A stretch of DNA of 64,000 nucleotides from Albidovulum denitrificans (GTDB taxonomy: Bacteria; Pseudomonadota; Alphaproteobacteria; Rhodobacterales; Rhodobacteraceae). Shown here piece by piece: positions 1 through 64,000 of this stretch (positions are counted from its first letter, which is position 1; the number at the start of each line of letters is the position of its first letter). Made by a program: the position numbers and the translations under genes. Below the pieces are notes generated by a model. It saw only the letters and a program-made list of their open reading frames with translations, was not told the origin of the DNA and ran no database searches. The stretch is taken from NCBI RefSeq assembly GCF_002973535.1, contig NZ_PVEP01000001.1:186001-250000 (forward strand). Reading direction: 5' to 3'.

Positions 1-671
1 TGCCCGCGCAGGGCCGCCATGGCCGAGGTCGCGAGTTCGGGCAGAGAGGTGCCGATGGCGACGATGCTGAGGCCGATCACCGCCTCGGAGACGCCGAAAT
101 CCCGCGCGATCTCGCTGGCGCTTTCGACCAGCAGCTTCGCCCCGATGATGAGGACGACCAGACCGCCAAGCGCGATCAGCGGGCTGAGGCCGAGCGCGGC
201 CGACGGCACGTCAAGCGCCTCATGCTCCACCTCCTTGCCCGCGCGGATGCTGACGGCGAGATAGATCAGAAGTGCGGCCACCAGCCCGATCCCCTGCCAG
301 CGAAAGACCATGCCGCCAAAGAGGATGCCCCAAAGGACAAGGCTCGCCGCCACGACGACGATGAAATCGCGTTTCGTGCGTTCAAAGGAAATTGGCACCG
401 GCAGGACCAGCGCCGTCAGGCCAAGGATCAGCAGCACATTGGCGATGTTCGACCCGATCACATTGCCGATGGCGATGTCCGGCGCCCCGGCCAGCGCCGC
501 CTGGACCGAAACCAGAAGCTCGGGCATCGAGGTGCCGAAACCAACGACGGTCAGCCCGATGATCAGTGGCGGGATCACCAGCCGCTGCGCGATACCGACC
601 GAGCCGCGCACAAGAAACTCACCCCCCAGGAACAGACCGACCAGCCCGAGGACGAAAAGCACATAAACCAC
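1..671 (-). CDS. Calcium/sodium antiporter, CaxA/YrbG family (3' part cut off by window edge)
   Basis: The minus-strand reading frame translates as a very hydrophobic protein with two copies of the alpha-repeat typical of the CaCA superfamily: GTSMPELLVS about 45 residues in, and GTSLPELATS near the window edge. Such proteins exchange Na+ for Ca2+ across the inner membrane. The chosen start is GTG at 671, because AAAGGGA lies about 7 bases upstream and the protein then begins directly with a membrane segment. About 223 codons are visible; family members have about 320, so the C-terminus lies outside the window. The acidic loop between the two halves (KEVEHEALD) also fits the family. The gene is divergent from the YdcZ-type gene. 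Confidence 0.9.
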   Translation of the reverse strand, partial: MVYVLFVLGLVGLFLGGEFLVRGSVGIAQRLVIPPLIIGLTVVGFGTSMPELLVSVQAALAGAPDIAIGNVIGSNIANVLLILGLTALVLPVPISFERTKRDFIVVVAASLVLWGILFGGMVFRWQGIGLVAALLIYLAVSIRAGKEVEHEALDVPSAALGLSPLIALGGLVVLIIGAKLLVESASEIARDFGVSEAVIGLSIVAIGTSLPELATSAMAALRG

Positions 672-835
672 GACAGATTCCCTTTTGGTTGCAGCCTTAC
701 TTCGGGGCTGACGCGGATTTTGCAAGGCCCCGTGGCGTCAGGGCGTGGATTTCCCACGCGGCAGGAACGCGACGGATGGACAATCCCGGCACCCCGCGAC
801 AAGGATCGCGGGTCACCGGACGCGAGGAGGCGGCA

Positions 836-1285
836 ATGACCCCGGAAACGCTGCGCTATGCCACGATCATGCTGGCCGCCGGGGTCGGCATCCCGATCCT
901 TGCCGCGCTGAACGCCCAGTTGGGCGGGCGCATCGGCTCCCCCGCCGCCGCGGCCGTGATCCTGTTCGCGGTGGCGTTCTTTGGCTCGGCCCTGGTGATG
1001 GTGCTGACCGGCGGGACCGGGGCGCTGGCGGCCGCGCCCGGACAGCCGCCGAAGCTTTTCCTCGGCGGGCTTTTCGTAGCCTTCTACGTCCTTTCCGTCA
1101 CCTGGGTCGCGCCGCGCTTCGGCCTTGGCAACGCGATCACCTGCGTGTTGCTGGGACAGCTTCTGTCGGCCGCGGTGATCGACCAGTTCGGCCTGATGGG
1201 CGCGATGGTGCGCGAGGTGACGCCGATGCGGGCGGCGGGTTTGGCCCTGATGGCAATCGGCGTCTTTTTTACGCAACGCGGCTGA
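836..1285 (+). CDS. YdcZ-like (DUF606/DMT-type) inner-membrane protein
   Basis: A 149-residue protein with about five predicted membrane helices, matching the usual length of YdcZ/DUF606 proteins, which are half-size relatives of drug/metabolite transporters. The segment from residue 12 onwards (GVGIPILAALNAQLGG) and the late GLGNAITCVLLGQL stretch are typical of the family. The start ATG at 836 is preceded by GAGGAGG at 823-829; the longer upstream frame has no such support. The substrate is unknown for most of this family, and nothing nearby assigns one. It lies upstream of takP but is separated by a promoter-like sequence, so it is probably a separate unit. Confidence 0.82.
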   Translation: MTPETLRYATIMLAAGVGIPILAALNAQLGGRIGSPAAAAVILFAVAFFGSALVMVLTGGTGALAAAPGQPPKLFLGGLFVAFYVLSVTWVAPRFGLGNAITCVLLGQLLSAAVIDQFGLMGAMVREVTPMRAAGLALMAIGVFFTQRG

Positions 1286-1333
1286 CGCGCGCGCGCTTGA
1301 CGCTGGGTCACGGGCGGGTGCGATCCCTAAGTC

Positions 1334-2522
<1,189 letters not shown>

Positions 2523-2544
2523 TCGTCTGATCCGTTCGACAGGG

Positions 2545-2579
2545 AAACCCCGCGGGCCACGATGCCCGCGGGGTTTTTC
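2545..2579 (+). terminator. Rho-independent terminator of takP
   Basis: A perfect 10-bp stem (2548-2557 with 2564-2573, CCCCGCGGGC) with a 6-base loop is followed by TTTTT, 25 bases after the takP stop. Confidence 0.9.
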
Positions 2580-2759
2580 TTTGCCCGCGCATCGGCGGAT
2601 ATCTGCCAGTTTGGCAGGGTCCGCGCGTTGTTGCCGCCGTTTCGTCATGTTACGTTAGGGTTAACACCGTCGCGGCGGACCCCGCGCGACGCTTTGGTGA
2701 CGGCGCCGGGAAAACGGGCCGACCCCGACAATCCCCCTTTGATTTGAAGAGTATGCGTT

Positions 2760-3806
2760 ATGGCCATTACAACCAACAGACTGATCGAGCTTGCCATCAC
2801 CGGCGACCCGACCGCCGCGCTGATCGGGGCGACCTGGTCCTTTTCCGGCGGCGACCTGCTGACCGAGGTGGATGCTGCGATGGATGCCGGGGTGACGGGG
2901 ACGACCGGCATCATGCAGCCGGGCGACCTGATCGACCTTGACGGCAACGGCACCTATGAAGGCACCTATCAGGGGCGCTTCAACTACACCGGGTCGACCT
3001 TCCATCTGGGCGACGGGTCCACGGTCAGCGGCACGATCAACATCATCGAGGTGACGGTCGGCGGCACCTCGCAGTATTATATGATGGTCAATGACTCGCT
3101 TGCCGCCGATCTGGACGGCAAGAACCTGTCCTCGGTGACTTTCGGGTCGAGTTTCGCCACCTCGCCCAATACCGACGGCTTCAATTTCGATGACGCGACC
3201 AGCTACGAACTGGTCTGTTTCGCGCGCGGCACGATGATCGCCACCGACCGGGGGGAGCGTCCGGTCGAGGATCTGGTCGCGGGCGACAGGGTGCTGACCC
3301 GCGACAACGGCCATCAGGTGATCCGCTGGACCGGGTCGCGCGTGGTCCCCGCCAGGGGGCGCTTCGCCCCGGTCGTCTTTCTGGCCGACGCGGTCGGCAA
3401 TACCAAGACGATGCGGCTGAGCCAGCAGCACCGCGTCCGCCTCGGCGGCGCGCTGGTCGAATTGAACTTCGGTTGCTCATCGGTTCTGGCCCCGGCGCAG
3501 GCGCTTGTGAACGGGCATAATGTCTTTCGCGAGGAGGGTGGCGAGATCGAGTATTTCCATATCCTTCTCGACCGGCATGAGATCGTGCAAAGCGACGGCG
3601 CCTGGACCGAAAGCTATCTGCCGACGGCGCGCACGCTCAGCGTTCAGGATGCGGCGACGCGGGATGAGATCCTTGATCTGTTCCCCGAACTCGACAATGG
3701 CGATGCCCGCCATGGCGACACCGCGCGCACCTGCCTGAAGTCGTGGGAGGCGCGGATCCTGGCCCCCGACATCGCCGCCGCGCCGGGGGAGTTCAGTTTC
3801 GTCTGA
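2760..3806 (+). CDS. Hint-domain (Hint_2 type) protein
   Basis: A 348-residue protein without an obvious Sec leader. Residues 1-150 are rich in Gly, Thr, Asp and Asn and look like a beta-rich recognition or calcium-type segment. From Cys153 (CFARGTMI) to about residue 330 it matches the hedgehog/intein fold as found in Rhodobacteraceae Hint_2 proteins: the block after the cysteine, an RPVEDLVAGD turn, IRWTGSR, the QQHRVRL histidine motif, and a closing KSWEARILAP. Cys153 is the expected nucleophile for the N-S acyl shift. There is no C-terminal Asn plus extein, so autocleavage rather than splicing is expected. It converges on nagA with a 6-base gap. The biological role of the family is not known to me. 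Confidence 0.85.
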   Translation: MAITTNRLIELAITGDPTAALIGATWSFSGGDLLTEVDAAMDAGVTGTTGIMQPGDLIDLDGNGTYEGTYQGRFNYTGSTFHLGDGSTVSGTINIIEVTVGGTSQYYMMVNDSLAADLDGKNLSSVTFGSSFATSPNTDGFNFDDATSYELVCFARGTMIATDRGERPVEDLVAGDRVLTRDNGHQVIRWTGSRVVPARGRFAPVVFLADAVGNTKTMRLSQQHRVRLGGALVELNFGCSSVLAPAQALVNGHNVFREEGGEIEYFHILLDRHEIVQSDGAWTESYLPTARTLSVQDAATRDEILDLFPELDNGDARHGDTARTCLKSWEARILAPDIAAAPGEFSFV

Positions 3807-3812
3807 CGCCCC

Positions 3813-4955
3813 TCAGGCCGCCGCGCTGTCCACGCGGTCAAGCGCGGCGCCGATGCGGATCACCTCATGCAGCTTGCGGCCCGGGGTCAGGCGGCCCAGC
3901 CCCGGGCGCCCGATCAGCCCCGCCGGGACCGATGTGGCCGCCGCCAGCGCCTCGGCCAGGGGAACGCCGACCGTATCGGTCAGCACCCGCACGGCCGTGG
4001 TCAGGTCCAGATCGGCCCCCGCCAGCGTGCCGTCCTGAAGCGTCAGGCGGCCGCCCTCACGCCGGATCGCCCGGCCTTCCAGCGCGAATTCGGTCGCGTC
4101 GGTCCCGGCCACCGCCATCGCGTCGCTGACAAGGAACAGCTTGCCCGGCCCGGTCTTGGCCGCCCATGCGGCGCGCAGCGACTGCGGGTGAACATGGATG
4201 CCATCCGCGATCACCCCGGCGGACACCGCGCCATGCGCCAGCGCCGCGCCGACCAGTCCGGGTTCGCGATTGCCAAGCTGGCTCATCGCGTTGAAAAGAT
4301 GGGTGACACAGCGCGCCCCGGCGGCGACGTAGCGCGCGCAGGTGTCGAAACCCGCATCCGTATGGCCAAGCGAGACCAGCACACCGGCGCGTGACAGGGC
4401 ATGGACCTGCTCTACCGTCACGCTTTCCGGCGCGAGGGTGATTTTCAGGACCGGCAGGTCCTGAGCGGCGGCCAGCAACATCTCCAGATCGGCGGCCTCC
4501 ATCGGCCGGATCAGGCCGGCGTCATGCGCGCCCTTGCGGGCCTGCGACAGATGCGGGCCTTCCAGATGCAGCCCGGCGATGCCCGGCACGCCCTCACGCA
4601 CCGCCTGACGGGCGGCGGCGATGGCGGCGCGGGATTTTTCGGCCGTATCGGTGATCAGCGTCGGCAACAGCGCCGCGACGCCAAGCCCGCGATGGGCGCC
4701 CGCGATCCGGTGCAGCGTTTCAACCGAGGGCGCGTCGTTCAGCATCACCCCGCCGCCGCCGTTCACCTGCAAATCGACATAGCCGGGCGACAGGATGTCG
4801 CCCTCCAGGTCCACGACCGCGCCCGCGCGGCCGACCTCTGCCTCGGGGCCAAGGGCCACCAGCGCGCCGTCTTCAAAGCGCGCCGCCAGCCCGCCGCGCA
4901 GCGTCGTGCCGTCGAAGACCGGGCCGTTCAGGAAGGTCAGGCTGTGCAGGGTCAT
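3813..4955 (-). CDS. nagA: N-acetylglucosamine-6-phosphate deacetylase
   Basis: A 380-residue amidohydrolase-fold enzyme that removes acetate from GlcNAc-6-P in the cytoplasm. DLQVNGGGG at residues 61-69 has the Q-x-N form (not H-x-H) seen in single-metal NagA enzymes. Glu132 (HLEGPH), His198 (SLGHTDAG) and His219 (VTHLFNAM) are the expected metal ligands, and Asp278 in SDAM is the catalytic base. It is the last gene of the amino-sugar operon, and its ATG overlaps the stop of the upstream SIS gene (ATGA). It converges on the Hint gene with no visible terminator between them. Confidence 0.95.
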   Translation of the reverse strand: MTLHSLTFLNGPVFDGTTLRGGLAARFEDGALVALGPEAEVGRAGAVVDLEGDILSPGYVDLQVNGGGGVMLNDAPSVETLHRIAGAHRGLGVAALLPTLITDTAEKSRAAIAAARQAVREGVPGIAGLHLEGPHLSQARKGAHDAGLIRPMEAADLEMLLAAAQDLPVLKITLAPESVTVEQVHALSRAGVLVSLGHTDAGFDTCARYVAAGARCVTHLFNAMSQLGNREPGLVGAALAHGAVSAGVIADGIHVHPQSLRAAWAAKTGPGKLFLVSDAMAVAGTDATEFALEGRAIRREGGRLTLQDGTLAGADLDLTTAVRVLTDTVGVPLAEALAAATSVPAGLIGRPGLGRLTPGRKLHEVIRIGAALDRVDSAAA

Positions 4956-5980
4956 ACCGTCTCCGTCACCTTGTTCAGATGGCGCGGGCGGTCGGGGTCG
5001 ATGCCGCGCCGCACCGCGACCGCCTCGACCATGCCGTAGAAGGACACGATGGACGCGACCGGGTCGGTCAGCCAGTGGTCGGTGCGCACATGGGGCAGGC
5101 AGGTGGCCCGCGTCACCCGGTCGGTCGTGGCAAAGACGCGGGCGCCCTTGGCGGCCAGTTCGTCCGCCGTCGCGGCCAGCGTGTCCTCCGCTGCGTCGCG
5201 GGCGGCGAAGGCGATGGCGGGGAAGCCCTGTTCGACGATGGAGACGGGTCCATGCAGCACCTCGGCCGAGGAATAGCTTTCGGCGTGGATCAGGCAGGTT
5301 TCCTTGAATTTCAGCGCCGCCTCGTTCGACACGGCCAGCGATGGCCCGCGCCCCAGCGTGAAGAGCGACCGCCCGTCGATCGCATCGGCCGCCGCCGACC
5401 AGTCGCAGCGGGTGGCGTCCTCCAGATGGCGGGGCAGGGCGCGGATCGCCCCCAGAAGGTCGCGGTCATCCCGGATCGCGGCCAGAAGCCACAACCCCGC
5501 CACCAGCGAGGTGACGAAGGTCTTGGTCGCCGCCACGCTGATCTCTGGCCCCGCATGGATCGGCAGCGTCGCCCCGGCGGCCGCGGCAAGGCGCGAGGCC
5601 GGGTTGTTGGTGATCGCCACGGTCAGCGCGCCGGAGCGGCCAAGCGCCTCGGTCATGCTGACGATGTCCGGGCTTTGCCCCGATTGCGAAATGGCGATGC
5701 AAAGCGCGCCTTCCGCGTTCAGATCGGCGCCGTAGATCGAGGTCACGGATGGCCCGACCGAGGCCATGGGACGGCGCAGCAAAAGCTCACTGGCATATTT
5801 CAGGTAGGAACAGGCATGGTCCGAGGATCCCCGCGCGACGGAGACAAGGAAGCGCGGGTTCAGCTCGCGGGCCTTGGCGGCGGTGGCGGCGATCTCTGCC
5901 GCGCCATGGGTCAACAGCCGGTCGACGGCGGCCGGAATCTCAAGGATCTCCTGACGCATCAGGGTGGGTTGGGTGGACAT
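4952..5980 (-). CDS. SIS-domain glucosamine-6-phosphate deaminase (NagB-II / AgaS type)
   Basis: A 342-residue protein with two sugar-isomerase (SIS) domains related to the isomerase half of GlmS. It carries the first-domain ARGSSDHA and SQSGQSPD phosphate-binding stretches and ends in RPRHLNKVTETV, where GlmS-type enzymes have the catalytic lysine. There is no glutaminase domain, so deamination of GlcN-6-P to Fru-6-P is expected, replacing classical NagB, which is absent here. ATG 5980 is preferred because AAGGAAAGG lies 10 bases upstream. An in-frame GTG at 6004 overlaps the regulator's stop (GTGA) and is the alternative start. It sits between nagA and the GntR regulator. Confidence 0.87.
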   Translation of the reverse strand: MSTQPTLMRQEILEIPAAVDRLLTHGAAEIAATAAKARELNPRFLVSVARGSSDHACSYLKYASELLLRRPMASVGPSVTSIYGADLNAEGALCIAISQSGQSPDIVSMTEALGRSGALTVAITNNPASRLAAAAGATLPIHAGPEISVAATKTFVTSLVAGLWLLAAIRDDRDLLGAIRALPRHLEDATRCDWSAAADAIDGRSLFTLGRGPSLAVSNEAALKFKETCLIHAESYSSAEVLHGPVSIVEQGFPAIAFAARDAAEDTLAATADELAAKGARVFATTDRVTRATCLPHVRTDHWLTDPVASIVSFYGMVEAVAVRRGIDPDRPRHLNKVTETV

Positions 5981-6000
5981 GGTCTGGCAGCCTTTCCTTG

Positions 6001-6750
6001 TCACAGGCGCAGTTCGGCCACGAAGTCGTAGGCGTCGCCGCGATAGAGCGAATGGGTCAGTTCCGCGACCCGTCCGGTCGCGAGATAGGAGGTGCGCGCG
6101 ATGCTGAGGCCCGCCGCCCCCTCGGCCACGCCCAGAAGGGCTGCTTCGCGCGCCTCGAGGTTGATGGCAGAGATTTTCTGCACCGCCCGGACCGGGCGAT
6201 TGCCAAGCCGGTCGAGAACCTCGTAAAGCGAGGTCGTGACCTCGATCGGGTTTGGCAGGATGTCGAGCGGCAGCGCCGCGCGTTCCAGCGCCATCGGCCG
6301 CCCCCCGGCCTCACGCAGGCGGCTGATGCGGGCGACATTGTCGCCGGCGGCCAGCCCGAAGGCCGCGATTTCCTCGGCCGAGGCCATGAAGACCCCGCGT
6401 TCGAGCCAGGTGGAGGTCGTCTCCATCCCGCGCCGGGCCATGTCCTCGGTGAAGGAGGTCAGGTGCGACAGTGATTGCTCCATCCGGGTGACCGCCTCGC
6501 GCACGAAGGACCCCGATCCCTGGCGCTGTTCGATCAGCCCCTCGCGCACCAGCCCCTGAATGGCCTTGCGCACGGTGACGCGCGACAGTTCCGTCAGTTC
6601 CGCGATCTCGCGTTCCGGCGGCAGCGAGGAATTGGGCGGCAGCGCGCCGCTTTCGATACCCTCGATCAGGCGGCGGCGCAGTTGCACATAGCGCGGCCCC
6701 TCGCCAGAGCCGAGCCAGTTTTCCGGGCGCAGGAAGTCAGCGGCGCTCAT
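6001..6750 (-). CDS. GntR-family regulator with UTRA domain (NagR/NagQ-like)
   Basis: A 249-residue regulator. Residues about 18-85 form a winged helix with the GntR signature (LPPEREIAELTELSRVTVRKA), and residues about 100-245 form the UTRA effector domain, which in this class senses amino-sugar phosphates. It lies inside the operon it probably controls. Its start overlaps the end of the kinase gene by 14 bases. ATG 6750 is preferred to ATG 6756 because AGGGAG then sits 7 bases upstream rather than 1-2. Likely targets are the repeats in 7634-7758. Confidence 0.88.
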   Translation of the reverse strand: MSAADFLRPENWLGSGEGPRYVQLRRRLIEGIESGALPPNSSLPPEREIAELTELSRVTVRKAIQGLVREGLIEQRQGSGSFVREAVTRMEQSLSHLTSFTEDMARRGMETTSTWLERGVFMASAEEIAAFGLAAGDNVARISRLREAGGRPMALERAALPLDILPNPIEVTTSLYEVLDRLGNRPVRAVQKISAINLEAREAALLGVAEGAAGLSIARTSYLATGRVAELTHSLYRGDAYDFVAELRL

Positions 6751-7624
6751 CGGCATTCTCCCTTGCGAACTCCCGCGCCAGCGCCAGCGCGCCGTCCATC
6801 GGTGCGCCTTCGGGCGCGATCAGGGCGGCCTGCATAGCTCGGGGCAGGTAGCGGGCATAGTGCGGGCCGATGCCGCCGGTCAGGCAGATCGCCATCCCCG
6901 GCACCCAGCCCATCTGCGGAACCAGCGTCGCGATCTCCGCCGCGCCGCTGGCCATGACGTCAAGCGCAACCGCGTCGCCGGTGTCGGCATATTCGGTCAC
7001 CAAAGGCGCCAGCGCGCCGAAATCCGACGGCCGCGCGTGGCGCGCGAAGCGGACGATGCCGGGATGCCCGTCGAGGTCTGTCAAAAGCCGGTCGGCCAGG
7101 GGCGTGCGGTCGCGCAACCCGTCGATACAGTCGAGCGTCACGCGCAGCGCCTCGCGCCCGATCCAGCGGGCCGAGGCCTGATCGCCAAGGATCGCCCCCC
7201 AGCCGCCCGCGAACCGCATCGCGCCGCCGATCTGCGACGCAAAGAACGATCCGGTTCCGCAATGGGCGACAACACCGTCCCGCTGCCCCAGCGCGCCGCG
7301 CAGGGCGGCGGGGCGGTCATCCTCGACCCGCAGCGTGGTCAGGGGCAGGGCGTTGCGGAACCGGGTGCGAATGTCCTCGCCAATGATGCCCGCAAGACCC
7401 AGGAAGGCGGGCAGGGGGTGAAGTGCCGCGACCGGAACCCCGGCCTTCTGCGCCAGCTGGTCCAGCCCCGCGACCAGTTGCGCGACGGAGCCGTCGAAAT
7501 CGGTCGAGACATTGGCCGGGCCGGTTTCGACCATGTGCCGCGCGCGCCCGTCATCCAGCGCCACCCGGCACCGGGTTCCGCCGCCATCCACGGCGATGAT
7601 CGCGTTGGTCAGGGACTCGTTCAT
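6737..7624 (-). CDS. BadF/BadG-type amino-sugar kinase (GlcNAc/GlcN kinase)
   Basis: A 295-residue ASKHA-fold kinase. The N-terminal phosphate-1 loop AVDGGGTRCR lies at residues 11-20, HCGTGSF is the second phosphate loop, and LTGGIG lies near the C-terminus. Its place at the head of an operon with nagA and the SIS deaminase suggests phosphorylation of imported GlcNAc or GlcN. The MurNAc kinases AnmK and AmgK belong to other families. TATAAT at 7639-7634 on the minus strand is only about 10 bases before the ATG, and there is no convincing Shine-Dalgarno sequence, so translation may be leaderless. Confidence 0.82.
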   Translation of the reverse strand: MNESLTNAIIAVDGGGTRCRVALDDGRARHMVETGPANVSTDFDGSVAQLVAGLDQLAQKAGVPVAALHPLPAFLGLAGIIGEDIRTRFRNALPLTTLRVEDDRPAALRGALGQRDGVVAHCGTGSFFASQIGGAMRFAGGWGAILGDQASARWIGREALRVTLDCIDGLRDRTPLADRLLTDLDGHPGIVRFARHARPSDFGALAPLVTEYADTGDAVALDVMASGAAEIATLVPQMGWVPGMAICLTGGIGPHYARYLPRAMQAALIAPEGAPMDGALALAREFARENADERR

Positions 7625-7783
7625 GAAAAGACCATTATAATACCTATCGAAAGAACGAAAGCGAAAAGCGAACCAATGGCGGAATTTTATCGCGGAAAAC
7701 CAAACCTATCCGCCGCAAATACGGAAAGTCTGGACAAAAGGTATCAAATAGGTATGCTTTGCGGAATTCCAGGGGGGAATCAG
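7625..7783. promoter_or_regulatory. Divergent promoter/operator region of the amino-sugar locus
   Basis: For murQ (plus), TGGACA 7731-7736, a 16-base spacer and TATGCT 7753-7758 form a promoter. Two AGGTAT repeats (7739-7744 and 7750-7755) lie in the spacer and over the -10 box. For the kinase operon (minus), TATAAT lies at 7639-7634, directly preceded by a third copy of the repeat (minus strand ATAGGTAT, 7647-7640). The repeats are plausible binding sites for the GntR/UTRA protein. The boxes are seen in the sequence; the regulator assignment is inference. Confidence 0.55.
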
Positions 7784-8671
7784 GTGCAACGACGCGCGAC
7801 AGAAGATCTGCATGACATGGCCGCAGGGCTGGACCAGCGGCCACGGGCCGAGGTTGCGGCCCTTCTGGCCGATGGCCAGATCGCCGCGGCCGCAGCGGTT
7901 CGCGTGGCGCTGCCCCGGATCGTGGCGGGGGCGACCGCGATGGCCGTCTCGATAACCCGGGGCGCAAGGCTGCACTATGTCGCGGCCGGGTCATCCGGCC
8001 TCATGGCGGCGGCCGATGCGCAGGAACTGGGCGGCACCTTCTCCATCCCCGCCGATCAGCTGCGCATTCACATGGCGGGCGGGTTGCCGACCGGGGTCGA
8101 GATGCCCGGCGGGACCGAGGACGATACTGAAAGCCTTGGCGCGGTGCTGGCCGATCTGGACGCCGACGATACCCTCATCGCCGTTTCCGCCAGCGGCACC
8201 ACACCCTATACGCTCGCCGCGGTGAAGATCGCCCGCGATAAGGGCGCGACCGTGATCGGCATCGCCAACAACGCCGATACGCCGCTCTTGCAGGACGCCC
8301 ATCACGCCATCCTGCTGCCGACCCCGGCCGAGGTCCTGTCCGGTTCCACCCGGATGGGCGCGGGGACGGCGCAGAAGATCGCGCTGAACATGCTGTCCAC
8401 CCTGATGGCGGTGGAGCTTGGGGCGATCCATGACGGGATGATGGTCAACCTGCGCGCCGACAATGCCAAGCTGCGCGCCCGCGCGACGGGCATCGTGGCC
8501 CAGATCGCCAAGGTCGACAGCGCGGTCGCCGAGGCGGCGCTGGATGCCGCCGACGGCGTCGTGAAACCCGCCACCCTGATTGCTGCGGGGGGCATTTCAC
8601 CCGCCGAGGCGGCGGAACTTCTGACACAGACCCACGGAAACCTTCGTGCCGCGCTGAAGCGGCTTGGGTGA
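7784..8671 (+). CDS. murQ: N-acetylmuramic acid 6-phosphate etherase
   Basis: A 295-residue SIS-domain lyase that splits the lactyl ether of MurNAc-6-P, giving GlcNAc-6-P, the substrate of NagA. Glu81 (DAQELGG) and Glu112 (GTEDD) have the same 31-residue spacing as the two catalytic glutamates of E. coli MurQ. Further family blocks are SASGTTPY, EVLSGSTRMGAGTAQK and NLRADNAKLRARA. The first loop (AAGSSGLM instead of the usual AGTSGRLG) is divergent. The GTG at 7784 is chosen because AGGGGGGAA lies just upstream; the much longer open frame 5' of it is antisense to the kinase gene. It is the first gene of the transporter operon. Confidence 0.9.
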   Translation: MQRRATEDLHDMAAGLDQRPRAEVAALLADGQIAAAAAVRVALPRIVAGATAMAVSITRGARLHYVAAGSSGLMAAADAQELGGTFSIPADQLRIHMAGGLPTGVEMPGGTEDDTESLGAVLADLDADDTLIAVSASGTTPYTLAAVKIARDKGATVIGIANNADTPLLQDAHHAILLPTPAEVLSGSTRMGAGTAQKIALNMLSTLMAVELGAIHDGMMVNLRADNAKLRARATGIVAQIAKVDSAVAEAALDAADGVVKPATLIAAGGISPAEAAELLTQTHGNLRAALKRLG

Positions 8672-8699
8672 CTACCTCTTTCAACAGGGAGAAGACGAG

Positions 8700-9953
8700 A
8701 TGAAACATACCACATTCAGGATGGCGCTCCTGACCACCGCGCTGGTGGCGAGTGGCGCGCAGGCGCAGGATGTCACGCTGACCATCGAAAGCTGGCGCAA
8801 CGACGACCTCGCGCTTTGGCAGGACAAGATCATCCCGGCGTTCGAGGCCAGCCATCCCGGCATCAAGGTCCAGTTCACGCCGACCGCGCCGACCGAATAT
8901 GACGCAGCACTTGGCGCGAAGCTTGCCGCCAACTCCGCCGGCGACCTCATCACCTGCCGCCCCTTCGACAAGTCGCTTGAGCTTTACAAGGCGGGCCAGC
9001 TGACCGACCTCAGCGATCTTGAGGCGATGTCGAACTTCTCGGACGTGGCCAAGGCCGCCTGGCAGACCGATGACGGGTCGGCCACCTTCTGCGTCCCCAT
9101 GGCCTCCGTCATCCACGGCTTCATCTACAACAAGGACGCCTTCGCCGAGCTGGGGCTTGAGGTGCCGACCACCGAGGACGAATTCTTCGCCCTCCTCGAC
9201 AAGATCAAGGAAGACGGCACCTATATCCCGATGGCGATGGGGACCAACGACCAGTGGGAAGCCGCGACGATGGGCTACAACAATATCGGCCCGACCTACT
9301 GGAAGGGCGAGGAGGGGCGGATCGCCCTAATCAAGGGCGAACAGAAGCTGACCGATCCGCAATGGGTCGAACCCTATGCCACGCTGCACAAATGGGCGCC
9401 CTATCTTGGCGACAGCTATGAGGCGCAGACCTATCCCGACAGCCAGAACCTGTTCACGCTGGGCCGCGCGGCGATCTACCCGGCCGGGTCCTGGGAAATC
9501 TCCGGCTTCAACGCGCAGGCCGATTTCGAGATGGGCGCCTTCAAGCCGCCAGTCAGGACGGCGGGCGACACCTGCTATATCTCCGACCACACCGACGTCG
9601 GCATCGGCATGAACGCCGCCAGCGCCAACCCGGAAGCCGCGCGCGCCTTCCTGTCCTGGGTCGCGAGCCCCGAATTCGCCGATATCTTCGGCAACGCGCT
9701 GCCGGGCTTCTTCCCGCTGTCGAACGCGCCGGTGGAACTGACCGATCCGCTGGCGAAGGAATTCGTCAGCTGGCGGGGGGAGTGTGAACGCACGATCCGT
9801 TCCACCTACCAGATCCTGTCGCGCGGCACCCCGAACCTTGAAAACGAAACCTGGGGCGCCTCGGTCGCCGCGATCAAGGGGACCATGACGCCCGAAGAGA
9901 TCGGAGCGAAGCTCCAGGCGGGCCTCGACAGCTGGTACACGCCGCAGAACTGA
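8700..9953 (+). CDS. Sugar ABC transporter substrate-binding protein (family 1)
   Basis: A 417-residue secreted binding protein. Residues 1-22 form a Sec leader ending in ASGAQAQ, and the mature part opens with the family-1 pattern (VTLTIESWRNDDLALWQDKI). The start ATG at 8700 has AGGGAGA about 10 bases upstream. It lies 28 bases after murQ and before two permeases and an ATPase. An amino sugar, chito-oligosaccharide or muropeptide-derived sugar is the natural guess from context, but the sequence alone does not give specificity. Confidence 0.88.
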   Translation: MKHTTFRMALLTTALVASGAQAQDVTLTIESWRNDDLALWQDKIIPAFEASHPGIKVQFTPTAPTEYDAALGAKLAANSAGDLITCRPFDKSLELYKAGQLTDLSDLEAMSNFSDVAKAAWQTDDGSATFCVPMASVIHGFIYNKDAFAELGLEVPTTEDEFFALLDKIKEDGTYIPMAMGTNDQWEAATMGYNNIGPTYWKGEEGRIALIKGEQKLTDPQWVEPYATLHKWAPYLGDSYEAQTYPDSQNLFTLGRAAIYPAGSWEISGFNAQADFEMGAFKPPVRTAGDTCYISDHTDVGIGMNAASANPEAARAFLSWVASPEFADIFGNALPGFFPLSNAPVELTDPLAKEFVSWRGECERTIRSTYQILSRGTPNLENETWGASVAAIKGTMTPEEIGAKLQAGLDSWYTPQN

Positions 9954-9970
9954 TCCTCTGCCACAGACCC

Positions 9971-9996
9971 GTCCGGGCGGATCGCGCCGCCCGGAC
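9971..9996 (+). other. Intercistronic hairpin between binding-protein and permease genes
   Basis: A perfect 10-bp stem (GTCCGGGCGG 9971-9980 with 9987-9996) and 6-base loop without a following T-run. In ABC operons such a hairpin typically protects the upstream binding-protein transcript and lowers permease expression. Confidence 0.75.
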
Positions 9997-10015
9997 ACCC
10001 AACCCGGAGGCCCCC

Positions 10016-10930
10016 ATGTCGCGCCCACGCATCCGCTGGCACATCTTCGTGTTCCTGGCGCCCGCCGTCGCCATCTACACCGCCGTGATGATCGTTCCGA
10101 TCGTCAACACGCTGCGCCTGGCGCTTTACACGCGGGTCGATCAGGACCGGGTCTTTGCCGGGCTCGACAATTTCCGCACGCTGTTCTTCGACCCGCTCTG
10201 GGCCGGGCATTTCTGGAACGCGCTTGGCAACAACTTCTGGTTCTTCCTCATTCACATGCTGGTGCAGAACCCCATCGGCATCGCCCTTGCCGCGATCCTC
10301 AGCCATCCGCGCCTGCGCTTTGCCGCGCTTTACCGCTCTGCCATCTTCGTGCCGACGATCCTGTCCTTCGTGATCGTGGGTTTCGCGTGGAAGCTGATCC
10401 TGTCGCCGATCTGGGGCATCGCGCCCTCGATGCTGGACGCGGTCGGGCTGAAATCGCTTTTCGCGCCATGGCTGGGGCGCGAGGAATACGCGCTGACCAC
10501 CCTTGCGCTGATCTCCGTCTGGCAGTTCGTCGGCATCCCGATGATGCTGATCTACGCGGCACTCCTGTCGATCCCGGACGAAATCCTTGAGGCGGGCGAG
10601 GTCGACGGCATCACCGGCATGGCGGCCTTCTGGAAGATCAAGCTGCCGCTGATCCTGCCCTCGATCGGCATCATCTCCATCCTGACCTTTGTCGGCAATT
10701 TCAACGCCTTCGACCTGATCTATGCATCGCAGGGCGCGCTGGCGGGGCCGGATTTCGCGACCGACATCCTTGGCACCTTCATGTATCGCACCTTCTTCGG
10801 CTTCCAGCTGCAACTGGGCGACCCGCATATGGGATCGGCCATCGCCAGCGCCATGTTCGCGATCATCCTCGTCGGTGTCTGCCTTTACCTTTACGCCATC
10901 CAGTCCCGGATGCGCCGCTATCAGCTTTAA
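10016..10930 (+). CDS. Sugar ABC transporter permease (MalF/UgpA type)
   Basis: A 304-residue inner-membrane protein with six predicted helices. The first helix follows a short basic N-terminus (MSRPRIRWHIFVFLAPAVA). The EAGEVDGITGMAAFWKIKLPL stretch around residues 195-215 is the EAA loop that docks on the ATPase. CGGAGG lies 5 bases before the ATG. It forms the first half of the translocation pore with the next gene, 9 bases downstream. Confidence 0.9.
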   Translation: MSRPRIRWHIFVFLAPAVAIYTAVMIVPIVNTLRLALYTRVDQDRVFAGLDNFRTLFFDPLWAGHFWNALGNNFWFFLIHMLVQNPIGIALAAILSHPRLRFAALYRSAIFVPTILSFVIVGFAWKLILSPIWGIAPSMLDAVGLKSLFAPWLGREEYALTTLALISVWQFVGIPMMLIYAALLSIPDEILEAGEVDGITGMAAFWKIKLPLILPSIGIISILTFVGNFNAFDLIYASQGALAGPDFATDILGTFMYRTFFGFQLQLGDPHMGSAIASAMFAIILVGVCLYLYAIQSRMRRYQL

Positions 10931-10939
10931 GGGGGCGCC

Positions 10940-11779
10940 ATGAACAAGGCCCGCACCAACCCCGCGAACACCATCGCCATGCACGGCGCGCTGATCGCCT
11001 ATACGCTGATCGCGCTCTTCCCGGTCTTCGTGATCCTCGTCAACAGCTTCAAGACCCGCAAGGCGATCTTCCGCGAACCGCTGGCGCTGCCCGATGCCGA
11101 CAGCTTCTCGCTTTCCGGCTATCAGACGGTGCTGAAGCAGGGGGACTTCTTCCTCTATTTCCAGAACTCGATGATTGTCACGCTGGCCTCGCTGTTCTTC
11201 ATCCTCCTCTTCGGCGCCATGGCGGCCTATGCGCTGTCCGAATACCGCTTTCGCGGCGGCAAGTTCCTCGGCCTCTACCTCGCCCTTGGCATCATGATCC
11301 CGATCCGCATCGGCACCGTGGCGATCCTTGAGATGATGGTGGCGACCGGGCTTGTGAACACCCACTGGGCGCTGATCCTCGTCTACACCGCGCAAGGCCT
11401 GCCGCTGGCGGTCTTCATCCTGACCGAATTCATGCGCCAGGTTTCCGACGACCTGAAGAACGCGGGGCGGATCGACGGGCTGTCGGAATACACGATCTTC
11501 TTCCGCCTCGTCCTGCCCCTGGTGCGCCCGGCGATGGCGACGGTGGCGGTCTTCAACATGATCCCGATCTGGAACGACCTCTGGTTCCCGCTGATCCTGG
11601 CCCCGGCCGAGGCGACAAAGACGCTGACGCTTGGCAGCCAGGTCTTCATCGGCCAGTTCGTGACCGACTGGAACGCCGTCCTCTCGGCGCTGAGCTTCGC
11701 CATCCTGCCGGTGCTGGTCCTTTATGTGATCTTCTCGCGCCAATTGATCCGCGGCATCACCTCGGGGGCGGTGAAATGA
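10940..11779 (+). CDS. Sugar ABC transporter permease (MalG/UgpE type)
   Basis: A 279-residue membrane protein of the MalG class with six predicted helices. The EAA loop appears as KNAGRIDGLSEYTIFFRLVL near residues 173-193, and the protein ends in the family-typical QLIRGITSGAVK. GGGGGC precedes the ATG closely. It pairs with the preceding permease. Its stop overlaps the start of a short reading frame that leads into the ATPase gene. Confidence 0.9.
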   Translation: MNKARTNPANTIAMHGALIAYTLIALFPVFVILVNSFKTRKAIFREPLALPDADSFSLSGYQTVLKQGDFFLYFQNSMIVTLASLFFILLFGAMAAYALSEYRFRGGKFLGLYLALGIMIPIRIGTVAILEMMVATGLVNTHWALILVYTAQGLPLAVFILTEFMRQVSDDLKNAGRIDGLSEYTIFFRLVLPLVRPAMATVAVFNMIPIWNDLWFPLILAPAEATKTLTLGSQVFIGQFVTDWNAVLSALSFAILPVLVLYVIFSRQLIRGITSGAVK

Positions 11780-11844
11780 CCGGCCCCGCCCTGACCGCCA
11801 CCGCCAACCGCCGCCCCGTTTCGCCCAAGGAGCCCGTGCAATGA
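11776..11844 (+). CDS. Possible 22-residue coupling ORF between permease and ATPase genes
   Basis: An ATG at 11776 overlaps the permease stop (ATGA), and the frame ends in a TGA at 11842-11844 that overlaps the ATPase start (ATGA). The peptide would begin MTGPALTATANRR and matches nothing I know. AAGGAG inside it (11827-11832) is the ATPase ribosome-binding site. It may only keep ribosomes moving across the junction. Coding status is uncertain. Confidence 0.35.
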   Translation: MTGPALTATANRRPVSPKEPVQ

Positions 11845-12833
11845 CCGCCCTGACCCTGACCCATGTGAGCAAGTCCTTCGGCGCCGTCGATGTCCTCAAA
11901 GACATCAGCCTGAGCGTCGAGGAGGGGGAATTCGTGGTTTTCGTCGGCCCCTCGGGCTGTGGCAAGTCCACGCTCTTGCGTGTCATCGCGGGGCTTGAGG
12001 ATGCGACGGCGGGCGAGGTGCGTATCGGCGGCGACCTTGTCAACCGCACGCCGCCCTCGAAGCGCGGCATCGCGATGGTGTTTCAGTCCTACGCGCTTTA
12101 CCCGCATCTGAACGTGCGCAAGAACATGACGCTCGCGCTGCGGCAGGAAGGCCAGCCGAAGGAGGTGATCGAGGAGCGTGTCGCCAATGCGTCGCGAATG
12201 CTGAACCTCGACCCCTATCTGGACCGCTACCCCTCGGAGCTTTCGGGCGGGCAGCGCCAGCGGGTCGCCATCGGGCGGGCCATCGTGCGCCAGCCGAAGC
12301 TGTTTTTGTTCGACGAACCCTTGTCGAACCTCGACGCGGCGCTGCGGATGAACACGCGGATCGAGATCGCGAACCTGCACCGGCAGCTTTCGGCCTCGAT
12401 GATCTACGTCACCCATGACCAGACCGAGGCGATGACGCTGGCCGACAAGATCGTCGTTCTGCGCGACGGCCGGGTCGAACAGATCGGCACCCCGATGGAG
12501 CTTTACAACAACCCCGCCAACCAGTTCGTCGCGGGCTTTCTCGGCTCTCCTTCGATGAACTTCTTCCCGGCGGGGCTGGTGAACGAAGGCGATGCCCGCA
12601 CCATGGGTATCCGGCCCGAGGACCTGTTCCTGTCCGACACCGGCCCGCTGGGCGCGCGGGTGGTCCATGTCGAACATCTGGGCGGCGATACCAACGTGAT
12701 CGCGGATGTGCAGAGCCACCAGATCACCGCGCGGCTTTTCGGCCAGCATGGGATCGAGACGGGGCAGGCGCTGCGGCTGGGTTTCAAGCCCGACAAGATC
12801 TATCACTTCGACGCGGGCGGCCTCCCCGCCTGA
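11841..12833 (+). CDS. Sugar ABC transporter ATP-binding protein (MalK/UgpC type)
   Basis: A 330-residue cytoplasmic ATPase that powers the preceding permeases. Walker A (GPSGCGKST) lies near residue 36-44, the signature LSGGQRQR near residue 133, Walker B LFLFDEP near residue 155, and the switch histidine in THDQTEA near residue 190. Residues after about 235 form the shortened MOP/TOBE regulatory domain of this class. Multi-sugar ATPases of this type may serve more than one transporter. The AAGGAG ribosome site lies 8 bases upstream. Confidence 0.93.
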   Translation: MTALTLTHVSKSFGAVDVLKDISLSVEEGEFVVFVGPSGCGKSTLLRVIAGLEDATAGEVRIGGDLVNRTPPSKRGIAMVFQSYALYPHLNVRKNMTLALRQEGQPKEVIEERVANASRMLNLDPYLDRYPSELSGGQRQRVAIGRAIVRQPKLFLFDEPLSNLDAALRMNTRIEIANLHRQLSASMIYVTHDQTEAMTLADKIVVLRDGRVEQIGTPMELYNNPANQFVAGFLGSPSMNFFPAGLVNEGDARTMGIRPEDLFLSDTGPLGARVVHVEHLGGDTNVIADVQSHQITARLFGQHGIETGQALRLGFKPDKIYHFDAGGLPA

Positions 12834-12846
12834 GCGGCGGACGGTC

Positions 12847-12876
12847 GCGGGGGCGGTGGCCTCATGCCGCCCCCGC
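12847..12876 (+). terminator. Strong hairpin at the end of the sugar-transporter operon
   Basis: A perfect 10-bp GC stem (GCGGGGGCGG 12847-12856 with 12867-12876) and 10-base loop, 14 bases after the ATPase stop. There is no T-run, so termination could be weak or Rho-assisted. Confidence 0.55.
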
Positions 12877-12900
12877 AACTGGTCCCCCCCCAACTGACCG

Positions 12901-12928
12901 TTGTCATTCCCGCAAAGCGCGGTAGCTT
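12901..12928 (+). promoter_or_regulatory. Candidate promoter of the aphA-aguB pair
   Basis: TTGTCA 12901-12906 and TAGCTT 12923-12928 are spaced by 16 bases and lie about 50 bases before the GTG start of the amidohydrolase gene. Confidence 0.4.
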
Positions 12929-12977
12929 GGTCTGGAAACCCCCGCCCCAAGGGCGGCCGACCCAGGAGCAAGACCCC

Positions 12978-14009
12978 GTGAAGACCTTTTTCAGCGAAGA
13001 ACATCGCCGCCATTTCCCGCAAGCGGAGCTGAGCGGGGGGCAGTTCGTCACGCCCTATGAACGGCCCAGTCGGGTGGAATACGTCCTCGCCCGCCTGAAG
13101 GAGAGGGGGATGACCGACATCGTCGCCCCCGGTGCGCCGGACATGGCGGCGATCCGGGCGCTGTGCGCGCCCGACTACCTCGACTTCCTCGAAAACGCAT
13201 GGGCGGAATGGAAGGCCGAGGGCATGGCGGGGGAGATCATCGCCGCCAACTTCCCGGCCCGGCGAATGCAGGCGGGCCGCCCGCCGCGCAATATCGACGG
13301 CAAGGTCGGCTATTACGCTCTGGCCTCGGAAACCGCGATGACGGGGGGGACATGGGCGGCGGCGCTGTCCTCTGCCGCCTCGGCGCAGGCGGCGCAGGCC
13401 CATGTCGCGGGCGGGGCGAAATCGGCCTTCGCGCTGTGCCGCCCGCCGGGGCATCACGCCACGGCCGATATGTATGGCGGCTACTGCTTCATCAACAACG
13501 CCGCCCTGGTGGCCGAGGCGTTCCGCCGCGACGGGGCAGGGCGGGTCGCCATCCTCGACATCGACTTTCACCACGGCAACGGTACGCAGGACATCTTCTA
13601 CGACCGGGGCGACATCTTCTTTGCCTCGCTCCACGGCGCGCCCGAGGATGCGTTCCCCTATTTCCTGGGATTCGCCGATGAAACGGGCGTCGGCGCGGGT
13701 GAGGGGACGACGGCGAATTACCCGATGCTGCCCGGCACAGGCTATGGCCCGTGGTCGGCGGCGCTGGACGATGCCATCGCCCGCATCCGCGCCTTCGGCG
13801 CCGAGGCGCTGGTGGTGTCGCTCGGGGTCGATGCCTACAAGGACGACCCGATCAGCTTCTTCAAGCTCGACAGCCCCGATTTCATGGATGCGGGCCGCCG
13901 GATCGGCACGCTTGGTCTGCCCACCGTCTTCTGCATGGAGGGCGGCTATGCGATCGAGGCGGTCGGCGTGAACGCGGTCAACGTGCTGGAGGGCTATCAG
14001 GATGCGTGA
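12978..14009 (+). CDS. Acetylpolyamine amidohydrolase (histone-deacetylase fold)
   Basis: A 343-residue zinc deacetylase of the AphA/AcuC class that removes acetyl groups from acetylated polyamines. The start is GTG at 12978, where the protein begins VKTFFSEEH in register with known family members; AGGA lies about 12 bases upstream. Catalytic blocks are RPPGHHA, the metal-binding DIDFHHGNGTQ and GVDAYKDDP, and the final EGGYAIEAVG carrying the catalytic-pocket tyrosine. The closing gene end overlaps aguB by 8 bases, so the two are translated together. The neighbouring polyamine transporter supports the substrate assignment. Confidence 0.88.
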   Translation: MKTFFSEEHRRHFPQAELSGGQFVTPYERPSRVEYVLARLKERGMTDIVAPGAPDMAAIRALCAPDYLDFLENAWAEWKAEGMAGEIIAANFPARRMQAGRPPRNIDGKVGYYALASETAMTGGTWAAALSSAASAQAAQAHVAGGAKSAFALCRPPGHHATADMYGGYCFINNAALVAEAFRRDGAGRVAILDIDFHHGNGTQDIFYDRGDIFFASLHGAPEDAFPYFLGFADETGVGAGEGTTANYPMLPGTGYGPWSAALDDAIARIRAFGAEALVVSLGVDAYKDDPISFFKLDSPDFMDAGRRIGTLGLPTVFCMEGGYAIEAVGVNAVNVLEGYQDA

Positions 14010-14868
14010 GGTCGCCATTGCCGTCACCCAGTTCGCACCCGTCGCCGACCACGCCGCCAATGCCGACCGGGCCGAGGCGCTCGTCCGCCGCGCGGCGGCC
14101 GAAGGCGGGCAGGTGATCCTGTTGCAGGAACTGTTCCACGGCCCTTATTTCTGCATCACCCAGGACCCGCGCTATTTCGACTGGGCCGGGCCGGTCGAAG
14201 GTCATCCGCTGATCGCTCGCTTCGCCGCGCTGGCGAGCGAACTGGGTGTCGTCCTGCCGGTGTCGTTCTTCGAACGCGCGGGGCAGGCCTATTTCAACTC
14301 CATCGCCATCGTCGATGCCGACGGACGCCTCCTTGGCATCTACCGCAAAAGCCATATCCCGCAGGGGCCGGGGTATGAGGAGAAGTTCTATTTCTCCCCC
14401 GGCGATACCGGCTTTCGCGTGTGGGAGACGGCCTTTGGCCGTGTCGGCGTCGGCATCTGCTGGGACCAGTGGTTCCCCGAAGCGGCGCGCGCCATGGCGC
14501 TGATGGGGGCGGAGATGCTGCTTTATCCCACCGCCATCGGCAGTGAGCCGCCCGCGCCGGGTTACGACAGCCAGCCGCATTGGGAAACCGTCATGCGCGG
14601 CCATGCGGCGGCCAATATCATGCCGCTGGCGGCGTCGAACCGGGTCGGGACGGAAGTGCAGGACGGGGTGGACGTGGCCTTTTACGGCACCTCCTTCATC
14701 GCCGATCAGACCGGGCAAAAGGTCGTGCAGGCGGGCCGTGAGGGCGAAGAGGTCCTGACCGCCCGCTTCGATCTGGACGCGGTGGCGGAATTGCGCCGCA
14801 GCTGGGGTCTGTTCCGCGACCGGCGGCCGGGGCTTTACCGCGCGCTTGGCGGCTTTGACGGCGGCTGA
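14002..14868 (+). CDS. aguB: N-carbamoylputrescine amidase
   Basis: A 288-residue nitrilase-superfamily enzyme that hydrolyses N-carbamoylputrescine to putrescine, CO2 and ammonia in the agmatine route. The Glu-Lys-Cys triad is visible: Glu43 in LLQELFHG, Lys116 in YRKSHIP and Cys153 in GICWDQW. The HIPQGPGYEEKFYF block is characteristic of AguB rather than of other nitrilases. Agmatine deiminase (AguA), expected as the preceding enzyme, is not in the window. An agmatinase-like ureohydrolase is encoded at 56345. Confidence 0.92.
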   Translation: MREVAIAVTQFAPVADHAANADRAEALVRRAAAEGGQVILLQELFHGPYFCITQDPRYFDWAGPVEGHPLIARFAALASELGVVLPVSFFERAGQAYFNSIAIVDADGRLLGIYRKSHIPQGPGYEEKFYFSPGDTGFRVWETAFGRVGVGICWDQWFPEAARAMALMGAEMLLYPTAIGSEPPAPGYDSQPHWETVMRGHAAANIMPLAASNRVGTEVQDGVDVAFYGTSFIADQTGQKVVQAGREGEEVLTARFDLDAVAELRRSWGLFRDRRPGLYRALGGFDGG

Positions 14869-14880
14869 GGCGGCGGAAAA

Positions 14881-14904
14881 GGCGGGGCCGCGCAAGGCCC
14901 CGCC
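14881..14904. terminator. Bidirectional-type hairpin between aguB and potD
   Basis: A 9-bp GC stem (GGCGGGGCC 14881-14889 with 14896-14904) between convergent genes, with AAAA before it on the plus strand. It can serve either strand but lacks a long T-run on the plus strand. Confidence 0.6.
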
Positions 14905-14905
14905 G

Positions 14906-14941
14906 GTGATTTACTTCCGAAGCGTGATTTACTTCTGAAGC
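14906..14941. repeat. 18-bp tandem duplication covering the potD stop codon
   Basis: Units 14906-14923 and 14924-14941 match at 17 of 18 positions. Each contains TAA on the minus strand, so potD has a second in-frame stop six codons after its own. Confidence 0.85.
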
Positions 14942-15954
14942 TCGGTCCAGATCGCGGTGTAGTATTCCTGCGCCTTGGGCGAGCAGGTCGGCAGGAAGTG
15001 ACCGGCGGACTTGAATTCCTCCGGGATATTGATCTCGGGCGCGTCCTTCATATCCTCGGGCATGAAGTCCCCGGACCCGGCGATGCCGTTGGCATAGCGC
15101 GCGAAGGCGGAAATCATCGCGGCATTCTCCGGCACCATGATGAAGTCGAGGAACTTGTAGGCCTCATCCACGTTCTCCGCGTCCGACAGCAGCGCCACCT
15201 GGTCCATCCACAGCGGATAGCCCTCTTTCGGATAGCCGTAATGGACCTTGTCGTTCTTCAGCCGCGCGCGAAAGATCGCGCCGTTCCAGTAGACCGAGGC
15301 CATGACATCGTTCGAGGCCATCTTTTCGGTCATGCCATAATCCATCGACTGCCAGTTCGGCTTGGCGGCGATCAGCGCGTCGCGGACCTTTTTCAGCACC
15401 TCGGTATCCTCGGTGCAGGGCTCGCCGCCGACATACATCAGCGCCAGCGACAGGATGTCGTTCATCTCGGGCGTCACGTTGACCTTGCCGACCAGTTCTT
15501 CCGGCGTGTCCATGAAGATGGCCGAGGTGTTGATGTCGCCCGAATAGGCGTCAGAGTTCACGGCGATCCCGGTCGATCCCCATTGCCACGGCACGGTGTA
15601 TGCCCGGCCCGGATCGTAAGGCACGTCCAGCCATTCCGGCGCGATATTGCCGTGATTGGACAGCTTCGACATGTCGAGCTTCTGGATCAGGCCCTTTTCG
15701 ACGTAGATCGGAACATAGTTGGCGGACGGCACGACAAGGTCGAACCCGGCGCCGCCGGCCTCGATCTTGGCAAGGGCGGCGTCGTTGGAATCGTAATCCG
15801 TGACGGTCACCTTGATGCCGGTCTCTTCCTCGAACTTCTTCAAAAGCTCGGGGCTGGTGTAGTCGCCCCAGTTGAAGAGCTGAAGCTCCCCCTCGGCATG
15901 GGCGATCGCGGTTCCGGCCATCAAAAGGGCAATCGTCGATAGTACGGTCTTCAT
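14929..15954 (-). CDS. potD: Spermidine/putrescine-binding periplasmic protein (PotD/PotF type)
   Basis: A 341-residue binding protein with a Sec leader (MKTVLSTIALLMAGTAIAHA) and the mature start GELQLFNWGDYTSPELLKKF typical of PotD/PotF. The WQWGSTGIAVN and SVYWNGAIFRA blocks match regions lining the polyamine pocket. It is the last gene of a potA-B-C-D operon on the minus strand. Whether it prefers putrescine, spermidine or acetylated forms cannot be read from the sequence. The converging aphA-aguB pair makes acetylpolyamine or agmatine derivatives possible ligands. Confidence 0.9.
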   Translation of the reverse strand: MKTVLSTIALLMAGTAIAHAEGELQLFNWGDYTSPELLKKFEEETGIKVTVTDYDSNDAALAKIEAGGAGFDLVVPSANYVPIYVEKGLIQKLDMSKLSNHGNIAPEWLDVPYDPGRAYTVPWQWGSTGIAVNSDAYSGDINTSAIFMDTPEELVGKVNVTPEMNDILSLALMYVGGEPCTEDTEVLKKVRDALIAAKPNWQSMDYGMTEKMASNDVMASVYWNGAIFRARLKNDKVHYGYPKEGYPLWMDQVALLSDAENVDEAYKFLDFIMVPENAAMISAFARYANGIAGSGDFMPEDMKDAPEINIPEEFKSAGHFLPTCSPKAQEYYTAIWTELQK

Positions 15955-15990
15955 CGTAACCTCCAGGTTGGTTCTTTCTTGGTTTGTCGT

Positions 15991-16794
15991 TCAGTCGCGC
16001 TTCCGGGTCAGCAGGAAGAACAGCGTCAGCATGATCACTGTCAGCAACAGCAAAAGCGCCGAAATCGCGTTGACGTCGGGCGGGACCGAGCGGCGGATCT
16101 GCGCCAGCATATAGGTTGGCAGCGTGTCCTGACCGGCCGATTTCACGAACAGGGTGATGACCACGTCGTCCAGCGAGGTCACGAAGGCCAGCATCATCCC
16201 CGCGACGATGCCGGGCAGCAAAAGCGGCAGCGTGACATAGCGGAAGGCCTGCCAGTTGCTTGCGTAAAGATCGGCGGCGGCGACCTCAAGCGTCTTGTCC
16301 ATCCCCTCAAGCCGGGCGCGGATCGGCAGATAGGCGAAGGGGATGCAAAAGGCCGAATGCGCGGCGATCAGGTAGCCAAGGCCCTGATAGCCGGTCGCCA
16401 CCTTGATCGCGGCGAAGAAGATCAGAAGCGCCACCGCCGTCACGATTTCCGGCACCATCAGGGGCTGGTTGATCATCAGGTAAATCAGCGTCTGGCCCTT
16501 GGTTTTCTTGCGCCGGGTCGTGCCAAGGGCCGCCATCGTCGCGACCGTGGTGGCCACGACGGAGGCGACCAGCGCGATGGTGAGCGAGCGCAGCGTGACA
16601 TCCCGGACCTGCTCGTTGCTCCAGGCCAGCGGATACCATTTCAGTGAAAACCCTTCCCACACCGCGACGCTGTCGCCGCTGTTGAAGGAATAAAGGACCA
16701 GCATGACGATGGGCAGGTAGAGCGCGCAGAAGACCAGGATGGCGGTCGTGGCAAAGCCGGGGATGCGCGAGGCGGAAAAGCTTTTCTCAGCCAT
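15991..16794 (-). CDS. potC: Polyamine ABC transporter permease PotC/PotI
   Basis: A 267-residue permease with six predicted helices. A basic-hydrophobic start (MAEKSFSASRIPGFATTAIL) and the EAA loop LEVAAADLYASNWQAFRYVT near residues 160-180 are seen. The start ATG at 16794 overlaps the end of potB by 8 bases and has GGAG 8 bases upstream. A longer frame beginning at 16824 lacks support and would extend further into potB. Confidence 0.9.
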   Translation of the reverse strand: MAEKSFSASRIPGFATTAILVFCALYLPIVMLVLYSFNSGDSVAVWEGFSLKWYPLAWSNEQVRDVTLRSLTIALVASVVATTVATMAALGTTRRKKTKGQTLIYLMINQPLMVPEIVTAVALLIFFAAIKVATGYQGLGYLIAAHSAFCIPFAYLPIRARLEGMDKTLEVAAADLYASNWQAFRYVTLPLLLPGIVAGMMLAFVTSLDDVVITLFVKSAGQDTLPTYMLAQIRRSVPPDVNAISALLLLLTVIMLTLFFLLTRKRD

Positions 16795-17695
16795 TGCTGT
16801 CACTCCGCGTTGCGGCGCGCACATAGAACATCAGCGCCACCGTGACGATCACCAGAAGCAGCACCGACAGCGCGGCGCCAAGCGGCCAGTTGCGGCCCTG
16901 CCCGAACTGAAGCTCGATGAAGTTGCCGATCATCATGTTGCGCCCTCCGCCCAGGATGCGCGGCGTCACATAGGCCCCAAGCGCCGGGATGAAGACAAGG
17001 ATCGACCCCGCGATCACCCCCGGCTTGACGATGGGCAGGATCACCCGTCTCAGCACCTGCCAGCGTGAGGCATAGAGGTCGTAGGCGGCTTCCAGCAGGC
17101 GCATGTCGAAACGGTCGATGGCGGCGAAAAGCGGCAGCACCATCAGCGGCAGGTAGACATAGGTCATGCCGATGAAGACCGCGACATTGGTGTAGATGAT
17201 GACCAGCGGTTCGTCGATCACGCCAAGCGACAGAAGGGCCGTGTTCAAAAGCCCCTCGTTCCGAATGATCTGGTTGATCGCGATGGTACGGATCAGAAGG
17301 TTGGTCCAGAACGGGATGGTGATGAGGAACAGCAAAAGCGCCCGCGTCCGCGCCGTCCGCGTGGCGATGAACCAGGCCGTCGGAAAGCCGACGAGGAAGG
17401 TAAAAAGCGTCGTCAGAAGCGATAGCTGCACCGAGCGCCAGAAGATCGTCAGATGCGCGTCGGCCAGGCTGTAGGTGCCGTCGAAGATGTCGCGCGACAG
17501 GATGGTGCCGATCCAGGCGTCGGGCGAGAATTCCCAGATCACATTGCCGTATTTGCCGGGCGTCAGGAACGAATAGACCAGCATGATGATGAGCGGCCCG
17601 GACGCCGCGAACAAGAGCAGCACCAGCGCGGGCGCCGACAGAAGCCAGGTCGATCGAGTCTCGGTTCGGGCTGCCTTGTCCTCTGCCTTGCTCAC
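16787..17695 (-). CDS. potB: Polyamine ABC transporter permease PotB/PotH
   Basis: A 302-residue permease starting at GTG 17695 (VSKAEDKAARTETRSTWLLS), with GGAGGA about 8 bases upstream inside the end of potA. The open frame continues further upstream but there overlaps potA and has unlikely composition. The EAA loop is LLEAAYDLYASRWQVLRRVI, and there are six predicted helices. It forms the heterodimeric pore with PotC. Confidence 0.9.
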   Translation of the reverse strand: MSKAEDKAARTETRSTWLLSAPALVLLLFAASGPLIIMLVYSFLTPGKYGNVIWEFSPDAWIGTILSRDIFDGTYSLADAHLTIFWRSVQLSLLTTLFTFLVGFPTAWFIATRTARTRALLLFLITIPFWTNLLIRTIAINQIIRNEGLLNTALLSLGVIDEPLVIIYTNVAVFIGMTYVYLPLMVLPLFAAIDRFDMRLLEAAYDLYASRWQVLRRVILPIVKPGVIAGSILVFIPALGAYVTPRILGGGRNMMIGNFIELQFGQGRNWPLGAALSVLLLVIVTVALMFYVRAATRSDSNG

Positions 17696-17699
17696 CGCC

Positions 17700-18758
17700 C
17701 TAGTCCTCCAGCACCTGAACGGAGCCGTCGGCGAAGCTGACACCGACGCGGCTGCCCTCGGCCAGCACGCCCGCGCCCGTCGCGTCGCTTTGCTGGCGGG
17801 CGACGATGGCGGTGCCGTCGGCAAGGGTCAGGTGGACATGGCTGTCGGTGCCGAAATAGACGGATTCGCCCACCGTCGCAGGCAAGGCTCCGTCGCCTTC
17901 GGCCCCTATGCGCACATGTTCAGGGCGCACCGCGATGGTATGATCGCCGGTCGGCGCATCCGTGGCGACCGCCAGCCGCGCGCCGCCCGCGACGGTCGCG
18001 ACGCCGCCCGCAATGGTGGCGGGGATGAAATTCGTCTCGCCGATGAAATCGGCCACGAAGCGGTTGACGGGGCGGTTGTAGATCTCCCTCGGCGGGCCGA
18101 CCTGCAAGAGATGCCCCGCGCTCATCACACCGATCCGGTCGGACATCGTCAGCGCCTCTTCCTGATCGTGGGTCACGAAGATGAAGGTGATGCCCAGCTC
18201 AAGCTGCAAGCGCTTCAGCTCCACCTGCATTTCCTTGCGCAGTTTCAGGTCGAGCGCGGAGAGCGGTTCGTCGAGCAACAGCACCTCCGGCTCGGGCGCG
18301 AGCGCGCGGGCAAGGGCCACGCGCTGCTGCTGTCCGCCCGAAAGCTGCTGCGGCTTGCGGTCCGCCATCGCCTCAAGCTTCACGAGGGACAGGACACGCT
18401 CCACCGTGCCGGCGATCTGCGCGTCGGGCCGCCCCTTCATCTTCAGCCCGAAGCCCACGTTTTCCCGCACGCTCAGATGCGGGAAAAGCGCGTAGCTTTG
18501 AAAGACGGTGTTGATCGGGCGCTGGTTCGGCGGCTGGGTGGAAATGTCCTGCCCGTTCAGCAGGATCTGCCCCGATGTCGGTGTCTCGAACCCCGCGATC
18601 ATGCGCAAAAGGGTGGTCTTGCCACAGCCCGAGGGGCCGAGAAGGGTAAAGAACTCCCCCTTGCGGATCGCGATGGAGACATTGTCCAGCGCCGTGACGG
18701 CAAAACTGCCCGACCCATAGACCTTCCGGGTCGACCGCGCCTCGATCGCATAAACCAT
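17700..18758 (-). CDS. potA: Polyamine ABC transporter ATP-binding protein PotA
   Basis: A 352-residue ATPase. Walker [10 protein letters not shown] is near residue 41-49, the signature LSGGQQQR near 138, Walker [13 protein letters not shown] near 158, and THDQEEA carries the switch histidine. The C-terminal TOBE region (residues about 270-350) includes the RPEHVRIG block. It is the first gene of the potABCD operon, whose genes are spaced 4 bases (A/B), overlapping 8 (B/C) and 36 bases (C/D). Confidence 0.93.
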
Positions 18759-18868
18759 TCACATCCGCTCCCCAGCCCCAGTCGGGATAAGGATGGACCA
18801 GCCCGACGCGAAAAGGCAAGCGGTGTGTGACGCGGCCGTGTCGCCTGACATTGCCCCGGCGCGGGGCG

Positions 18869-20050
18869 TCAGGCGGCGGCCCGTGCGGCGGTGCGGGCCA
18901 GGACCGACAGCATGTCGGACCGCGTGACGATGCCGACGATGCGTTCCCCCTCTATCACCGGCACCGCCTCGGCGCGGCCGTCGTCGAGAAGCGGGAGGAG
19001 GTCGCCGACCGGGCTTTGCCGCGTCACCGTGGGCAGGCCCACCGACATGATGTCGCGGGCGCGGGGTGCATTGCGCGCCGAGGTGCCGGAAAGCCGGGTC
19101 AACGCGGCGAAAAAGCCGCTGTGGCTTTGCCGCGCGGCGCGCCGGGCGCTGCGGATCAGGTCGATCTGGAAGATCACGCCCTCCAGCCGGTCATCGCCCG
19201 TCACCACCGGGATCGAGGTGAAACCATAGGTGCGGAAAAGCGCCGCCACCCGCCCCGCGGGCGTGGTGGGGGAGACGGTGACAAGATCGCGCGACATGAC
19301 CTCTTCGCAGGTCTGGTTGCCAAGCTGATGGGCGGCGGCCAGTTGCTCTGCCGCCGCGATCAGGCGGCCAAGGTCCTCGACGCCAAGGTTGCTGGCCTGC
19401 CGGTTCGCCTCAAGGATCTGGCGAAGGTCCTCGGGGTCAAGGCCAAGGCGCTGGCCGGGTGTCTTGTCGGCGGTGCCATGCGGCCCGGCGGCGTCGGGCT
19501 GGCGGAACGGATAGACCCGGCCCGTCAGCCGGTGCCAGACCATCGCAAGCCCGACCAGAACCGCCGTCCCCGCCATGACCGGCGCGAAAACGAAGCCGAA
19601 GCCCAGCCGGTCGATCATCTCGGGCGACAGCGCCGCGACCAGCGCGACGGCCCCGCCCGGCGGATGCAGGGACCGCGTCAGCACCATGGCGAAGATCGCC
19701 AGCGCCAGCGACAGGGACACCGCCAGAACCGGTTCGGCCATGACCGACAGCACCAGAACCGCCATCAGGGCCGAGATGCCGTTGCCGACCACTGCCGACC
19801 AGGGCTGGGCCAGGGGGCTGTTCGGGACCGCGAAAAGCAGCACTGCCGAGGCACCGAAAGGGGCGATCAGGATCAGCCCGTCCCATCGCGGCAACCAAGG
19901 CAAAAGCAGCGCCGCGCCGAAGACGGCCAGCGCCAGACCCGCGCCGACGGGACCGCGCGCAAGGCTGGCCGGCGTCGCCCGGCCCACCGCCGGTCCAAAC
20001 GCCGAGAGCGGGTGATGCACCCGTGTGTCGTGGTTCCCGTGTGGCGGCAT
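18869..20050 (-). CDS. HPP-family membrane protein with C-terminal CBS pair
   Basis: About 393 residues. The N-terminal half has four predicted membrane helices and the name-giving LHPPGGAVAL motif of the HPP family. The C-terminal half (from about residue 240) contains two CBS repeats, recognisable from CEEVMSRDLVTVSPTT and ARDIMSVGLPTVTR and their IPVV/VPVIE strands. CBS pairs bind adenylates, so a nucleotide-sensing transporter or channel is likely; some HPP proteins have been linked to nitrite transport. The ATG at 20050 is preferred; a GTG at 20140 that overlaps the preceding gene's stop (GTGA) would add an Arg-rich 30-residue extension. Confidence 0.82.
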   Translation of the reverse strand: MPPHGNHDTRVHHPLSAFGPAVGRATPASLARGPVGAGLALAVFGAALLLPWLPRWDGLILIAPFGASAVLLFAVPNSPLAQPWSAVVGNGISALMAVLVLSVMAEPVLAVSLSLALAIFAMVLTRSLHPPGGAVALVAALSPEMIDRLGFGFVFAPVMAGTAVLVGLAMVWHRLTGRVYPFRQPDAAGPHGTADKTPGQRLGLDPEDLRQILEANRQASNLGVEDLGRLIAAAEQLAAAHQLGNQTCEEVMSRDLVTVSPTTPAGRVAALFRTYGFTSIPVVTGDDRLEGVIFQIDLIRSARRAARQSHSGFFAALTRLSGTSARNAPRARDIMSVGLPTVTRQSPVGDLLPLLDDGRAEAVPVIEGERIVGIVTRSDMLSVLARTAARAAA

Positions 20051-20136
20051 GACCGGCCCTGTTTCGCGCCGCGCGACCCTGATGGCAACGCGGGCAAAAG
20101 TCCAGACGGGTTTTGAGGCGGGCCGGGTGGCCCGGA

Positions 20137-20391
20137 TCACTCGCTTTCGACGATGATGATGGTCGGCCCGCCGATATGCTCGGCGCGCCGTTCGGCGGCC
20201 TCGACCGCCGCACCGCGTTTGAGGCGGAAGATGTCCACGAACCCCTCGGGGCCGCTGACCTTCCAGCCGTCATTGGGATCGCGTGAGACGCGGTCTACAT
20301 GGATGACACAGATCTCCGCGCCATGCTTCGGTTCGAACTCGTCCTCACGCAATACACCCTTCCATCCGGCTTTACCGGGTTTTCCAATCAA
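20137..20391 (-). CDS. Small DUF2188-like protein
   Basis: A protein of up to 84 residues. Its central part (HVDRVSRDPNDGWKVSGPEG, then a helix AAVEAAERRAEHIGG, then IIIVESE) resembles the DUF2188 pattern of a strand with Trp-x-Val followed by a helix. No ATG is available: TTG 20391 overlaps the upstream 32-residue ORF, and TTG 20352 has GGAAGGG a little close upstream. The start is therefore uncertain. Its stop overlaps a GTG of the HPP gene. Function unknown. Confidence 0.5.
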   Translation of the reverse strand: MIGKPGKAGWKGVLREDEFEPKHGAEICVIHVDRVSRDPNDGWKVSGPEGFVDIFRLKRGAAVEAAERRAEHIGGPTIIIVESE

Positions 20392-20470
20392 TTGCCTGCT
20401 TGAGGCGTTGAAGATCGCGCTCTTCCTGCCGCTGGGACAGGAGCTCCATGATCTTGCGAATGAGTTTCAT
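20372..20470 (-). CDS. Possible 32-residue helical small protein
   Basis: An ATG at 20470 preceded by AGGGGGATAACA opens a 32-codon frame. The peptide starts MKLIRKIMELLSQRQEERDL and is predicted to be one charged amphipathic helix. The ribosome-binding site is stronger than that of the following gene. A small hairpin (20491-20504) lies in the leader. I do not recognise the family. It overlaps the TTG start of the DUF2188-like frame. Confidence 0.5.
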   Translation of the reverse strand: MKLIRKIMELLSQRQEERDLQRLKQAIDWKTR

Positions 20471-20917
20471 TGTTATCCCCCTGGGTACACGCCGGTAATC
20501 CGGCAGGGTCCTGTGTCGCACAGAGGCCGTGAACCGGTGCTGAAGTCGGCGTTAATGATGGGTTAATCGGGGGTGGGCTATGCAGGGGACAGAGTGTGAA
20601 CCGGACGGCGGTGCCGGGGCAGGGGCGACCCTGTCCCGGCATCGTCATTTCCGGGGGCTGTATTGTTGGGCTTCCGGCGTCAATTTGCACAACCCGCCCG
20701 CATTGTTGGCATAGCCCCGCTCTCCGGCGGCGCGAATTCGCCCGGTCGCCGCCCCGGTCCCGGCCATCACCTTCCAAACCCCATCCGGCGCGGGTAGAGA
20801 TCACCCTGACGGAGCCCTGACTCGATCTTCGAGTTTCCAGAATGGCGGGTTTGACGTGTTGGTGACACTGGCCGGAACGATTCGGCCCCTCTGCGGCCAC
20901 GCATCGGCGGCGGTCCG
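20471..20917. other. Gene-free stretch upstream of the glycosyltransferase
   Basis: No supported gene. It contains a GCCGG/CCGGC hairpin at 20491-20504, and a strong 12-bp stem with one G-T pair at 20613-20640 around a GCGA loop. Two ATTGTTGG copies also occur (20662 and 20702 regions). It must hold promoters for the minus-strand small genes and possibly the plus-strand glycosyltransferase, but no convincing boxes were found. Confidence 0.6.
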
Positions 20918-21988
20918 ATGAACGGCGCGACGGTCTCCGGCGCCGGGGAACGGGGCGCGACGCTGCCGCGCGTGTCGGTGGTGATTCCCGCCTATAACCT
21001 CGCCTGGCTGATCGGCGACACGATCCTCTCTGTCCGCCACCAGACGCTGAACGATATCGAGATCCTCGTCATCGACGACGGCTCGACCGACGATCTGGCC
21101 GCCGTGCTGGCCCCGCACATCGCCGAAGACCCGCGCATACGGGTCATCCGTCAGGACAATCGCGGCCTTGCCGGGGCGCGCAATCGCGGGCTGGAAGAGG
21201 CGCGGGCGGGCTATGTCGGGTTCATCGACGCCGACGACATCTGGCACCCGCGCTTTCTTGAGGAAACGGCCGCCGCGCTGGACGCGGACCCCGCCGCGCC
21301 CTTCGCCTTTGCCTATTCCTTCCGCTTCGATCTGGACAACATGGTCTTCGGCCCGCCGCTCTGGCGCAGCCCGCCCCGGCATGACTTCACCGGGATGCTG
21401 ACGCTGAACGTCGTCGGCAATGGCAGTGCCGCGCTCTTCCGCGCCGGTCCCACCCGCGCGGCGGGCGGCTTTGATGAGGGGATGCGCGCCCGTGACGCCT
21501 GGGGGGCGGAGGACTGGAAGCTGGGCCTGAAGCTTTGCGCGCAAGGCACGCCCGCGCTGATCGCCAAGCCCTATGTCGGCTATCGTTTCGTGGCCGAGGG
21601 CATGTCGCAGGGCGACCCCGCGCGCCAGATGCGCGCCGTCCGCGCCGTGATGGCCGACATCGCGGCAGAGTTCCCCGCCATCCGCCGCCGCCAGATCGCC
21701 GACGGTCAGGTCACGATGAACGGCTGGCTTCTGGGCGCGTTCCTGGCCAGGAAGAAATACGGCACCGCCCTTGCGATGCTGGTGCAATCCTATCTGCTCA
21801 ACCCGCTCTGGTTCACCAACCCCTCGCTGCGCGAGCTTCACCGGATGAAGCTCAGGGTCTGGTACGGCAACCTGACCGGCTCGCTGCCCGGCAAGGTCCC
21901 GGTCGAAAGCTATCGCTACGCCGGCACCGCGCCCTTCGCCTTCATCCCCCCGCCACCCCGGCCGCGCCCGCGGCCACGGGCCGCCTGA
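20918..21988 (+). CDS. Family 2 glycosyltransferase
   Basis: A 356-residue GT-A-fold enzyme. The nucleotide-sugar site VSVVIPAYNLAWLI is at residues about 19-32, VIDDGSTDD follows, and FIDADD near residue 107-112 is the DxD metal motif. NRGLAGARNRGLEEA is typical of GT2. There is no membrane helix. The C-terminal tail is proline/arginine-rich. It is followed 18 bases later by an epimerase and lies near a polysaccharide ABC exporter, suggesting surface-glycan synthesis. The acceptor is unknown. Confidence 0.88.
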   Translation: MNGATVSGAGERGATLPRVSVVIPAYNLAWLIGDTILSVRHQTLNDIEILVIDDGSTDDLAAVLAPHIAEDPRIRVIRQDNRGLAGARNRGLEEARAGYVGFIDADDIWHPRFLEETAAALDADPAAPFAFAYSFRFDLDNMVFGPPLWRSPPRHDFTGMLTLNVVGNGSAALFRAGPTRAAGGFDEGMRARDAWGAEDWKLGLKLCAQGTPALIAKPYVGYRFVAEGMSQGDPARQMRAVRAVMADIAAEFPAIRRRQIADGQVTMNGWLLGAFLARKKYGTALAMLVQSYLLNPLWFTNPSLRELHRMKLRVWYGNLTGSLPGKVPVESYRYAGTAPFAFIPPPPRPRPRPRAA

Positions 21989-22006
21989 GAGGAGCGCTAC
22001 GGAGCC

Positions 22007-22915
22007 ATGCGAATTCTCATCACGGGCAGCAGCGGCCTTGTCGGCGCCGAACTGGCGGCGTCCCTGCGCGCGCGCGGGCATGAGGTCGTTGAATACGACA
22101 TCGCGCGCGCCCCCGCCGATGGCGCGGTCGAGGATATTCGCGACCTGCGCACCCTGGGCGACCGGATGCGGGGCTGCGACGGGGTCTTTCACCTTGCCGC
22201 CGTCTCCCGCGTCGCCTGGGGGGAGAGGGACCCGGATCTGTGCCACAGCGTCAATGTCGAAGGCACCCGCCGGGTGATCGAGGCGGCGCTGGCAGAGCCG
22301 CGCGCCCCCTGGCTGGTCTTTGCCAGCTCGCGCGAGGTTTACGGCGACCCCGACATCCTGCCGGTGACCGAGGATGCGCCGATGATCGCGGCCAACCATT
22401 ACGGGCGGTCGAAGGCGGCGGGCGAGGCGCTGGTCGATGCCGCGCGGGGCCACGGGCTGCGCACCGCGATCATCCGGCTGTCGAACGTGTACGGCACCGC
22501 GAACGACCACCCCGACCGCGCCGTGCCTGCGCTTCTGACCGCCGCGATGCGGGGGCAGGAGTTGCGGATCACCGGGCAGGACGTCTTCTTCGACTTCGTC
22601 CATGTCGCGGATTGCGTCACGGGGATGCTGAGCACGATGGAGCGGCTTGAGGGCGGCGTGGCCGACCTGCCGCCGATCCAGTTGACAACCGGCATCCCGA
22701 CCAGCCTGCGGGATCTTGCGCAAAAGGCCTGTGCCGTGGCGGGGCGGGAGGCCGACATCGTCACCCTGCCACCGCGCAGCTTCGACGTGCGCGGCTTTTG
22801 CGGCATCCCGGCGCGGGCCGGGGCGCTTCTGGACTGGCAGGCGCGGATTTCCCTCGATGAGGGGCTGGCGCGGCTGCACCGCATCCTCTCCGCGCAAGAG
22901 ACCGCAGCAGAATAG
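22007..22915 (+). CDS. NAD-dependent sugar-nucleotide epimerase/dehydratase
   Basis: A 302-residue extended short-chain dehydrogenase. ITGSSGLVGAE at residues 4-14 is the GxxGxxG NAD site, ASSREVYG carries the catalytic Ser region, and NHYGRSKAAGE carries the Tyr-x3-Lys pair. GAGAGGAGC lies just before the ATG. It probably modifies a nucleotide sugar for the adjacent glycosyltransferase. The TAG stop lies inside a 95-bp repeat element. Confidence 0.88.
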   Translation: MRILITGSSGLVGAELAASLRARGHEVVEYDIARAPADGAVEDIRDLRTLGDRMRGCDGVFHLAAVSRVAWGERDPDLCHSVNVEGTRRVIEAALAEPRAPWLVFASSREVYGDPDILPVTEDAPMIAANHYGRSKAAGEALVDAARGHGLRTAIIRLSNVYGTANDHPDRAVPALLTAAMRGQELRITGQDVFFDFVHVADCVTGMLSTMERLEGGVADLPPIQLTTGIPTSLRDLAQKACAVAGREADIVTLPPRSFDVRGFCGIPARAGALLDWQARISLDEGLARLHRILSAQETAAE

Positions 22916-23006
22916 AGCATTTCGGGTTTAAACTGGCTCAGAATTCGAACTTATTTCGTTCGAATTCCGATACTTGCTTTCCCAACGCAAACCCGAAGCG
23001 CTTCAG
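22912..23006. repeat. 95-bp inverted-repeat element, copy 1
   Basis: Outer arms are GCATTTCGGGTTT on the left and AAACCCGAAGCGCTT on the right. The central hairpin 22938-22970 is GAATTCGAAC / GTTCGAATTC around TTATTTC. It lies between the convergent epimerase and ABC-ATPase genes. The epimerase stop TAG (22913-22915) is part of the element end; the ATPase stop is 4 bases beyond the other end. Confidence 0.88.
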
Positions 23007-23009
23007 GCG

Positions 23010-24251
23010 CTACGCCCCGCCGGGATGGATGACCCATCTGCGGGGCGGCGCCAGCGGCCCCTTCGACGCGGCCCCGCTGACCTCAAGCGCGTAGGCGTCG
23101 GCGTGGTAGTCATAGGCATGGCTCCAGTCGCTTTGCCAGAGGCCAAGGCTGATCGTATAGCTGCCCGGCGACAGGTCGAGCCTGTCAAGCGTCAATTCGA
23201 TCACCTCGCCGCCCGTCAGATCGGGCAGCGCGACCCCGTCGACCTGGCTGTTGGTGTCAAAGCAAAGCGCGCCGCCCGCGTCGGTGATCGTGATGCTGAA
23301 GAAGGCGGACGGCACCGGGCGGGACACATCCACCCGCGCCTGAACGGTCACGCCCTGTCCCTGCGCGACGCTGCCCGTCACCGCACCTTCCGGCCCCAAA
23401 AGCCGCACCCGGTCCAGCCGCAGCTCGCCCGAGCCGATGCGGTTTTCCCCTGCGATCAGCGCGCGGCCCTGAAAGGTCATCTCCTGCGGCCCCTCGGGCG
23501 TCAGGCGGCGGCTGGTTTCCATCAGCGTCGCCTTGTAGGCGCCCACCACCTCTACCGCGCTGCCCATGGCCCGCACCTCGCCATGGTCAAGCCAGATCGC
23601 CCGGTTGCAGACCTGCTCCACCTGACCCATGTCATGCGAGATGAAGACGATGGCGCAACCCTCGGCCCGGAACCGGTCGATCCTTTCGATACATTTGCGT
23701 TGGAACGCCGCGTCGCCGACCGCCAGAACCTCGTCAATCAAAAGGATACGCGGGCGGACATGGACGGCGGTCGCGAAACCAAGCCGCAGGCGCATCCCGG
23801 CGCTGTAGGTCCGCACCGGGTCGTCGATAAAGGGGGCAAGCTCGGCAAAGGCCACGATTTCATCGAACCTGTCGCGCACTTCCGACCGCAACAGCCCGGC
23901 CAGCACGCCGCTGATGAGGATATTCTCCCGCCCCGACAGGTCGAGATGCATCCCGGTATTGAGGTCGAGAAGCCCGTTCACCGGCGCCCCCGCCACGACG
24001 CGCCCTTCATCGGGCCGCATCACGCCCCCCAGAAGCCTGAGAAGGGTGGATTTCCCCGACCCGTTATGGCCGACGATACCCAGCATTTCCCCTGGCGCGA
24101 CCTCAAAGCTGACGTCGCGCAGCGCCCAGAACTGCTCCCCCGCCCGCGCGCCGCGCCAGCCGCCCTCGACAAAGCCGCGCAGGGTCGTCGGATGGCGCCC
24201 GCGATGCAGGAACGCCTTTCCCAGCCCCTCGGCTCGCAGGATCGGCGCCAT
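23010..24251 (-). CDS. Polysaccharide ABC exporter ATPase with Wzt-type C-terminal domain
   Basis: A 413-residue protein. Residues 1-240 are an ABC ATPase of the O-antigen/teichoic-acid export class: Walker A GHNGSGKST, an YSAGMRLRLGFA signature and Walker B ILLIDEVLAVGD. Residues about 265-405 form a beta-sandwich like the Wzt glycan-binding domain, which recognises the capped end of the exported chain. The start overlaps the stop of the permease gene by one base (TGATG). Together they would move a completed lipid-linked glycan across the inner membrane. Confidence 0.88.
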   Translation of the reverse strand: MAPILRAEGLGKAFLHRGRHPTTLRGFVEGGWRGARAGEQFWALRDVSFEVAPGEMLGIVGHNGSGKSTLLRLLGGVMRPDEGRVVAGAPVNGLLDLNTGMHLDLSGRENILISGVLAGLLRSEVRDRFDEIVAFAELAPFIDDPVRTYSAGMRLRLGFATAVHVRPRILLIDEVLAVGDAAFQRKCIERIDRFRAEGCAIVFISHDMGQVEQVCNRAIWLDHGEVRAMGSAVEVVGAYKATLMETSRRLTPEGPQEMTFQGRALIAGENRIGSGELRLDRVRLLGPEGAVTGSVAQGQGVTVQARVDVSRPVPSAFFSITITDAGGALCFDTNSQVDGVALPDLTGGEVIELTLDRLDLSPGSYTISLGLWQSDWSHAYDYHADAYALEVSGAASKGPLAPPRRWVIHPGGA

Positions 24252-25030
24252 CAGATCTCCTCCAGGAAACGGTCGCTTGATCGGCGGAAAAACCGCAGCG
24301 TCAGCGCAAGAAGGATCAGCGCGAAGACAAAGACCGCCGCCACCGCGCCCCAGTCGGGCCAGCGCCCCTCGATCAGCACCGCGCGATAGGCGGTCACCAG
24401 CGCCACCAGCGGGTTCAGCGACAGCACCATCCGCCCGCGTTCGGAGACCATCGAGAGGTCGTAGAAGATCGGCGTCAGGAAATAGCCCAGTTGCAGCAGG
24501 ATCGGCACGATGTAACGCATGTCGCGGAAGCTGACATTCAGCGCGGCGACGAAATAGCCAAGGCCCAGCGTCAGGACCGCCTGCACCAGCATCAGCACCG
24601 GCAGCGCCAGATAGGGCAGGGACGGCCCCGCCGCCTGCACCCAGACGAGGATCAGGAGGATCGGGAAGGTCATCAGGAAGGTCACGCCGTTCGACAGGAC
24701 CGAGGCCACCGGCAGCACGGCAACCGGAAAGCGCGGCAGGTTCACCAGCGTCGCATTATAGGGAATGCAGGTGACCGCCTCGCTCAGGCTGGTCTGGAAC
24801 CAGGTCCAGACGACGATGCCCACAAGGACATGGGAGGCGTAATTGGCGATGCCCAGGGGCATGATGACGGCGAAGAGGAAGTAGAAGATCAAAAGGAACA
24901 GAAGCGGGCTTGCCACCGCCCAGACGACGCCCATCGCCGTGCTTTTGTAGCGCGACTTCTGGTCCCGCGCGATCAGGACCGTCAGCACATCGAGGGCATG
25001 AAGGATCTGACGCCTGTCGAAAGGCCGCAT
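24251..25030 (-). CDS. ABC-2 type polysaccharide export permease (Wzm/KpsM type)
   Basis: About 259 residues with six predicted helices, starting MRPFDRRQILHALDVL. The cytoplasmic ARDQKSRYKSTAMG segment before helix 1 is characteristic of TagG/KpsM/Wzm permeases. The ATG at 25030 is chosen because upstream alternatives (ATG 25066, TTG 25093) add an unlikely Pro/Ala leader; no start has a strong ribosome site. It pairs with the following ATPase. Confidence 0.88.
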   Translation of the reverse strand: MRPFDRRQILHALDVLTVLIARDQKSRYKSTAMGVVWAVASPLLFLLIFYFLFAVIMPLGIANYASHVLVGIVVWTWFQTSLSEAVTCIPYNATLVNLPRFPVAVLPVASVLSNGVTFLMTFPILLILVWVQAAGPSLPYLALPVLMLVQAVLTLGLGYFVAALNVSFRDMRYIVPILLQLGYFLTPIFYDLSMVSERGRMVLSLNPLVALVTAYRAVLIEGRWPDWGAVAAVFVFALILLALTLRFFRRSSDRFLEEI

Positions 25031-25112
25031 CGTGAAAACTCGTGGAAACCTGCCATCTGGCGGCATCTTAGGCGCTTTGGCCGGGGCAGACAAACGGCAA
25101 GCGGCGGGGCGT

Positions 25113-26330
25113 TCAGCGCAGCGGCAGGAAATCGACCCGCGCCGTGCCGGTCAGCGGATGCGCGGTATAGTCGAGATCAAGCCCGTCGAGCCAGGCGGCA
25201 GGGAAGGCGGCCATCAGCCGCGCGCGGGTCAGGTCGCGCCCGGCGGCCTTCAGCACCTCGGCCAGCACAGCGCCGGAAAGGCGGGCATGGGCGGCCAGCG
25301 GGCTTTCACCGCCAAGCTCGATCAGGGCCGGAACGTCGTTGATCGCGATGACCTCGCGGTCGGCGGGCAGATGCCCCGCCTGCCGGATCGCCTCCCACCC
25401 GATCCAGAGCCGCGCGCCGGGGGCGGTTTTCAGCGCGCCGTCAAGCTCGGTGCCGTCCAGCACCACGATTTCCCGTGCGGGGTCCTTGGCGGAGGGCGCG
25501 GGCGGGCCGTTGGCGGAAAGCGCGGCGCGCAGGCCTTCGGCCATATCCTCGGGCCAGATCGCGACGGGTCCGCGGGCATCAGAGGCCAGCCGCGCGGCCA
25601 GTGCCGCCCGCGTCCCCGCCGCGCTGGGAAGAAACCCGCGCACCGTGCCGGGGTCCTCATCGCCGGGCAACGGACCCAGCGGGAAAAGCGCCGGGATACC
25701 TTCGGCCGCGAAATCCGGCACCGCCCCGGCGGGCAAGGCCAGCACCGCGAAGACCTGCCGCCCGGTTGCCGCGTTGCCGGGATCGACCGGCACGAAGGCG
25801 ACCGTCCGGCCATGGACCATCGCCCCGCCGAGACGCGCCTCAAGCGCCGCTTGCAGGGTCTGGCGATAGCCGCCGCCGGGCGGGGCCGCGACGCCGAAGG
25901 TCACGCGCCCCGGCGTCACGCCGCGCCGCTGCTCGGCGGGCAGGGCGGCGAGATAGGCGAAAAGGGCGGTCGCCTCGGGCGCGGTCATCGGATAGCGCGG
26001 CATCAGCTGGCTTAACGCACGACCCCCGGCGGACTGGCCCGCCGTCACGGCACGATGGAAGAGCGCCGCATCATAGGCGGGCCGGTCGGGCGTGGCGCGG
26101 GACAGGCTCGGCCCGTCGATGGGCGGCGCGCGCCCCTCATCCGCACCCTGAGCGTCGCCGCCATGGCAGGACTTGCAGGGCAGCCGCGCCAGCCTGCGGG
26201 CAAGGGCCGGGTCGTCGGTCTTCGCCGCCCGGCCCAGGAAGAGCGCCCGCCCGGCGTCGATCTCTTGCGCCCCGGCGGGGGCGGCCAGAGCCACGCAAAG
26301 GGCCAGTGCCGCGCTAACTGTCCATCGCAT
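25113..26330 (-). CDS. Cytochrome c fused to a periplasmic-binding-protein-like domain
   Basis: A 405-residue secreted protein (leader MRWTVSAALALCVALAAPAGAQ). Residues 25-135 form a class-I cytochrome c with heme site Cys52-Lys-Ser-Cys55-His56 and Met110 as likely axial ligand (QLMPRYPMT). Residues about 140-405 resemble branched-chain amino-acid-type binding proteins: GPVAIW..., a Rossmann-like alternation and a closing AHPLTGTARVDFLPL. The fusion is unusual. It is the last gene of the copper-oxidase operon and overlaps the Sco gene by 17 bases, which suggests that it accepts electrons from the oxidase or presents a ligand to it. The C-terminal domain may no longer bind a small ligand. Confidence 0.8.
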   Translation of the reverse strand: MRWTVSAALALCVALAAPAGAQEIDAGRALFLGRAAKTDDPALARRLARLPCKSCHGGDAQGADEGRAPPIDGPSLSRATPDRPAYDAALFHRAVTAGQSAGGRALSQLMPRYPMTAPEATALFAYLAALPAEQRRGVTPGRVTFGVAAPPGGGYRQTLQAALEARLGGAMVHGRTVAFVPVDPGNAATGRQVFAVLALPAGAVPDFAAEGIPALFPLGPLPGDEDPGTVRGFLPSAAGTRAALAARLASDARGPVAIWPEDMAEGLRAALSANGPPAPSAKDPAREIVVLDGTELDGALKTAPGARLWIGWEAIRQAGHLPADREVIAINDVPALIELGGESPLAAHARLSGAVLAEVLKAAGRDLTRARLMAAFPAAWLDGLDLDYTAHPLTGTARVDFLPLR

Positions 26331-26898
26331 CTATGATCTTCTTCAGATCGCCCGCCTCGGGCATGGAGAGGGACCGGTAGAACCGCCCGTCCTCCACCCG
26401 CCCGACAAGGAACATCGGGTCATGCAGCACGATATTGGCATAGTCGGCGTCGAAGGCCGCCAGCAGGCGCTTTACCTCGCCGGGGTTCCCCGTCAGCCAG
26501 CGCCAGCGCGCGCTGGCCCCGAACTCCTCGGCTGCCGCGCGCATCCTGTCGGGCGTGTCGCGCGCCGGGTCGATGGTGATGGAGAGAAGCCGCACCGCGC
26601 GCTCCGGGCCAAGCATGGCGTCAAGATCGGCCATCACCACATTGCCCAGCGGGCAGATCGTGTCGCAGGTCGTGTAGTTGAAGTTGATGACGACGACATG
26701 GCCCTGCGTCAACGCGCCCTTGAAACGCTGCGGCTGTGCGGCCGCGTCGATCAGTTCCACGTCGGGCAGGGCGAGGCGCTCTGTCTGGAAGGTGCCGGTG
26801 GAGAGCCCGGCGATCTTCGGCCCCCGGATTTCGGCGATGGCATAAGCGGTCAGGGCAAGGGCAAGCGCCCCGGCAAGGACAAGGGCCGGGCGTTTCAT
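26314..26898 (-). CDS. SCO1/SenC/PrrC-family copper chaperone
   Basis: A 194-residue thioredoxin-fold protein with one N-terminal helix that anchors or exports it. Copper ligands typical of Sco are present: Cys78 and Cys82 in TTCDTICPLG, and His159 in VLHDPMF. Sco proteins deliver or reduce copper for Cu sites, classically CuA of cytochrome oxidase. Here the gene overlaps the propeller gene (ATGA) and the cytochrome gene, and the nearest copper enzyme is the giant oxidase. Metallation of that oxidase is the likely role. Confidence 0.88.
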   Translation of the reverse strand: MKRPALVLAGALALALTAYAIAEIRGPKIAGLSTGTFQTERLALPDVELIDAAAQPQRFKGALTQGHVVVINFNYTTCDTICPLGNVVMADLDAMLGPERAVRLLSITIDPARDTPDRMRAAAEEFGASARWRWLTGNPGEVKRLLAAFDADYANIVLHDPMFLVGRVEDGRFYRSLSMPEAGDLKKIIDAMDS

Positions 26899-28724
26899 CG
26901 GCCCGCCCCCTCATCCTCGACCGCCGTGATGATGCTGGCAGAGCGCAGGCTGTAGGGCGGCGGCAGGTCAAGCGGCTGGATCGCGAAAGGCCCGGCATGG
27001 GGCAGGCGCAGTGTTGCCCGCAAGGTGCCGTCCGCCCCCTTGCTGGCCGTGACGCGGGTGGACCAGCCGCTGATCATGCTCGGCACCAGCAGGGCGAGGC
27101 GGTCCAGCGCCACCGGCGCGCCATCGGCATCCAGAATGCGCAGCCGCAGGTCATAATCGCGCCCCACAACGGCGGCGCTGCCCATATCCGGGATCAGGCG
27201 CACCGGGCGCAGTTCCGCCCGCTCCACCGCGCCGCGCACATGGAAGGGGACGCAAGTGGAGATGTCGCCCAGATCGCTGGTCAGCACCAGTTCCCAATCC
27301 CCGGCGCCAAAGGCCCAGGCGGCCTCGAACACGCCCGGCGCGACCTCGTCAAAGCTCCGGTCGAGGATATGGACCCTGGCCGGAATGCCGCCGCGCAGGC
27401 GGACGGAGTCCATCGGCGGCATCTCGACCGAGCTTGCAAGCTCCTCGATCAGCCAGCCGGTCTGGTTTTCCGGCGTCACCGCCATGACCTGCGGCGCGGG
27501 CAGAAGCGGCACGATCAGCCGCGTGTCGCCGTCGGGCGCGGGGCCTTGAAAGCCAAGGTTGACCTGCCGCATCACGGCGGTACGCCCCAGCGCGACCGTG
27601 GCAAGGTCAAGCGCGCCGACATAGCCGCCGTCATGGCTGAGGAGATAGGCCGCGTTGTCGGTGAACGTCATCTCGGACACCGTGGCCTTGTCGAGCGACA
27701 GTTGCTGCACGACCCGGCCCAGCGCCAGATCGACCAGCGCCACCAGCGCGTCGCCCGGCGACCAGAGAACCGCGATCCGGCCCGCAGGATCGGTGGCGAC
27801 GCGGGCGAACGGCGTGCCAAGCGCCACCGGCACGGCCCGGTCCGGCGCGTCGGCATAGCGGATCTGTGCCACCCCGGCGCCGCCTTGCAGGGCGATCAGC
27901 CCGACCTGTCCCACCGGCGCGAGGGAGAGGAGAGGGGCGGGAAAGCGCGTCTCCATGATCGCCCGCCCGTCGGAGGCGTCGATCATCCGCGCCCTGCCGC
28001 TGTCGGTGAAGGCCAGCAGCAGCGGGCTTTCGGGATCGTCGGGCCGGATCAGGGTCACGGCGCCGGGCAGGGCGGTCCGCTCAAGGACCTCGCCCGCGGG
28101 TGACAGTGCGATCAGCGCGCCGTCTTGCGTCCCGGCCCAGATGCGCCCGTTCGGCGCGACCGCAATCGCGCGCAGCGGCCCCAGCCCGCGCGCGATCACC
28201 GTCCTCCCCGGTCCGGCGACATCGGCGGCCTCGATCCGCCCGTCGGCATGGGCCGCAAGCATCCGCATCCCGCGCCGGTCGGCGGCGATGGCGGCGGGCA
28301 TGTCGTCCAGCACATGGGCGGCGATCAGGTTGGAGCTGTAAAGGTTCAGCTTCGGGTCGATCACGCTGAGCGAGGCATCGCGGTTCAGCACGCTGACCAG
28401 CACCCCGTTCATGTCGACCGACCCCAGAGGTGTGCGGCGGGTGGAGCGGAAGTTCTGCGCCGCCCGCGCGCAGCCGGGATTGTCGGCGGCGACGGGTCGC
28501 GCCCAGGCGCGCAACAAAAGCCCGCGCGGCGCGGCCCCGGTCGCCGGTTCGCGCAAGCTGATCCTGAGGCGCAGCTTGTCCCCGGCATCGGGGTCGGTGG
28601 CGCGCCCCGTCAGCGGGTCAAGCAGCGCCAGCTCCGCCGTCAGGCTGGCCTGCGCCCGCACCGGCCCCGCCGCCAGCATCGCCAGCGCCGCGACGGGTGC
28701 CAGGATCGCGCGCGCCGCCCTCAC
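26895..28724 (-). CDS. Secreted propeller-like protein of the copper-oxidase operon
   Basis: A 609-residue protein with a Sec leader (MRAARAILAPVAALAMLAAGP). Residues about 130-420 contain repeated short strands of the type GRIWAGTQDGALIALS and AAYLLSHDGGYVGALDL, as in YVTN/quinoprotein-like beta-propellers. Residues about 440-600 look like one or two beta-sandwich domains. Only two cysteines (84 and about 505 by eye) are obvious and there is no heme motif. It starts with GTG overlapping the oxidase stop (GTGA). It is probably a structural or binding partner of the giant oxidase. Function not recognised. Confidence 0.72.
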   Translation of the reverse strand: MRAARAILAPVAALAMLAAGPVRAQASLTAELALLDPLTGRATDPDAGDKLRLRISLREPATGAAPRGLLLRAWARPVAADNPGCARAAQNFRSTRRTPLGSVDMNGVLVSVLNRDASLSVIDPKLNLYSSNLIAAHVLDDMPAAIAADRRGMRMLAAHADGRIEAADVAGPGRTVIARGLGPLRAIAVAPNGRIWAGTQDGALIALSPAGEVLERTALPGAVTLIRPDDPESPLLLAFTDSGRARMIDASDGRAIMETRFPAPLLSLAPVGQVGLIALQGGAGVAQIRYADAPDRAVPVALGTPFARVATDPAGRIAVLWSPGDALVALVDLALGRVVQQLSLDKATVSEMTFTDNAAYLLSHDGGYVGALDLATVALGRTAVMRQVNLGFQGPAPDGDTRLIVPLLPAPQVMAVTPENQTGWLIEELASSVEMPPMDSVRLRGGIPARVHILDRSFDEVAPGVFEAAWAFGAGDWELVLTSDLGDISTCVPFHVRGAVERAELRPVRLIPDMGSAAVVGRDYDLRLRILDADGAPVALDRLALLVPSMISGWSTRVTASKGADGTLRATLRLPHAGPFAIQPLDLPPPYSLRSASIITAVEDEGAGR

Positions 28725-31700
28725 GGCAGGCCCCGGACGCAGGAACTGACCTTTGCGTCGGCAAGGGCAGCCCCGTCCAGCGCCTCGGGTGCGACGACGT
28801 CGATCAGGCCCCAGACCCCGCCGGCGCGGATTTGCGTCGGGCCGTCGAAGAAGAGGTAACAGCCCGCCTCAAGCGGCTTGCTCATCGCCGCCGTCACCGC
28901 CTTGCCCGGCGCCAGCAGCGCGCCGCGCGGGAAGCCGAAACCGGGGAAGAGATCGTCGTAATCCAGCCCGACCGTCACGAAGGACCGCTGCCGCGCCCGC
29001 CCGCCGGGATGGACGACATGGATCACCAGTTCCTCCCCCGCCAGCGCGCGCAGGACCGGCATCGGCGAAGCGGGCCAAAGCGCGGATTCGCCGCCCGCCA
29101 GCCGGAAGAACGATGTGGAGGTATCGCCCGGCGTGTCCGTCGCACCGAATTCGGTGTCGTTGAAGTTGTAATGCCGCTCGATCCCGGCCCGGTTTCCCTG
29201 CCAGTTGCGCAGGCGGATGTCGAAAGGTTCGCTTTGATAGCTGACGCCCTTTTCGCCGAAATCGTAGCTGTCATCGCAGATCATGCAATCGGCGACGATC
29301 TTTTCGGGCGCGGGGGTTTTCCAGACATTCGCGCTGTTCGCGTCGCGGTGGTTCAGGCCATCCTGCCAGAAGAGCGTGATCTGGCGCAGCTTGTGGTCTC
29401 GCGCCGGGGCGCCGAAGGGGGCCTTGACCGTCATCAGCGTCTGGGCGATCGGAACGGATTTGCGGGCGCTGTCCGACGTCGCGCGCGGGACCAGCGCGAA
29501 GCTGGCACAGTTCTGCGCCAGCCCCTGCCAGGCACGGGGACCCTGGCTGCGCAACTGTCCCCGCGCAGTGCCGAGATAGTCTTCGATCCGGCTGGCCCGC
29601 GCGATGGGCTGGCCGTCGGGGCCGAGGACAAGCGCATCGCAGCTCGCAGGCCCAAGGGGAAGGCGCTGCACCCGCTCCTCGGACAGTTCCGCATGTTGCG
29701 GGGCCACCGTCACGGCCCCGATCAGCCCGTGGGTCGGATGCCCGATCACGTCGCCGAAGGACTTGATCGGCAGCGCGCCGAAGGCATAGGGCTTGTAGGA
29801 GGCATCGAGGCCGAGGGCCGCTGCCTTCGCCGTTGCCTCAAGGTCGGTCCGGTCCAACTGGGCGCGTTGCGGTTCGACGGCCTTGAGGACCTGCGCGGTC
29901 TGGGCCGGGGTCAGCGCGCGTGTCTTCAGCACCTCCGTCAGGCTGCGGTCAAGCGCGATCAGGTCATCCGCACCGGGAAGGGCGGGGTCGCCGGGCCGAA
30001 GCTGGTCCAGCACCGGGGCAAGGGCGCTGCGCGCCTTCTCTACCTCGCCGGGTTGCGCCAGTCCCGTCCGTAGCGTGCCGGCCTTGTCGACCTCTGCTTG
30101 CAGGTCTTTGCCCAGTTGCAGCCGCTCGGCCTGCACTCTCGCGGCGAAATCGCCAAGCGTCTCGGTCGTGCCGCCCGCCGTCGCGAAGGCGGGCAGGTGC
30201 AGTAGCGTCGGGGGGACGTTGCCGGACAGAAGCAGGCTTCCCGCCGCCGCGGCGGTTGCCTTGCGCTGGCCGAAGGCGAGGCCCGCGTAGAACTCGATCT
30301 GTTCGATCTGCGCGGGGGCGGCGCCGTCGCGCAGGGACAGCATCGTCGCGCCCTCCGGCACCCCGTCAAGCGCCGCAACCGGGTTCTGGCCGAAGGGCCG
30401 CCCGTAGCTTTCCTGCTTCGTGACCACCGGAAGCGGCAGCGTCACGGCGAGGCGGGCCGAGGGGCGGATGTCGCGCGTGCCTTCGATCATCGTCACCGAC
30501 ACCGGAACCCCGTGTCCGGGCTTGGTGTCGCCGTCCCAGGCGGGGTCGGTGTTGATCGAGGTGATGCCGGGCATCATCGCGTCGCCCGGATGGTCGGTCA
30601 GGCCCGGGCGCTGACCGTCGCCATGGGAGGTCAGCGCATTGATGATGGTCAGCCGCACACAATCCCCGGCCTTGACGTTCACGACCAGCGGTTCCGGTTG
30701 GGCATAGGTGTCGCGGATCGCGTCGATGACGCGCGACCGGGGGATGTTTTTCCACAGCTCCGCGCCGGGCGCCGCATAAAGATCGGTTTCGCTGACCTTG
30801 GCCGGATCATCGCTGATCACGCGGCGCGGGTCGAGAAGGGCGAAGAACAGCCCGTCGATGTCGCGCAAACCGTCGGAATAGGCGGTGCCGCCGGGGAACA
30901 CGACCCCGGTTTCAACCGCCGCGATGGCGGCATGAACGCGCGGCGCGTCGGGCGCGCATCTGGCGACAAGGGTGCCATCCGGTTCGGCGGCGGGGTCGGC
31001 CCACGGCGCTGCGAAGGCAAAGGGGCTGGCCGAAAGCCTGCGGTCCATGGCCCGGCTTGCATTTCGGGCAGCCGGGGCGGCGGTGTAGGAGGCCAGCGTA
31101 TGTATCCGCGTGGGCTGCTGGATGGTGTCGCGAGGTTCCTCATCGGCACCGAGCGCAAGCGGAACGTCATAGGCAAGGGGCGCATCGGCAGTCCGGTTGC
31201 CCAGAAGCGTTTCGATATCCGGCTCTGTCAGGTCCAGATAGCGCTGAAGCAGGTCACCCGGTAATGTGCAGGCGGGTGCGTCCGCCGAACAGGCCGCTTC
31301 GATCTCGGCAAGCAGCGCCTCGGCGCGTGTGACAAGCGTGTCCCGCTTTTTCAGCCGCTCGGCCGCGTCGCGTATCCGCACCAGCCCCCAGGCCCCGTTC
31401 CACAGCGCGTCCTGACTGCCGAAATGATAGGGCGTGTCGCTGAGACCATATGCATTCAAGGCGGCGATCCGCGCGCGAAGCGTCTCGATGGCCGTCTCAG
31501 ATCCGACGGGGGGCAGCGGTTCCCGCCGCGCCGTCGACGACATCCTGAACGCAGCCACCCCCGAAATATTCGTGTCGTAGAAGAAGGCCGACCTGAACTC
31601 GAAATGCTCCGAGATGCCGATCTCCTGCGCGGCGATGCGGCCGTCGGTGTTGATGCAATCGGCGATCTGGCGTTCCATGTCGCGCCAGAAGAGATAGGCA

Positions 31701-34700
31701 TCGCTGTTGACCGGGAAGGCGGTGTGATCCTTCTTCGCCCATGTGCCGTATTCGTCGGGCCGCCCGGCGCGCGCCATGCGCAGGCCGGAAAAGCTGCCGG
31801 GGCTGTTGTAACACGCGCCCAGCAGCGTATCGCGCGGGGTGACATTGTCATGCAGCCGCATCATCGACGGGAAGGCCTGATCTATATTGCGCGGCCAGCT
31901 ATAGCCCTCGACGTTGAAGGTATGCTGCACCTCCTGCGCGCCCTGGATCAGGCGGAACTGGATCGTGTCGCCGTCGAAGGCGTTCAGGATCGGCACGACG
32001 GGATCTTTGTGGAAGCGAGAGAGGAGGACATTGGCCATGTCGCCCTCCGCGCCATCCTTCTGCCTGCTGATCTCGCAACGGTCGGTCACGCCGCTTTCAA
32101 GCGCGCCAACCCAGTAGTCGAGCGGGTGAAGGTCGCAGCCGGTGGAGGCGGAACTGGCCGTGCCGATGCGGATCGGGAACGGCTCCCCCCGGTAATTCAC
32201 CAGATAGGGGTCGTGATGATCGACCGAGATGCTTTCGGGCCGTCGCGGGGGGGAGACGGGGCTGGCCAGAAGCGCGTTCTGTTCGTCCGCACCTTCATAC
32301 CCCGCCGCCTGCGCCCGGTAGGTCTTCAGGTGGTGGTCGAGATGGTCGGCGGGCGACTTGCCGTCGACGGTGATCCCGGCACTGATGAGGCCTTTCTCAA
32401 AGCCCGCCTGATGCCCGGCGCTGTCACCCGGCCGCCCCTCGGCCAGCCAGGCCGGGGGGACATTCCCCGGAGCCTTGGCGAACCGGCCCTGCTTGTCCTG
32501 CGTCAGGTCGCTGCCACAGAATTTCTCCATGTCCTTGGGCGAGCCGGCATATCTCGCCTCGCACAGAAGCATCGCCATGCCCTTGCGGCTGGCCTCGATC
32601 ACGGCCTTGTCGGTGTTTTTCATCTGCGCGTCGAACTCGCCCGGCGTGATGCCCGCGCGCGGGTCGTAAAGCGTGGCGAAATCCGCGATGGAAACCGCGA
32701 ATTCGCGCAGCGCGGCGGCCTTTTCCGGTGCGGGCAGATCGGCGGTGATGGGGAAGAGGTCGACAATCACCTTGCGCGCGCCGACATCCTTTTTCGTGGC
32801 CAGCACAAGGCGGCGATCGGTCCGCGCCTCGGTGCAGTCGACCTTTTCCTCGTCGCAGATCAGCGCGTTTTGCGGCTCGATCACAAGCGCGGTGTAGAAC
32901 CCGTGCTGCTGGATCGAGGACGGGCCGAAATGGTCGTGGCTGAAAACGGTGCGCAGCGTGCGGTCGGCCTGACCTTCGCCCGGCTTGTCCAGCCGCAGAT
33001 TGGACAGGACCGGGTCGGCGAACCAGCGCTGGGTGGTGGTCTGGAAGAGGTCGCGGTTCGTCCCGTCAAGCAGCGGCAGCTTCCATATCTTGTGTGCGTA
33101 TTTTTCCGCGACGCGCCAGTGTCCCGCGTCATCCTGTTCGCAGAGGTCCGCATATTCGCGAATAAGAACCTTGCCGGGTTTCCGGGCCTTGGTGACCAGC
33201 GCGGCGCTGTCGGTGTTCTTCGCCGCACAGATTCGCGCCGCGATCTCATCGGGGGCGAAGGTGCCGTCCTCATAGTTGAAGCCGTTGCCCGACCCGTCCG
33301 ATGAGGTCACATCGAACTTCACCAGATGGATATGCTGGCCGATGGTGTCGGTCGGGGTGCGGACCTGAAAATCGTCCAGCTCAAGGTCCTTGGGCAATTC
33401 GTTGGTGTGGCGGAACTCGATGCATTCGCCCGACAGGGCGCGGAAGAAGAAGGGCTCCTCCGAGGCCGAGACGCGGGGGGAGATCTTGCCATCCCCGGTC
33501 TTGAATGTATCCGACCGTTCGGTCAGGACGTTGATGCGGGCCTGCGGGTCGTGCCATCCGGCGCGGTTGGTGACCATGTCCACCTGCACCGCCGAGGCCT
33601 CATACCGGCGATAGCCGACGACGGCCGGGTCGGTGGCGAATGTGGTCGTGTCAACCGTGACGCCCGTCGCGGGCGCGACGAAGGGGTCGGCTTCCTCGAT
33701 CAGCGCGTCGCGGGGGATTTTCTGGCCATGGCCGTCCTCGTCCGCGACATAAAGATCGGGCTTGCGATGGGCGGCTGAGCGGCGGAACTGCACCCAGTTC
33801 GACACCTCGGCATCGGTCGCCGCAACGCTCAGCGCCTTGTCGGTGAAGACCTTGCGGTTCTCCACCCCGTCATGGCGCCATTCATACCCCCCGTTCTCGT
33901 CACGGATGAGGGCGGCGAGGCTGCCGGGCGCGCCGCAGGGATCGGCGAAGGGGGCGCCGGGTTTGGGCGGGGCGCCGTTGACGGCGAAGGTCAGGCCGCC
34001 AAGGCTGGCATAGCCGCCTTCATGCGGGTCGTAATGGGATGGCGCACCATCCGCCGACCGGATGGCCAGATCGGTGCCGTCGGCAACGCCATTGTGGTGA
34101 AACGCCATCGCGGCGCGCTCCAGAAAGTTGCCGTCATAGGGCAGGGGCGCGATCTCGGCCGCCTCAAGCTCCATCGTCATGTCGCCCAGCGCCAGCGCGG
34201 CGGCGAGGACCTGGGATTGCAGCGCCTCGCGTTGGCGCAGGTCGGTGTCGTTCAGCGCTGCCTCTAGCGTGGCCGATGCGGTGTCCTTGGCAAGGCGCGT
34301 GGCGGCATCTTCCGGCAGGTCGAAGGGCAGCGTCCGCTTGCTGCCATCGCCCATCACATGACGCGGCAGCCCGCCGTCGAGATAGTCGGCGGTGACCTTC
34401 GTTTTGCCATCGGTCAGCGCCCGCGCGATGTCCATCGGCGCCTGCGGCGGCCGGTGGCCGGGCTTGCCGGCGATATAGAAGGGATAGCCGGGGAAGGGTT
34501 TGAAATCTGCGGTCGGGGTTTCGTCGGCAGCGATGGCGGTATTTGCGGCCGGGGTCGCGGCGGCGGCCAGCTTGCCATCCGCGCCGAGCGTCTTTTTGGC
34601 AGCGTAGCCTGGCAGCACCGGCCAGGCATGGCCCGGCACCGGCACGATGGCCGGCACCGGCGTGCCAAGGTTGCGGCGCTTTAGACCCGCACCCGGTTCG

Positions 34701-36643
34701 ATCCAGTCACCGGTCTCGGGGTCGACGGAACCGGGGCGCTTCTTGCCGCGCGTCGCCGCGTTCATCTCCGCCAGCGACAGCACGGGTTCCCATTGCCCGT
34801 CGGGCAGCTTGCGGGTGCCGTCTTCCAGCACGTCATGGACACGCCACAGCTCCCACATCCCTTGGGCGAAATGCGGGTAGAGGTGGCAGTGAAAGATCGA
34901 ATCCCCCACCGTGCGGTTGCGGTTGCCGGAACCGAGTGTCTCGAACCAGCCGGGCGCGCCGCCGTTGCCCTTGTGATAGACCTCCATCCCGCCCTGATAG
35001 ATGTCGTAGCTGAACCCCTGCTGCGGCGCGACCGTCTGACTGTCGAGATAGGCGCCGCGCCCGCCGTCATTGCCCGCGAACCACTGATGGGCATGCAGGT
35101 GGAAGACATGGGTTTCCTTCGGTCCGGCATGGAAATTGCGGAACACGATCGGGTCGTTCAGGTAGGAATGGTGGACGTTCGAGGGATCGTCGCTGAACTG
35201 CTCAAGCAACGCCGGGTCGCCATTGGCCCAGGAGGTGAGGAAGAATTCCTCATAAAGACACTCGGCGCAATTGGCCGCCGGGCCGATGCCCTTGCGGTTG
35301 GCCAGAAGCATGTCGCCCATGCCGCTGGCCCCGTAATTGATCGCAAAGCCGTCGCGGACCCCGGCAAGCTGGCCCTCGCCAAAGGCGCCAAGCTCTTCGA
35401 AGGCGCGGGGGTAGAAGGTCTTCAACTCATCATGCAGGAAGACCGAGAATTCGCGAAAGCTCTTTTCAGGCGCGTCGGGCAGGTAGACCACGGCGTTGAG
35501 GTCGGAATGGACGATCTCATGCGTGTCGCCACCGACCTCGCGCAGCATGTTCAGGACCGGCACGCCGTTTTTCGTCGTCTCATAAGGCGCGATGCCGGAA
35601 AGCGTTTCGGCCACGCGCGCATGATCGCTGAGGTCGTCGCCGTCTTTCGGCGTGAATACCGCGTCGAAGGCCGCGCGGCTGACCTGGCTGCGATACCAGC
35701 GGCTGTCCTTGCGTTCGGCCATGACCGCGCCGAAAAGCCCGTGCGTGATCGACCCGCCATCCCCTTCGCCCCCGGCGGGCGCGCCGGTTGAGGCCATGAA
35801 ATACGGCCCCTCGCGTTCGACCATGTAAAAGCAATCGACCGAGGCGCCGGGCGGGATCGCGCCCAGCCCCTTGCAGGCATCGGGCGCCTCGGCCATCTGA
35901 TTGTTGACAATGGCAAAGGCGGTCAGGCCCTGGATCGCCATGTTCGCGCCGCGCGATGTCGGCCAGTCCGGCCCGTCATCCTTGCCGCCGGGGATCGGGG
36001 CCGGGCGATAGCCCTCGGGTCCGCAGGCGACCTCATGGTGATCGCTCTGCGTGTTGTCGCCCGAGGAGACCCAGTTGCGGATCTGATGGAAGAAGCTGCC
36101 GTAGCCGCCATCCGATTGCGGCGCATCGCAGAAATCGCGGGAGAAATCGGGCGCGGCTTCCTCGCCTGGTTCGGGCTTTTGCAAGGGCCGCAGCAGGTTT
36201 GTCAGCCGCACATGCAGCACATCGCCCGCGTTCGCCCGCAGCGTCAGCGGCCGGGGCCGCTTGCAATCCTTCAGCCGCACCTCGCCGGGGGTAAGGCCCT
36301 TGCCAAAGCCCTCGGTCCCGTCAAGATCGTCGCAGCCATCGGCATCCAGCGCGCCCACTTTCACGTCCACGCCGACCACGTCGCGCCGCAGCGCATAGAT
36401 CATGCCGAAGGGGTTGAAGCTGCCGAAGCGGTTGTAGACCAGCATCTGGTCCATCGCGACGATATCGGCGCAGACCGTGCGCCCGAAGCGTTTCTGTTCA
36501 TCCGGCAGGAGATCGTTCAGTACCTCATGCGTCGGGCCACAACTCATGGGCGTATCGCTGACGGCGGCTGGCCCCGCCTGCGCCATGGAGTTTCCGGCGA
36601 TGATGACGAAAGACAACAGGAAAACGGCCCGGAAAAACAGCAT
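28721..36643 (-). CDS. Giant secreted multicopper-oxidase-like protein (2640 residues)
   Basis: The largest gene in the window. It starts with a Sec leader (MLFFRAVFLLSFVIIAGNSMAQA), and GGAGGG lies 7 bases before the ATG. Copper motifs are clear: His512-x2-His515-x-His517-x-His519-Gln-Trp, then His585-Cys586-His587-x3-His591-x4-Met596, the exact T1/T3 pattern of multicopper oxidases. Further on come His1104-Ile-His1106 (GQHIHLVKF), His1236-Asp-His1238 with His1247, His1476-His1477 and His1574. A C-terminal cupredoxin-like segment has His2542, His2545 and Cys2595. The HCH motif precedes the HxH pairs, the reverse of laccases. Size and motif order recall MnxG/McoA-type manganese oxidases, but homology cannot be proved here. 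It is the first gene of a four-gene overlapping operon with a Sco chaperone and a cytochrome c. The substrate is unknown. Confidence 0.82.
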   Translation of the reverse strand: MLFFRAVFLLSFVIIAGNSMAQAGPAAVSDTPMSCGPTHEVLNDLLPDEQKRFGRTVCADIVAMDQMLVYNRFGSFNPFGMIYALRRDVVGVDVKVGALDADGCDDLDGTEGFGKGLTPGEVRLKDCKRPRPLTLRANAGDVLHVRLTNLLRPLQKPEPGEEAAPDFSRDFCDAPQSDGGYGSFFHQIRNWVSSGDNTQSDHHEVACGPEGYRPAPIPGGKDDGPDWPTSRGANMAIQGLTAFAIVNNQMAEAPDACKGLGAIPPGASVDCFYMVEREGPYFMASTGAPAGGEGDGGSITHGLFGAVMAERKDSRWYRSQVSRAAFDAVFTPKDGDDLSDHARVAETLSGIAPYETTKNGVPVLNMLREVGGDTHEIVHSDLNAVVYLPDAPEKSFREFSVFLHDELKTFYPRAFEELGAFGEGQLAGVRDGFAINYGASGMGDMLLANRKGIGPAANCAECLYEEFFLTSWANGDPALLEQFSDDPSNVHHSYLNDPIVFRNFHAGPKETHVFHLHAHQWFAGNDGGRGAYLDSQTVAPQQGFSYDIYQGGMEVYHKGNGGAPGWFETLGSGNRNRTVGDSIFHCHLYPHFAQGMWELWRVHDVLEDGTRKLPDGQWEPVLSLAEMNAATRGKKRPGSVDPETGDWIEPGAGLKRRNLGTPVPAIVPVPGHAWPVLPGYAAKKTLGADGKLAAAATPAANTAIAADETPTADFKPFPGYPFYIAGKPGHRPPQAPMDIARALTDGKTKVTADYLDGGLPRHVMGDGSKRTLPFDLPEDAATRLAKDTASATLEAALNDTDLRQREALQSQVLAAALALGDMTMELEAAEIAPLPYDGNFLERAAMAFHHNGVADGTDLAIRSADGAPSHYDPHEGGYASLGGLTFAVNGAPPKPGAPFADPCGAPGSLAALIRDENGGYEWRHDGVENRKVFTDKALSVAATDAEVSNWVQFRRSAAHRKPDLYVADEDGHGQKIPRDALIEEADPFVAPATGVTVDTTTFATDPAVVGYRRYEASAVQVDMVTNRAGWHDPQARINVLTERSDTFKTGDGKISPRVSASEEPFFFRALSGECIEFRHTNELPKDLELDDFQVRTPTDTIGQHIHLVKFDVTSSDGSGNGFNYEDGTFAPDEIAARICAAKNTDSAALVTKARKPGKVLIREYADLCEQDDAGHWRVAEKYAHKIWKLPLLDGTNRDLFQTTTQRWFADPVLSNLRLDKPGEGQADRTLRTVFSHDHFGPSSIQQHGFYTALVIEPQNALICDEEKVDCTEARTDRRLVLATKKDVGARKVIVDLFPITADLPAPEKAAALREFAVSIADFATLYDPRAGITPGEFDAQMKNTDKAVIEASRKGMAMLLCEARYAGSPKDMEKFCGSDLTQDKQGRFAKAPGNVPPAWLAEGRPGDSAGHQAGFEKGLISAGITVDGKSPADHLDHHLKTYRAQAAGYEGADEQNALLASPVSPPRRPESISVDHHDPYLVNYRGEPFPIRIGTASSASTGCDLHPLDYWVGALESGVTDRCEISRQKDGAEGDMANVLLSRFHKDPVVPILNAFDGDTIQFRLIQGAQEVQHTFNVEGYSWPRNIDQAFPSMMRLHDNVTPRDTLLGACYNSPGSFSGLRMARAGRPDEYGTWAKKDHTAFPVNSDAYLFWRDMERQIADCINTDGRIAAQEIGISEHFEFRSAFFYDTNISGVAAFRMSSTARREPLPPVGSETAIETLRARIAALNAYGLSDTPYHFGSQDALWNGAWGLVRIRDAAERLKKRDTLVTRAEALLAEIEAACSADAPACTLPGDLLQRYLDLTEPDIETLLGNRTADAPLAYDVPLALGADEEPRDTIQQPTRIHTLASYTAAPAARNASRAMDRRLSASPFAFAAPWADPAAEPDGTLVARCAPDAPRVHAAIAAVETGVVFPGGTAYSDGLRDIDGLFFALLDPRRVISDDPAKVSETDLYAAPGAELWKNIPRSRVIDAIRDTYAQPEPLVVNVKAGDCVRLTIINALTSHGDGQRPGLTDHPGDAMMPGITSINTDPAWDGDTKPGHGVPVSVTMIEGTRDIRPSARLAVTLPLPVVTKQESYGRPFGQNPVAALDGVPEGATMLSLRDGAAPAQIEQIEFYAGLAFGQRKATAAAAGSLLLSGNVPPTLLHLPAFATAGGTTETLGDFAARVQAERLQLGKDLQAEVDKAGTLRTGLAQPGEVEKARSALAPVLDQLRPGDPALPGADDLIALDRSLTEVLKTRALTPAQTAQVLKAVEPQRAQLDRTDLEATAKAAALGLDASYKPYAFGALPIKSFGDVIGHPTHGLIGAVTVAPQHAELSEERVQRLPLGPASCDALVLGPDGQPIARASRIEDYLGTARGQLRSQGPRAWQGLAQNCASFALVPRATSDSARKSVPIAQTLMTVKAPFGAPARDHKLRQITLFWQDGLNHRDANSANVWKTPAPEKIVADCMICDDSYDFGEKGVSYQSEPFDIRLRNWQGNRAGIERHYNFNDTEFGATDTPGDTSTSFFRLAGGESALWPASPMPVLRALAGEELVIHVVHPGGRARQRSFVTVGLDYDDLFPGFGFPRGALLAPGKAVTAAMSKPLEAGCYLFFDGPTQIRAGGVWGLIDVVAPEALDGAALADAKVSSCVRGLP

Positions 36644-36709
36644 GACGCCCTCCGATAAAACAACCTGCGCTTGAAAACCGTCCGCGCTTCAGAATGCCCT
36701 GAGGGTAAC

Positions 36710-36740
36710 AAAAAACGCCCGCCCTGTCTTGCGGGCGGGG
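36710..36740 (-). terminator. Rho-independent terminator downstream of chpT
   Basis: On the minus strand a CGCCCGC/GCGGGCG stem (about 36715-36737) is followed by a TTTTTT run (36715-36710). It lies about 105 bases after the chpT stop and upstream of the oxidase operon, separating the two units. Confidence 0.8.
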
Positions 36741-36843
36741 TCAGGGCCTAGCGGTTTGAATTTAGGCGGATTTCGCAAAGTCAAGCGTAAAACGCCTGAT
36801 TCGTTTCCATTCCGGCACCAACCAAGGGGGCGTTGGCCCGCGC

Positions 36844-37431
36844 CTAAAAGCGTATCGTGACGCTGCCGTCCGTCTGCCGCAGGTCGATGCCGCCCGGACC
36901 CGCCTCAACCGGCAAAAGCGCGAATTGCAGCTGGGCGGGGGTTATGGCGGGGTCTGGCGCGGGGGCGGTGAGGTTGGACCAAAGCGCTGCATCCACCGCC
37001 AGCCGCGCGCCGTCGGCCCGCGCCTCCCACACCGCGCCGGCGGCCGTCACCGTGACCGTGCCGCCGAAGGGCAGGGCGGTTTCCAGGCATTGCAGCGCAA
37101 GAAAGGCCAGCTTCGCCCGCTTGCGCGACACCGGCCCGGCGATCCGCCAGTCGATCGCCACGCGCCCGCCATCCGCCATGCCGGTCAGGATCGACCGGAT
37201 CTCCGCCTCTGCCACCTCGCCCGCCGCCGCGCCATAGGCGATACGGAAGAACCGGATGCGGGCGTTTGCGTTGGCCACGCTGTCCGCGATCAGCGCCAGT
37301 TCCGGCCCGCCGCCCGCGCCCGACATCGACAAAAGCTCTACCCCGTTGCCGATCGCGCCCAGCGGGCTGATAAGGTCATGGCAGATGCGAGAGCCGATCA
37401 GGGCGGCGAAATCGGGTAGTCTATCGGACAT
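36844..37431 (-). CDS. chpT: Histidine phosphotransferase ChpT
   Basis: A 195-residue protein with the DHp-like helix LIGSRICHDLISPLGAIGNG; His18 is the phosphate-carrying residue. The rest is a degenerate ATPase-like domain without ATP-binding boxes, as in ChpT. In alphaproteobacteria ChpT relays phosphate from CckA to CtrA and CpdR; in Rhodobacteraceae this controls motility and gene-transfer agents. CckA and CtrA are not in the window. It is divergent from a DUF3553 gene with 26 bases between the starts. Confidence 0.92.
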   Translation of the reverse strand: MSDRLPDFAALIGSRICHDLISPLGAIGNGVELLSMSGAGGGPELALIADSVANANARIRFFRIAYGAAAGEVAEAEIRSILTGMADGGRVAIDWRIAGPVSRKRAKLAFLALQCLETALPFGGTVTVTAAGAVWEARADGARLAVDAALWSNLTAPAPDPAITPAQLQFALLPVEAGPGGIDLRQTDGSVTIRF

Positions 37432-37457
37432 GGACGATCCTTCGGACGGAGAGCAAG

Positions 37458-37637
37458 ATGATCGAGATCCTCGAACCCGGCATGCTGGTGCGCCATCCCG
37501 AGCATGAGGACTGGGGCCTCGGGCAGGTACAGTCGCGCGTCGGTCGTAAAGTAACCGTTAACTTTGAACATGCGGGCAAGGTGGTCATCGACGGAACCCA
37601 TGTCTCCCTTCGGCTGGTTTTCGGGCCGGAGGGATGA
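37458..37637 (+). CDS. DUF3553 small protein
   Basis: A 59-residue protein starting MIEILEPGMLVRHPEHEDWG, with GGAGAGCAAG before the ATG. The pattern PGMxVRHPxxxDWGLGQVQS followed by KVTVNFEHAGKVVI is that of DUF3553, a short beta-barrel-like domain similar to the CarD/UvrD C-terminal tail fold. Its gene commonly sits divergent from chpT in this order. Function unknown; nucleic-acid or polymerase binding is a guess from the fold. Confidence 0.85.
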   Translation: MIEILEPGMLVRHPEHEDWGLGQVQSRVGRKVTVNFEHAGKVVIDGTHVSLRLVFGPEG

Positions 37638-37769
37638 CCGCCGGTTGCGCCGGGCGACCCTAGCACAGCCCAAGGGTGCGTCAATGCACGGGTCCGGCCA
37701 GTTGCATTGCATCCTTACCGCCCGTAAAACCCCTAACTGATCGCCATAGCGGCAGAAACCGGACCAGCC

Positions 37770-38555
37770 GTGACAGCCGAAACCTCGCCCTTCCAGACCC
37801 GCCTTGCCGAGACCGAGCAGGATCTTCTGGCGGCCCAGCGGCTGCGCTACCGCGTCTTTGTCGAGGAACTGGGCGGCGACGGGCCGCTTGTCGATCACGA
37901 CCGGCGGCTGGAACGCGACGCCTTTGACGACGTCAACGAACACCTGATCCTTGTGGACACCCGGCGCGACATGGCCGGGCTTGACTATGTCATCGGCGCC
38001 TACCGGCTGCTGCGCTCTGACCAGGCGGCACGGTTCGGGCGTTTCTACTGCGATTCGGAATACGACCTGACGGCGCTGCGCCGGTCCGGGCGGCGGCTCC
38101 TGGAGCTTGGCCGCTCCTGCGTCGAGGCGGATCATCGTGGCGGGTCGGGCATGTTCCTTTTGTGGAACGCGCTGGCCGATTACGTCCTTCTGCACGGGGT
38201 CGAAGTGCTGTTCGGCGTGGCGAGTTTCCACGGCACCGACATCGCGCCCTTGAAGATGCCGCTTTCCTGGCTGCATCACCGCCACCTCGCGCCCGAGGCG
38301 CTGCGCGTGCGGGCGCTGCCACAGGCGTTTCAGCGCATGGACCTTATCGCCGAGGCGGAGCTTGACCAGCGCGCCGCGATGCTGGCGATGCCCGCGCTTA
38401 TCAAGGCCTATCTGCGCCTTGGCGGTTTCGTGGGTGAAGGCGCCTTTATCGACAGCGATTTCAACACCACCGATGTCTGCCTGCTGATGGACACGACCGC
38501 GATGAGCAGCCGCCACAAGGGCTTTTACACCCGCAAGCACGGGGCGCGGGTGTGA
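37770..38555 (+). CDS. olsB: L-ornithine N-alpha-acyltransferase (lyso-ornithine lipid synthesis)
   Basis: A 261-residue GNAT-like enzyme that transfers a 3-hydroxyacyl group from ACP to ornithine. The start RLAETEQDLLAAQRLRYRVF and the ELGRSCVEADHRGG motif are typical of OlsB; FNTTDVCLLMD closes the family core. The start is GTG at 37770 without a strong ribosome site. It is followed by olsA with overlapping stop and start (GTGA), so the two steps of ornithine-lipid synthesis are coupled. Confidence 0.92.
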   Translation: MTAETSPFQTRLAETEQDLLAAQRLRYRVFVEELGGDGPLVDHDRRLERDAFDDVNEHLILVDTRRDMAGLDYVIGAYRLLRSDQAARFGRFYCDSEYDLTALRRSGRRLLELGRSCVEADHRGGSGMFLLWNALADYVLLHGVEVLFGVASFHGTDIAPLKMPLSWLHHRHLAPEALRVRALPQAFQRMDLIAEAELDQRAAMLAMPALIKAYLRLGGFVGEGAFIDSDFNTTDVCLLMDTTAMSSRHKGFYTRKHGARV

Positions 38556-39403
38556 CGCGATGGCATAAGACCGACGCGCCCGAGGCGGTGCGGATCGGGG
38601 TGACGGGCTGGCTGATGGTGGCGCTGCGCCTGCCGGTGATCGGGGTGATCTGCTATGGCGGGCTGCTGCTTCTGCTGGCGCTGCGGCTGGTGGAATACCC
38701 GCTTTATCGCCGTGCGCGGCCCTTCACGCCACACATCACCACTGCCGTTTGCCGCGCCTGCCTTTCGGTTCTGGGCCTGCGCCATACCGTCTCGGGCCAT
38801 CCGATGCGGGGGCAGGGTGCGGTGGTGGCGAACCACAGTTCCTGGCTCGACATCTTCGTGCTGAACGCCTGCCAGACGGTTTACTTCGTCTCCAAGGCCG
38901 AGGTCGCGCGCTGGCCCGGCATCGGCTGGCTGGCGCGGGCGACCGGGACGGTCTTCATCGCGCGCGATCCGAAACAGGCGAAGGTGCAACGGGTGGAGTT
39001 CGAGGATCGGCTTCGCGCGGGCCACAGGCTGCTTTTCTTCCCGGAGGGGACGTCGACCGATGGGCTTGGTGTTCTGCCTTTCAAATCAACGCTTTTCGCG
39101 GCGTTCTTCGTAGATAACCTTAGGAATGGGATGCGGATTCAGCCGGTCTCTGTCCTCTACCGCGCGCCGCGCGGCCGGTCACGCCGGTTCTATGGCTGGT
39201 GGGGCGATATGGCCTTCGCGCCGCATTTCCTGACCATCCTCGCGCAAGGTCGGCAAGGCGCGGTCGAGGTGGTGTTCCACGATCCCGTCGAAGTGGCGGC
39301 GTTCACCGACCGCAAGGCGCTGGCGCTTTATTGCGAGGAAACCGTGCGCGCGGAACTGCGCGACGGGCAGGGCGATGATTACTGGGCGCTGGAAGACCGC
39401 TAA
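38552..39403 (+). CDS. olsA: Lyso-ornithine lipid O-acyltransferase (PlsC family)
   Basis: A 283-residue membrane-associated acyltransferase. His95-x4-Asp100 in NHSSWLD is the catalytic motif and FPEGTSTDG the acyl-acceptor motif of PlsC-like enzymes. One or two helices lie near residues 15-50. Its position directly after olsB points to acylation of lyso-ornithine lipid, although some OlsA proteins also acylate lysophosphatidate. Its TAA stop overlaps the TAG stop of the convergent thiE-like gene within CTAA. Confidence 0.9.
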   Translation: MTRWHKTDAPEAVRIGVTGWLMVALRLPVIGVICYGGLLLLLALRLVEYPLYRRARPFTPHITTAVCRACLSVLGLRHTVSGHPMRGQGAVVANHSSWLDIFVLNACQTVYFVSKAEVARWPGIGWLARATGTVFIARDPKQAKVQRVEFEDRLRAGHRLLFFPEGTSTDGLGVLPFKSTLFAAFFVDNLRNGMRIQPVSVLYRAPRGRSRRFYGWWGDMAFAPHFLTILAQGRQGAVEVVFHDPVEVAAFTDRKALALYCEETVRAELRDGQGDDYWALEDR

Positions 39404-40020
39404 CCCAACGGCGCGATGAGCTTTTTCAGCGCCGCGACCGGGTCCTCCGCCGACCAGATTTCCCCCCCGATGCCGAAGAAATCGGTGATCGCGGCATAGT
39501 CCATCACCAGCGCATCCGTCAGCCCGCCCTCGGCCACCACCGGCACCTCGATCATCTCCGACCACCAGGCGAAAAGGTCGCGGTCGGCGGGCAGGGCGGA
39601 GCCGAGCGCCAAGGCCCCGACCGGCCCGAAGGCGACGTAATCCGCCCCCGCCTCGCCCGCGTTCATGCCGTCATGGCGCGAAGTGCCGCAAAAGGCGCCG
39701 ACGATGGCATCCGGCCCCAGCACCTTGCGCGCGTCACGGACCGATTTGGCGCCGCCCGGCAGGTGAACGCCGTCAAGCCCGTGGCGTTCGGCAAGGCCGA
39801 CATGGGCCTCGATCACCACCGCGACATCGCGTTCATGCGCCACGGCGCGCAAGCCATCGGCGGCGCGGCCCAGCGCGTCCTCGTCCGACCCCGCCAGCGC
39901 AAGGCGGATGCAGGCGATCTCTGCCGCGTCAAGGACCGCGCCGAGGAGGTCGGGAAAGACCGCCATATCCGGCGCGGGCGGCGTGATCAGGTAAAGCTGC
40001 GGGCGGTCTTCGGCGGCCAT
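39400..40020 (-). CDS. Thiamine phosphate synthase-like protein (ThiE/TenI fold)
   Basis: A 206-residue TIM-barrel protein beginning RPQLYLITPPAP. The family blocks are degenerate: GLDGVHLPGGAKSVRDARK replaces the usual G-x-HLG-x-x-D block, and DYVAFGPVG replaces the D-Y-x-G-x-GP block. The pyrophosphate-binding residues are therefore only partly kept. It could be a true ThiE, a TenI-like paralogue or a neofunctionalised relative; no other thiamine gene is near. It converges on olsA. Confidence 0.75.
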   Translation of the reverse strand: MAAEDRPQLYLITPPAPDMAVFPDLLGAVLDAAEIACIRLALAGSDEDALGRAADGLRAVAHERDVAVVIEAHVGLAERHGLDGVHLPGGAKSVRDARKVLGPDAIVGAFCGTSRHDGMNAGEAGADYVAFGPVGALALGSALPADRDLFAWWSEMIEVPVVAEGGLTDALVMDYAAITDFFGIGGEIWSAEDPVAALKKLIAPLG

Positions 40021-40070
40021 CGGCGACTCCTTCAGGGTTGCGGTGCCTTACCCGAGATTTCGGCGCTTGG

Positions 40071-40397
40071 CTACTTCGGCGGCAGGCCCCGCACATGGGC
40101 CAGCGCCAGCGCCATCAACCGGCCCCGCGCCGCGTCGTCGGCCATCGCCTCGGGCGGCAAACCGACCATGCCGCCCATGACCCGCGCGCCCATGCGGATC
40201 TCCTCCGCCCCCGGCAGAGAAAGCGCCGCCGCGCGGTCCGCCTTGGCCACCCGAAACATCCCGCCGCCGGGATAGACACCCGCGACCATGTTTCCCGCGA
40301 TCAGAAAGCAAAGCCCGCCGAACATCTTCCGTTCGCGAACCGGCTCCCCCGACAGATCGTCGCGCAGGATCTGCGCCAGCCCCTCGTCATAGGCCAT
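40071..40397 (-). CDS. TfoX N-terminal domain protein
   Basis: A 108-residue protein matching the TfoX-N fold: RKMFGGLCFLIAGNMVAGV near residues 24-42 is the family hallmark. The ATG at 40397 follows AAGGGGGG and gives the usual family length; 11 extra upstream codons have no support. Stand-alone TfoX-N proteins are common and their role is unknown; only the full-length gammaproteobacterial protein is known to control competence. Confidence 0.88.
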   Translation of the reverse strand: MAYDEGLAQILRDDLSGEPVRERKMFGGLCFLIAGNMVAGVYPGGGMFRVAKADRAAALSLPGAEEIRMGARVMGGMVGLPPEAMADDAARGRLMALALAHVRGLPPK

Positions 40398-40464
40398 CGG
40401 CCCCCCCTTGGTTGCGATAGCGGTGCGCAAAGCGTATCAGGCGCCCGAGTTTCAGGGAACGCCG

Positions 40465-41202
40465 ATGACCGACCGCCAGCCCGCCTTCATCCTCGTCCGC
40501 CCGCAGATGGGCGAAAATATCGGCGCCGCCGCCCGCGCGATGCTGAATTTCGGCCTTAGCCACATGCGCCTGATCGACCCGCGCGACGGCTGGCCCAACC
40601 CGCGCGCCGTCGCGATGGCCTCGGGCGCGGCGGGGCGGGTGCTGGACCATGCCGGGGTGTTCCAAGCCGTGCCGGAGGCGATCCACGACTGCGCCTATGT
40701 CTTCGCCACCACCGCCCGGACCCGCGACCTGACCAAGCCGGTCATGACGCCCGAACGCGCCATGGAGCATGCCCGCGCTCTGATGGCATCGGGCCAGAAG
40801 GTCGCGGTCCTCTTCGGCCCCGAACGCGCCGGGCTGGAAAATGACGACCTGTCACGCGCCAATGCGCTGATCTCGGTGCCGGTGAACCCGGATTTCCCCT
40901 CGCTGAACCTCGCCCAGGCGGTGCTGCTTTGCGCCTATGAATGGCGCCGTCAGGGCGACGACACGCCGCCCGAGGTGCTGGCCCTTGCCGGCACCGAACT
41001 GGCCACCGCCATCGAGATCGAGAAGCTGGGCGATCACTATGAAGAGCGCCTTGACGCGGCGGGCTTTTTCTTCCCCGAGACCAAGGCCGAGGGGATGAAG
41101 CTGAACCTGCGCAACCTCTGGAGCCGGATGCCGCTGACCCGCGCCGATGTCCAGGTCCTGCACGGCATCCTGCGCCAGATCCTGCGCCGCAGGCCCGACT
41201 GA
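40465..41202 (+). CDS. trmJ: tRNA (cytidine/uridine-2'-O-)-methyltransferase TrmJ
   Basis: A 245-residue SPOUT methyltransferase that 2'-O-methylates position 32 of tRNA. SPOUT knot motifs are present: ENIGAAARAMLNFG (motif 1), VLFGPERAGLENDD (motif 2) and NPDFPSLNLAQAVLL (motif 3). The C-terminal extension after about residue 165 is typical of TrmJ. The start at MTDRQPAF fits the family and has CAGGGA upstream. It is divergent from the TfoX-N gene. Confidence 0.92.
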   Translation: MTDRQPAFILVRPQMGENIGAAARAMLNFGLSHMRLIDPRDGWPNPRAVAMASGAAGRVLDHAGVFQAVPEAIHDCAYVFATTARTRDLTKPVMTPERAMEHARALMASGQKVAVLFGPERAGLENDDLSRANALISVPVNPDFPSLNLAQAVLLCAYEWRRQGDDTPPEVLALAGTELATAIEIEKLGDHYEERLDAAGFFFPETKAEGMKLNLRNLWSRMPLTRADVQVLHGILRQILRRRPD

Positions 41203-41233
41203 CGCCCCATTTCTTCGTTGTCCAAATACTCTC

Positions 41234-41264
41234 GGGGGTCCGGGGGGTGAACCCCCCGGCCGCC
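41234..41264 (+). terminator. GC-rich hairpin after trmJ
   Basis: CCGGGGGGT and the matching CCCCCCGG arm around GAA form a very stable stem about 35 bases after the trmJ stop, preceded by CTCTCGGGGGT. There is no T-run. The same style of sequence recurs after genes in Rhodobacteraceae genomes, from memory. Confidence 0.55.
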
Positions 41265-41340
41265 GCCACACACACCTCGGCCCCTTGAAGCCGGACCGCG
41301 CCCCGCCTAGTGTCCGCCGCGCGGGAACGGAGAGGGGCAG

Positions 41341-42495
41341 ATGGCCGGCAAGCGCAGCATTTTCGAAGAGGTCGGGCAGGACACGAAACGCCCCGAGGCG
41401 CCGCAGGGGGGCATGATCGACCGTGGCCGTGGCGGCGCGCGCGGCGCGGTGAGGATCTGGCTCGCCATCCTCTTCGCCCTCGTCTTCGCCATGATCGCGG
41501 TCGGCGGGCTGACCCGGCTGACCGATAGCGGCCTGTCGATCACCGAATGGCGCCCCGTCACCGGCGCGCTGCCGCCGATGACCGATGCCGACTGGCAGGC
41601 AGAGTTTCAGAAGTACCAGCAAAGCCCCGAATTCCAGTTGCAGAACAGCCAGATGACGCTTGACGGGTTCAAGTCGATCTATTGGTGGGAATGGGGGCAT
41701 CGCCAGCTTGGCCGGGTGATCGGCCTTGTCTGGGCGGTGGGCTTTTTCGGCCTTCTCATCGCGCGGAAGATGCCGCCGGGCTGGACCGGGCGGCTACTGG
41801 GCCTTGGGCTTCTTGGCGGGGTGCAGGGGGCGATCGGCTGGTGGATGGTGGCGTCTGGCCTGACGGGGCGCATGGTCGATGTCGCCTCTTACCGGCTGGC
41901 GACGCATCTGGGCTTTGCCTTCGCGATCCTCGGCCTGATCGCCTGGTACATGCTGTCGCTGTCGCGGAGCGAGGCCGCGCTTTTGCAGGCCCGCCGGATG
42001 CGTGAGGGGGCGCTGGTCACATGGGCGACGGTCCTTGCCGCGATGGCCTTCCTGCAAATCCTGCTCGGCGCGCTGGTTGCGGGCATCGACGCGGGCCGCG
42101 CCTTTCCGACCTGGCCGATGATGGGCGACAGGGTGTTTCCGGCCGATGCCCTCTATGTGCCGGATGGCGGAGCGGCGATCCGCGCCTTCTTCGAAAACCC
42201 CGGCCTTGTACAGTTCAATCACCGGATGGTCGGCTATATTCTCTTCCTTGCCACGCTCTTCGCCTGGTCGGTGGGGCGCAGGTCGGCGCATCTGGCCACG
42301 AAGACCGCCTTTGACTGGATGGCGGCGATGGCCTTCGGGCAGGTCGTGCTGGGCATCGTGACGGTGCTTTATTCCGCGCCGCTGCATCTGGGGCTGATCC
42401 ACCAGCTGGGCGCGGTCGTCCTTTGGGTCCTGATCCTGCGGGCGCGCCACCGGGCCGCCTATCCCGTCGTTCAATCCGTAAGAGGCCGCGCATGA
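41341..42495 (+). CDS. ctaA: Heme A synthase CtaA (Cox15 type)
   Basis: A 384-residue membrane protein with eight predicted helices that oxidises the methyl group of heme O to give heme A for aa3 oxidase. Family blocks are GGLTRLTDSGLSITEWRPVTG, YWWEWGHRQLGRVIG and VQFNHRMVGY, which carry the conserved heme-binding histidines; ATHLGFAF and GLIHQLGA supply the others. The long alphaproteobacterial/mitochondrial type 2 form is present. GAGAGGGGCAG precedes the ATG. Its stop overlaps the next start (ATGA). Confidence 0.93.
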   Translation: MAGKRSIFEEVGQDTKRPEAPQGGMIDRGRGGARGAVRIWLAILFALVFAMIAVGGLTRLTDSGLSITEWRPVTGALPPMTDADWQAEFQKYQQSPEFQLQNSQMTLDGFKSIYWWEWGHRQLGRVIGLVWAVGFFGLLIARKMPPGWTGRLLGLGLLGGVQGAIGWWMVASGLTGRMVDVASYRLATHLGFAFAILGLIAWYMLSLSRSEAALLQARRMREGALVTWATVLAAMAFLQILLGALVAGIDAGRAFPTWPMMGDRVFPADALYVPDGGAAIRAFFENPGLVQFNHRMVGYILFLATLFAWSVGRRSAHLATKTAFDWMAAMAFGQVVLGIVTVLYSAPLHLGLIHQLGAVVLWVLILRARHRAAYPVVQSVRGRA

Positions 42496-43976
42496 CCGAG
42501 TTCGACAGCCTGATGCAGTTCCAGCGCGAGACGGAGGCGCTGGCGCAGGTCGCGGGACGGCTCGGCTGGGATCAGGAAACCATGATGCCGCGCGGCGCCG
42601 CCCATCAGCGGGGCGAGGAAAGCGCCGCGATGGAGACGATGCTGCATGGCCGCCGCACCGATCCGCGTCTGACCGACTGGCTTGCGGGCGCCACCGCCCC
42701 CGGCCCGGCAGGCGCCCGGATGCTGGACCTGATCCGCCGCGATTTCGACCGCAGCGCCGCCGTGCCGGTGCGCCTGGCCGCCGAACTCGCGCGGGTGACA
42801 AGCGTCGCGCAGGGTGTCTGGGCCGAGGCGCGGGCCAAGGACGATGTCGCGCATTTCCTGCCGTGCCTCTCCGACGTGATCCGCCTGACGCGCGAAAAGG
42901 GTCTGGCGCTGGCGGCGGCGGGGTTTGGCAAGGGCGACGCCTATGACGCGCTTCTGGACGACTATGAGCCGGGCGCGACGGCCGCGGGGATCGCGGCGAT
43001 CTTCGACCGGATGCGCCCGCGCCTTGTCGCGCTGCGCGCGGCGGTTCTGGGCGCGGAACGCCAGCCTGCGGCGCTGTCGGGCCAGTTCCCGCGCGACGCG
43101 CAACTGACGCTCGCGCGGACGATGGCGGGGGCCTTCGGCTATGACTGGACGCGCGGGCGGCTTGACCTTGCGGTTCACCCGTTCTCCTCCGGCTCAGGCA
43201 ATGACGTGCGCATCACCACGCGGGTGGTCGAGGCGGAACCGCTCAACTGTCTCTATTCCACCATCCATGAGGTCGGCCATGCGACCTATGAGCAGGCCGT
43301 GGACGCCGATTACCTTTTCACCCCCATCGGGCGCGGCGCGTCGATGGGCGTCCATGAAAGCCAAAGCCGGATCTACGAGAACCAGCTTGGCCGCAGCCGC
43401 GCCTTTACCGGCTGGATATTCGACCAGATGAAGGACGCCTTCGGCATGGCGGGTGCCAAGGATGCCGAGGCGTTCCACGCCGCCGTCAACCGCGTCACGC
43501 CGGGCTATATCCGCACCGAATCGGATGAGGTGCAGTACAACCTTCACATCATGATGCGCTTCGATCTGGAATGCCGCCTGATCTCCGGCGATCTGACGCC
43601 GGGGGAACTGGAGGGCGCCTGGAACGACCGCTTCAAGGCCGATTTCGGCGTCGCCGTGGACCGGCCCGCGCATGGCATGTTGCAGGACGTTCACTGGTCG
43701 GTGGGCCTGTTCGGCTATTTCCCGACCTATGCGCTTGGCAATGTCTATGCGGGCTGCCTGCATCAGGCGATCCGCGCCGAGCTTCCCGATCTGGACGAAA
43801 GCCTGTCACGCGGCGATGCCAGCCCCGCGACCGGCTGGCTGCGCGAGCATCTTCAGCATTTCGGCGCGCTGCGCGATCCCTTGCGCACCGTCGAGAGCGC
43901 CTGCGGCTTCGAGGTGAGCGAAGAACCTCTGCTCGACTACCTCGAAGCGAAGTTCCTGCCCCTTTACGGGCTTTGA
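42492..43976 (+). CDS. M32-family carboxypeptidase (Taq type)
   Basis: A 494-residue zinc metallocarboxypeptidase. His259-Glu260-x2-His263 in TIHEVGHATYEQ is the HExxH zinc site, and HPFSSG and ESQSRIYENQLGRS (with the third ligand Glu) follow as in M32 enzymes. GYIRTESDEVQYNLHIMMRF is a further family block. The ATG at 42492 overlaps the ctaA stop. Cytoplasmic; probably a peptide-degradation housekeeping enzyme. Confidence 0.93.
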   Translation: MTEFDSLMQFQRETEALAQVAGRLGWDQETMMPRGAAHQRGEESAAMETMLHGRRTDPRLTDWLAGATAPGPAGARMLDLIRRDFDRSAAVPVRLAAELARVTSVAQGVWAEARAKDDVAHFLPCLSDVIRLTREKGLALAAAGFGKGDAYDALLDDYEPGATAAGIAAIFDRMRPRLVALRAAVLGAERQPAALSGQFPRDAQLTLARTMAGAFGYDWTRGRLDLAVHPFSSGSGNDVRITTRVVEAEPLNCLYSTIHEVGHATYEQAVDADYLFTPIGRGASMGVHESQSRIYENQLGRSRAFTGWIFDQMKDAFGMAGAKDAEAFHAAVNRVTPGYIRTESDEVQYNLHIMMRFDLECRLISGDLTPGELEGAWNDRFKADFGVAVDRPAHGMLQDVHWSVGLFGYFPTYALGNVYAGCLHQAIRAELPDLDESLSRGDASPATGWLREHLQHFGALRDPLRTVESACGFEVSEEPLLDYLEAKFLPLYGL

Positions 43977-43979
43977 ACG

Positions 43980-45158
43980 GTGGAGCGTCACGAACGCCTC
44001 GGTGTCTGGCTGCTTGCCATCGGTCAGACGCTGGGCTTCGCGACGCTGCTGTTTTCCTTCGGCGCCATCCTTCTGGCGCTTGAGGCCGAAACGCCGTGGA
44101 GCCGGGCGGAGCTTGCGCTTGGCCCCTCGCTTGGCCTTGGGGTCGAGGCGCTGGTGGTGACGGCGACCGGGCGGCTCGTCGATCGCGGGCAGGGGGGCGC
44201 GCTTCTGGCAGGTTCGGCGCTTTTGGGCGCCGTCGCGCTGGCGGCGCTGTCGCAGGTGCAAAGCCTTTGGGGCTGGTATGCGCTTTGGGCCGTGCTGGGC
44301 GTGGCGCAGGCGGCGGGGCTTTATGAAACCTGCTTTTCCTTCCTCACCCGCCGCCTTGGCCTTGGCGCCCGTCCGGCCATCGTCCGCGTCACGCTGGTGG
44401 CGGGCTTTGCCTCGACGCTCGCCTTCATCATCGGCGCGACGGCGGGCGAGGCCTTGGGCTGGCGCGCGGCGCTTTTGATCTTCGCGGCCCTTCAGCTTTG
44501 CATCACGCTGCCGGTCAACGTGATTGGCGTCCGCCTGCTACGGCGCGGGGAACGGCGGGGCGGCGGGGCCGAGGCGACCGGCAACGGCGCCGTGCGCGCG
44601 GCGTTGCGCAACCCGGCCTTCTGGGCGCTGGCGGCGATCTTCGGCCTGACCATGGGGACGCATATGATGCTGGTCAGCCTGGCGCTGCCGGTGCTGATGG
44701 ATCGCGGTGCGTCACATGCGCTGGCGGTTGTCGTCGCCTCCACCGTCGGGCCGATGCAGGTCGTGGGACGGCTGGGGATGATGCTGGGCGGCGCGCGCGT
44801 CCGCTCCGGCACGGCGGTCAGGGCGGTCACGCTGGTGATGGCGCTGGCGAGCCTCTCTCTCCTCCTCTCGGCGGGGCATGTCTGGCTTTTCTTTGCCTAT
44901 GCCGTCTGTCAGGGCGCGTCGCTTGGCATCTCCTCGATCCTGCGGCCGGTTCTGACGGCCGAGGCGCTGGGGCTTGAGGATTTCGGCGCGATCAGCGGGA
45001 CACTGGCCATCGCGCCCCTTGGCGCATCGGCGATCGCGCCCTTCTTCGGGGCGGTGCTGATCGGGGCGGGGGGCGTGACGCTTTTCCTGTCGGTCACGCT
45101 GGCGCTGACGCTTTGCGCCTTCGCCGCCGCGCTCTGGTTGCGCTCACGCGGGATCTGA
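43980..45158 (+). CDS. MFS transporter
   Basis: A 392-residue protein with about 12 predicted helices in two six-helix halves, separated by a basic loop (LLRRGERRGGG) near residues 180-195. It starts with GTG, 3 bases after the carboxypeptidase stop, so it is probably cotranscribed. No substrate-specific motif was recognised. The oxalate/monocarboxylate-like subfamily is possible, but the assignment stops at MFS. Confidence 0.85.
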   Translation: MERHERLGVWLLAIGQTLGFATLLFSFGAILLALEAETPWSRAELALGPSLGLGVEALVVTATGRLVDRGQGGALLAGSALLGAVALAALSQVQSLWGWYALWAVLGVAQAAGLYETCFSFLTRRLGLGARPAIVRVTLVAGFASTLAFIIGATAGEALGWRAALLIFAALQLCITLPVNVIGVRLLRRGERRGGGAEATGNGAVRAALRNPAFWALAAIFGLTMGTHMMLVSLALPVLMDRGASHALAVVVASTVGPMQVVGRLGMMLGGARVRSGTAVRAVTLVMALASLSLLLSAGHVWLFFAYAVCQGASLGISSILRPVLTAEALGLEDFGAISGTLAIAPLGASAIAPFFGAVLIGAGGVTLFLSVTLALTLCAFAAALWLRSRGI

Positions 45159-45257
45159 CGGGTAGGGGCGGCGCCGCTGCGACGCATTGCCACCCTTTGA
45201 CCCTTGTCCCCCGATCCTAGATGATAAAGGCAAGCGCAGGCGACCAGGGAGCGGGAC

Positions 45258-46652
45258 ATGACCGCAGAAATTCTTGCGCGGTGGCAATTCGCGTTCACCG
45301 TTTCGTTTCACATCGTCTTTCCGGCGCTGTCGATCGGGCTGGCGAGCTATCTTGCGGTCTTGAACGGCCTCTGGCTCTGGACCCGCGAGGCGAGCTACCG
45401 GACGCTTTTCGAGCATTGGAAGAAGATCTTCGCGGTCGCCTTCGGCATGGGCGTCGTCTCGGGCATCGTCATGTCCTATCAGTTCGGCACCAACTGGTCG
45501 GTGTTTTCCGACAAGGCGGGGCCGGTGGTCGGGCCTCTGATGGGGTATGAGGTGCTGACGGCGTTCTTTCTTGAGGCGGGCTTTCTTGGCATCATGCTTT
45601 TCGGCCGTGAGCGGGTCGGCGACGGGTTGCACATGGTGGCGACGCTGATGGTCGCGGTCGGCACGCTGATCTCGGCGACCTGGATTCTGGCGGTGAACAG
45701 CTGGATGCAGACACCGGCGGGGTTCTCCATCGCGCCGAACGGTCAGTTCGTCCCCGAGGACTGGTGGGCGATCGTCTTCAACCCGTCCTTCCCCTATCGC
45801 CTCGTCCATATGGTCCTTGCCGCCTATCTGACGACCGCGCTGGTGGTCGGCGCGTCGGCCGGATACCTGCTTTTGCGCGACGCGCAGACCCTTGCGGTGC
45901 GGCGCATGTTCTCGATGGCCATGTGGATGCTGATCCTTGTCGCGCCGCTGCAAATCCTTGCGGGCGACCAGCACGGGTTGAACACGCTGGAACACCAGCC
46001 GGTGAAGCTGGCCGCCATCGAGGCGCATTTTCAAAGCGAGGACGGCGGGATGCCGCTGATCCTGTTCGGCTGGCCCGATCAGGCGGCGCGCACGGTGCAT
46101 TATGCGCTGAAGGTGCCGAAGCTTGGCAGCCTGATCCTGACCCATTCGCTGAACGGCACGGTGCCGTCGCTGGAAGGGGTGCCGGACAAGGATATTCCGC
46201 CGGTCGCCATCGTCTTCTGGTCCTTCCGGGTCATGGTGGCGCTTGGTTTCGCGATGCTTGGCCTTGGCCTTTGGGCGGGCTGGGCGCGCTGGCGCGGGTT
46301 TCTTTATCACAGCCCCTGGCTGCACCGCGCGGCCATCTTGATGGGGCCAGCGGGGTTCCTTGCGGTGATCGCGGGCTGGATCACGACCGAGGTCGGGCGC
46401 CAGCCCTGGACGGTCTACGGGCTCTTGCGGACCGCCGAAAGCCATTCGCCGCTGGACGCGCCCGCGGTCGCGGCCTCATTGACGGCCTTTGTCGTGGTCT
46501 ATGCCTTTGTCTTCGGCGCGGGCGTCTTCTACCTGCTCCGGCTGATGGGCAAACCGCCCGCAACGGGCGCAGTGCAGGGCGGCGTGGCGCCCTCGCAGGA
46601 CATGACCGCGATTGCGGGCCGCGTCACCACCACCAAGCATCTGGAGGGCTGA
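45258..46652 (+). CDS. cydA: Cytochrome bd-type (cyanide-insensitive) quinol oxidase subunit I
   Basis: A 464-residue membrane protein with nine predicted helices. His18 near the N-terminus (SFHIVFPALSIG), the paired glutamates in GYEVLTAFFLEAGFLG, His in YRLVHMVLAAY and GRQPWTVYGLLRT are hallmark positions for heme ligation and quinol oxidation. The Q-loop between about residues 240 and 330 is short, as in the CioA subtype. The enzyme reduces O2 to water without pumping protons. It forms an operon with cydB and a 32-residue protein. AGGGAGCGGGAC lies before the ATG. Confidence 0.95.
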   Translation: MTAEILARWQFAFTVSFHIVFPALSIGLASYLAVLNGLWLWTREASYRTLFEHWKKIFAVAFGMGVVSGIVMSYQFGTNWSVFSDKAGPVVGPLMGYEVLTAFFLEAGFLGIMLFGRERVGDGLHMVATLMVAVGTLISATWILAVNSWMQTPAGFSIAPNGQFVPEDWWAIVFNPSFPYRLVHMVLAAYLTTALVVGASAGYLLLRDAQTLAVRRMFSMAMWMLILVAPLQILAGDQHGLNTLEHQPVKLAAIEAHFQSEDGGMPLILFGWPDQAARTVHYALKVPKLGSLILTHSLNGTVPSLEGVPDKDIPPVAIVFWSFRVMVALGFAMLGLGLWAGWARWRGFLYHSPWLHRAAILMGPAGFLAVIAGWITTEVGRQPWTVYGLLRTAESHSPLDAPAVAASLTAFVVVYAFVFGAGVFYLLRLMGKPPATGAVQGGVAPSQDMTAIAGRVTTTKHLEG

Positions 46653-46655
46653 GGG

Positions 46656-47663
46656 ATGTTCGGGCTTGAGCTTTCCTTCATCTGGGCGGGTCTCATCGCG
46701 CTTTCGGTGCTGATCTACGTCATGCTTGACGGGTTCGATCTGGGCGTCGGTATCCTCTTCCCGCTCGCGCAGGATGAGGATGAGCGGAACCAGATGATGA
46801 ATTCGATCGCGCCGGTCTGGGACGGCAACGAAACCTGGCTTGTCCTTGGCGGCGGCGGGCTGTTCGCCGTCTTTCCACTGGCCTATGCGGTCGTGATGCC
46901 CGCGCTCTACATCCCCATCATCCTCATGCTGCTGGCACTGGTCTTTCGCGGCGTGGCCTTCGAATACCGCTGGCAGACGCAGCGGTGGAAGCGGGTCTGG
47001 GATTATTCCTTCTTCGGTGGCTCGCTGGTCGCGGCGGTGATGCAGGGCATTGCCCTTGGCGCGCTGGTTCAGGGGATCACGGTCGTGGATCGCGCCTATG
47101 CCGGGGGCTGGTGGGACTGGCTGACGCCCTTTTCGATCCTGACCGGCATCGCCGTGCCGGTCGGCTATGCGCTTCTGGGCGCGACCTGGATCAACCTTGT
47201 GCTGGAAGGACGGGTGCAGGCGCATATGCGCAAGGTCGCGCTGCGGCTGGCGGGCGCCACGCTGATGTTCCTTGGCCTCGTCAGCATCTTCACGCCGCTA
47301 CAGAACCCCGACTATGCCGAGCGCTGGTTCCGCTACCCGGCGGCGCTTTACGCCGCGGTCGTGCCGGTCCTTGTGCTGCTCGCGGCCTGGCGGCTCTGGC
47401 AAGGGTTGAGGCGCGAACGGGACCTGGCCCCGTTCCTGTCGGCGCAGGCGCTGTTCATCCTGTCCTTCGTCGGCATCGGCATCAGCTTTTACCCGATGAT
47501 CGTGCCGCCAAGCCTGACCATCGCCGAGGCCGCCGCGCCGGATGCAAGCCTGAAGTTCATCCTTGTCGGCACGCTGTTCCTGTTGCCGATCATCCTGAGC
47601 TACACCGCCTATGCCTACTGGGTCTTTCGCGGCAAGCTGAAGGCGGGCGAGGGGTATCACTAG
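46656..47663 (+). CDS. cydB: Cytochrome bd-type quinol oxidase subunit II
   Basis: A 335-residue membrane protein with eight or nine helices. MLDGFDLGVGILFPL near residues 22-36 and GNETWLVLGGGGLFAVFP near residues 61-78 are CydB signatures. It begins 3 bases after cydA and is followed after one base by a tiny membrane protein gene. It stabilises the heme centres of CydA. Confidence 0.95.
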   Translation: MFGLELSFIWAGLIALSVLIYVMLDGFDLGVGILFPLAQDEDERNQMMNSIAPVWDGNETWLVLGGGGLFAVFPLAYAVVMPALYIPIILMLLALVFRGVAFEYRWQTQRWKRVWDYSFFGGSLVAAVMQGIALGALVQGITVVDRAYAGGWWDWLTPFSILTGIAVPVGYALLGATWINLVLEGRVQAHMRKVALRLAGATLMFLGLVSIFTPLQNPDYAERWFRYPAALYAAVVPVLVLLAAWRLWQGLRRERDLAPFLSAQALFILSFVGIGISFYPMIVPPSLTIAEAAAPDASLKFILVGTLFLLPIILSYTAYAYWVFRGKLKAGEGYH

Positions 47664-47664
47664 G

Positions 47665-47763
47665 ATGTGGCTGCGCCGCGCAGGCTGGTTCATCCTGCTC
47701 TGGCTCGCCGGGGTTCTGGCGGTTGGCGCGGTCGCCTTCGCCCTCAGGGCGCTGATCGTCTGA
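47665..47763 (+). CDS. DUF2474-like 32-residue cyd operon membrane peptide
   Basis: The ATG at 47665 lies one base after the cydB stop. The peptide starts MWLRRAGWFILLWLAGVLAV and is a single membrane helix with a basic N-terminus, as in DUF2474. Its position after cydB parallels CydX/AppX, the small third subunits of bd oxidases, but it is not sequence-related to CydX as far as I can see. No separate ribosome site is evident beyond GGGG near 47650, so translational coupling is likely. It ends 3 bases before the convergent hydratase stop. Confidence 0.8.
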   Translation: MWLRRAGWFILLWLAGVLAVGAVAFALRALIV

Positions 47764-47766
47764 AGA

Positions 47767-48552
47767 TCACGCCCAGTCGGGCTTGCGCTTTTCGATAAAG
47801 GCGTTGATGCCTTCCTCGGTATCGCGCCAAAGCATGTTCTCGACCATCACCTGCGCCGCATGGTCATAGGCCCCGGCCCGCGTCATCTCGATCTGGTCGT
47901 AAAACGCGCGCTTGCCGATCTTGACGGCGGCGGAAAGCTTCGCGGCGACGGTTTCGGCCAGCGCGCGGGTTTCGGCGGCCAGCGCCTGTGTGGGGACCGC
48001 GCGGTTGATAAGGCCCACCTCGACCGCGCGGGTCGTGTCGATGAACTGGCCCGTGGTCAGCATCTCGAACGCGACCTTGCGCGGGACGTTGCGCGACAGC
48101 GCGACCATGGGGGTGGAGCAGAACAAGCCGATATTCACCCCGTTTACGCCAAAGCGCGTGCCTTCCGCCGCGATGGCCATGTCGCAGCTGGCGACAAGCT
48201 GGCAGCCCGCGGCGGTGGCGATGCCGTGAACCTCGGCGATGACCGGCTGGGGCAGGGCGGGGATCAGTTGCATCACCTCCGTGCAGCGCGCGAAAAGGTC
48301 GGCGAAATAGGCGCGCCCCTTGTCTTCGGCCTGACGGCCTGCCTGCATCTCCTTCAGGTCATGGCCCGCGCAGAAGGCCTTGCCATTGCCTTTCAGGATC
48401 ACCACGCGGGTGTCGCGATCCCGCTCCAGCCGCGTGAACTCGGCCTTCAGCGCCCCCAGCATCGCGTCCGACAGCGCATTCAGCCGTTCGGGGGCATTCA
48501 TCGTCAGCGTGGCGATGCCGCCCGCATCCTCGCGCAGCAGAAGCTCGGTCAT
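47767..48552 (-). CDS. Enoyl-CoA hydratase/isomerase family protein
   Basis: A 261-residue crotonase-fold protein. MNAPERLNALSDAML, GKAFCAGHDLKEM (oxyanion loop) and IAEVHGIATAAGCQLVASCDMAIA are family blocks. The second catalytic-region glutamate position reads GVNGVNIGLFC, without the usual second Glu of classical hydratases, as in ECHDC3-like proteins; the exact reaction is therefore unclear. The ATG at 48552 has GGAGAGGA upstream; the open frame upstream of it is not supported. Confidence 0.88.
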   Translation of the reverse strand: MTELLLREDAGGIATLTMNAPERLNALSDAMLGALKAEFTRLERDRDTRVVILKGNGKAFCAGHDLKEMQAGRQAEDKGRAYFADLFARCTEVMQLIPALPQPVIAEVHGIATAAGCQLVASCDMAIAAEGTRFGVNGVNIGLFCSTPMVALSRNVPRKVAFEMLTTGQFIDTTRAVEVGLINRAVPTQALAAETRALAETVAAKLSAAVKIGKRAFYDQIEMTRAGAYDHAAQVMVENMLWRDTEEGINAFIEKRKPDWA

Positions 48553-48610
48553 CTTGTCATTCCTCTCCGGTTCGTCAAAAACTCTAGGCGGAGAAGCGCG
48601 GAGAGGGAAG

Positions 48611-49033
48611 ATGACACCTGTAATGACCGAGGCGGAGCTGTCCGCCTTCATGGCCCGCGCCTTTCCGCAGGCCGCCGACGATTTCCTGGTGGAGCATCTG
48701 ACCGAGGACGGCATCGTCATGCGCCTGAAAGTGGCGGAGAAACACTTGCGGCCGGGCGGCACCGTCTCCGGCCCCTCGATCTTTGGTCTTGCCGATGTTG
48801 CGGTCTACCTGGCGATCCTGTCGCGGATCGGGCCGGTGGCGCTGGCGGTGACGACGAACGGCGCGGTGGATTTCCTGCGCAAACCGGCGGCAGGCGTGGA
48901 CCTGCTGGCCGAGGCGCGGCTTTTGAAGCTGGGCCGGGTGCTGGCCGTGGGCGATGTGCTGATCCGGTCGGAAGGGATGGAGGCGCCGGTGGCGCGGTCG
49001 AACATGACCTATTCGATTCCGCCGAAACGGTAG
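48611..49033 (+). CDS. PaaI-type hotdog thioesterase
   Basis: A 140-residue hotdog-fold protein. LRPGGTVSGPSIFGLADVAVY at about residues 45-65 is the PaaI-type catalytic helix region (with Ser and Asp rather than Asn-Gly-Asp), followed by TTNGAVDFLRKP. GAGAGGGAAG precedes the ATG. It is divergent from the hydratase gene with 58 bases between, so both may act on the same acyl-CoA pool. Confidence 0.86.
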   Translation: MTPVMTEAELSAFMARAFPQAADDFLVEHLTEDGIVMRLKVAEKHLRPGGTVSGPSIFGLADVAVYLAILSRIGPVALAVTTNGAVDFLRKPAAGVDLLAEARLLKLGRVLAVGDVLIRSEGMEAPVARSNMTYSIPPKR

Positions 49034-49225
49034 GATGGGCAAATCGCCCATTCCACGGGAGCTATATGGGGTATTCAAATACCTAATTTTCAACACGTTG
49101 AAATCGCTAACGAAATCCGCACGTCATACCCTTGACGGCGCGACCGCAATCTAGGAAAAGCGCCCATCCGAATTCGGGCGTCCGCAAAGGCGCCCTTCAG
49201 CGATCCCGAAGATCAAGGGCAGACC

Positions 49226-49690
49226 ATGAAAACCTATACCGCGAAACCGGCGGAGATCGAAAAGAAGTGGATCCTGATCGACGCCGAGGGCGTCGTTCTG
49301 GGCCGCCTCGCCACGATCGTCGCCAACCGCCTGCGTGGCAAGCACAAGGCCACCTTCACCCCGCACATGGACATGGGCGACAACGTGATCGTCATCAATG
49401 CCGACAAGGTGCAGATGACGGGCAACAAGCGCGCCGACAAGCGTTACTACTGGCACACCGGCCATCCGGGCGGCATCAAGTTCCGCACCGCCGCGCAGGT
49501 GCTGGACGGCGCCCACCCCGAGCGTGTGGTGATGAAGGCGGTCGAACGCATGATCAGCCGCAACAAGCTGGGCAAGCTGCAAATGACGCATCTGCGCGTC
49601 TATGCCGGGGCCGAGCATCCGCATGAGGCGCAGTCCCCCGAAGTCCTCGACGTCAAGTCGATGAACCCGAAGAACACCCGGAGCGCATGA
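49226..49690 (+). CDS. rplM: 50S ribosomal protein L13
   Basis: A 154-residue protein starting [20 protein letters not shown], with the L13 core [28 protein letters not shown] and [12 protein letters not shown]. It forms the usual operon with rpsI. The leader 49034-49225 contains TTGACG at 49132-49137 as a possible -35 box and a small CGCCC/GGGCG hairpin. The -10 box is not clear. Confidence 0.98.
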
Positions 49691-50199
49691 GCATGGCCGA
49701 CGAAATCAAATCCCTCGACGATCTGAAATCGGCCGTTGCTGGCACGCCTGCCGCCGCAGCCGAAGTCGAAGCCCCGCGTGAACCGCAGCGCGACGCGCTT
49801 GGCCGATCCTATGCCACCGGCAAGCGGAAGGACGCGGTCGCCCGCGTCTGGATCAAGCCGGGTTCAGGCAAGTTCCTGATCCGCAACAACAAGGGCGAAT
49901 ACATCGACTATTCGAAGTATTTCGCGCGCCCGGTGTTGCAGATGATCCTGCGCCAGCCGTTCCAGGTGGCCAATGTCGAAGGTCAGTTCGACGTGATGGC
50001 GACCGTGGCCGGTGGCGGCCTTTCGGGCCAGGCCGGTGCGGTCAAGCACGGTATCTCGAAAGCGCTTCAGCTTTATGAACCCTCCTTGCGCCCCGCGCTG
50101 AAAGCCGCCGGGTTCCTGACCCGCGACAGCCGCGTGGTCGAGCGGAAGAAATACGGCAAGGCAAAGGCCCGCCGGTCCTTCCAGTTCTCCAAGCGCTGA
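49687..50199 (+). CDS. rpsI: 30S ribosomal protein S9
   Basis: A 170-residue protein whose core begins at about residue 39 ([21 protein letters not shown]) and ends [11 protein letters not shown], where the C-terminal Lys-Arg contacts tRNA in the P site. Residues 1-38 are an acidic Ala-rich extension common in alphaproteobacteria. The ATG at 49687 overlaps the rplM stop (ATGA); a second ATG at 49693 is possible. Confidence 0.98.
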
Positions 50200-50234
50200 T
50201 TTGGGCGGGGCTTCGGCCCCGGACGCAAGATATG

Positions 50235-50263
50235 GGGCGCGGCCTGCGGGCCGCGCCCTTTTT
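50235..50263 (+). terminator. Rho-independent terminator of rplM-rpsI
   Basis: A perfect 10-bp stem (GGGCGCGGCC 50235-50244 with 50249-50258), loop TGCG, then TTTTT. Confidence 0.93.
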
Positions 50264-50409
50264 CGTCATTTCGCCCCTGTTTTCAGCGGTTTTCCGCCCC
50301 TGTGGCGGCTTTGCCGCGTTCACGGCGATGTGTGGAGCGCGCCGATTGACCGCTGCGCGGAGATGTCGCAATGCTGATGTCATTGAGGCAGAAAACATCG
50401 AGCGAAAAA

Positions 50410-50664
50410 ATGGCTCTCCCCATCTCTTACCACAGCTCCTTCGGGGGCTTCGATTACCTTGGCCTGCGGATCGGCAAGACCGGCGGGGTCGAGATTGTCT
50501 ATGACGACGGCGTCAAGCGGCGCATGGTCTGGCGCGTGCGCAGTCAGGCCAAGGAAAGTACGCTTGGCGATGCGCTGAAACGCGCCGTCGACCAGCCCCG
50601 CGTGCTGCCGGCACTTTATGCCGAGCTGAAGCGCCGCTCGATCGCGATCGAGGCGGTGGCCTGA
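50410..50664 (+). CDS. Hypothetical protein (84 residues)
   Basis: Starts MALPISYHSSFGGFDYLGLR and has a short beta-rich first half and a helix (STLGDALKRAVDQPRVLPAL) in the second. Codon composition resembles the neighbours. Not recognised. A longer start at 50371 is possible, and neither start has a good ribosome site. Its TGA stop (50662-50664) lies in the end of a 95-bp repeat element. Confidence 0.6.
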   Translation: MALPISYHSSFGGFDYLGLRIGKTGGVEIVYDDGVKRRMVWRVRSQAKESTLGDALKRAVDQPRVLPALYAELKRRSIAIEAVA

Positions 50665-50755
50665 GGCGTTTCGGGTGTGCGTTGAGAAAGCAAGTATCGG
50701 ACTTCGAACAAAACAAGGTCGAAGTCTGAGTCAGTGCAAACCCGAAATGCCATAG
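50661..50755. repeat. 95-bp inverted-repeat element, copy 2
   Basis: Opposite orientation to copies 1 and 3. The hairpin 50697-50729 reads GACTTCGA / TCGAAGTC around a loop of about 17 bases minus two inner pairs; relative to other copies an A-T pair has become C-G on both arms. It lies between the convergent hypothetical gene and phzF-like gene. It contains the former's stop codon in its end motif. Confidence 0.88.
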
Positions 50756-50760
50756 GGCGA

Positions 50761-51573
50761 CTAATCCGGCAGCCGGATGGTGCCGCGCAGGTAGGTCACG
50801 GCCTGCCGGGTGAGGTACACCCTGTCCCCGGTGACGCGGCAGCCCATCCGGCCGCCGCGCGCCGAGGCCTGAAAGGCTGTCAGGCTATCGCGGCCCAGAA
50901 CGCCCGCCCAATAGGGCGCCAGCGTGGCATGGGCCGATCCGGTCACCGGGTCCTCATCAATTCCATGCGCCGGGGCGAAGTAGCGTGAGGTGAAATCGAC
51001 CGCCACCCCGCCGCGATCCGCGCCACCCGCCGCCGTGACGCCAAGCCCGCCCGCCTCAAGCGTGGCGATCCGGCGAATATCGGGGGCAAGGCTGGTGACC
51101 TCTGCCGGGTCGTCCAGCACGACGAAGATATTCTCGAAATTCCGCAAGACCGCGCGCCAGCCGCCGGGGAAGATCTCTTGCAGCGCCGGGGGGATGTCGA
51201 TCAGCGGGGTGGCGTCGATCCGGGGCAGGTCAAGCTCATAGCCGTCTGCGGTCTGTGACACACGCAACGTCCCGACCTTGCGGGTCTGAAGGCTGACCGG
51301 GCCGTTTACCCCGTATTCCGTCATCAGCACATGGGCGGAGGCAAGCGTCGCATGGCCGCAAAAGGGCACTTCGCTTGTCGGCGTGAACCAGCGGATCGAA
51401 AGCGCGTCGCCCTCGCGCAGGACAAAGGCGGTTTCCGACAGGTTGTTCTCGGCCGCGATGGATTGCATCAGATCGTCGGGCAGGGGCGCGTCCAGCACCA
51501 TGACGGCGGCCGGGTTGCCCGAAAAGAGACGGTCGGCGAAGGCATCGGCCTGGATCAGCGTATAATCAGCCAT
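50761..51573 (-). CDS. PhzF-family isomerase-like protein
   Basis: A 270-residue protein of the diaminopimelate-epimerase fold. It begins DYTLIQADAFADRLFSGNPAAV; Glu47 in NNLSETAF is the expected catalytic glutamate, and CGHATLASAHVL and DEDPVTGSAHATLAPYW are family blocks. Only true PhzF makes phenazines; most relatives have no assigned reaction, and there are no phz genes here. The start ATG has AGGACAACAGC upstream. It is preceded by the DUF1127 gene and its terminator. Confidence 0.9.
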   Translation of the reverse strand: MADYTLIQADAFADRLFSGNPAAVMVLDAPLPDDLMQSIAAENNLSETAFVLREGDALSIRWFTPTSEVPFCGHATLASAHVLMTEYGVNGPVSLQTRKVGTLRVSQTADGYELDLPRIDATPLIDIPPALQEIFPGGWRAVLRNFENIFVVLDDPAEVTSLAPDIRRIATLEAGGLGVTAAGGADRGGVAVDFTSRYFAPAHGIDEDPVTGSAHATLAPYWAGVLGRDSLTAFQASARGGRMGCRVTGDRVYLTRQAVTYLRGTIRLPD

Positions 51574-51589
51574 GCTGTTGTCCTTATAC

Positions 51590-51618
51590 GAAAAAAAGGG
51601 CCGGGCAAACGCCCGGCC
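51590..51618 (-). terminator. Rho-independent terminator of the DUF1127 gene
   Basis: A perfect 8-bp stem (GGCCGGGC, 51599-51606 with 51611-51618), loop of four, followed on the minus strand by a run of at least seven T (51598-51591). Confidence 0.92.
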
Positions 51619-51653
51619 AGGAAGAGGGAGCCGCCGGGGATGGGCGGAACCCT

Positions 51654-51884
51654 TCAGGGTTGCCAGAACGGGCGCTGCGCCTCGCCTTCCGCGCTCAGGC
51701 GGTCAAGCCCGATGTCGCGCAATTGCGCGGGCGTCAGCCTGGCAAGGTCGGCGCGGCTGCGGCGACGCATGGACCACGCCGCGACCACGCGGCGGGCGCC
51801 GGTCAGCAGGACGGTCGCCGTAACGGCGGTTCCGGTCTTCTGTCCAAGGGCGTTCCGGCCGGGTCTGCGGGCGATCTGTTCCAT
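51654..51884 (-). CDS. DUF1127-domain small protein
   Basis: A 76-residue protein. The C-terminal half (RRRSRADLARLTPAQLRDIGLDRLSAEGEA) is the DUF1127 motif with the invariant L-x-D-I-G-L core. The N-terminal half is basic and alanine-rich. Arginine-rich DUF1127 proteins have been linked to RNA turnover and to phosphate and carbon metabolism in alphaproteobacteria. AAGGTGA precedes the ATG. It is divergent from the MocR regulator across a paired operator and is monocistronic. Confidence 0.88.
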   Translation of the reverse strand: MEQIARRPGRNALGQKTGTAVTATVLLTGARRVVAAWSMRRRSRADLARLTPAQLRDIGLDRLSAEGEAQRPFWQP

Positions 51885-51895
51885 GGGTCACCTTT

Positions 51896-51942
51896 TTGTA
51901 TTGATACAATTCGCGTTATCTCGTATTTGTATGATTACAAAT
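51896..51942. promoter_or_regulatory. Paired inverted-repeat operator between DUF1127 and mocR genes
   Basis: Two copies of TTGTA-N4-TACAA lie at 51896-51909 and 51927-51940 with centres 31 bp apart, about three helical turns. The second extends to ATTTGTA-N4-TACAAAT. This arrangement suits a dimeric MocR/GntR-type factor binding one face of the DNA and controlling both divergent genes. Confidence 0.72.
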
Positions 51943-51972
51943 CACCGCATCAGACGCCAGAAGGGAATTGTC

Positions 51973-53391
51973 ATGGATACAAAATGGCAACCTGATCTGT
52001 CGGATTTCGACGGTCCGAAATACCTCGCCCTGGCCCACAGGCTGCGCCATGCGGTGCGCAGTGGTGAACTGCCCGAAGGCACCCGCCTGCCGCCGGTGCG
52101 CGACCTGGCCTGGCGGCTTGGCGTGACGCCCGGCACCGTGTCGCGGGCCTATCAGATGGTGACGCAGGAGGGGCTGTTGGAGGCCGCCGTGGGGCGCGGC
52201 ACCTTCGTCGCCTCGATGCGGCCGAGCTTTGGTGCCACGCAACCGCTTCTGACTGATTCCGTTGGCATATTCGCGCGCCCCAAGGGCGACGATCCCGGTA
52301 TCGTCGACCTGCGCAGCCCGCAATTGCCCGATGTCGGGCAGGGGGCTGCGATCGCCGCCGTGCTGGCCCGTATGGCGGCGGCGCCGGACCTTGATGTGCT
52401 GGGCTATCCCGGCCTGAGGCGGGATGAGGGGCTGCGCGCCGCGCTCGTGGACTGGCTGGCGGAACGCGATCTGGGCGCGATTTCGGCTGAGGATATTGTA
52501 CTGACACAAGGCGGGCAGGCGGGAATTGTGCTTGCGCTGCAATGCTGTCTCAGGGGCGCGCGCCCGCATGTGATCTGCGAGGAACTGGCCTATCCCGGCT
52601 TTCGCCACGCCGCGCGGCTGAACCGGGCCGAGGTGGTCGCGGTGCCGATGGACGCCGACGGGCTGTCGGTCAGCGCGCTGGACACCGCCTGTCGGCAGAC
52701 CGGCGCGCGGATCGTCACCATCACGACCGAGGCGCAGAACCCGACCACCGCCCGCATGACGCTTGCCCGGCGGCAGGAGATTGTCGAGGTCGCGCGCCGC
52801 CACGACCTTCAGATCATCGAGGACGACTGCTATTCCGTCGGCCGGTCCGACCTGCCGCTTCTGCGCGCGCTGGCGCCCGAACGGGTCTGGCATGTCACCA
52901 GCATCTCAAAATCGCTCGCGGCGGGGCTGCGTTTCGGCTGCATCGTCTGCCCGACCGATCTGGGCGAGGCCGGGCGTCTGGCGGCGCAGCATTCCTATTT
53001 CGGCCTGCCGCGCCCGGTGACCGAGATTGTGAAGGCGCTGATGCTGTCGGGTGAGGCGGCGCGGCTGCGCGACAAGGTGCAGGCGGTCTTCGACCGGCGG
53101 CTGGAACTGGCGCTGAATGCGCTTGGCAGTTTCGACATACGCTGGCAGCGCGGCCTTGCCTTCGTCTGGCTGCGGCTACCGCAGGGCTGGCGCGCCTCCA
53201 CCTTCGCGCGTGAGGCCGAGGCGGCGGGCATCCTGATCCGCTCGGCCGACGAATATGCGCTGGTCGACGGGCGCGCGCCGAACGCGGTGCGGCTGGCCTT
53301 TGACGGGTCGCTGGATGAGGGGTTGTTCGCTGACGCCATGGCCCGGCTGGCGCGGCTTTTGCGCAACCCGCCCGGCGATCTGCCGGTCTGA
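51973..53391 (+). CDS. MocR-family regulator (GntR helix-turn-helix fused to aminotransferase)
   Basis: A 472-residue protein. Residues about 15-80 form the winged helix (LPPVRDLAWRLGVTPGTVSRAY), and residues about 110-465 form an aspartate-aminotransferase-fold domain. Lys313 in SISKSLAAGLRFG is the PLP-binding lysine, with EAQNPT and EDDCYS upstream as cofactor contacts. Such proteins sense PLP or amino compounds. AAGGGA lies before the ATG. Likely targets are its own promoter and the DUF1127 gene. Its stop overlaps the alkA-like start (TGATG). Confidence 0.9.
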   Translation: MDTKWQPDLSDFDGPKYLALAHRLRHAVRSGELPEGTRLPPVRDLAWRLGVTPGTVSRAYQMVTQEGLLEAAVGRGTFVASMRPSFGATQPLLTDSVGIFARPKGDDPGIVDLRSPQLPDVGQGAAIAAVLARMAAAPDLDVLGYPGLRRDEGLRAALVDWLAERDLGAISAEDIVLTQGGQAGIVLALQCCLRGARPHVICEELAYPGFRHAARLNRAEVVAVPMDADGLSVSALDTACRQTGARIVTITTEAQNPTTARMTLARRQEIVEVARRHDLQIIEDDCYSVGRSDLPLLRALAPERVWHVTSISKSLAAGLRFGCIVCPTDLGEAGRLAAQHSYFGLPRPVTEIVKALMLSGEAARLRDKVQAVFDRRLELALNALGSFDIRWQRGLAFVWLRLPQGWRASTFAREAEAAGILIRSADEYALVDGRAPNAVRLAFDGSLDEGLFADAMARLARLLRNPPGDLPV

Positions 53392-54020
53392 TGCCGGGCC
53401 GGATCATCGACAGCGCCGCCGATCTGGCCGAGGGGGCGGCGTGGCTTTGCCGGGCAGAGCCGCGCTTTGCCCCGGTGCTGGCGGCGACCGGCCCCTTGCC
53501 GCTCCGCCGCCGCCCGGACGGGTTCGCGGCGCTTCTCGACATGATCGTCAGCCAGCAGGTTTCCACCGCCTCGGCCGCCGCGATCCATGCGCGGCTGGTG
53601 GCGGCGGGGTTCGACAGCGAAGCGGCGGTGGCAGGGGCTGAGGCGGGCGCGCTGGCGGCCTGCGGCCTTTCGCGCCCGAAGATCGCCTATCTCCACGCCA
53701 TCGCGCGCGCCGCGCCGGATTACGACGCGCTGCGCCACCTGCCGGATGCCGAGGTCACGGCCCGCCTGACCGCGCTGAAAGGTGTGGGGCGCTGGACGGC
53801 GGACCTTTACCTTGTCTCTGCGCTTGGCCGGGCCGATGCCTTCCCCGCCGGGGATCTCGCGCTGCAAGAGGCGGCACGGGTGCTGTTCGACCTGCCCGCG
53901 CGCCCCGCACCCGCCGCGTTCGATGTGTTGGCCGAAGCCTGGCGGCCGTGGCGGGCGGTTGCAGCCCGCGCGCTCTGGTCCTACTACCGTCAGATCAAGG
54001 GGCGCGAGGGGGCCAGATGA
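53391..54020 (+). CDS. DNA-3-methyladenine glycosylase II (AlkA-like)
   Basis: A 209-residue HhH-GPD glycosylase that removes alkylated purines. LKGVGRWTADLYLVSALGRADAF is the helix-hairpin-helix region, and Asp155 in PAGDLALQ is the catalytic aspartate. It is shorter than E. coli AlkA because the N-terminal beta domain is missing, as is common. It is translationally linked to the regulator before it and the esterase after it (ATGA). Confidence 0.9.
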   Translation: MPGRIIDSAADLAEGAAWLCRAEPRFAPVLAATGPLPLRRRPDGFAALLDMIVSQQVSTASAAAIHARLVAAGFDSEAAVAGAEAGALAACGLSRPKIAYLHAIARAAPDYDALRHLPDAEVTARLTALKGVGRWTADLYLVSALGRADAFPAGDLALQEAARVLFDLPARPAPAAFDVLAEAWRPWRAVAARALWSYYRQIKGREGAR

Positions 54021-54682
54021 CGAGGGAATTGAAATTCGAAACGCGCGCCGCGCGGTCGGGGCAGGCGCGGTCGATGGTGGTCTTCCTGCACGGCTACGGC
54101 GCCGATGGCGCCGACCTGCTGGGCCTGGCCGACCCGCTGGCCCCGCATCTGCCCGATACCGTCTTCATCGCGCCCGACGCGCCCGAACCCTGCGCGGGCA
54201 ACCCCTTTGGCCGCCAGTGGTTCCCGATCCCCTGGCTGGACGGATCGTCCGAGGCCGACGCAGAGGCCGGACTGGCCCGCGCGACCGAAGACCTGAACGC
54301 CTTTCTCCGCGCACGGTTGGAGGAGGCCGCGCTGCCGGTGTCGTCGCTGGCCATCGTCGGCTTTTCCCAAGGCACGATGATGGCGCTTTACGCCCTGCCG
54401 CGCTGGGACGTGCCGGTGGCGGGGATCGTCGCCTTCTCCGGCCGCCTGCTGGCGCCGGAACGTCTGGCGGCTGAGGTGACGGCAAAACCGCCCGTGCTGC
54501 TGATCCACGGCGATCAGGACCCGATGGTGCCTTTCGCCGATATGGATGCCGCCGGGCAGGCGCTGGTCGCGGCCGGGTTCGAAACCTATGGCCATGTGAT
54601 GAAGGGGACAGGCCACGGCATCGCGCCGGACGGTCTATCTGTCGCACTCACTTTCCTGAAAGAGCGGCTTTCGGGGGGTTGA
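54017..54682 (+). CDS. Alpha/beta-hydrolase (carboxylesterase/phospholipase family)
   Basis: A 221-residue esterase with the triad Ser117 (GFSQGTMM), Asp168 (HGDQDPMVP) and His200 (KGTGHGIAP). VVFLHGYGADGADL carries the oxyanion region. It resembles the short acyl-protein-thioesterase-like carboxylesterases. The ATG at 54017 overlaps the alkA-like stop. Cytoplasmic; substrate unknown. Confidence 0.9.
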   Translation: MTRELKFETRAARSGQARSMVVFLHGYGADGADLLGLADPLAPHLPDTVFIAPDAPEPCAGNPFGRQWFPIPWLDGSSEADAEAGLARATEDLNAFLRARLEEAALPVSSLAIVGFSQGTMMALYALPRWDVPVAGIVAFSGRLLAPERLAAEVTAKPPVLLIHGDQDPMVPFADMDAAGQALVAAGFETYGHVMKGTGHGIAPDGLSVALTFLKERLSGG

Positions 54683-54737
54683 AACCCGCGCCAGTCCCGT
54701 TAACTATCTGACACAGACAGTTTTGGGAGCAACCGTC

Positions 54738-54845
54738 ATGACGCCCGCGATCATTGCCTCGGCCATCTTCATCCTTGGCGGCCTCGCGGTGGTGGCCCGT
54801 CCGGTGAAAAAGCCGGTCCGCGTGACCGTCAAGGACCGCCGCTGA
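54738..54845 (+). CDS. Possible 35-residue membrane protein
   Basis: The ATG at 54738 has GGGAGC 7-8 bases upstream. The peptide (MTPAIIASAIFILGGLAVVA, then a basic tail ending VKDRR) is one membrane helix with a positively charged C-terminus. Not recognised. It stops 5 bases before repeat copy 3. Confidence 0.55.
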   Translation: MTPAIIASAIFILGGLAVVARPVKKPVRVTVKDRR

Positions 54846-54849
54846 TCGC

Positions 54850-54944
54850 TTATAGCATTTCGGGTTTGCACTGAATCAGAATTTGAACTTATTTCGTTCA
54901 AATTCTGATACTTACTTTCTCAACGAAAACCCGAAACGCTTTAG
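54850..54944. repeat. 95-bp inverted-repeat element, copy 3
   Basis: Same orientation as copy 1. The hairpin 54876-54908 is a perfect 13-bp inverted repeat (TCAGAATTTGAAC with GTTCAAATTCTGA) around TTATTTC; relative to copy 1 a C-G pair has become T-A on both arms. It lies between the 35-residue ORF and the convergent glyoxalase-like gene, whose TAA stop (54943-54941) is inside the element end. Confidence 0.9.
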
Positions 54945-55363
54945 GCCGCCGCCCAAAGGGCGGGTTCTGCGAATTCCACCGAGTTGCCGGACGGATCGCG
55001 GATATAGATCGACCGCGCGCCGTTCGGCCAGTGGAAATCCGCCTCGATCGCGACAGCTTCCCCCTCAAGATACGCGCGCCAGCGGTCGAGATCGTCGCGC
55101 GCCACCGCAAAGCAGTAATGCCCCGGCCCGGTCGCGCCATGGCCCGGCACCGGCAGGCGCGCATCGGGGGCGGGGCCTTTCGCCGTCGCCTCCGGGTTGA
55201 AGATCAAGAGAATCGACCCGCCGACCCGGAAGAACACATGCCGCCCCGCCTGCCGCGTCACGACGGGCAGGCCCAGCGTTCCGCCATAAAACGCCTCCGC
55301 CCGGTCCAGATCGCGGGCGTAAAGCGCGGATTCGAGCGTTCCGGCAATGGCTGGTCTGGTCAT
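54941..55363 (-). CDS. VOC/glyoxalase-fold protein
   Basis: A 140-residue protein with two beta-alpha-beta-beta-beta modules: ESALYARDLDRAEAFYGGTLGLPVV at the start and HYCFAVARDDLDRWRAYLEG in the middle, ending IYIRDPSGNSVEFAEPALW with the usual metal-binding Glu. Strong AGGGAGGTGA precedes the ATG. Function is not specified: glyoxalase, dioxygenase or resistance protein are all possible. Confidence 0.86.
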   Translation of the reverse strand: MTRPAIAGTLESALYARDLDRAEAFYGGTLGLPVVTRQAGRHVFFRVGGSILLIFNPEATAKGPAPDARLPVPGHGATGPGHYCFAVARDDLDRWRAYLEGEAVAIEADFHWPNGARSIYIRDPSGNSVEFAEPALWAAA

Positions 55364-55518
55364 GGGATGTCACCTCCCTGTCATGTGAATGCGCGACAAG
55401 GGTACCCGAAATAGCGGGGCTTGCCAGTGGCGCACCGCCAGATATAGTTGGATCACGCAGGGGCGGGGCCTCCGCCCCCGGGACCGGCCAAAGGCCGGAC
55501 TGAAGGACGGAGTCGCCG

Positions 55519-56118
55519 ATGCTCGACACGACCGCCGAAATGGAATTCCGCCGCAGCTTCGTGCGCGAGCCTTCCGCGCTGAAGCACTTTCCGGCGCTGG
55601 TCCTGAACGCGGATTTCCGGCCGCTCTCCTACTACCCACTCTCGCTCTGGCCCTGGCAGGAGGCGATCAAGGCGGCCTTCCTCGACCGGGTTCTGATCGT
55701 GGCTGAATATGATGAGGTCGTGCGAAGCCAGCGCAGCGCGATCCGCATCCCCTCGGTCGTGGTACTGAAAGAGTTCGTCAAACCCCAGAAGCGCGTGGCC
55801 TTCACGCGCTTCAATCTTTTTCTGCGCGACGAATTCTGCTGCCAGTATTGCGGATCGCGGGGGGACCTGACCTTCGACCACGTCCTGCCGCGATCGAAAG
55901 GCGGGGTGACGAGCTGGGAAAACGTCGTCGCCGCCTGTTCGCCCTGCAACTTGCGCAAGGCCAACAAGCTCCTGTCGCAATCCGGCCTGACGCTCCGCCG
56001 CCCGCCCGCGCCGCCGACGGCGGAGGACATGCAGAAAGCCGGCCGCCGCTTCCCGCCGAACTACCTGCACGACAGCTGGGCCGACTATCTTTACTGGGAC
56101 GCCGAACTGGAGGCGTAA
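55519..56118 (+). CDS. HNH endonuclease
   Basis: A 199-residue protein. The C-terminal half holds a zinc-ribbon HNH domain: CQYCGSRGDLTFDHVLPRSK with the metal/catalytic His in DHV, then SWENVVAACSPCNLRK. The N-terminal part (LVLNADFRPLSYYPLSLWPW) is the conserved extension of a bacterial single-copy HNH family found across alphaproteobacteria, so it is probably a resident gene rather than a restriction enzyme or homing nuclease. A GC hairpin lies just upstream (about 55458-55490). Confidence 0.88.
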   Translation: MLDTTAEMEFRRSFVREPSALKHFPALVLNADFRPLSYYPLSLWPWQEAIKAAFLDRVLIVAEYDEVVRSQRSAIRIPSVVVLKEFVKPQKRVAFTRFNLFLRDEFCCQYCGSRGDLTFDHVLPRSKGGVTSWENVVAACSPCNLRKANKLLSQSGLTLRRPPAPPTAEDMQKAGRRFPPNYLHDSWADYLYWDAELEA

Positions 56119-56219
56119 GGGGGCTTTCGCTTTTCGTCCCGACCGGCGGCGGTTGGAGGCGATGGTGGAGGCATGCCAGAACTGGATGCGTGACCGCCTT
56201 TACCTTTCCGCCGCGCCCG

Positions 56220-56314
56220 CTAAAGCGTTTCGGGTTTACGTTGAGAAAGTAAGTATCAGAATTCGAAGGAAATAAGTTCGAATTCTGATTCAGTGTAAAC
56301 CCGAAATGCTATAG
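56220..56314. repeat. 95-bp inverted-repeat element, copy 4
   Basis: Same orientation as copy 2. The hairpin 56256-56288 reads TCAGAATTCGAAG / GTTCGAATTCTGA around GAAATAA, with one innermost mismatch. Ends are CTAAAGCGTTTCGGG and CCCGAAATGCTATAG. It lies between two plus-strand genes (HNH and ureohydrolase), the only copy not flanked by convergent genes. Confidence 0.88.
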
Positions 56315-56344
56315 GCTGCCCCGAAACGACAGGGAGACAGGCCG

Positions 56345-57301
56345 ATGGGCGACACTTTCTTTCACCCCGTCTCGGGGATGGAGCTTCCGCGTTTCGCGGG
56401 TATTCCCACCTTCATGCGCCTGCCGCATGTCGGCCTTGACCACCCGCGCATCGGGGATGTGCAGATCGGCCTTGTGGGGCTGCCCTGGGATGGCGGCACC
56501 TCGAACCGGCCCGGCGCGCGGCACGGGCCGCGGGCCTTGCGCGATGCCTCGACCATGATCCGCGCGCAGCATGCCGCGACCGGCATGCGGCCCTTCGAGG
56601 TCGCGCGCTGCGCCGATCTGGGCGATGTCGGGCCGAACCCGGTGGACGGGCCGGAAACGCTCGACCGGATCGCGGGCTATTTCCACGGGCTGACGGCGCG
56701 CGGCATCCGGCCTTTGGTGGCCGGCGGCGATCATCTTTGCACGCTTGGCGTCTTGCGCGGGCTGGCGCAGGAGGGGCCGCTGGGCCTTGTGCATTTCGAC
56801 AGCCACACCGACCTTTTCGCGCCCTATTTCGGCGGCAAGACCCTGACCCATGGCAACCCGTTCCGCGCGGCGGTGGACGAAGGGCTGCTGGACCCGAAAC
56901 GGATGATCCAGATCGGCATTCGCGGCACGATGTATGACAGCGAGGATCGCGATTTCGCCAGGGCGCATGGCATCCGTATCGTGACGATTGAGGAGATGTT
57001 CGATCGCGGCATCCCCGAGGTGATGGCCGAGGCGCGGGACATCGTCGGCGACCTGCCGACCTACATGTCCTATGACATCGACTTCGTCGATCCGTCGGTC
57101 GCGCCGGGGACCGGGACGCCGGAATGGGGCGGGCCGGATGCCTATGGCGCGATCCGCGTGGTCCGGGAATGCGCGGGGCTGAACATCGTCGGCGGCGATC
57201 TGGTCGAGGTGTCGCCCCCCTTCGACCAGACCGGCGGGACGGCGTGGCTTGGCGCCTCGCTGATGTTCGAGATGCTTTGCGTGATGGCCGGGGCGCTTTA
57301 G
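56345..57301 (+). CDS. Agmatinase-like ureohydrolase
   Basis: A 318-residue arginase-superfamily enzyme. Mn ligands are visible: His130 (GGDH), Asp152, His154 and Asp156 (HFDSHTD), and Asp244 and Asp246 (SYDIDFVDP). The SVAPGTGTPE block with Glu260 marks agmatinase/guanidinobutyrase-type enzymes rather than arginases. It would release urea from agmatine or a related guanidino compound. It is 40 kb from the polyamine locus, and substrate preference cannot be decided here. AGGGAGACAGGCCG lies before the ATG. Confidence 0.88.
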   Translation: MGDTFFHPVSGMELPRFAGIPTFMRLPHVGLDHPRIGDVQIGLVGLPWDGGTSNRPGARHGPRALRDASTMIRAQHAATGMRPFEVARCADLGDVGPNPVDGPETLDRIAGYFHGLTARGIRPLVAGGDHLCTLGVLRGLAQEGPLGLVHFDSHTDLFAPYFGGKTLTHGNPFRAAVDEGLLDPKRMIQIGIRGTMYDSEDRDFARAHGIRIVTIEEMFDRGIPEVMAEARDIVGDLPTYMSYDIDFVDPSVAPGTGTPEWGGPDAYGAIRVVRECAGLNIVGGDLVEVSPPFDQTGGTAWLGASLMFEMLCVMAGAL

Positions 57302-57335
57302 CGTCCCCCGGACGCGGCGTCCGGCGGGCCGGATC

Positions 57336-57352
57336 GTTCGACCTCATCGAAC
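57336..57352 (+). promoter_or_regulatory. Inverted repeat upstream of the first small secreted protein gene
   Basis: GTTCGA-CCTCA-TCGAAC is a perfect palindrome with a 5-base centre. Its centre is 112 bases before the ATG at 57456. The second gene has a related site at the same distance. It is a candidate operator. Confidence 0.55.
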
Positions 57353-57455
57353 ACTGAGCGCGATTTTCGCGCTCTACTGGCGCGCGGCGGGGCGACCCAT
57401 CTCCTTGTCATCAGACGCAGCAAGCGTCGGACCGGACAAACCCAAGGAGAGACCC

Positions 57456-57716
57456 ATGAAACGCACCATCGCTTCGGCCACCGCCATCGCCCTTCTTCTC
57501 GGCGCCACCGCCGCCTCGGCCGCCAATATCGGCACCGCCAACGAACGCCCGGACCTGCTGCCGGTCAACGCCGCGCCGCTGGCGCAACAGGACATCACCG
57601 CCGGGTCGATCTTCTCGACCAAGGAACTTGCCCGCCGTGGCCTGTCGGCGGGCGATACGGTCAGCGTCACCGAACTGCCCTCGGGCGGTATCTCCACCCG
57701 GCTTGGCCGGGGCTGA
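57456..57716 (+). CDS. Small secreted protein, paralogue 1
   Basis: An 86-residue protein with a Sec leader (MKRTIASATAIALLLGATAASA) and a mature part of about 64 residues. It shares with its neighbour the blocks PLAQQDITAGSIFSTKELAR, RRGLSAGDTVSVTELPSGG and a final LGRG. No cysteines or known domain. AAGGAGAGACCC precedes the ATG. Periplasmic or secreted; function unknown. Confidence 0.8.
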   Translation: MKRTIASATAIALLLGATAASAANIGTANERPDLLPVNAAPLAQQDITAGSIFSTKELARRGLSAGDTVSVTELPSGGISTRLGRG

Positions 57717-57740
57717 TGCCCCCAGCGACGGTCAAGCCCT

Positions 57741-57764
57741 GGGCGCCCGCTCACGCGGGCGCCC
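57741..57764 (+). terminator. Hairpin after paralogue 1
   Basis: A perfect 10-bp stem (GGGCGCCCGC with GCGGGCGCCC) around TCAC, followed by TTCG. A matching hairpin with two G-T pairs follows paralogue 2 at 58240-58263. Confidence 0.7.
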
Positions 57765-57834
57765 TTCGCGATTCCGGCGCGGCCAACGCTTTGATATACG
57801 CGAACTATTTCAATCGCTTCACGGGTCGTTGAGT

Positions 57835-57851
57835 GTTCAACCATATCGAAT
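57835..57851 (+). promoter_or_regulatory. Inverted repeat upstream of the second small secreted protein gene
   Basis: GTTCAA-CCATA-TCGAAT is the diverged counterpart of the site at 57336. Its centre is again 112 bases before the ATG (57955). Confidence 0.5.
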
Positions 57852-57954
57852 ACTGAACGCGGCTTTTACCCTCTAATGGCGAGCGTGCCGCGGCCCCATC
57901 TCCTGATCATCGGACGCAAAGAGCGCCGGACCACATGACCCCAAGGAGAGAACC

Positions 57955-58215
57955 ATGAAACGCAACCTGATTTCCGCCACCCTCATCGCCACGCTTCTCG
58001 CCGCCCCGGTGGCCTTCGCCGCGCCGTTTGGCACCGGCAATGAAAGCCCCGATCCGCTGCCGGTGAACGTGGCCCCGCTGGCGCAGAAGGGCATCGTTGC
58101 CGGGTCGATCTATTCGACCAAGGAACTGACCCGGCGCGGCATCTCGGCCAGCGATGACGTCTCCGTCTCGGTCATCCCCTCGGGCGGCAGCGCGGTGCGG
58201 CTGGGCCGGGGCTGA
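57955..58215 (+). CDS. Small secreted protein, paralogue 2
   Basis: An 86-residue protein, same length and layout as the preceding one: a Sec leader (MKRNLISATLIATLLAAPVAFA), then PLAQKGIVAGSIYSTKELTR, RRGISASDDVSVSVIPSGG and a final LGRG. AAGGAGAGAACC precedes the ATG. The equal length without indels suggests selection on both copies. Followed by a LysR gene on the same strand, which could regulate the pair. Function unknown. Confidence 0.8.
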   Translation: MKRNLISATLIATLLAAPVAFAAPFGTGNESPDPLPVNVAPLAQKGIVAGSIYSTKELTRRGISASDDVSVSVIPSGGSAVRLGRG

Positions 58216-58403
58216 TGCCCCCACCCAGGGCCAGGCCAGGGGCGTCCGTTCACGCGGGCGCCCTTCGCATTTCAAGGGGCCTCGCCAAGATTTCATATGC
58301 GTTTCGGGCGGATCACGTGTGCGTCACGACACTGTCGCAGAACTTCCCTTTGCCGCGCCGTAACCCCATCATGTCCCACGGATTTTGAGATGAGACATCT
58401 GGA

Positions 58404-59285
58404 ATGGATACGGCGGTTCTTCAGACTTACCTGCATATTGTCGAAGAGGGCAGCTTTGCCGCTGCCGCGCGGCGCATGGGCATTTCCAAAAGCATGTGCA
58501 GCAAGAATATCTCTGACCTTGAAACAAGCCTTGGCGTCCGGCTGCTGACCCGGACCACGCGGTCGGTCCGTCCGACGCCGATCGGGTCGGATTACTACAC
58601 GCAGGTGAAGGGCATCCTCGCCGCGCTGACGGATGCGAACGAAAACGCCCGCAGCCATTCCGCCAGCCCGCGGGGGCCGCTCAGGATCGGGACACCCACC
58701 GGCTACACGATGGCGATCCTGCGCCCGCATATGCTGCGCTTCATGGAGGAATTCCCCGAGGTGCAACTGGAAGCCGTGCTTCAGGACAGCTATTCGAACC
58801 TTGTCGAACAGGGCCTCGACGCGGTGATCCGCATCGGTGAACTGGCCGATTCCTCGCTGATCGCGCGGCATCTGCATGACATCTGCATCTTCGCCGTCGC
58901 AGCACCCGACTATCTGGAACGGAGCGGCACACCCCTGCTGCCCGCCGACCTGACCGGGCATCAATGCCTGCATTACAGCAACCTGAAGGGCGCGGAGACC
59001 TGGCCCTTCTACGACGGGAACGAGATCATCCACCAGAAGATCCGCCCGGCCTTCTCCTCGAATAACAGCGAGATGATCCGCGCGGCGGCGCTGGCGGGCA
59101 AGGGCGTGGCGCTGCTGCCCGACCACAGTGTCAGCCCCGACCTTGAAGAGGGGACGCTGGTGCGCGTGCTGCGCAGCCATGCCCTGCCGCGCGTGCCGGT
59201 GCACCTTCTTTACCCGACGCGCCAGAACATGTCGGCGGCGCTGCGGGCCTTCATTGATTTTACCGCGCGGGTGGACTGGGAATAG
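58404..59285 (+). CDS. LysR-family transcriptional regulator
   Basis: A 293-residue regulator. The helix-turn-helix is at residues 1-60 (VEEGSFAAAARRMGISKSMCSKNISDLETSLG), followed by the RTTRSVRPT hinge and a type 2 periplasmic-binding-like effector domain from about residue 90 (GPLRIGTPTGYTMAI). It belongs to the CrgA/AaeR-like clade by its TRSV hinge and LPDH C-terminal motif. Effector unknown. The leader holds no clear ribosome site. It lies 188 bases after the small secreted protein gene. Confidence 0.9.
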   Translation: MDTAVLQTYLHIVEEGSFAAAARRMGISKSMCSKNISDLETSLGVRLLTRTTRSVRPTPIGSDYYTQVKGILAALTDANENARSHSASPRGPLRIGTPTGYTMAILRPHMLRFMEEFPEVQLEAVLQDSYSNLVEQGLDAVIRIGELADSSLIARHLHDICIFAVAAPDYLERSGTPLLPADLTGHQCLHYSNLKGAETWPFYDGNEIIHQKIRPAFSSNNSEMIRAAALAGKGVALLPDHSVSPDLEEGTLVRVLRSHALPRVPVHLLYPTRQNMSAALRAFIDFTARVDWE

Positions 59286-59349
59286 GGTGACAATGGCGCT
59301 ATGACCTTTCGGCGGGAAAAGTCTCGCCCGTTTGTATCAGGTTTCACCA

Positions 59350-60024
59350 GTGTCCCGGCCCAACCCCCCGTCACATCCCCCCGCGCGACGCCCCCTTGCG
59401 CCGAAGTGGGCCAGATACCTCGGTCCGCCGCTTGCCATCCTGGCCTGGCTGGGCGCGTTCTGGCTCGTCGCCGATCGCATCCTTTTCGCGCTTCTCTGGG
59501 AAAAGCACGGGCCCGAATTCACCACCGAAGGCTATGCCGACCAGATGCGCCGCGATCTGGCCGAGGGCAATACCGGCCCGCAACCGTTCGACTATCCTTG
59601 CCCGAGCCGTCAGGGGGTGGTCGATCTGTCGCTGAAGATCAACGGCCCGTTTCCGATGAACCTTGGCGGCGACGTGGTGATGAGTGTCTGGGGCGACAGT
59701 CGGCTTTACATCGGGCCGCCGCAACGGCGGATCGTCATCCGGGACGTGCCGGTCTGCTGGAAGACGGATGAACGCGAGGGGTTCGCCGACCCCGGAAGCT
59801 GGGTCTATCTGGGCATCGCCTTCGACGATCTCGACACGGACAAGGTCGCCGATTTCTCGGGGGAGCAGGCCCTCCCGATCTATCTCTGGAAGCATATCGA
59901 GGTCGATCTGCATCCCCTTCCGGTGCAGGTCTACAGGGATGGCGGCGCGACCACGCAAATCATCGTGCGCCCGGTCGATCCGGTGGCCCCGATCCCCGAA
60001 AACCTGCGCTATCTGCTGCGTTAG
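59350..60024 (+). CDS. Hypothetical single-span membrane protein
   Basis: About 224 residues. A Pro/Arg-rich N-terminus is followed by one helix (YLGPPLAILAWLGAFWLVAD) and then a beta-rich periplasmic domain with MSVWGDSRLYIGPPQRRIVI and two cysteines (PCPSRQG and PVCWKTD) that could form a disulfide. GTG 59350 is preferred; TTG 59332 is possible, and neither has a strong ribosome site. Not recognised. Confidence 0.65.
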   Translation: MSRPNPPSHPPARRPLAPKWARYLGPPLAILAWLGAFWLVADRILFALLWEKHGPEFTTEGYADQMRRDLAEGNTGPQPFDYPCPSRQGVVDLSLKINGPFPMNLGGDVVMSVWGDSRLYIGPPQRRIVIRDVPVCWKTDEREGFADPGSWVYLGIAFDDLDTDKVADFSGEQALPIYLWKHIEVDLHPLPVQVYRDGGATTQIIVRPVDPVAPIPENLRYLLR

Positions 60025-60748
60025 CGATTGGCGCCCGGCCGGGCTGCCCCGGCGATTTTCTTGTCGCCTTCCGCAACCGCTATCATCATTCGGGCTTGCG
60101 GGACGGGGCCTTGCCGGTGTCGATCCCTGCCAAACTGGCAGCCGCCTGCGGGGTGGCGGCGGAGATGGATTGCGAGGTCATCGCCACCGCCAAATTCGCC
60201 TGTAAGGGCTATTCGACAGCAAAGGCAGGGACCGACAGGTATCAACCGCAGGCCTATGGCGGCTATGATTGCGCGCCCCCGAAACCGCGACGCGGCCAGG
60301 GCCGGCCCCGTCCGGCGCGGGGGCGAACCGCCCCTGCATCGCCGCTCTGACGGTTTGGCAGAAAAAGACATTGTCATTTTGCAACGATCCCCGCTAATGT
60401 GCAGACCTGCCGATCCGCCACGACACGCGGCGGTTGGCATCATCAGATTCTCTGCCAGACGGCGTCCGGGCGTTCAGCCGGGAAGGCGCGGGACAGGCAG
60501 GCCGAATGGCCGCAAGGCCGAATGACTCGCCCCGTGCATGACAAAGCCGGGGCCCGAATTGGGCGCCACCCAAAAGGCGTCCGGGAAAGAACCGCGATGA
60601 AACGCGCGAGGGCAGAGCAGATCGACCGGAGCGGGCCTATGCCCGCCGTCGCCATGCTGCCCTCCGCCCGCATCGCCTCAGCAATTGAGCGCAGATCATG
60701 GTCCGGTCCCGAAAGGGGGCGGCGCCTGGCTGCGTTCGGAAAGATTAC
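60025..60748 (+). other. Gene-poor stretch: end of the preceding unit and long rne leader
   Basis: No convincing gene. A TTG-started frame at 60096-60350 (84 residues, four cysteines) is open but unsupported. From 60371 a promoter-like sequence and about 340 bases of leader precede rne. The leader contains a GCGGGC/GCCCGC hairpin near 60635, a repeated GGCCGAATG pair near 60505-60525, and the rne ribosome site GGAAAG. Confidence 0.6.
60371..60400 (+). promoter_or_regulatory. Candidate rne promoter
   Basis: TTGTCA 60371-60376 and TAATGT 60395-60400 with an 18-base spacer, about 350 bases before the rne start. Confidence 0.5.
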
Positions 60749-63472
60749 ATGGCCAAGAAAATGCTCATCGATGCCACCCACGCGGAAGAGACCCGCGTCG
60801 TGGTGGTGGACGGAAACAAGGTTGAGGAATTCGACTTTGAGACCGCAAACAAACGCCAGCTTGCCGGCAATATCTATCTAGCGAAAATCACGCGCGTCGA
60901 ACCGTCGCTTCAGGCGGCTTTCGTCGACTACGGCGGCAACCGCCACGGTTTCCTCGCCTTTTCGGAGATCCACCCGGATTACTATCAGATCCCGGTCGCC
61001 GACCGTGAGGCGCTTCTGGCCGAGGAACGCGCCTATGCCGAGGCGCAAGAGGCCGAGGAACCCCGCCGCCGCCGCTCACGCCGCGCGCCCAAGGCCGAAA
61101 AGGCCGAGACGGGCGACAAGGTCGTGTCCAGCGACGACATTCCGGGGATGAGCGTCGTCGACCTGTCCGACGAGGACGCCCCGCAGGACGCGGAAGAGGC
61201 CAAGGCCGTTCCCGAGGTCAAGGCCAACGAAACCCCGGAGGTCGAGGCCGATAGCGATCACCGCGAGGCCGACAGCGATCACCACGACGACGACGGGGAC
61301 GAACCCTATGTCGCCGCCGACCATGCGTCCGACACCGACGAGGATATCGAATCCGTTGCCGATGAGGACGTGACCGAGGAGATTCGCCAGCCGCGCAAGC
61401 CGCGTCCGCGCAAGTACAAGATCCAGGAAGTCGTCAAGGTCCGGCAGATCATGCTGGTCCAGGTCGTCAAGGAGGAACGCGGCAACAAGGGCGCCGCGCT
61501 GACCACCTATCTCAGCCTTGCGGGGCGCTACTGCGTCCTGATGCCCAACACCGCGCGCGGTGGCGGCATCAGCCGCAAGATCACCAACGCCGCCGACCGC
61601 AAGAAGCTGAAGGAAATCGCCGGCGAGATCGAGGTGCCGCAGGGCGCCGGTCTCATCATCCGCACCGCGGGCAGCCAGCGCACCAAGGCCGAGATCAAGC
61701 GCGACTACGAATACCTGATGCGGCTTTGGGAACAGATCCGCGACCTGACGATGAAGTCCATCGCCCCGGCGCCGATCTATGAGGAAGGCGATCTCATCAA
61801 GCGGTCGATCCGCGATCTTTACAACAAGGACATCGACGAGGTTCTGGTCGAGGGCGCGGAGGGCTACCGCGCGGCCAAGGACTTCATGAAGATGATCATG
61901 CCGTCCCACGCCAAGAACGTGAAGAACTACGCCGAGGGGCTGCCGCTTTTCGCCCGGTATCAGGTGGAAAGCTACCTTGCGGGCATGTTCAACCCGACGG
62001 TGCAGCTGAAATCCGGCGGCTATATCGTGATCGGCGTGACTGAGGCGCTGGTGGCGATCGACGTGAACTCTGGCCGGGCGACCAAGGAAGGCTCGATCGA
62101 GGACACGGCCCTCAAGACCAACCTTGAGGCGGCGGAAGAGGTGGCGCGGCAGTTGCGCCTGCGTGACCTTGCGGGCCTGATCGTCATCGACTTCATCGAC
62201 ATGGAAGAGCGCAAGAACAACGCCGCCGTCGAGAAGCGCCTGAAAGACAAGCTGAAGACCGACCGCGCCCGCATTCAGGTTGGCCGCATCTCGGGCTTTG
62301 GCCTTCTGGAGATGAGCCGTCAGCGTCTGCGCCCCGGCATGCTGGAATCCACCACGCAGCCCTGCGCGCATTGCCACGGCACCGGGATCATCCGCTCCGA
62401 TGACAGCCTTGCGCTGCAAATCCTGCGCCAGCTGGAAGAGGAGGGAACGCGGAAGCGGTCGCGCGAGGTGCTGTTGAAGGCGCCGGTCGCGGTCGTCAAC
62501 TTCCTCGTCAACAACAAGCGCGAGCATATCGCGCAGATCGAGCTGCGCTATGGCATGGCCGTGCGGCTTGAGGCGGAACCCGCGCTCATCAGCCCGGATT
62601 TCGAGATCGAGAAGTTCAAGACCGCCACCCGCAATGTCCCGGAAGCGCCCAGCCAGGTGGTGTCGGTCGACGCGCTGAGGATGCAGGACGCGGAAGAGGA
62701 CGAGGATATCGTCGAAGCGGATGAGGATGAGGAGGCCGAAGAGGCCGCGCCCGCACCCGCGTCCGAGGATGGCGACGCGCCGCGCAAGAAAAAGCGCCGT
62801 CGTCGGCGGCGGCGGAAGTCCGGCAATGGCGGTACCGATGCCGCGCGTGAGGACGGCCACGATGAGGGCGAGGCTGAGGCCGGGGCCGAGGCCGCGACCG
62901 ATGAGGCGCCCGCCGAGACTGGCGCGGATGCGGATGCGGCTGGGTCGGAACCCGCCGAGCCGAAGAAGCGCCGGGTAAGCCGGTCGTCCCGCAGCCGCAA
63001 ATCGAAGGTTGAGGAGACCCCGGCGGAAGAGGTCGCAGCGACCGAGGCACCCGCCGAGGCCGCAGAGGCCACCGAGGCGCCCGCTGAGGCGGAAGCCGCG
63101 CCGAAGCCAAAGGCCCGCCGGTCCCGCGCCAAGGCCAAACCGGCCGAAGAGGCACCCGCCGAGGCTGCCGAGGCCCCGGCAGAGGAAGCGCCTGCCAAGC
63201 CGAAGACCACGAGGTCGCGGACCCGCAAGCCCAAGGCCGCGCCGGTCGCCGCGGCGGAACCCGTGGCGGAAGCCGCGCCCGCGCCCGCCGCGGCTGAACC
63301 CGCGCCGGAGCCGGTAGAGGTCGCCGCCTCCGCCCCGGTGCCGATGCCCGAACCGGCCCCCCATGCGGCTAACAGCGCCCCGCAGGCCGACCCGGCCGAG
63401 GCCGAGGCGCCCGAGGCCGAAGACAGCGCCGCGAAACCGCGCCGTCGCGGCTGGTGGTCGCTTGGCCGTTAA
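60749..63472 (+). CDS. rne: Ribonuclease E
   Basis: A 907-residue endoribonuclease. The S1 domain (from about residue 40) is split by an acidic, charged insertion of roughly 130 residues (about 95-220). Asp438 (VAIDVNSG) and Asp481 (IVIDFIDM) correspond to E. coli Asp303/Asp346, and Cys539/Cys542 (PCAHCHGTG) to the Zn-link 404/407; the 43- and 58-residue spacings are identical. After about residue 640 the chain is disordered, rich in Glu, Ala and Pro, with an Arg-rich RNA-binding patch near residue 690, and serves as a degradosome scaffold. GGAAAG precedes the ATG at 60749. Confidence 0.96.
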   Translation: MAKKMLIDATHAEETRVVVVDGNKVEEFDFETANKRQLAGNIYLAKITRVEPSLQAAFVDYGGNRHGFLAFSEIHPDYYQIPVADREALLAEERAYAEAQEAEEPRRRRSRRAPKAEKAETGDKVVSSDDIPGMSVVDLSDEDAPQDAEEAKAVPEVKANETPEVEADSDHREADSDHHDDDGDEPYVAADHASDTDEDIESVADEDVTEEIRQPRKPRPRKYKIQEVVKVRQIMLVQVVKEERGNKGAALTTYLSLAGRYCVLMPNTARGGGISRKITNAADRKKLKEIAGEIEVPQGAGLIIRTAGSQRTKAEIKRDYEYLMRLWEQIRDLTMKSIAPAPIYEEGDLIKRSIRDLYNKDIDEVLVEGAEGYRAAKDFMKMIMPSHAKNVKNYAEGLPLFARYQVESYLAGMFNPTVQLKSGGYIVIGVTEALVAIDVNSGRATKEGSIEDTALKTNLEAAEEVARQLRLRDLAGLIVIDFIDMEERKNNAAVEKRLKDKLKTDRARIQVGRISGFGLLEMSRQRLRPGMLESTTQPCAHCHGTGIIRSDDSLALQILRQLEEEGTRKRSREVLLKAPVAVVNFLVNNKREHIAQIELRYGMAVRLEAEPALISPDFEIEKFKTATRNVPEAPSQVVSVDALRMQDAEEDEDIVEADEDEEAEEAAPAPASEDGDAPRKKKRRRRRRRKSGNGGTDAAREDGHDEGEAEAGAEAATDEAPAETGADADAAGSEPAEPKKRRVSRSSRSRKSKVEETPAEEVAATEAPAEAAEATEAPAEAEAAPKPKARRSRAKAKPAEEAPAEAAEAPAEEAPAKPKTTRSRTRKPKAAPVAAAEPVAEAAPAPAAAEPAPEPVEVAASAPVPMPEPAPHAANSAPQADPAEAEAPEAEDSAAKPRRRGWWSLGR

Positions 63473-63491
63473 GGCACGGAAGAATCCCAAG

Positions 63492-63518
63492 AGGCCGGGC
63501 CATGCGCCCGGCCTTTTT
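63492..63518 (+). terminator. Rho-independent terminator of rne
   Basis: A 9-bp stem (AGGCCGGGC 63492-63500 with 63506-63514) and 5-base loop followed by TTTTT. Confidence 0.92.
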
Positions 63519-63611
63519 CGTTAAGGGGGGCGACATCGCGCCACGGTCATGTGACCGGCCGAAACACTTTGCCCCCGTGACGCCGCCCCGGCCATCGGCT
63601 AAGGCTGACCC

Positions 63612-64000
63612 ATGCTTGAAACGACCCTCATCGACGCCGGGTTCGCCCTTGCCGCGCTGATCGCGCTTCTGGCGGGGCTTTTGTCGTTCCTGAGCCCCTG
63701 CGTCCTGCCCATCGTGCCGCCTTACCTGGCCTATATGGGCGGGATCAGCATGCGCGACCTTGCCGATACCGAGGCCGACCACCGCGCCGCGCGCCGCCGG
63801 ACGCTTCTGGCGGCGGCTTTCTTCGTCCTTGGCCTGTCCACCGTCTTCCTGCTTCTGGGCTTTGCCGCCACGGCGCTGGGGCGGGCCATCGGGGCCTGGA
63901 TGGACTGGTTCAACTTCGCCGCCGGGATCGTCATCATGGTCTTTGGCGCGCATTTTCTTGGCGTGATCCGCATCGGCTTTCTGAACCGGGAAATGCGCAT
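63612..64000 (+). CDS. ccdA: CcdA-type cytochrome c biogenesis membrane protein (cut off by window edge)
   Basis: The first 129 codons are visible. The helix with LSFLSPCVLPIVPPYLAYMGG is the CcdA/DsbD hallmark and contains the first redox cysteine; a second helix pair follows. CcdA passes reducing equivalents across the membrane for heme attachment to apocytochromes. The start ATG at 63612 lies after AAGGCTGACCC. Full-length members have about 240 residues, so roughly half is outside the window. Confidence 0.92.
   Translation, partial: MLETTLIDAGFALAALIALLAGLLSFLSPCVLPIVPPYLAYMGGISMRDLADTEADHRAARRRTLLAAAFFVLGLSTVFLLLGFAATALGRAIGAWMDWFNFAAGIVIMVFGAHFLGVIRIGFLNREMR

Follow-up and report, generated by a model that had tools for sequence, protein, structure and literature searches.

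A MnxG-family multicopper oxidase operon in Albidovulum denitrificans, probably an mnxG operon of alphaproteobacterial type

The mnxG operon of Pseudomonas putida GB-1 comprises mnxG, a YVTN beta-propeller gene, two successive SCO1/SenC genes, a gene for an ABC substrate-binding protein with a cytochrome c domain, and SurA, as listed in Table 4 of PMC11409713; according to the same paper, the ccm genes of cytochrome c maturation had earlier been found to matter for Mn oxidation in P. putida MnB1. Oxidases of the MofA/OmpB type, in turn, are adjoined by MofC-like fusions of a cytochrome c with a periplasmic-binding protein and by SCO1/SenC genes (PMC5566968), and electron transfer to MofC has already been proposed (Brouwers et al. 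2000, cited in PMC5566968). Both mnxG and mof operons are described in two other strains (PMC8218464).

The MnxG homologues in print reach 1944 aa in P. putida GB-1, 2493 aa in Methylobacterium populi and 2681 aa in Roseovarius sp. TM1035 (PMC3600357, Appendix 2). Bacterial six-domain oxidases are described as holding their mononuclear copper site in domain 2, with the trinuclear site shared by domains 2 and 3 (PMC3600357). SCO1/SenC genes also lie beside the gene for the iodide oxidase IoxA of Roseovarius and Iodidimonas, a 62-kDa multicopper oxidase described together with three Sco homologues (PMC9415286).

Here, we describe a four-gene operon from the window, by which we mean the whole stretch of 64,000 nucleotides of A. 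denitrificans DNA that was analysed. On the strength of homology, residue conservation and the make-up of the operon, we consider it likely to be an mnxG operon of alphaproteobacterial type, encoding an exported Mn(II) oxidase that would reduce O2 at its own trinuclear site.

Locus layout and gene order among relatives

The genes of the operon overlap in succession, the oxidase and propeller genes at 28721-28724 (GTGA), the propeller and Sco genes at 26895-26898 (ATGA), and the Sco and cytochrome genes at 26314-26330 (17 bases). The ORF list bears out the initial annotation, which had placed four ORFs on the minus strand at the coordinates of Table 1 with overlaps of 4, 4 and 17 bases, and had assigned export or anchor signals to all four products. 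Inspection of the translations by eye agrees with the latter point, each of the four having a hydrophobic N-terminus.

Table 1. Features of the operon and its flanks, in window coordinates.
Feature	Coordinates	Strand	Basis
MnxG-family multicopper oxidase, 2640 aa	28721..36643	-	ORF list; NCBIfam MnxG and 9bxa homology
Exported propeller-like protein, 609 aa, GTG start	26895..28724	-	Weak profile matches and position
Sco1/SenC copper chaperone, 194 aa	26314..26898	-	Pfam SCO1-SenC, E 8e-20
Fusion of mono-haem cytochrome c and type I periplasmic-binding-protein fold, 405 aa	25113..26330	-	Pfam Cytochrom_C, E 2e-4; modelled fold
Terminator-like hairpin and T-run, lying between the HPTransfase gene upstream and the oxidase gene	36718..36739	-	Consensus match only
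ABC-2 membrane protein with a Wzt-type ATPase, immediately 3' of the cytochrome gene	23010-25093	-	
Glycosyltransferase and epimerase genes near the ABC-2/Wzt pair	20918-22915	+	

Upstream of the oxidase gene lies a gene for a histidine phosphotransferase domain. The hairpin between the two, read from 36739 to 36718 on the minus strand, is suggestive only as a terminator, since it is a match to a consensus and the whole region holds 6 terminator-like sites where 8.1 are expected from shuffled sequence; a scan of the region for sigma-70-like promoters gave none. At the other end, the ORF of the ABC-2 membrane protein begins 20 bases 3' of the cytochrome gene and is followed by that of an ABC ATPase with a Wzt C-terminal domain. 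Together with the glycosyltransferase and epimerase genes, this pair looks like a polysaccharide locus of the export type, and we kept its ABC genes out of the operon because none of the six relative loci tested gave a match to the membrane gene.

In a family-level search of 295 genomes, the genome of origin included, a relative of the oxidase was found in seven, again counting the genome of origin; the same-genus genome G010 had none in this search. The partner genes follow the oxidase in the same order in all six of the other genomes. A wider search of contigs yielded 562 candidate stretches that encode relatives, of which the best 80 were taken and gave 79 named loci, so that the counts below describe closer relatives. 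Five of the family-level relatives (G083, G114, G217, G288 and G292) appear to recur there as L036, L037, L038, L045 and L041, respectively. We treated 64 of the 79 loci as informative, each with 4500 bases or more following the oxidase, and set aside the 15 with fewer.

Among these 64 informative loci from the best 80 of 562, the order oxidase, propeller, Sco, cytochrome is kept in 53, comprising 51 found by script and two, L048 and L109, added by hand, in which the propeller ORF had been called too far upstream and ends in order. Two further loci of the 64 carry the oxidase and propeller only, and nine have the oxidase with none of the three partners found in the available flanks, namely four from Nitrosomonas, three from Nitrospira, and one each from Meiothermus and Methylocaldum. 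A search of the flanks of these nine at E up to 10 found no Sco or propeller relative, and returned a single sub-threshold cytochrome match, in L088 (E 0.017). Given the E-values of the SCO1-SenC, Cytochrom_C and MnxG matches and the order kept in 53 of the 64 informative named loci, we do not regard the four-gene set as a product of chance. The initial annotation's grouping of the four genes thus stands up to the neighbourhood check, among these closer relatives as in the six at the family level.

Some individual loci merit mention. Rubrimonas cliftonensis and Roseovarius pacificus are among the culturable, non-pathogenic relatives with the operon. L076, L079, L080, L083, L088, L090 and L098 come from Nitrosomonas (N. 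europaea included) or Nitrospira and have an oxidase without a Sco or propeller relative in the available flanks. Jiella avicenniae (L071 and L075) carries identical oxidases with the same neighbour ORF coordinates on two scaffolds, either by duplication or as an assembly artefact; the two come from one genome and count twice. In G208 (L030, 6238-10218), one of the six other genomes of the family-level search, the oxidase is cut to its last 535 residues and adjoins ORFs matching IstB_IS21 and a Mu-type transposase domain, and the three partner genes are still open.

The edges of the operon were also compared with related genomes. In G010, a 19.9-kb stretch surrounding the copy of the upstream gene there matches window positions 37061-42168 in rearranged pieces, with the operon unaligned, and a stretch of G217 behaves in the same way from 37225 rightward. 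Synteny with L118 and L119, from two related genomes, breaks off close to where the operon begins on its upstream side (window 36680-37061). The limits of the G010 and G217 alignments fit an operon gained or lost as a cassette.

The oxidase: family, size and copper sites

The oxidase found no match above cut-off in Pfam and was matched by the NCBIfam MnxG model with an E-value of 7.2e-142 and 474 bits over five stretches. Since this score does not reach the equivalog cut-off of 3100 bits, we file the protein as a MnxG-family homologue and not as a MnxG equivalog. Bacillus MnxG (9bxa) was its sole match among PDB sequences at E up to 1 (phmmer, E 4e-61), and its nearest relatives are from Rhodobacterales. 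The homology to MnxG, seen with both NCBIfam and 9bxa, supports the initial annotation in taking Mn(II) as the first substrate hypothesis.

In a FastTree tree, midpoint-rooted and with long branches flagged, the window oxidase falls into a group of 72 rows, and those rows that lie nearest to the MnxG model form a separate group of six. Because the oxidase stands apart from the most MnxG-like rows, its substrate could have shifted, and the alphaproteobacterial branch might use the same architecture to oxidise Fe(II), Cu(I), phenols or iodide. We judge this unlikely, even with the distance from the equivalog model and the occurrence of the family in nitrifiers and methanotrophs in its favour. 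IoxA offers a precedent, being also a multicopper oxidase beside SCO1/SenC genes, and at 62 kDa it is far smaller than the window oxidase (PMC9415286). The partner set, moreover, is that of the mnxG operon and not that of the iox cluster as the two are described (PMC11409713, PMC9415286). We keep Mn(II) as the most likely substrate.

The size of the oxidase is not new, since members of 2493 and 2681 aa were tabulated in 2013 (PMC3600357), and on the same grounds we rejected a new class of giant proteins. The oxidase ORFs of relatives span 1556 to 2906 aa, with start codons as called. Judged from the alignment, the extra length falls mostly in poorly conserved stretches, which are filled in long and rarely in short relatives (e.g., 921-1000, 1361-1440, 1601-1640 and 2161-2280); such stretches give no support to the idea that the protein grew large by gaining catalytic domains. 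On plasmids, 30 records match the oxidase, four of them covering at least 80% of the protein, and the matches are annotated as hypothetical protein in 16 of the 30 and as multicopper oxidase domain protein in 10.

Four copper motifs, HVFHLH (512-517), HCHLYPHFAQGM (585-596), HIH (1104-1106) and HDH (1236-1238), align to 9bxa in the same order. Position 340 of 9bxa, counted in the alignment, lies opposite H591 of the oxidase, and the PDB entry bears the title "Mnx H340A". Following the canonical arrangement of such motifs, we take H512, C586, H591 and M596 to be the ligands of the type 1 copper.

Conservation was assessed in 73 closed oxidase ORFs longer than 1400 aa, a set that includes the window, L071 and L075, as well as L058 and L066, whose frames are each broken into two ORFs; the L030 remnant, being too short, stands outside both this set and the tree. 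H585, C586, H587, H591, M596, H1104, H1106, H1236 and H1238 are invariant in all 73, and H512, H515 and H517 are kept in 72, the exception being L099. All twelve copper-site residues are present in the window oxidase and kept whole in 72 of the 73 long ORFs, and the full twelve are also kept in five further relatives that belong to a different class of the phylum. The initial annotation's reading had turned on complete type 1 and trinuclear copper sites, and at the level of sequence these hold, with the twelve residues present, aligned to 9bxa and conserved. The residues for a single type 1 copper and a single trinuclear site are thus in place, the latter site predicted to be split over two neighbouring domains, and the order of the motifs fits the scheme described for six-domain oxidases (PMC3600357).

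A model of residues 55-1254 was built from an alignment of 70 sequences, the window together with 69 of the 70 prepared segments, with L075 excluded and short segments dropped. It reached a mean pLDDT of 82.4 and a pTM of 0.89, and its best PDB match was again 9bxa (E 1.2e-21, 16% identity, TM 0.35), followed by two-domain laccases and, lower, by copper nitrite reductases and ceruloplasmin. The pLDDT falls below 50 at model residues 461-481, 524-544, 1049-1072 and 1176-1200, which touch or cover all four copper motifs (458-463, 531-542, 1050-1052 and 1182-1184 in model numbering), so that the geometry of the copper sites is modelled at low confidence.

Partner proteins and proposed mechanism

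For the propeller-like protein, the matches of propeller type and one FixH-like match at the C-terminus were weak and stayed under the curated cut-offs, and PHROGs gave nothing informative. Its best matches among PDB sequences (best E 3.7e-5) were chains named Cake9 and Cake10, presumably designed propellers. By its position and these weak matches, we regard it as corresponding to the beta-propeller encoded in the mnxG operon.

The Sco protein carries a CxxxC motif (C78, C82) and H159, and these three ligands are kept in all 56 Sco homologues, a set that counts a second Sco in L036. The genome from which the window comes has five SCO1-SenC matches in all, the operon's own included, and two of the others lie close together at a different site (G000:C9:141327-142783). 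Homology, the SCO1-SenC match and the hydrophobic N-termini agree with the pairing of an exported copper oxidase with a copper chaperone that had been put forward from the sequence at the outset.

The cytochrome fusion has a CxxCH haem motif at 52-56 and M110, which are invariant in all 55 homologues, counting the window, L030 and an open-ended copy in L094. A model built from 43 sequences (the window and 42 of the 43 prepared cytochromes, with ORFs outside 300-480 aa dropped and L075 excluded) reached a pLDDT of 93.5 and consists of a cytochrome c domain followed by a second fold, whose best PDB matches are type I ABC substrate-binding proteins (best E 7e-8). Because its haem site is strongly conserved, the fusion probably does redox work, and it may serve as an electron acceptor from the oxidase, as a donor in assembly, or in Mn(III) chemistry.

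From these features we infer the substrate, the cellular location, and the roles of the propeller and the cytochrome. The oxidase would be exported, and Sco would hand it copper outside the cytoplasm. Mn(II) would then yield single electrons at the type 1 copper, from which they would pass to a trinuclear cluster formed by the remaining motif histidines of the same and the following domain, where O2 would be reduced to water, and a Mn(III/IV) oxide would form outside the cell. The propeller would be an accessory protein, most likely a scaffold or substrate-handling partner, while the fusion of cytochrome c and binding protein would act as an accessory redox partner in maturation or electron transfer.

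Two readings of the partners, both compatible with Mn(II) as the substrate, have to be weighed against this mechanism. It is possible, if doubtful, that the cytochrome fusion and the propeller only assemble or secrete the oxidase and take no part in catalysis. We know of no established role in copper loading for a cytochrome with an intact haem site, and oxidases without linked partners exist, both of which argue against such a role. Pointing the other way, the two genes adjoin Sco in the operon, the printed operons add SurA or PPIase chaperones (PMC11409713, PMC5566968), and PpiC/SurA is present in two relatives (G962 and G821).

The second reading is that electrons from Mn(II) run from the oxidase through the cytochrome fusion into the respiratory chain, which is in our estimate quite unlikely. 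The invariance of CxxCH and M110 in 55 of 55 cytochrome homologues would fit it, as would the linkage of the four genes in 53 of the 64 informative loci (best 80 of 562), and the hypothesis has already been printed for MofC (Brouwers et al. 2000, cited in PMC5566968). The residues of the trinuclear site, by contrast, are complete, so that O2 can be the direct acceptor, and at 9 of the 64 informative loci (best 80 of 562) the oxidase occurs without any partner found in the available flanks. Electron delivery from the oxidase to the fusion is possible. That the fusion is a dedicated acceptor of the oxidase, coupling Mn(II) oxidation to the respiratory chain with energy conserved, we hold to be very improbable. 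Energy gain by autotrophy likewise finds little support, as a photosystem search returned no match (one control rang) and a RuBisCO-family search returned one weak match of 55.6 bits over part of the model, which we read as a RuBisCO-like protein.

With the mechanism preferred here, in which the oxidase itself would pass electrons from Mn(II) to O2, the locus joins the candidate Mn(II)-oxidation systems as a well-defined operon, and the order kept among the informative loci (53 of 64, best 80 of 562) shows which partners accompany the oxidase. The physiological function of Mn biomineralisation is called unknown in PMC11930936, and the linked cytochrome with its invariant haem site provides a concrete gene for asking what it does.

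Comparison with described oxidase operons

The combination of genes had initially gone unrecognised, a view that has to be given up, since the layout is printed for P. putida GB-1 (PMC11409713) and MofC-like fusions are printed as well (PMC5566968); for the former reason, a new system was rejected. The layout, the cytochrome/binding-protein fusion and the idea of electron transfer are all already in print. For the Rhodobacterales version of the operon, we found no paper title in the open-licence literature.

Compared with MnxG of Bacillus sp. PL-12 (9bxa), the window oxidase has its copper motifs aligned and in the same order, with H340 at the place of H591, whereas the Bacillus chain has 1227 residues. 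Bacillus MnxG works in complex with MnxE/MnxF. Roseovarius sp. TM1035 and Methylobacterium populi are both Alphaproteobacteria. Their multicopper oxidases, of 2681 and 2493 aa, are giant MnxG homologues like that of the window (PMC3600357, Appendix 2).

The mofABC genes of Leptothrix discophora and the ompB/mofA clusters of iron oxidisers and Geobacter share with the window a large oxidase, a MofC-type fusion and, in some, SCO1/SenC (PMC5566968). As described there, the mof clusters differ in having MofB, a PPIase, and in having no propeller, and the likeness between MofA and the window oxidase is one of description (PMC5566968). The iodide oxidase (iox) cluster, with its 62-kDa IoxA and three Sco homologues, is unlike the window operon, with 2640 aa and one Sco, and was rejected for that reason (PMC9415286).

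Like the mnxG operon of P. putida GB-1, the window operon has an oxidase, a beta-propeller protein, SCO1/SenC and a binding protein with cytochrome c, in the same order (PMC11409713). GB-1 has two Sco genes, SurA and an oxidase of 1944 aa, whereas the window has one Sco, no SurA and an oxidase of 2640 aa (PMC11409713, PMC3600357); a second Sco and SurA are absent from the window operon, its genes overlapping and the next one encoding the ABC-2 membrane protein. In two genomes from another class of the phylum, G962 and G821, the order is oxidase, propeller, PpiC/SurA, Sco, Sco and cytochrome fusion, and against the MnxG model the G962 oxidase scores 2182 bits and that of G821 about 1936 bits, the latter as the sum of three stretches. 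This gene set is that of the mnxG operon in P. putida GB-1, except that SurA sits elsewhere in the order (PMC11409713).
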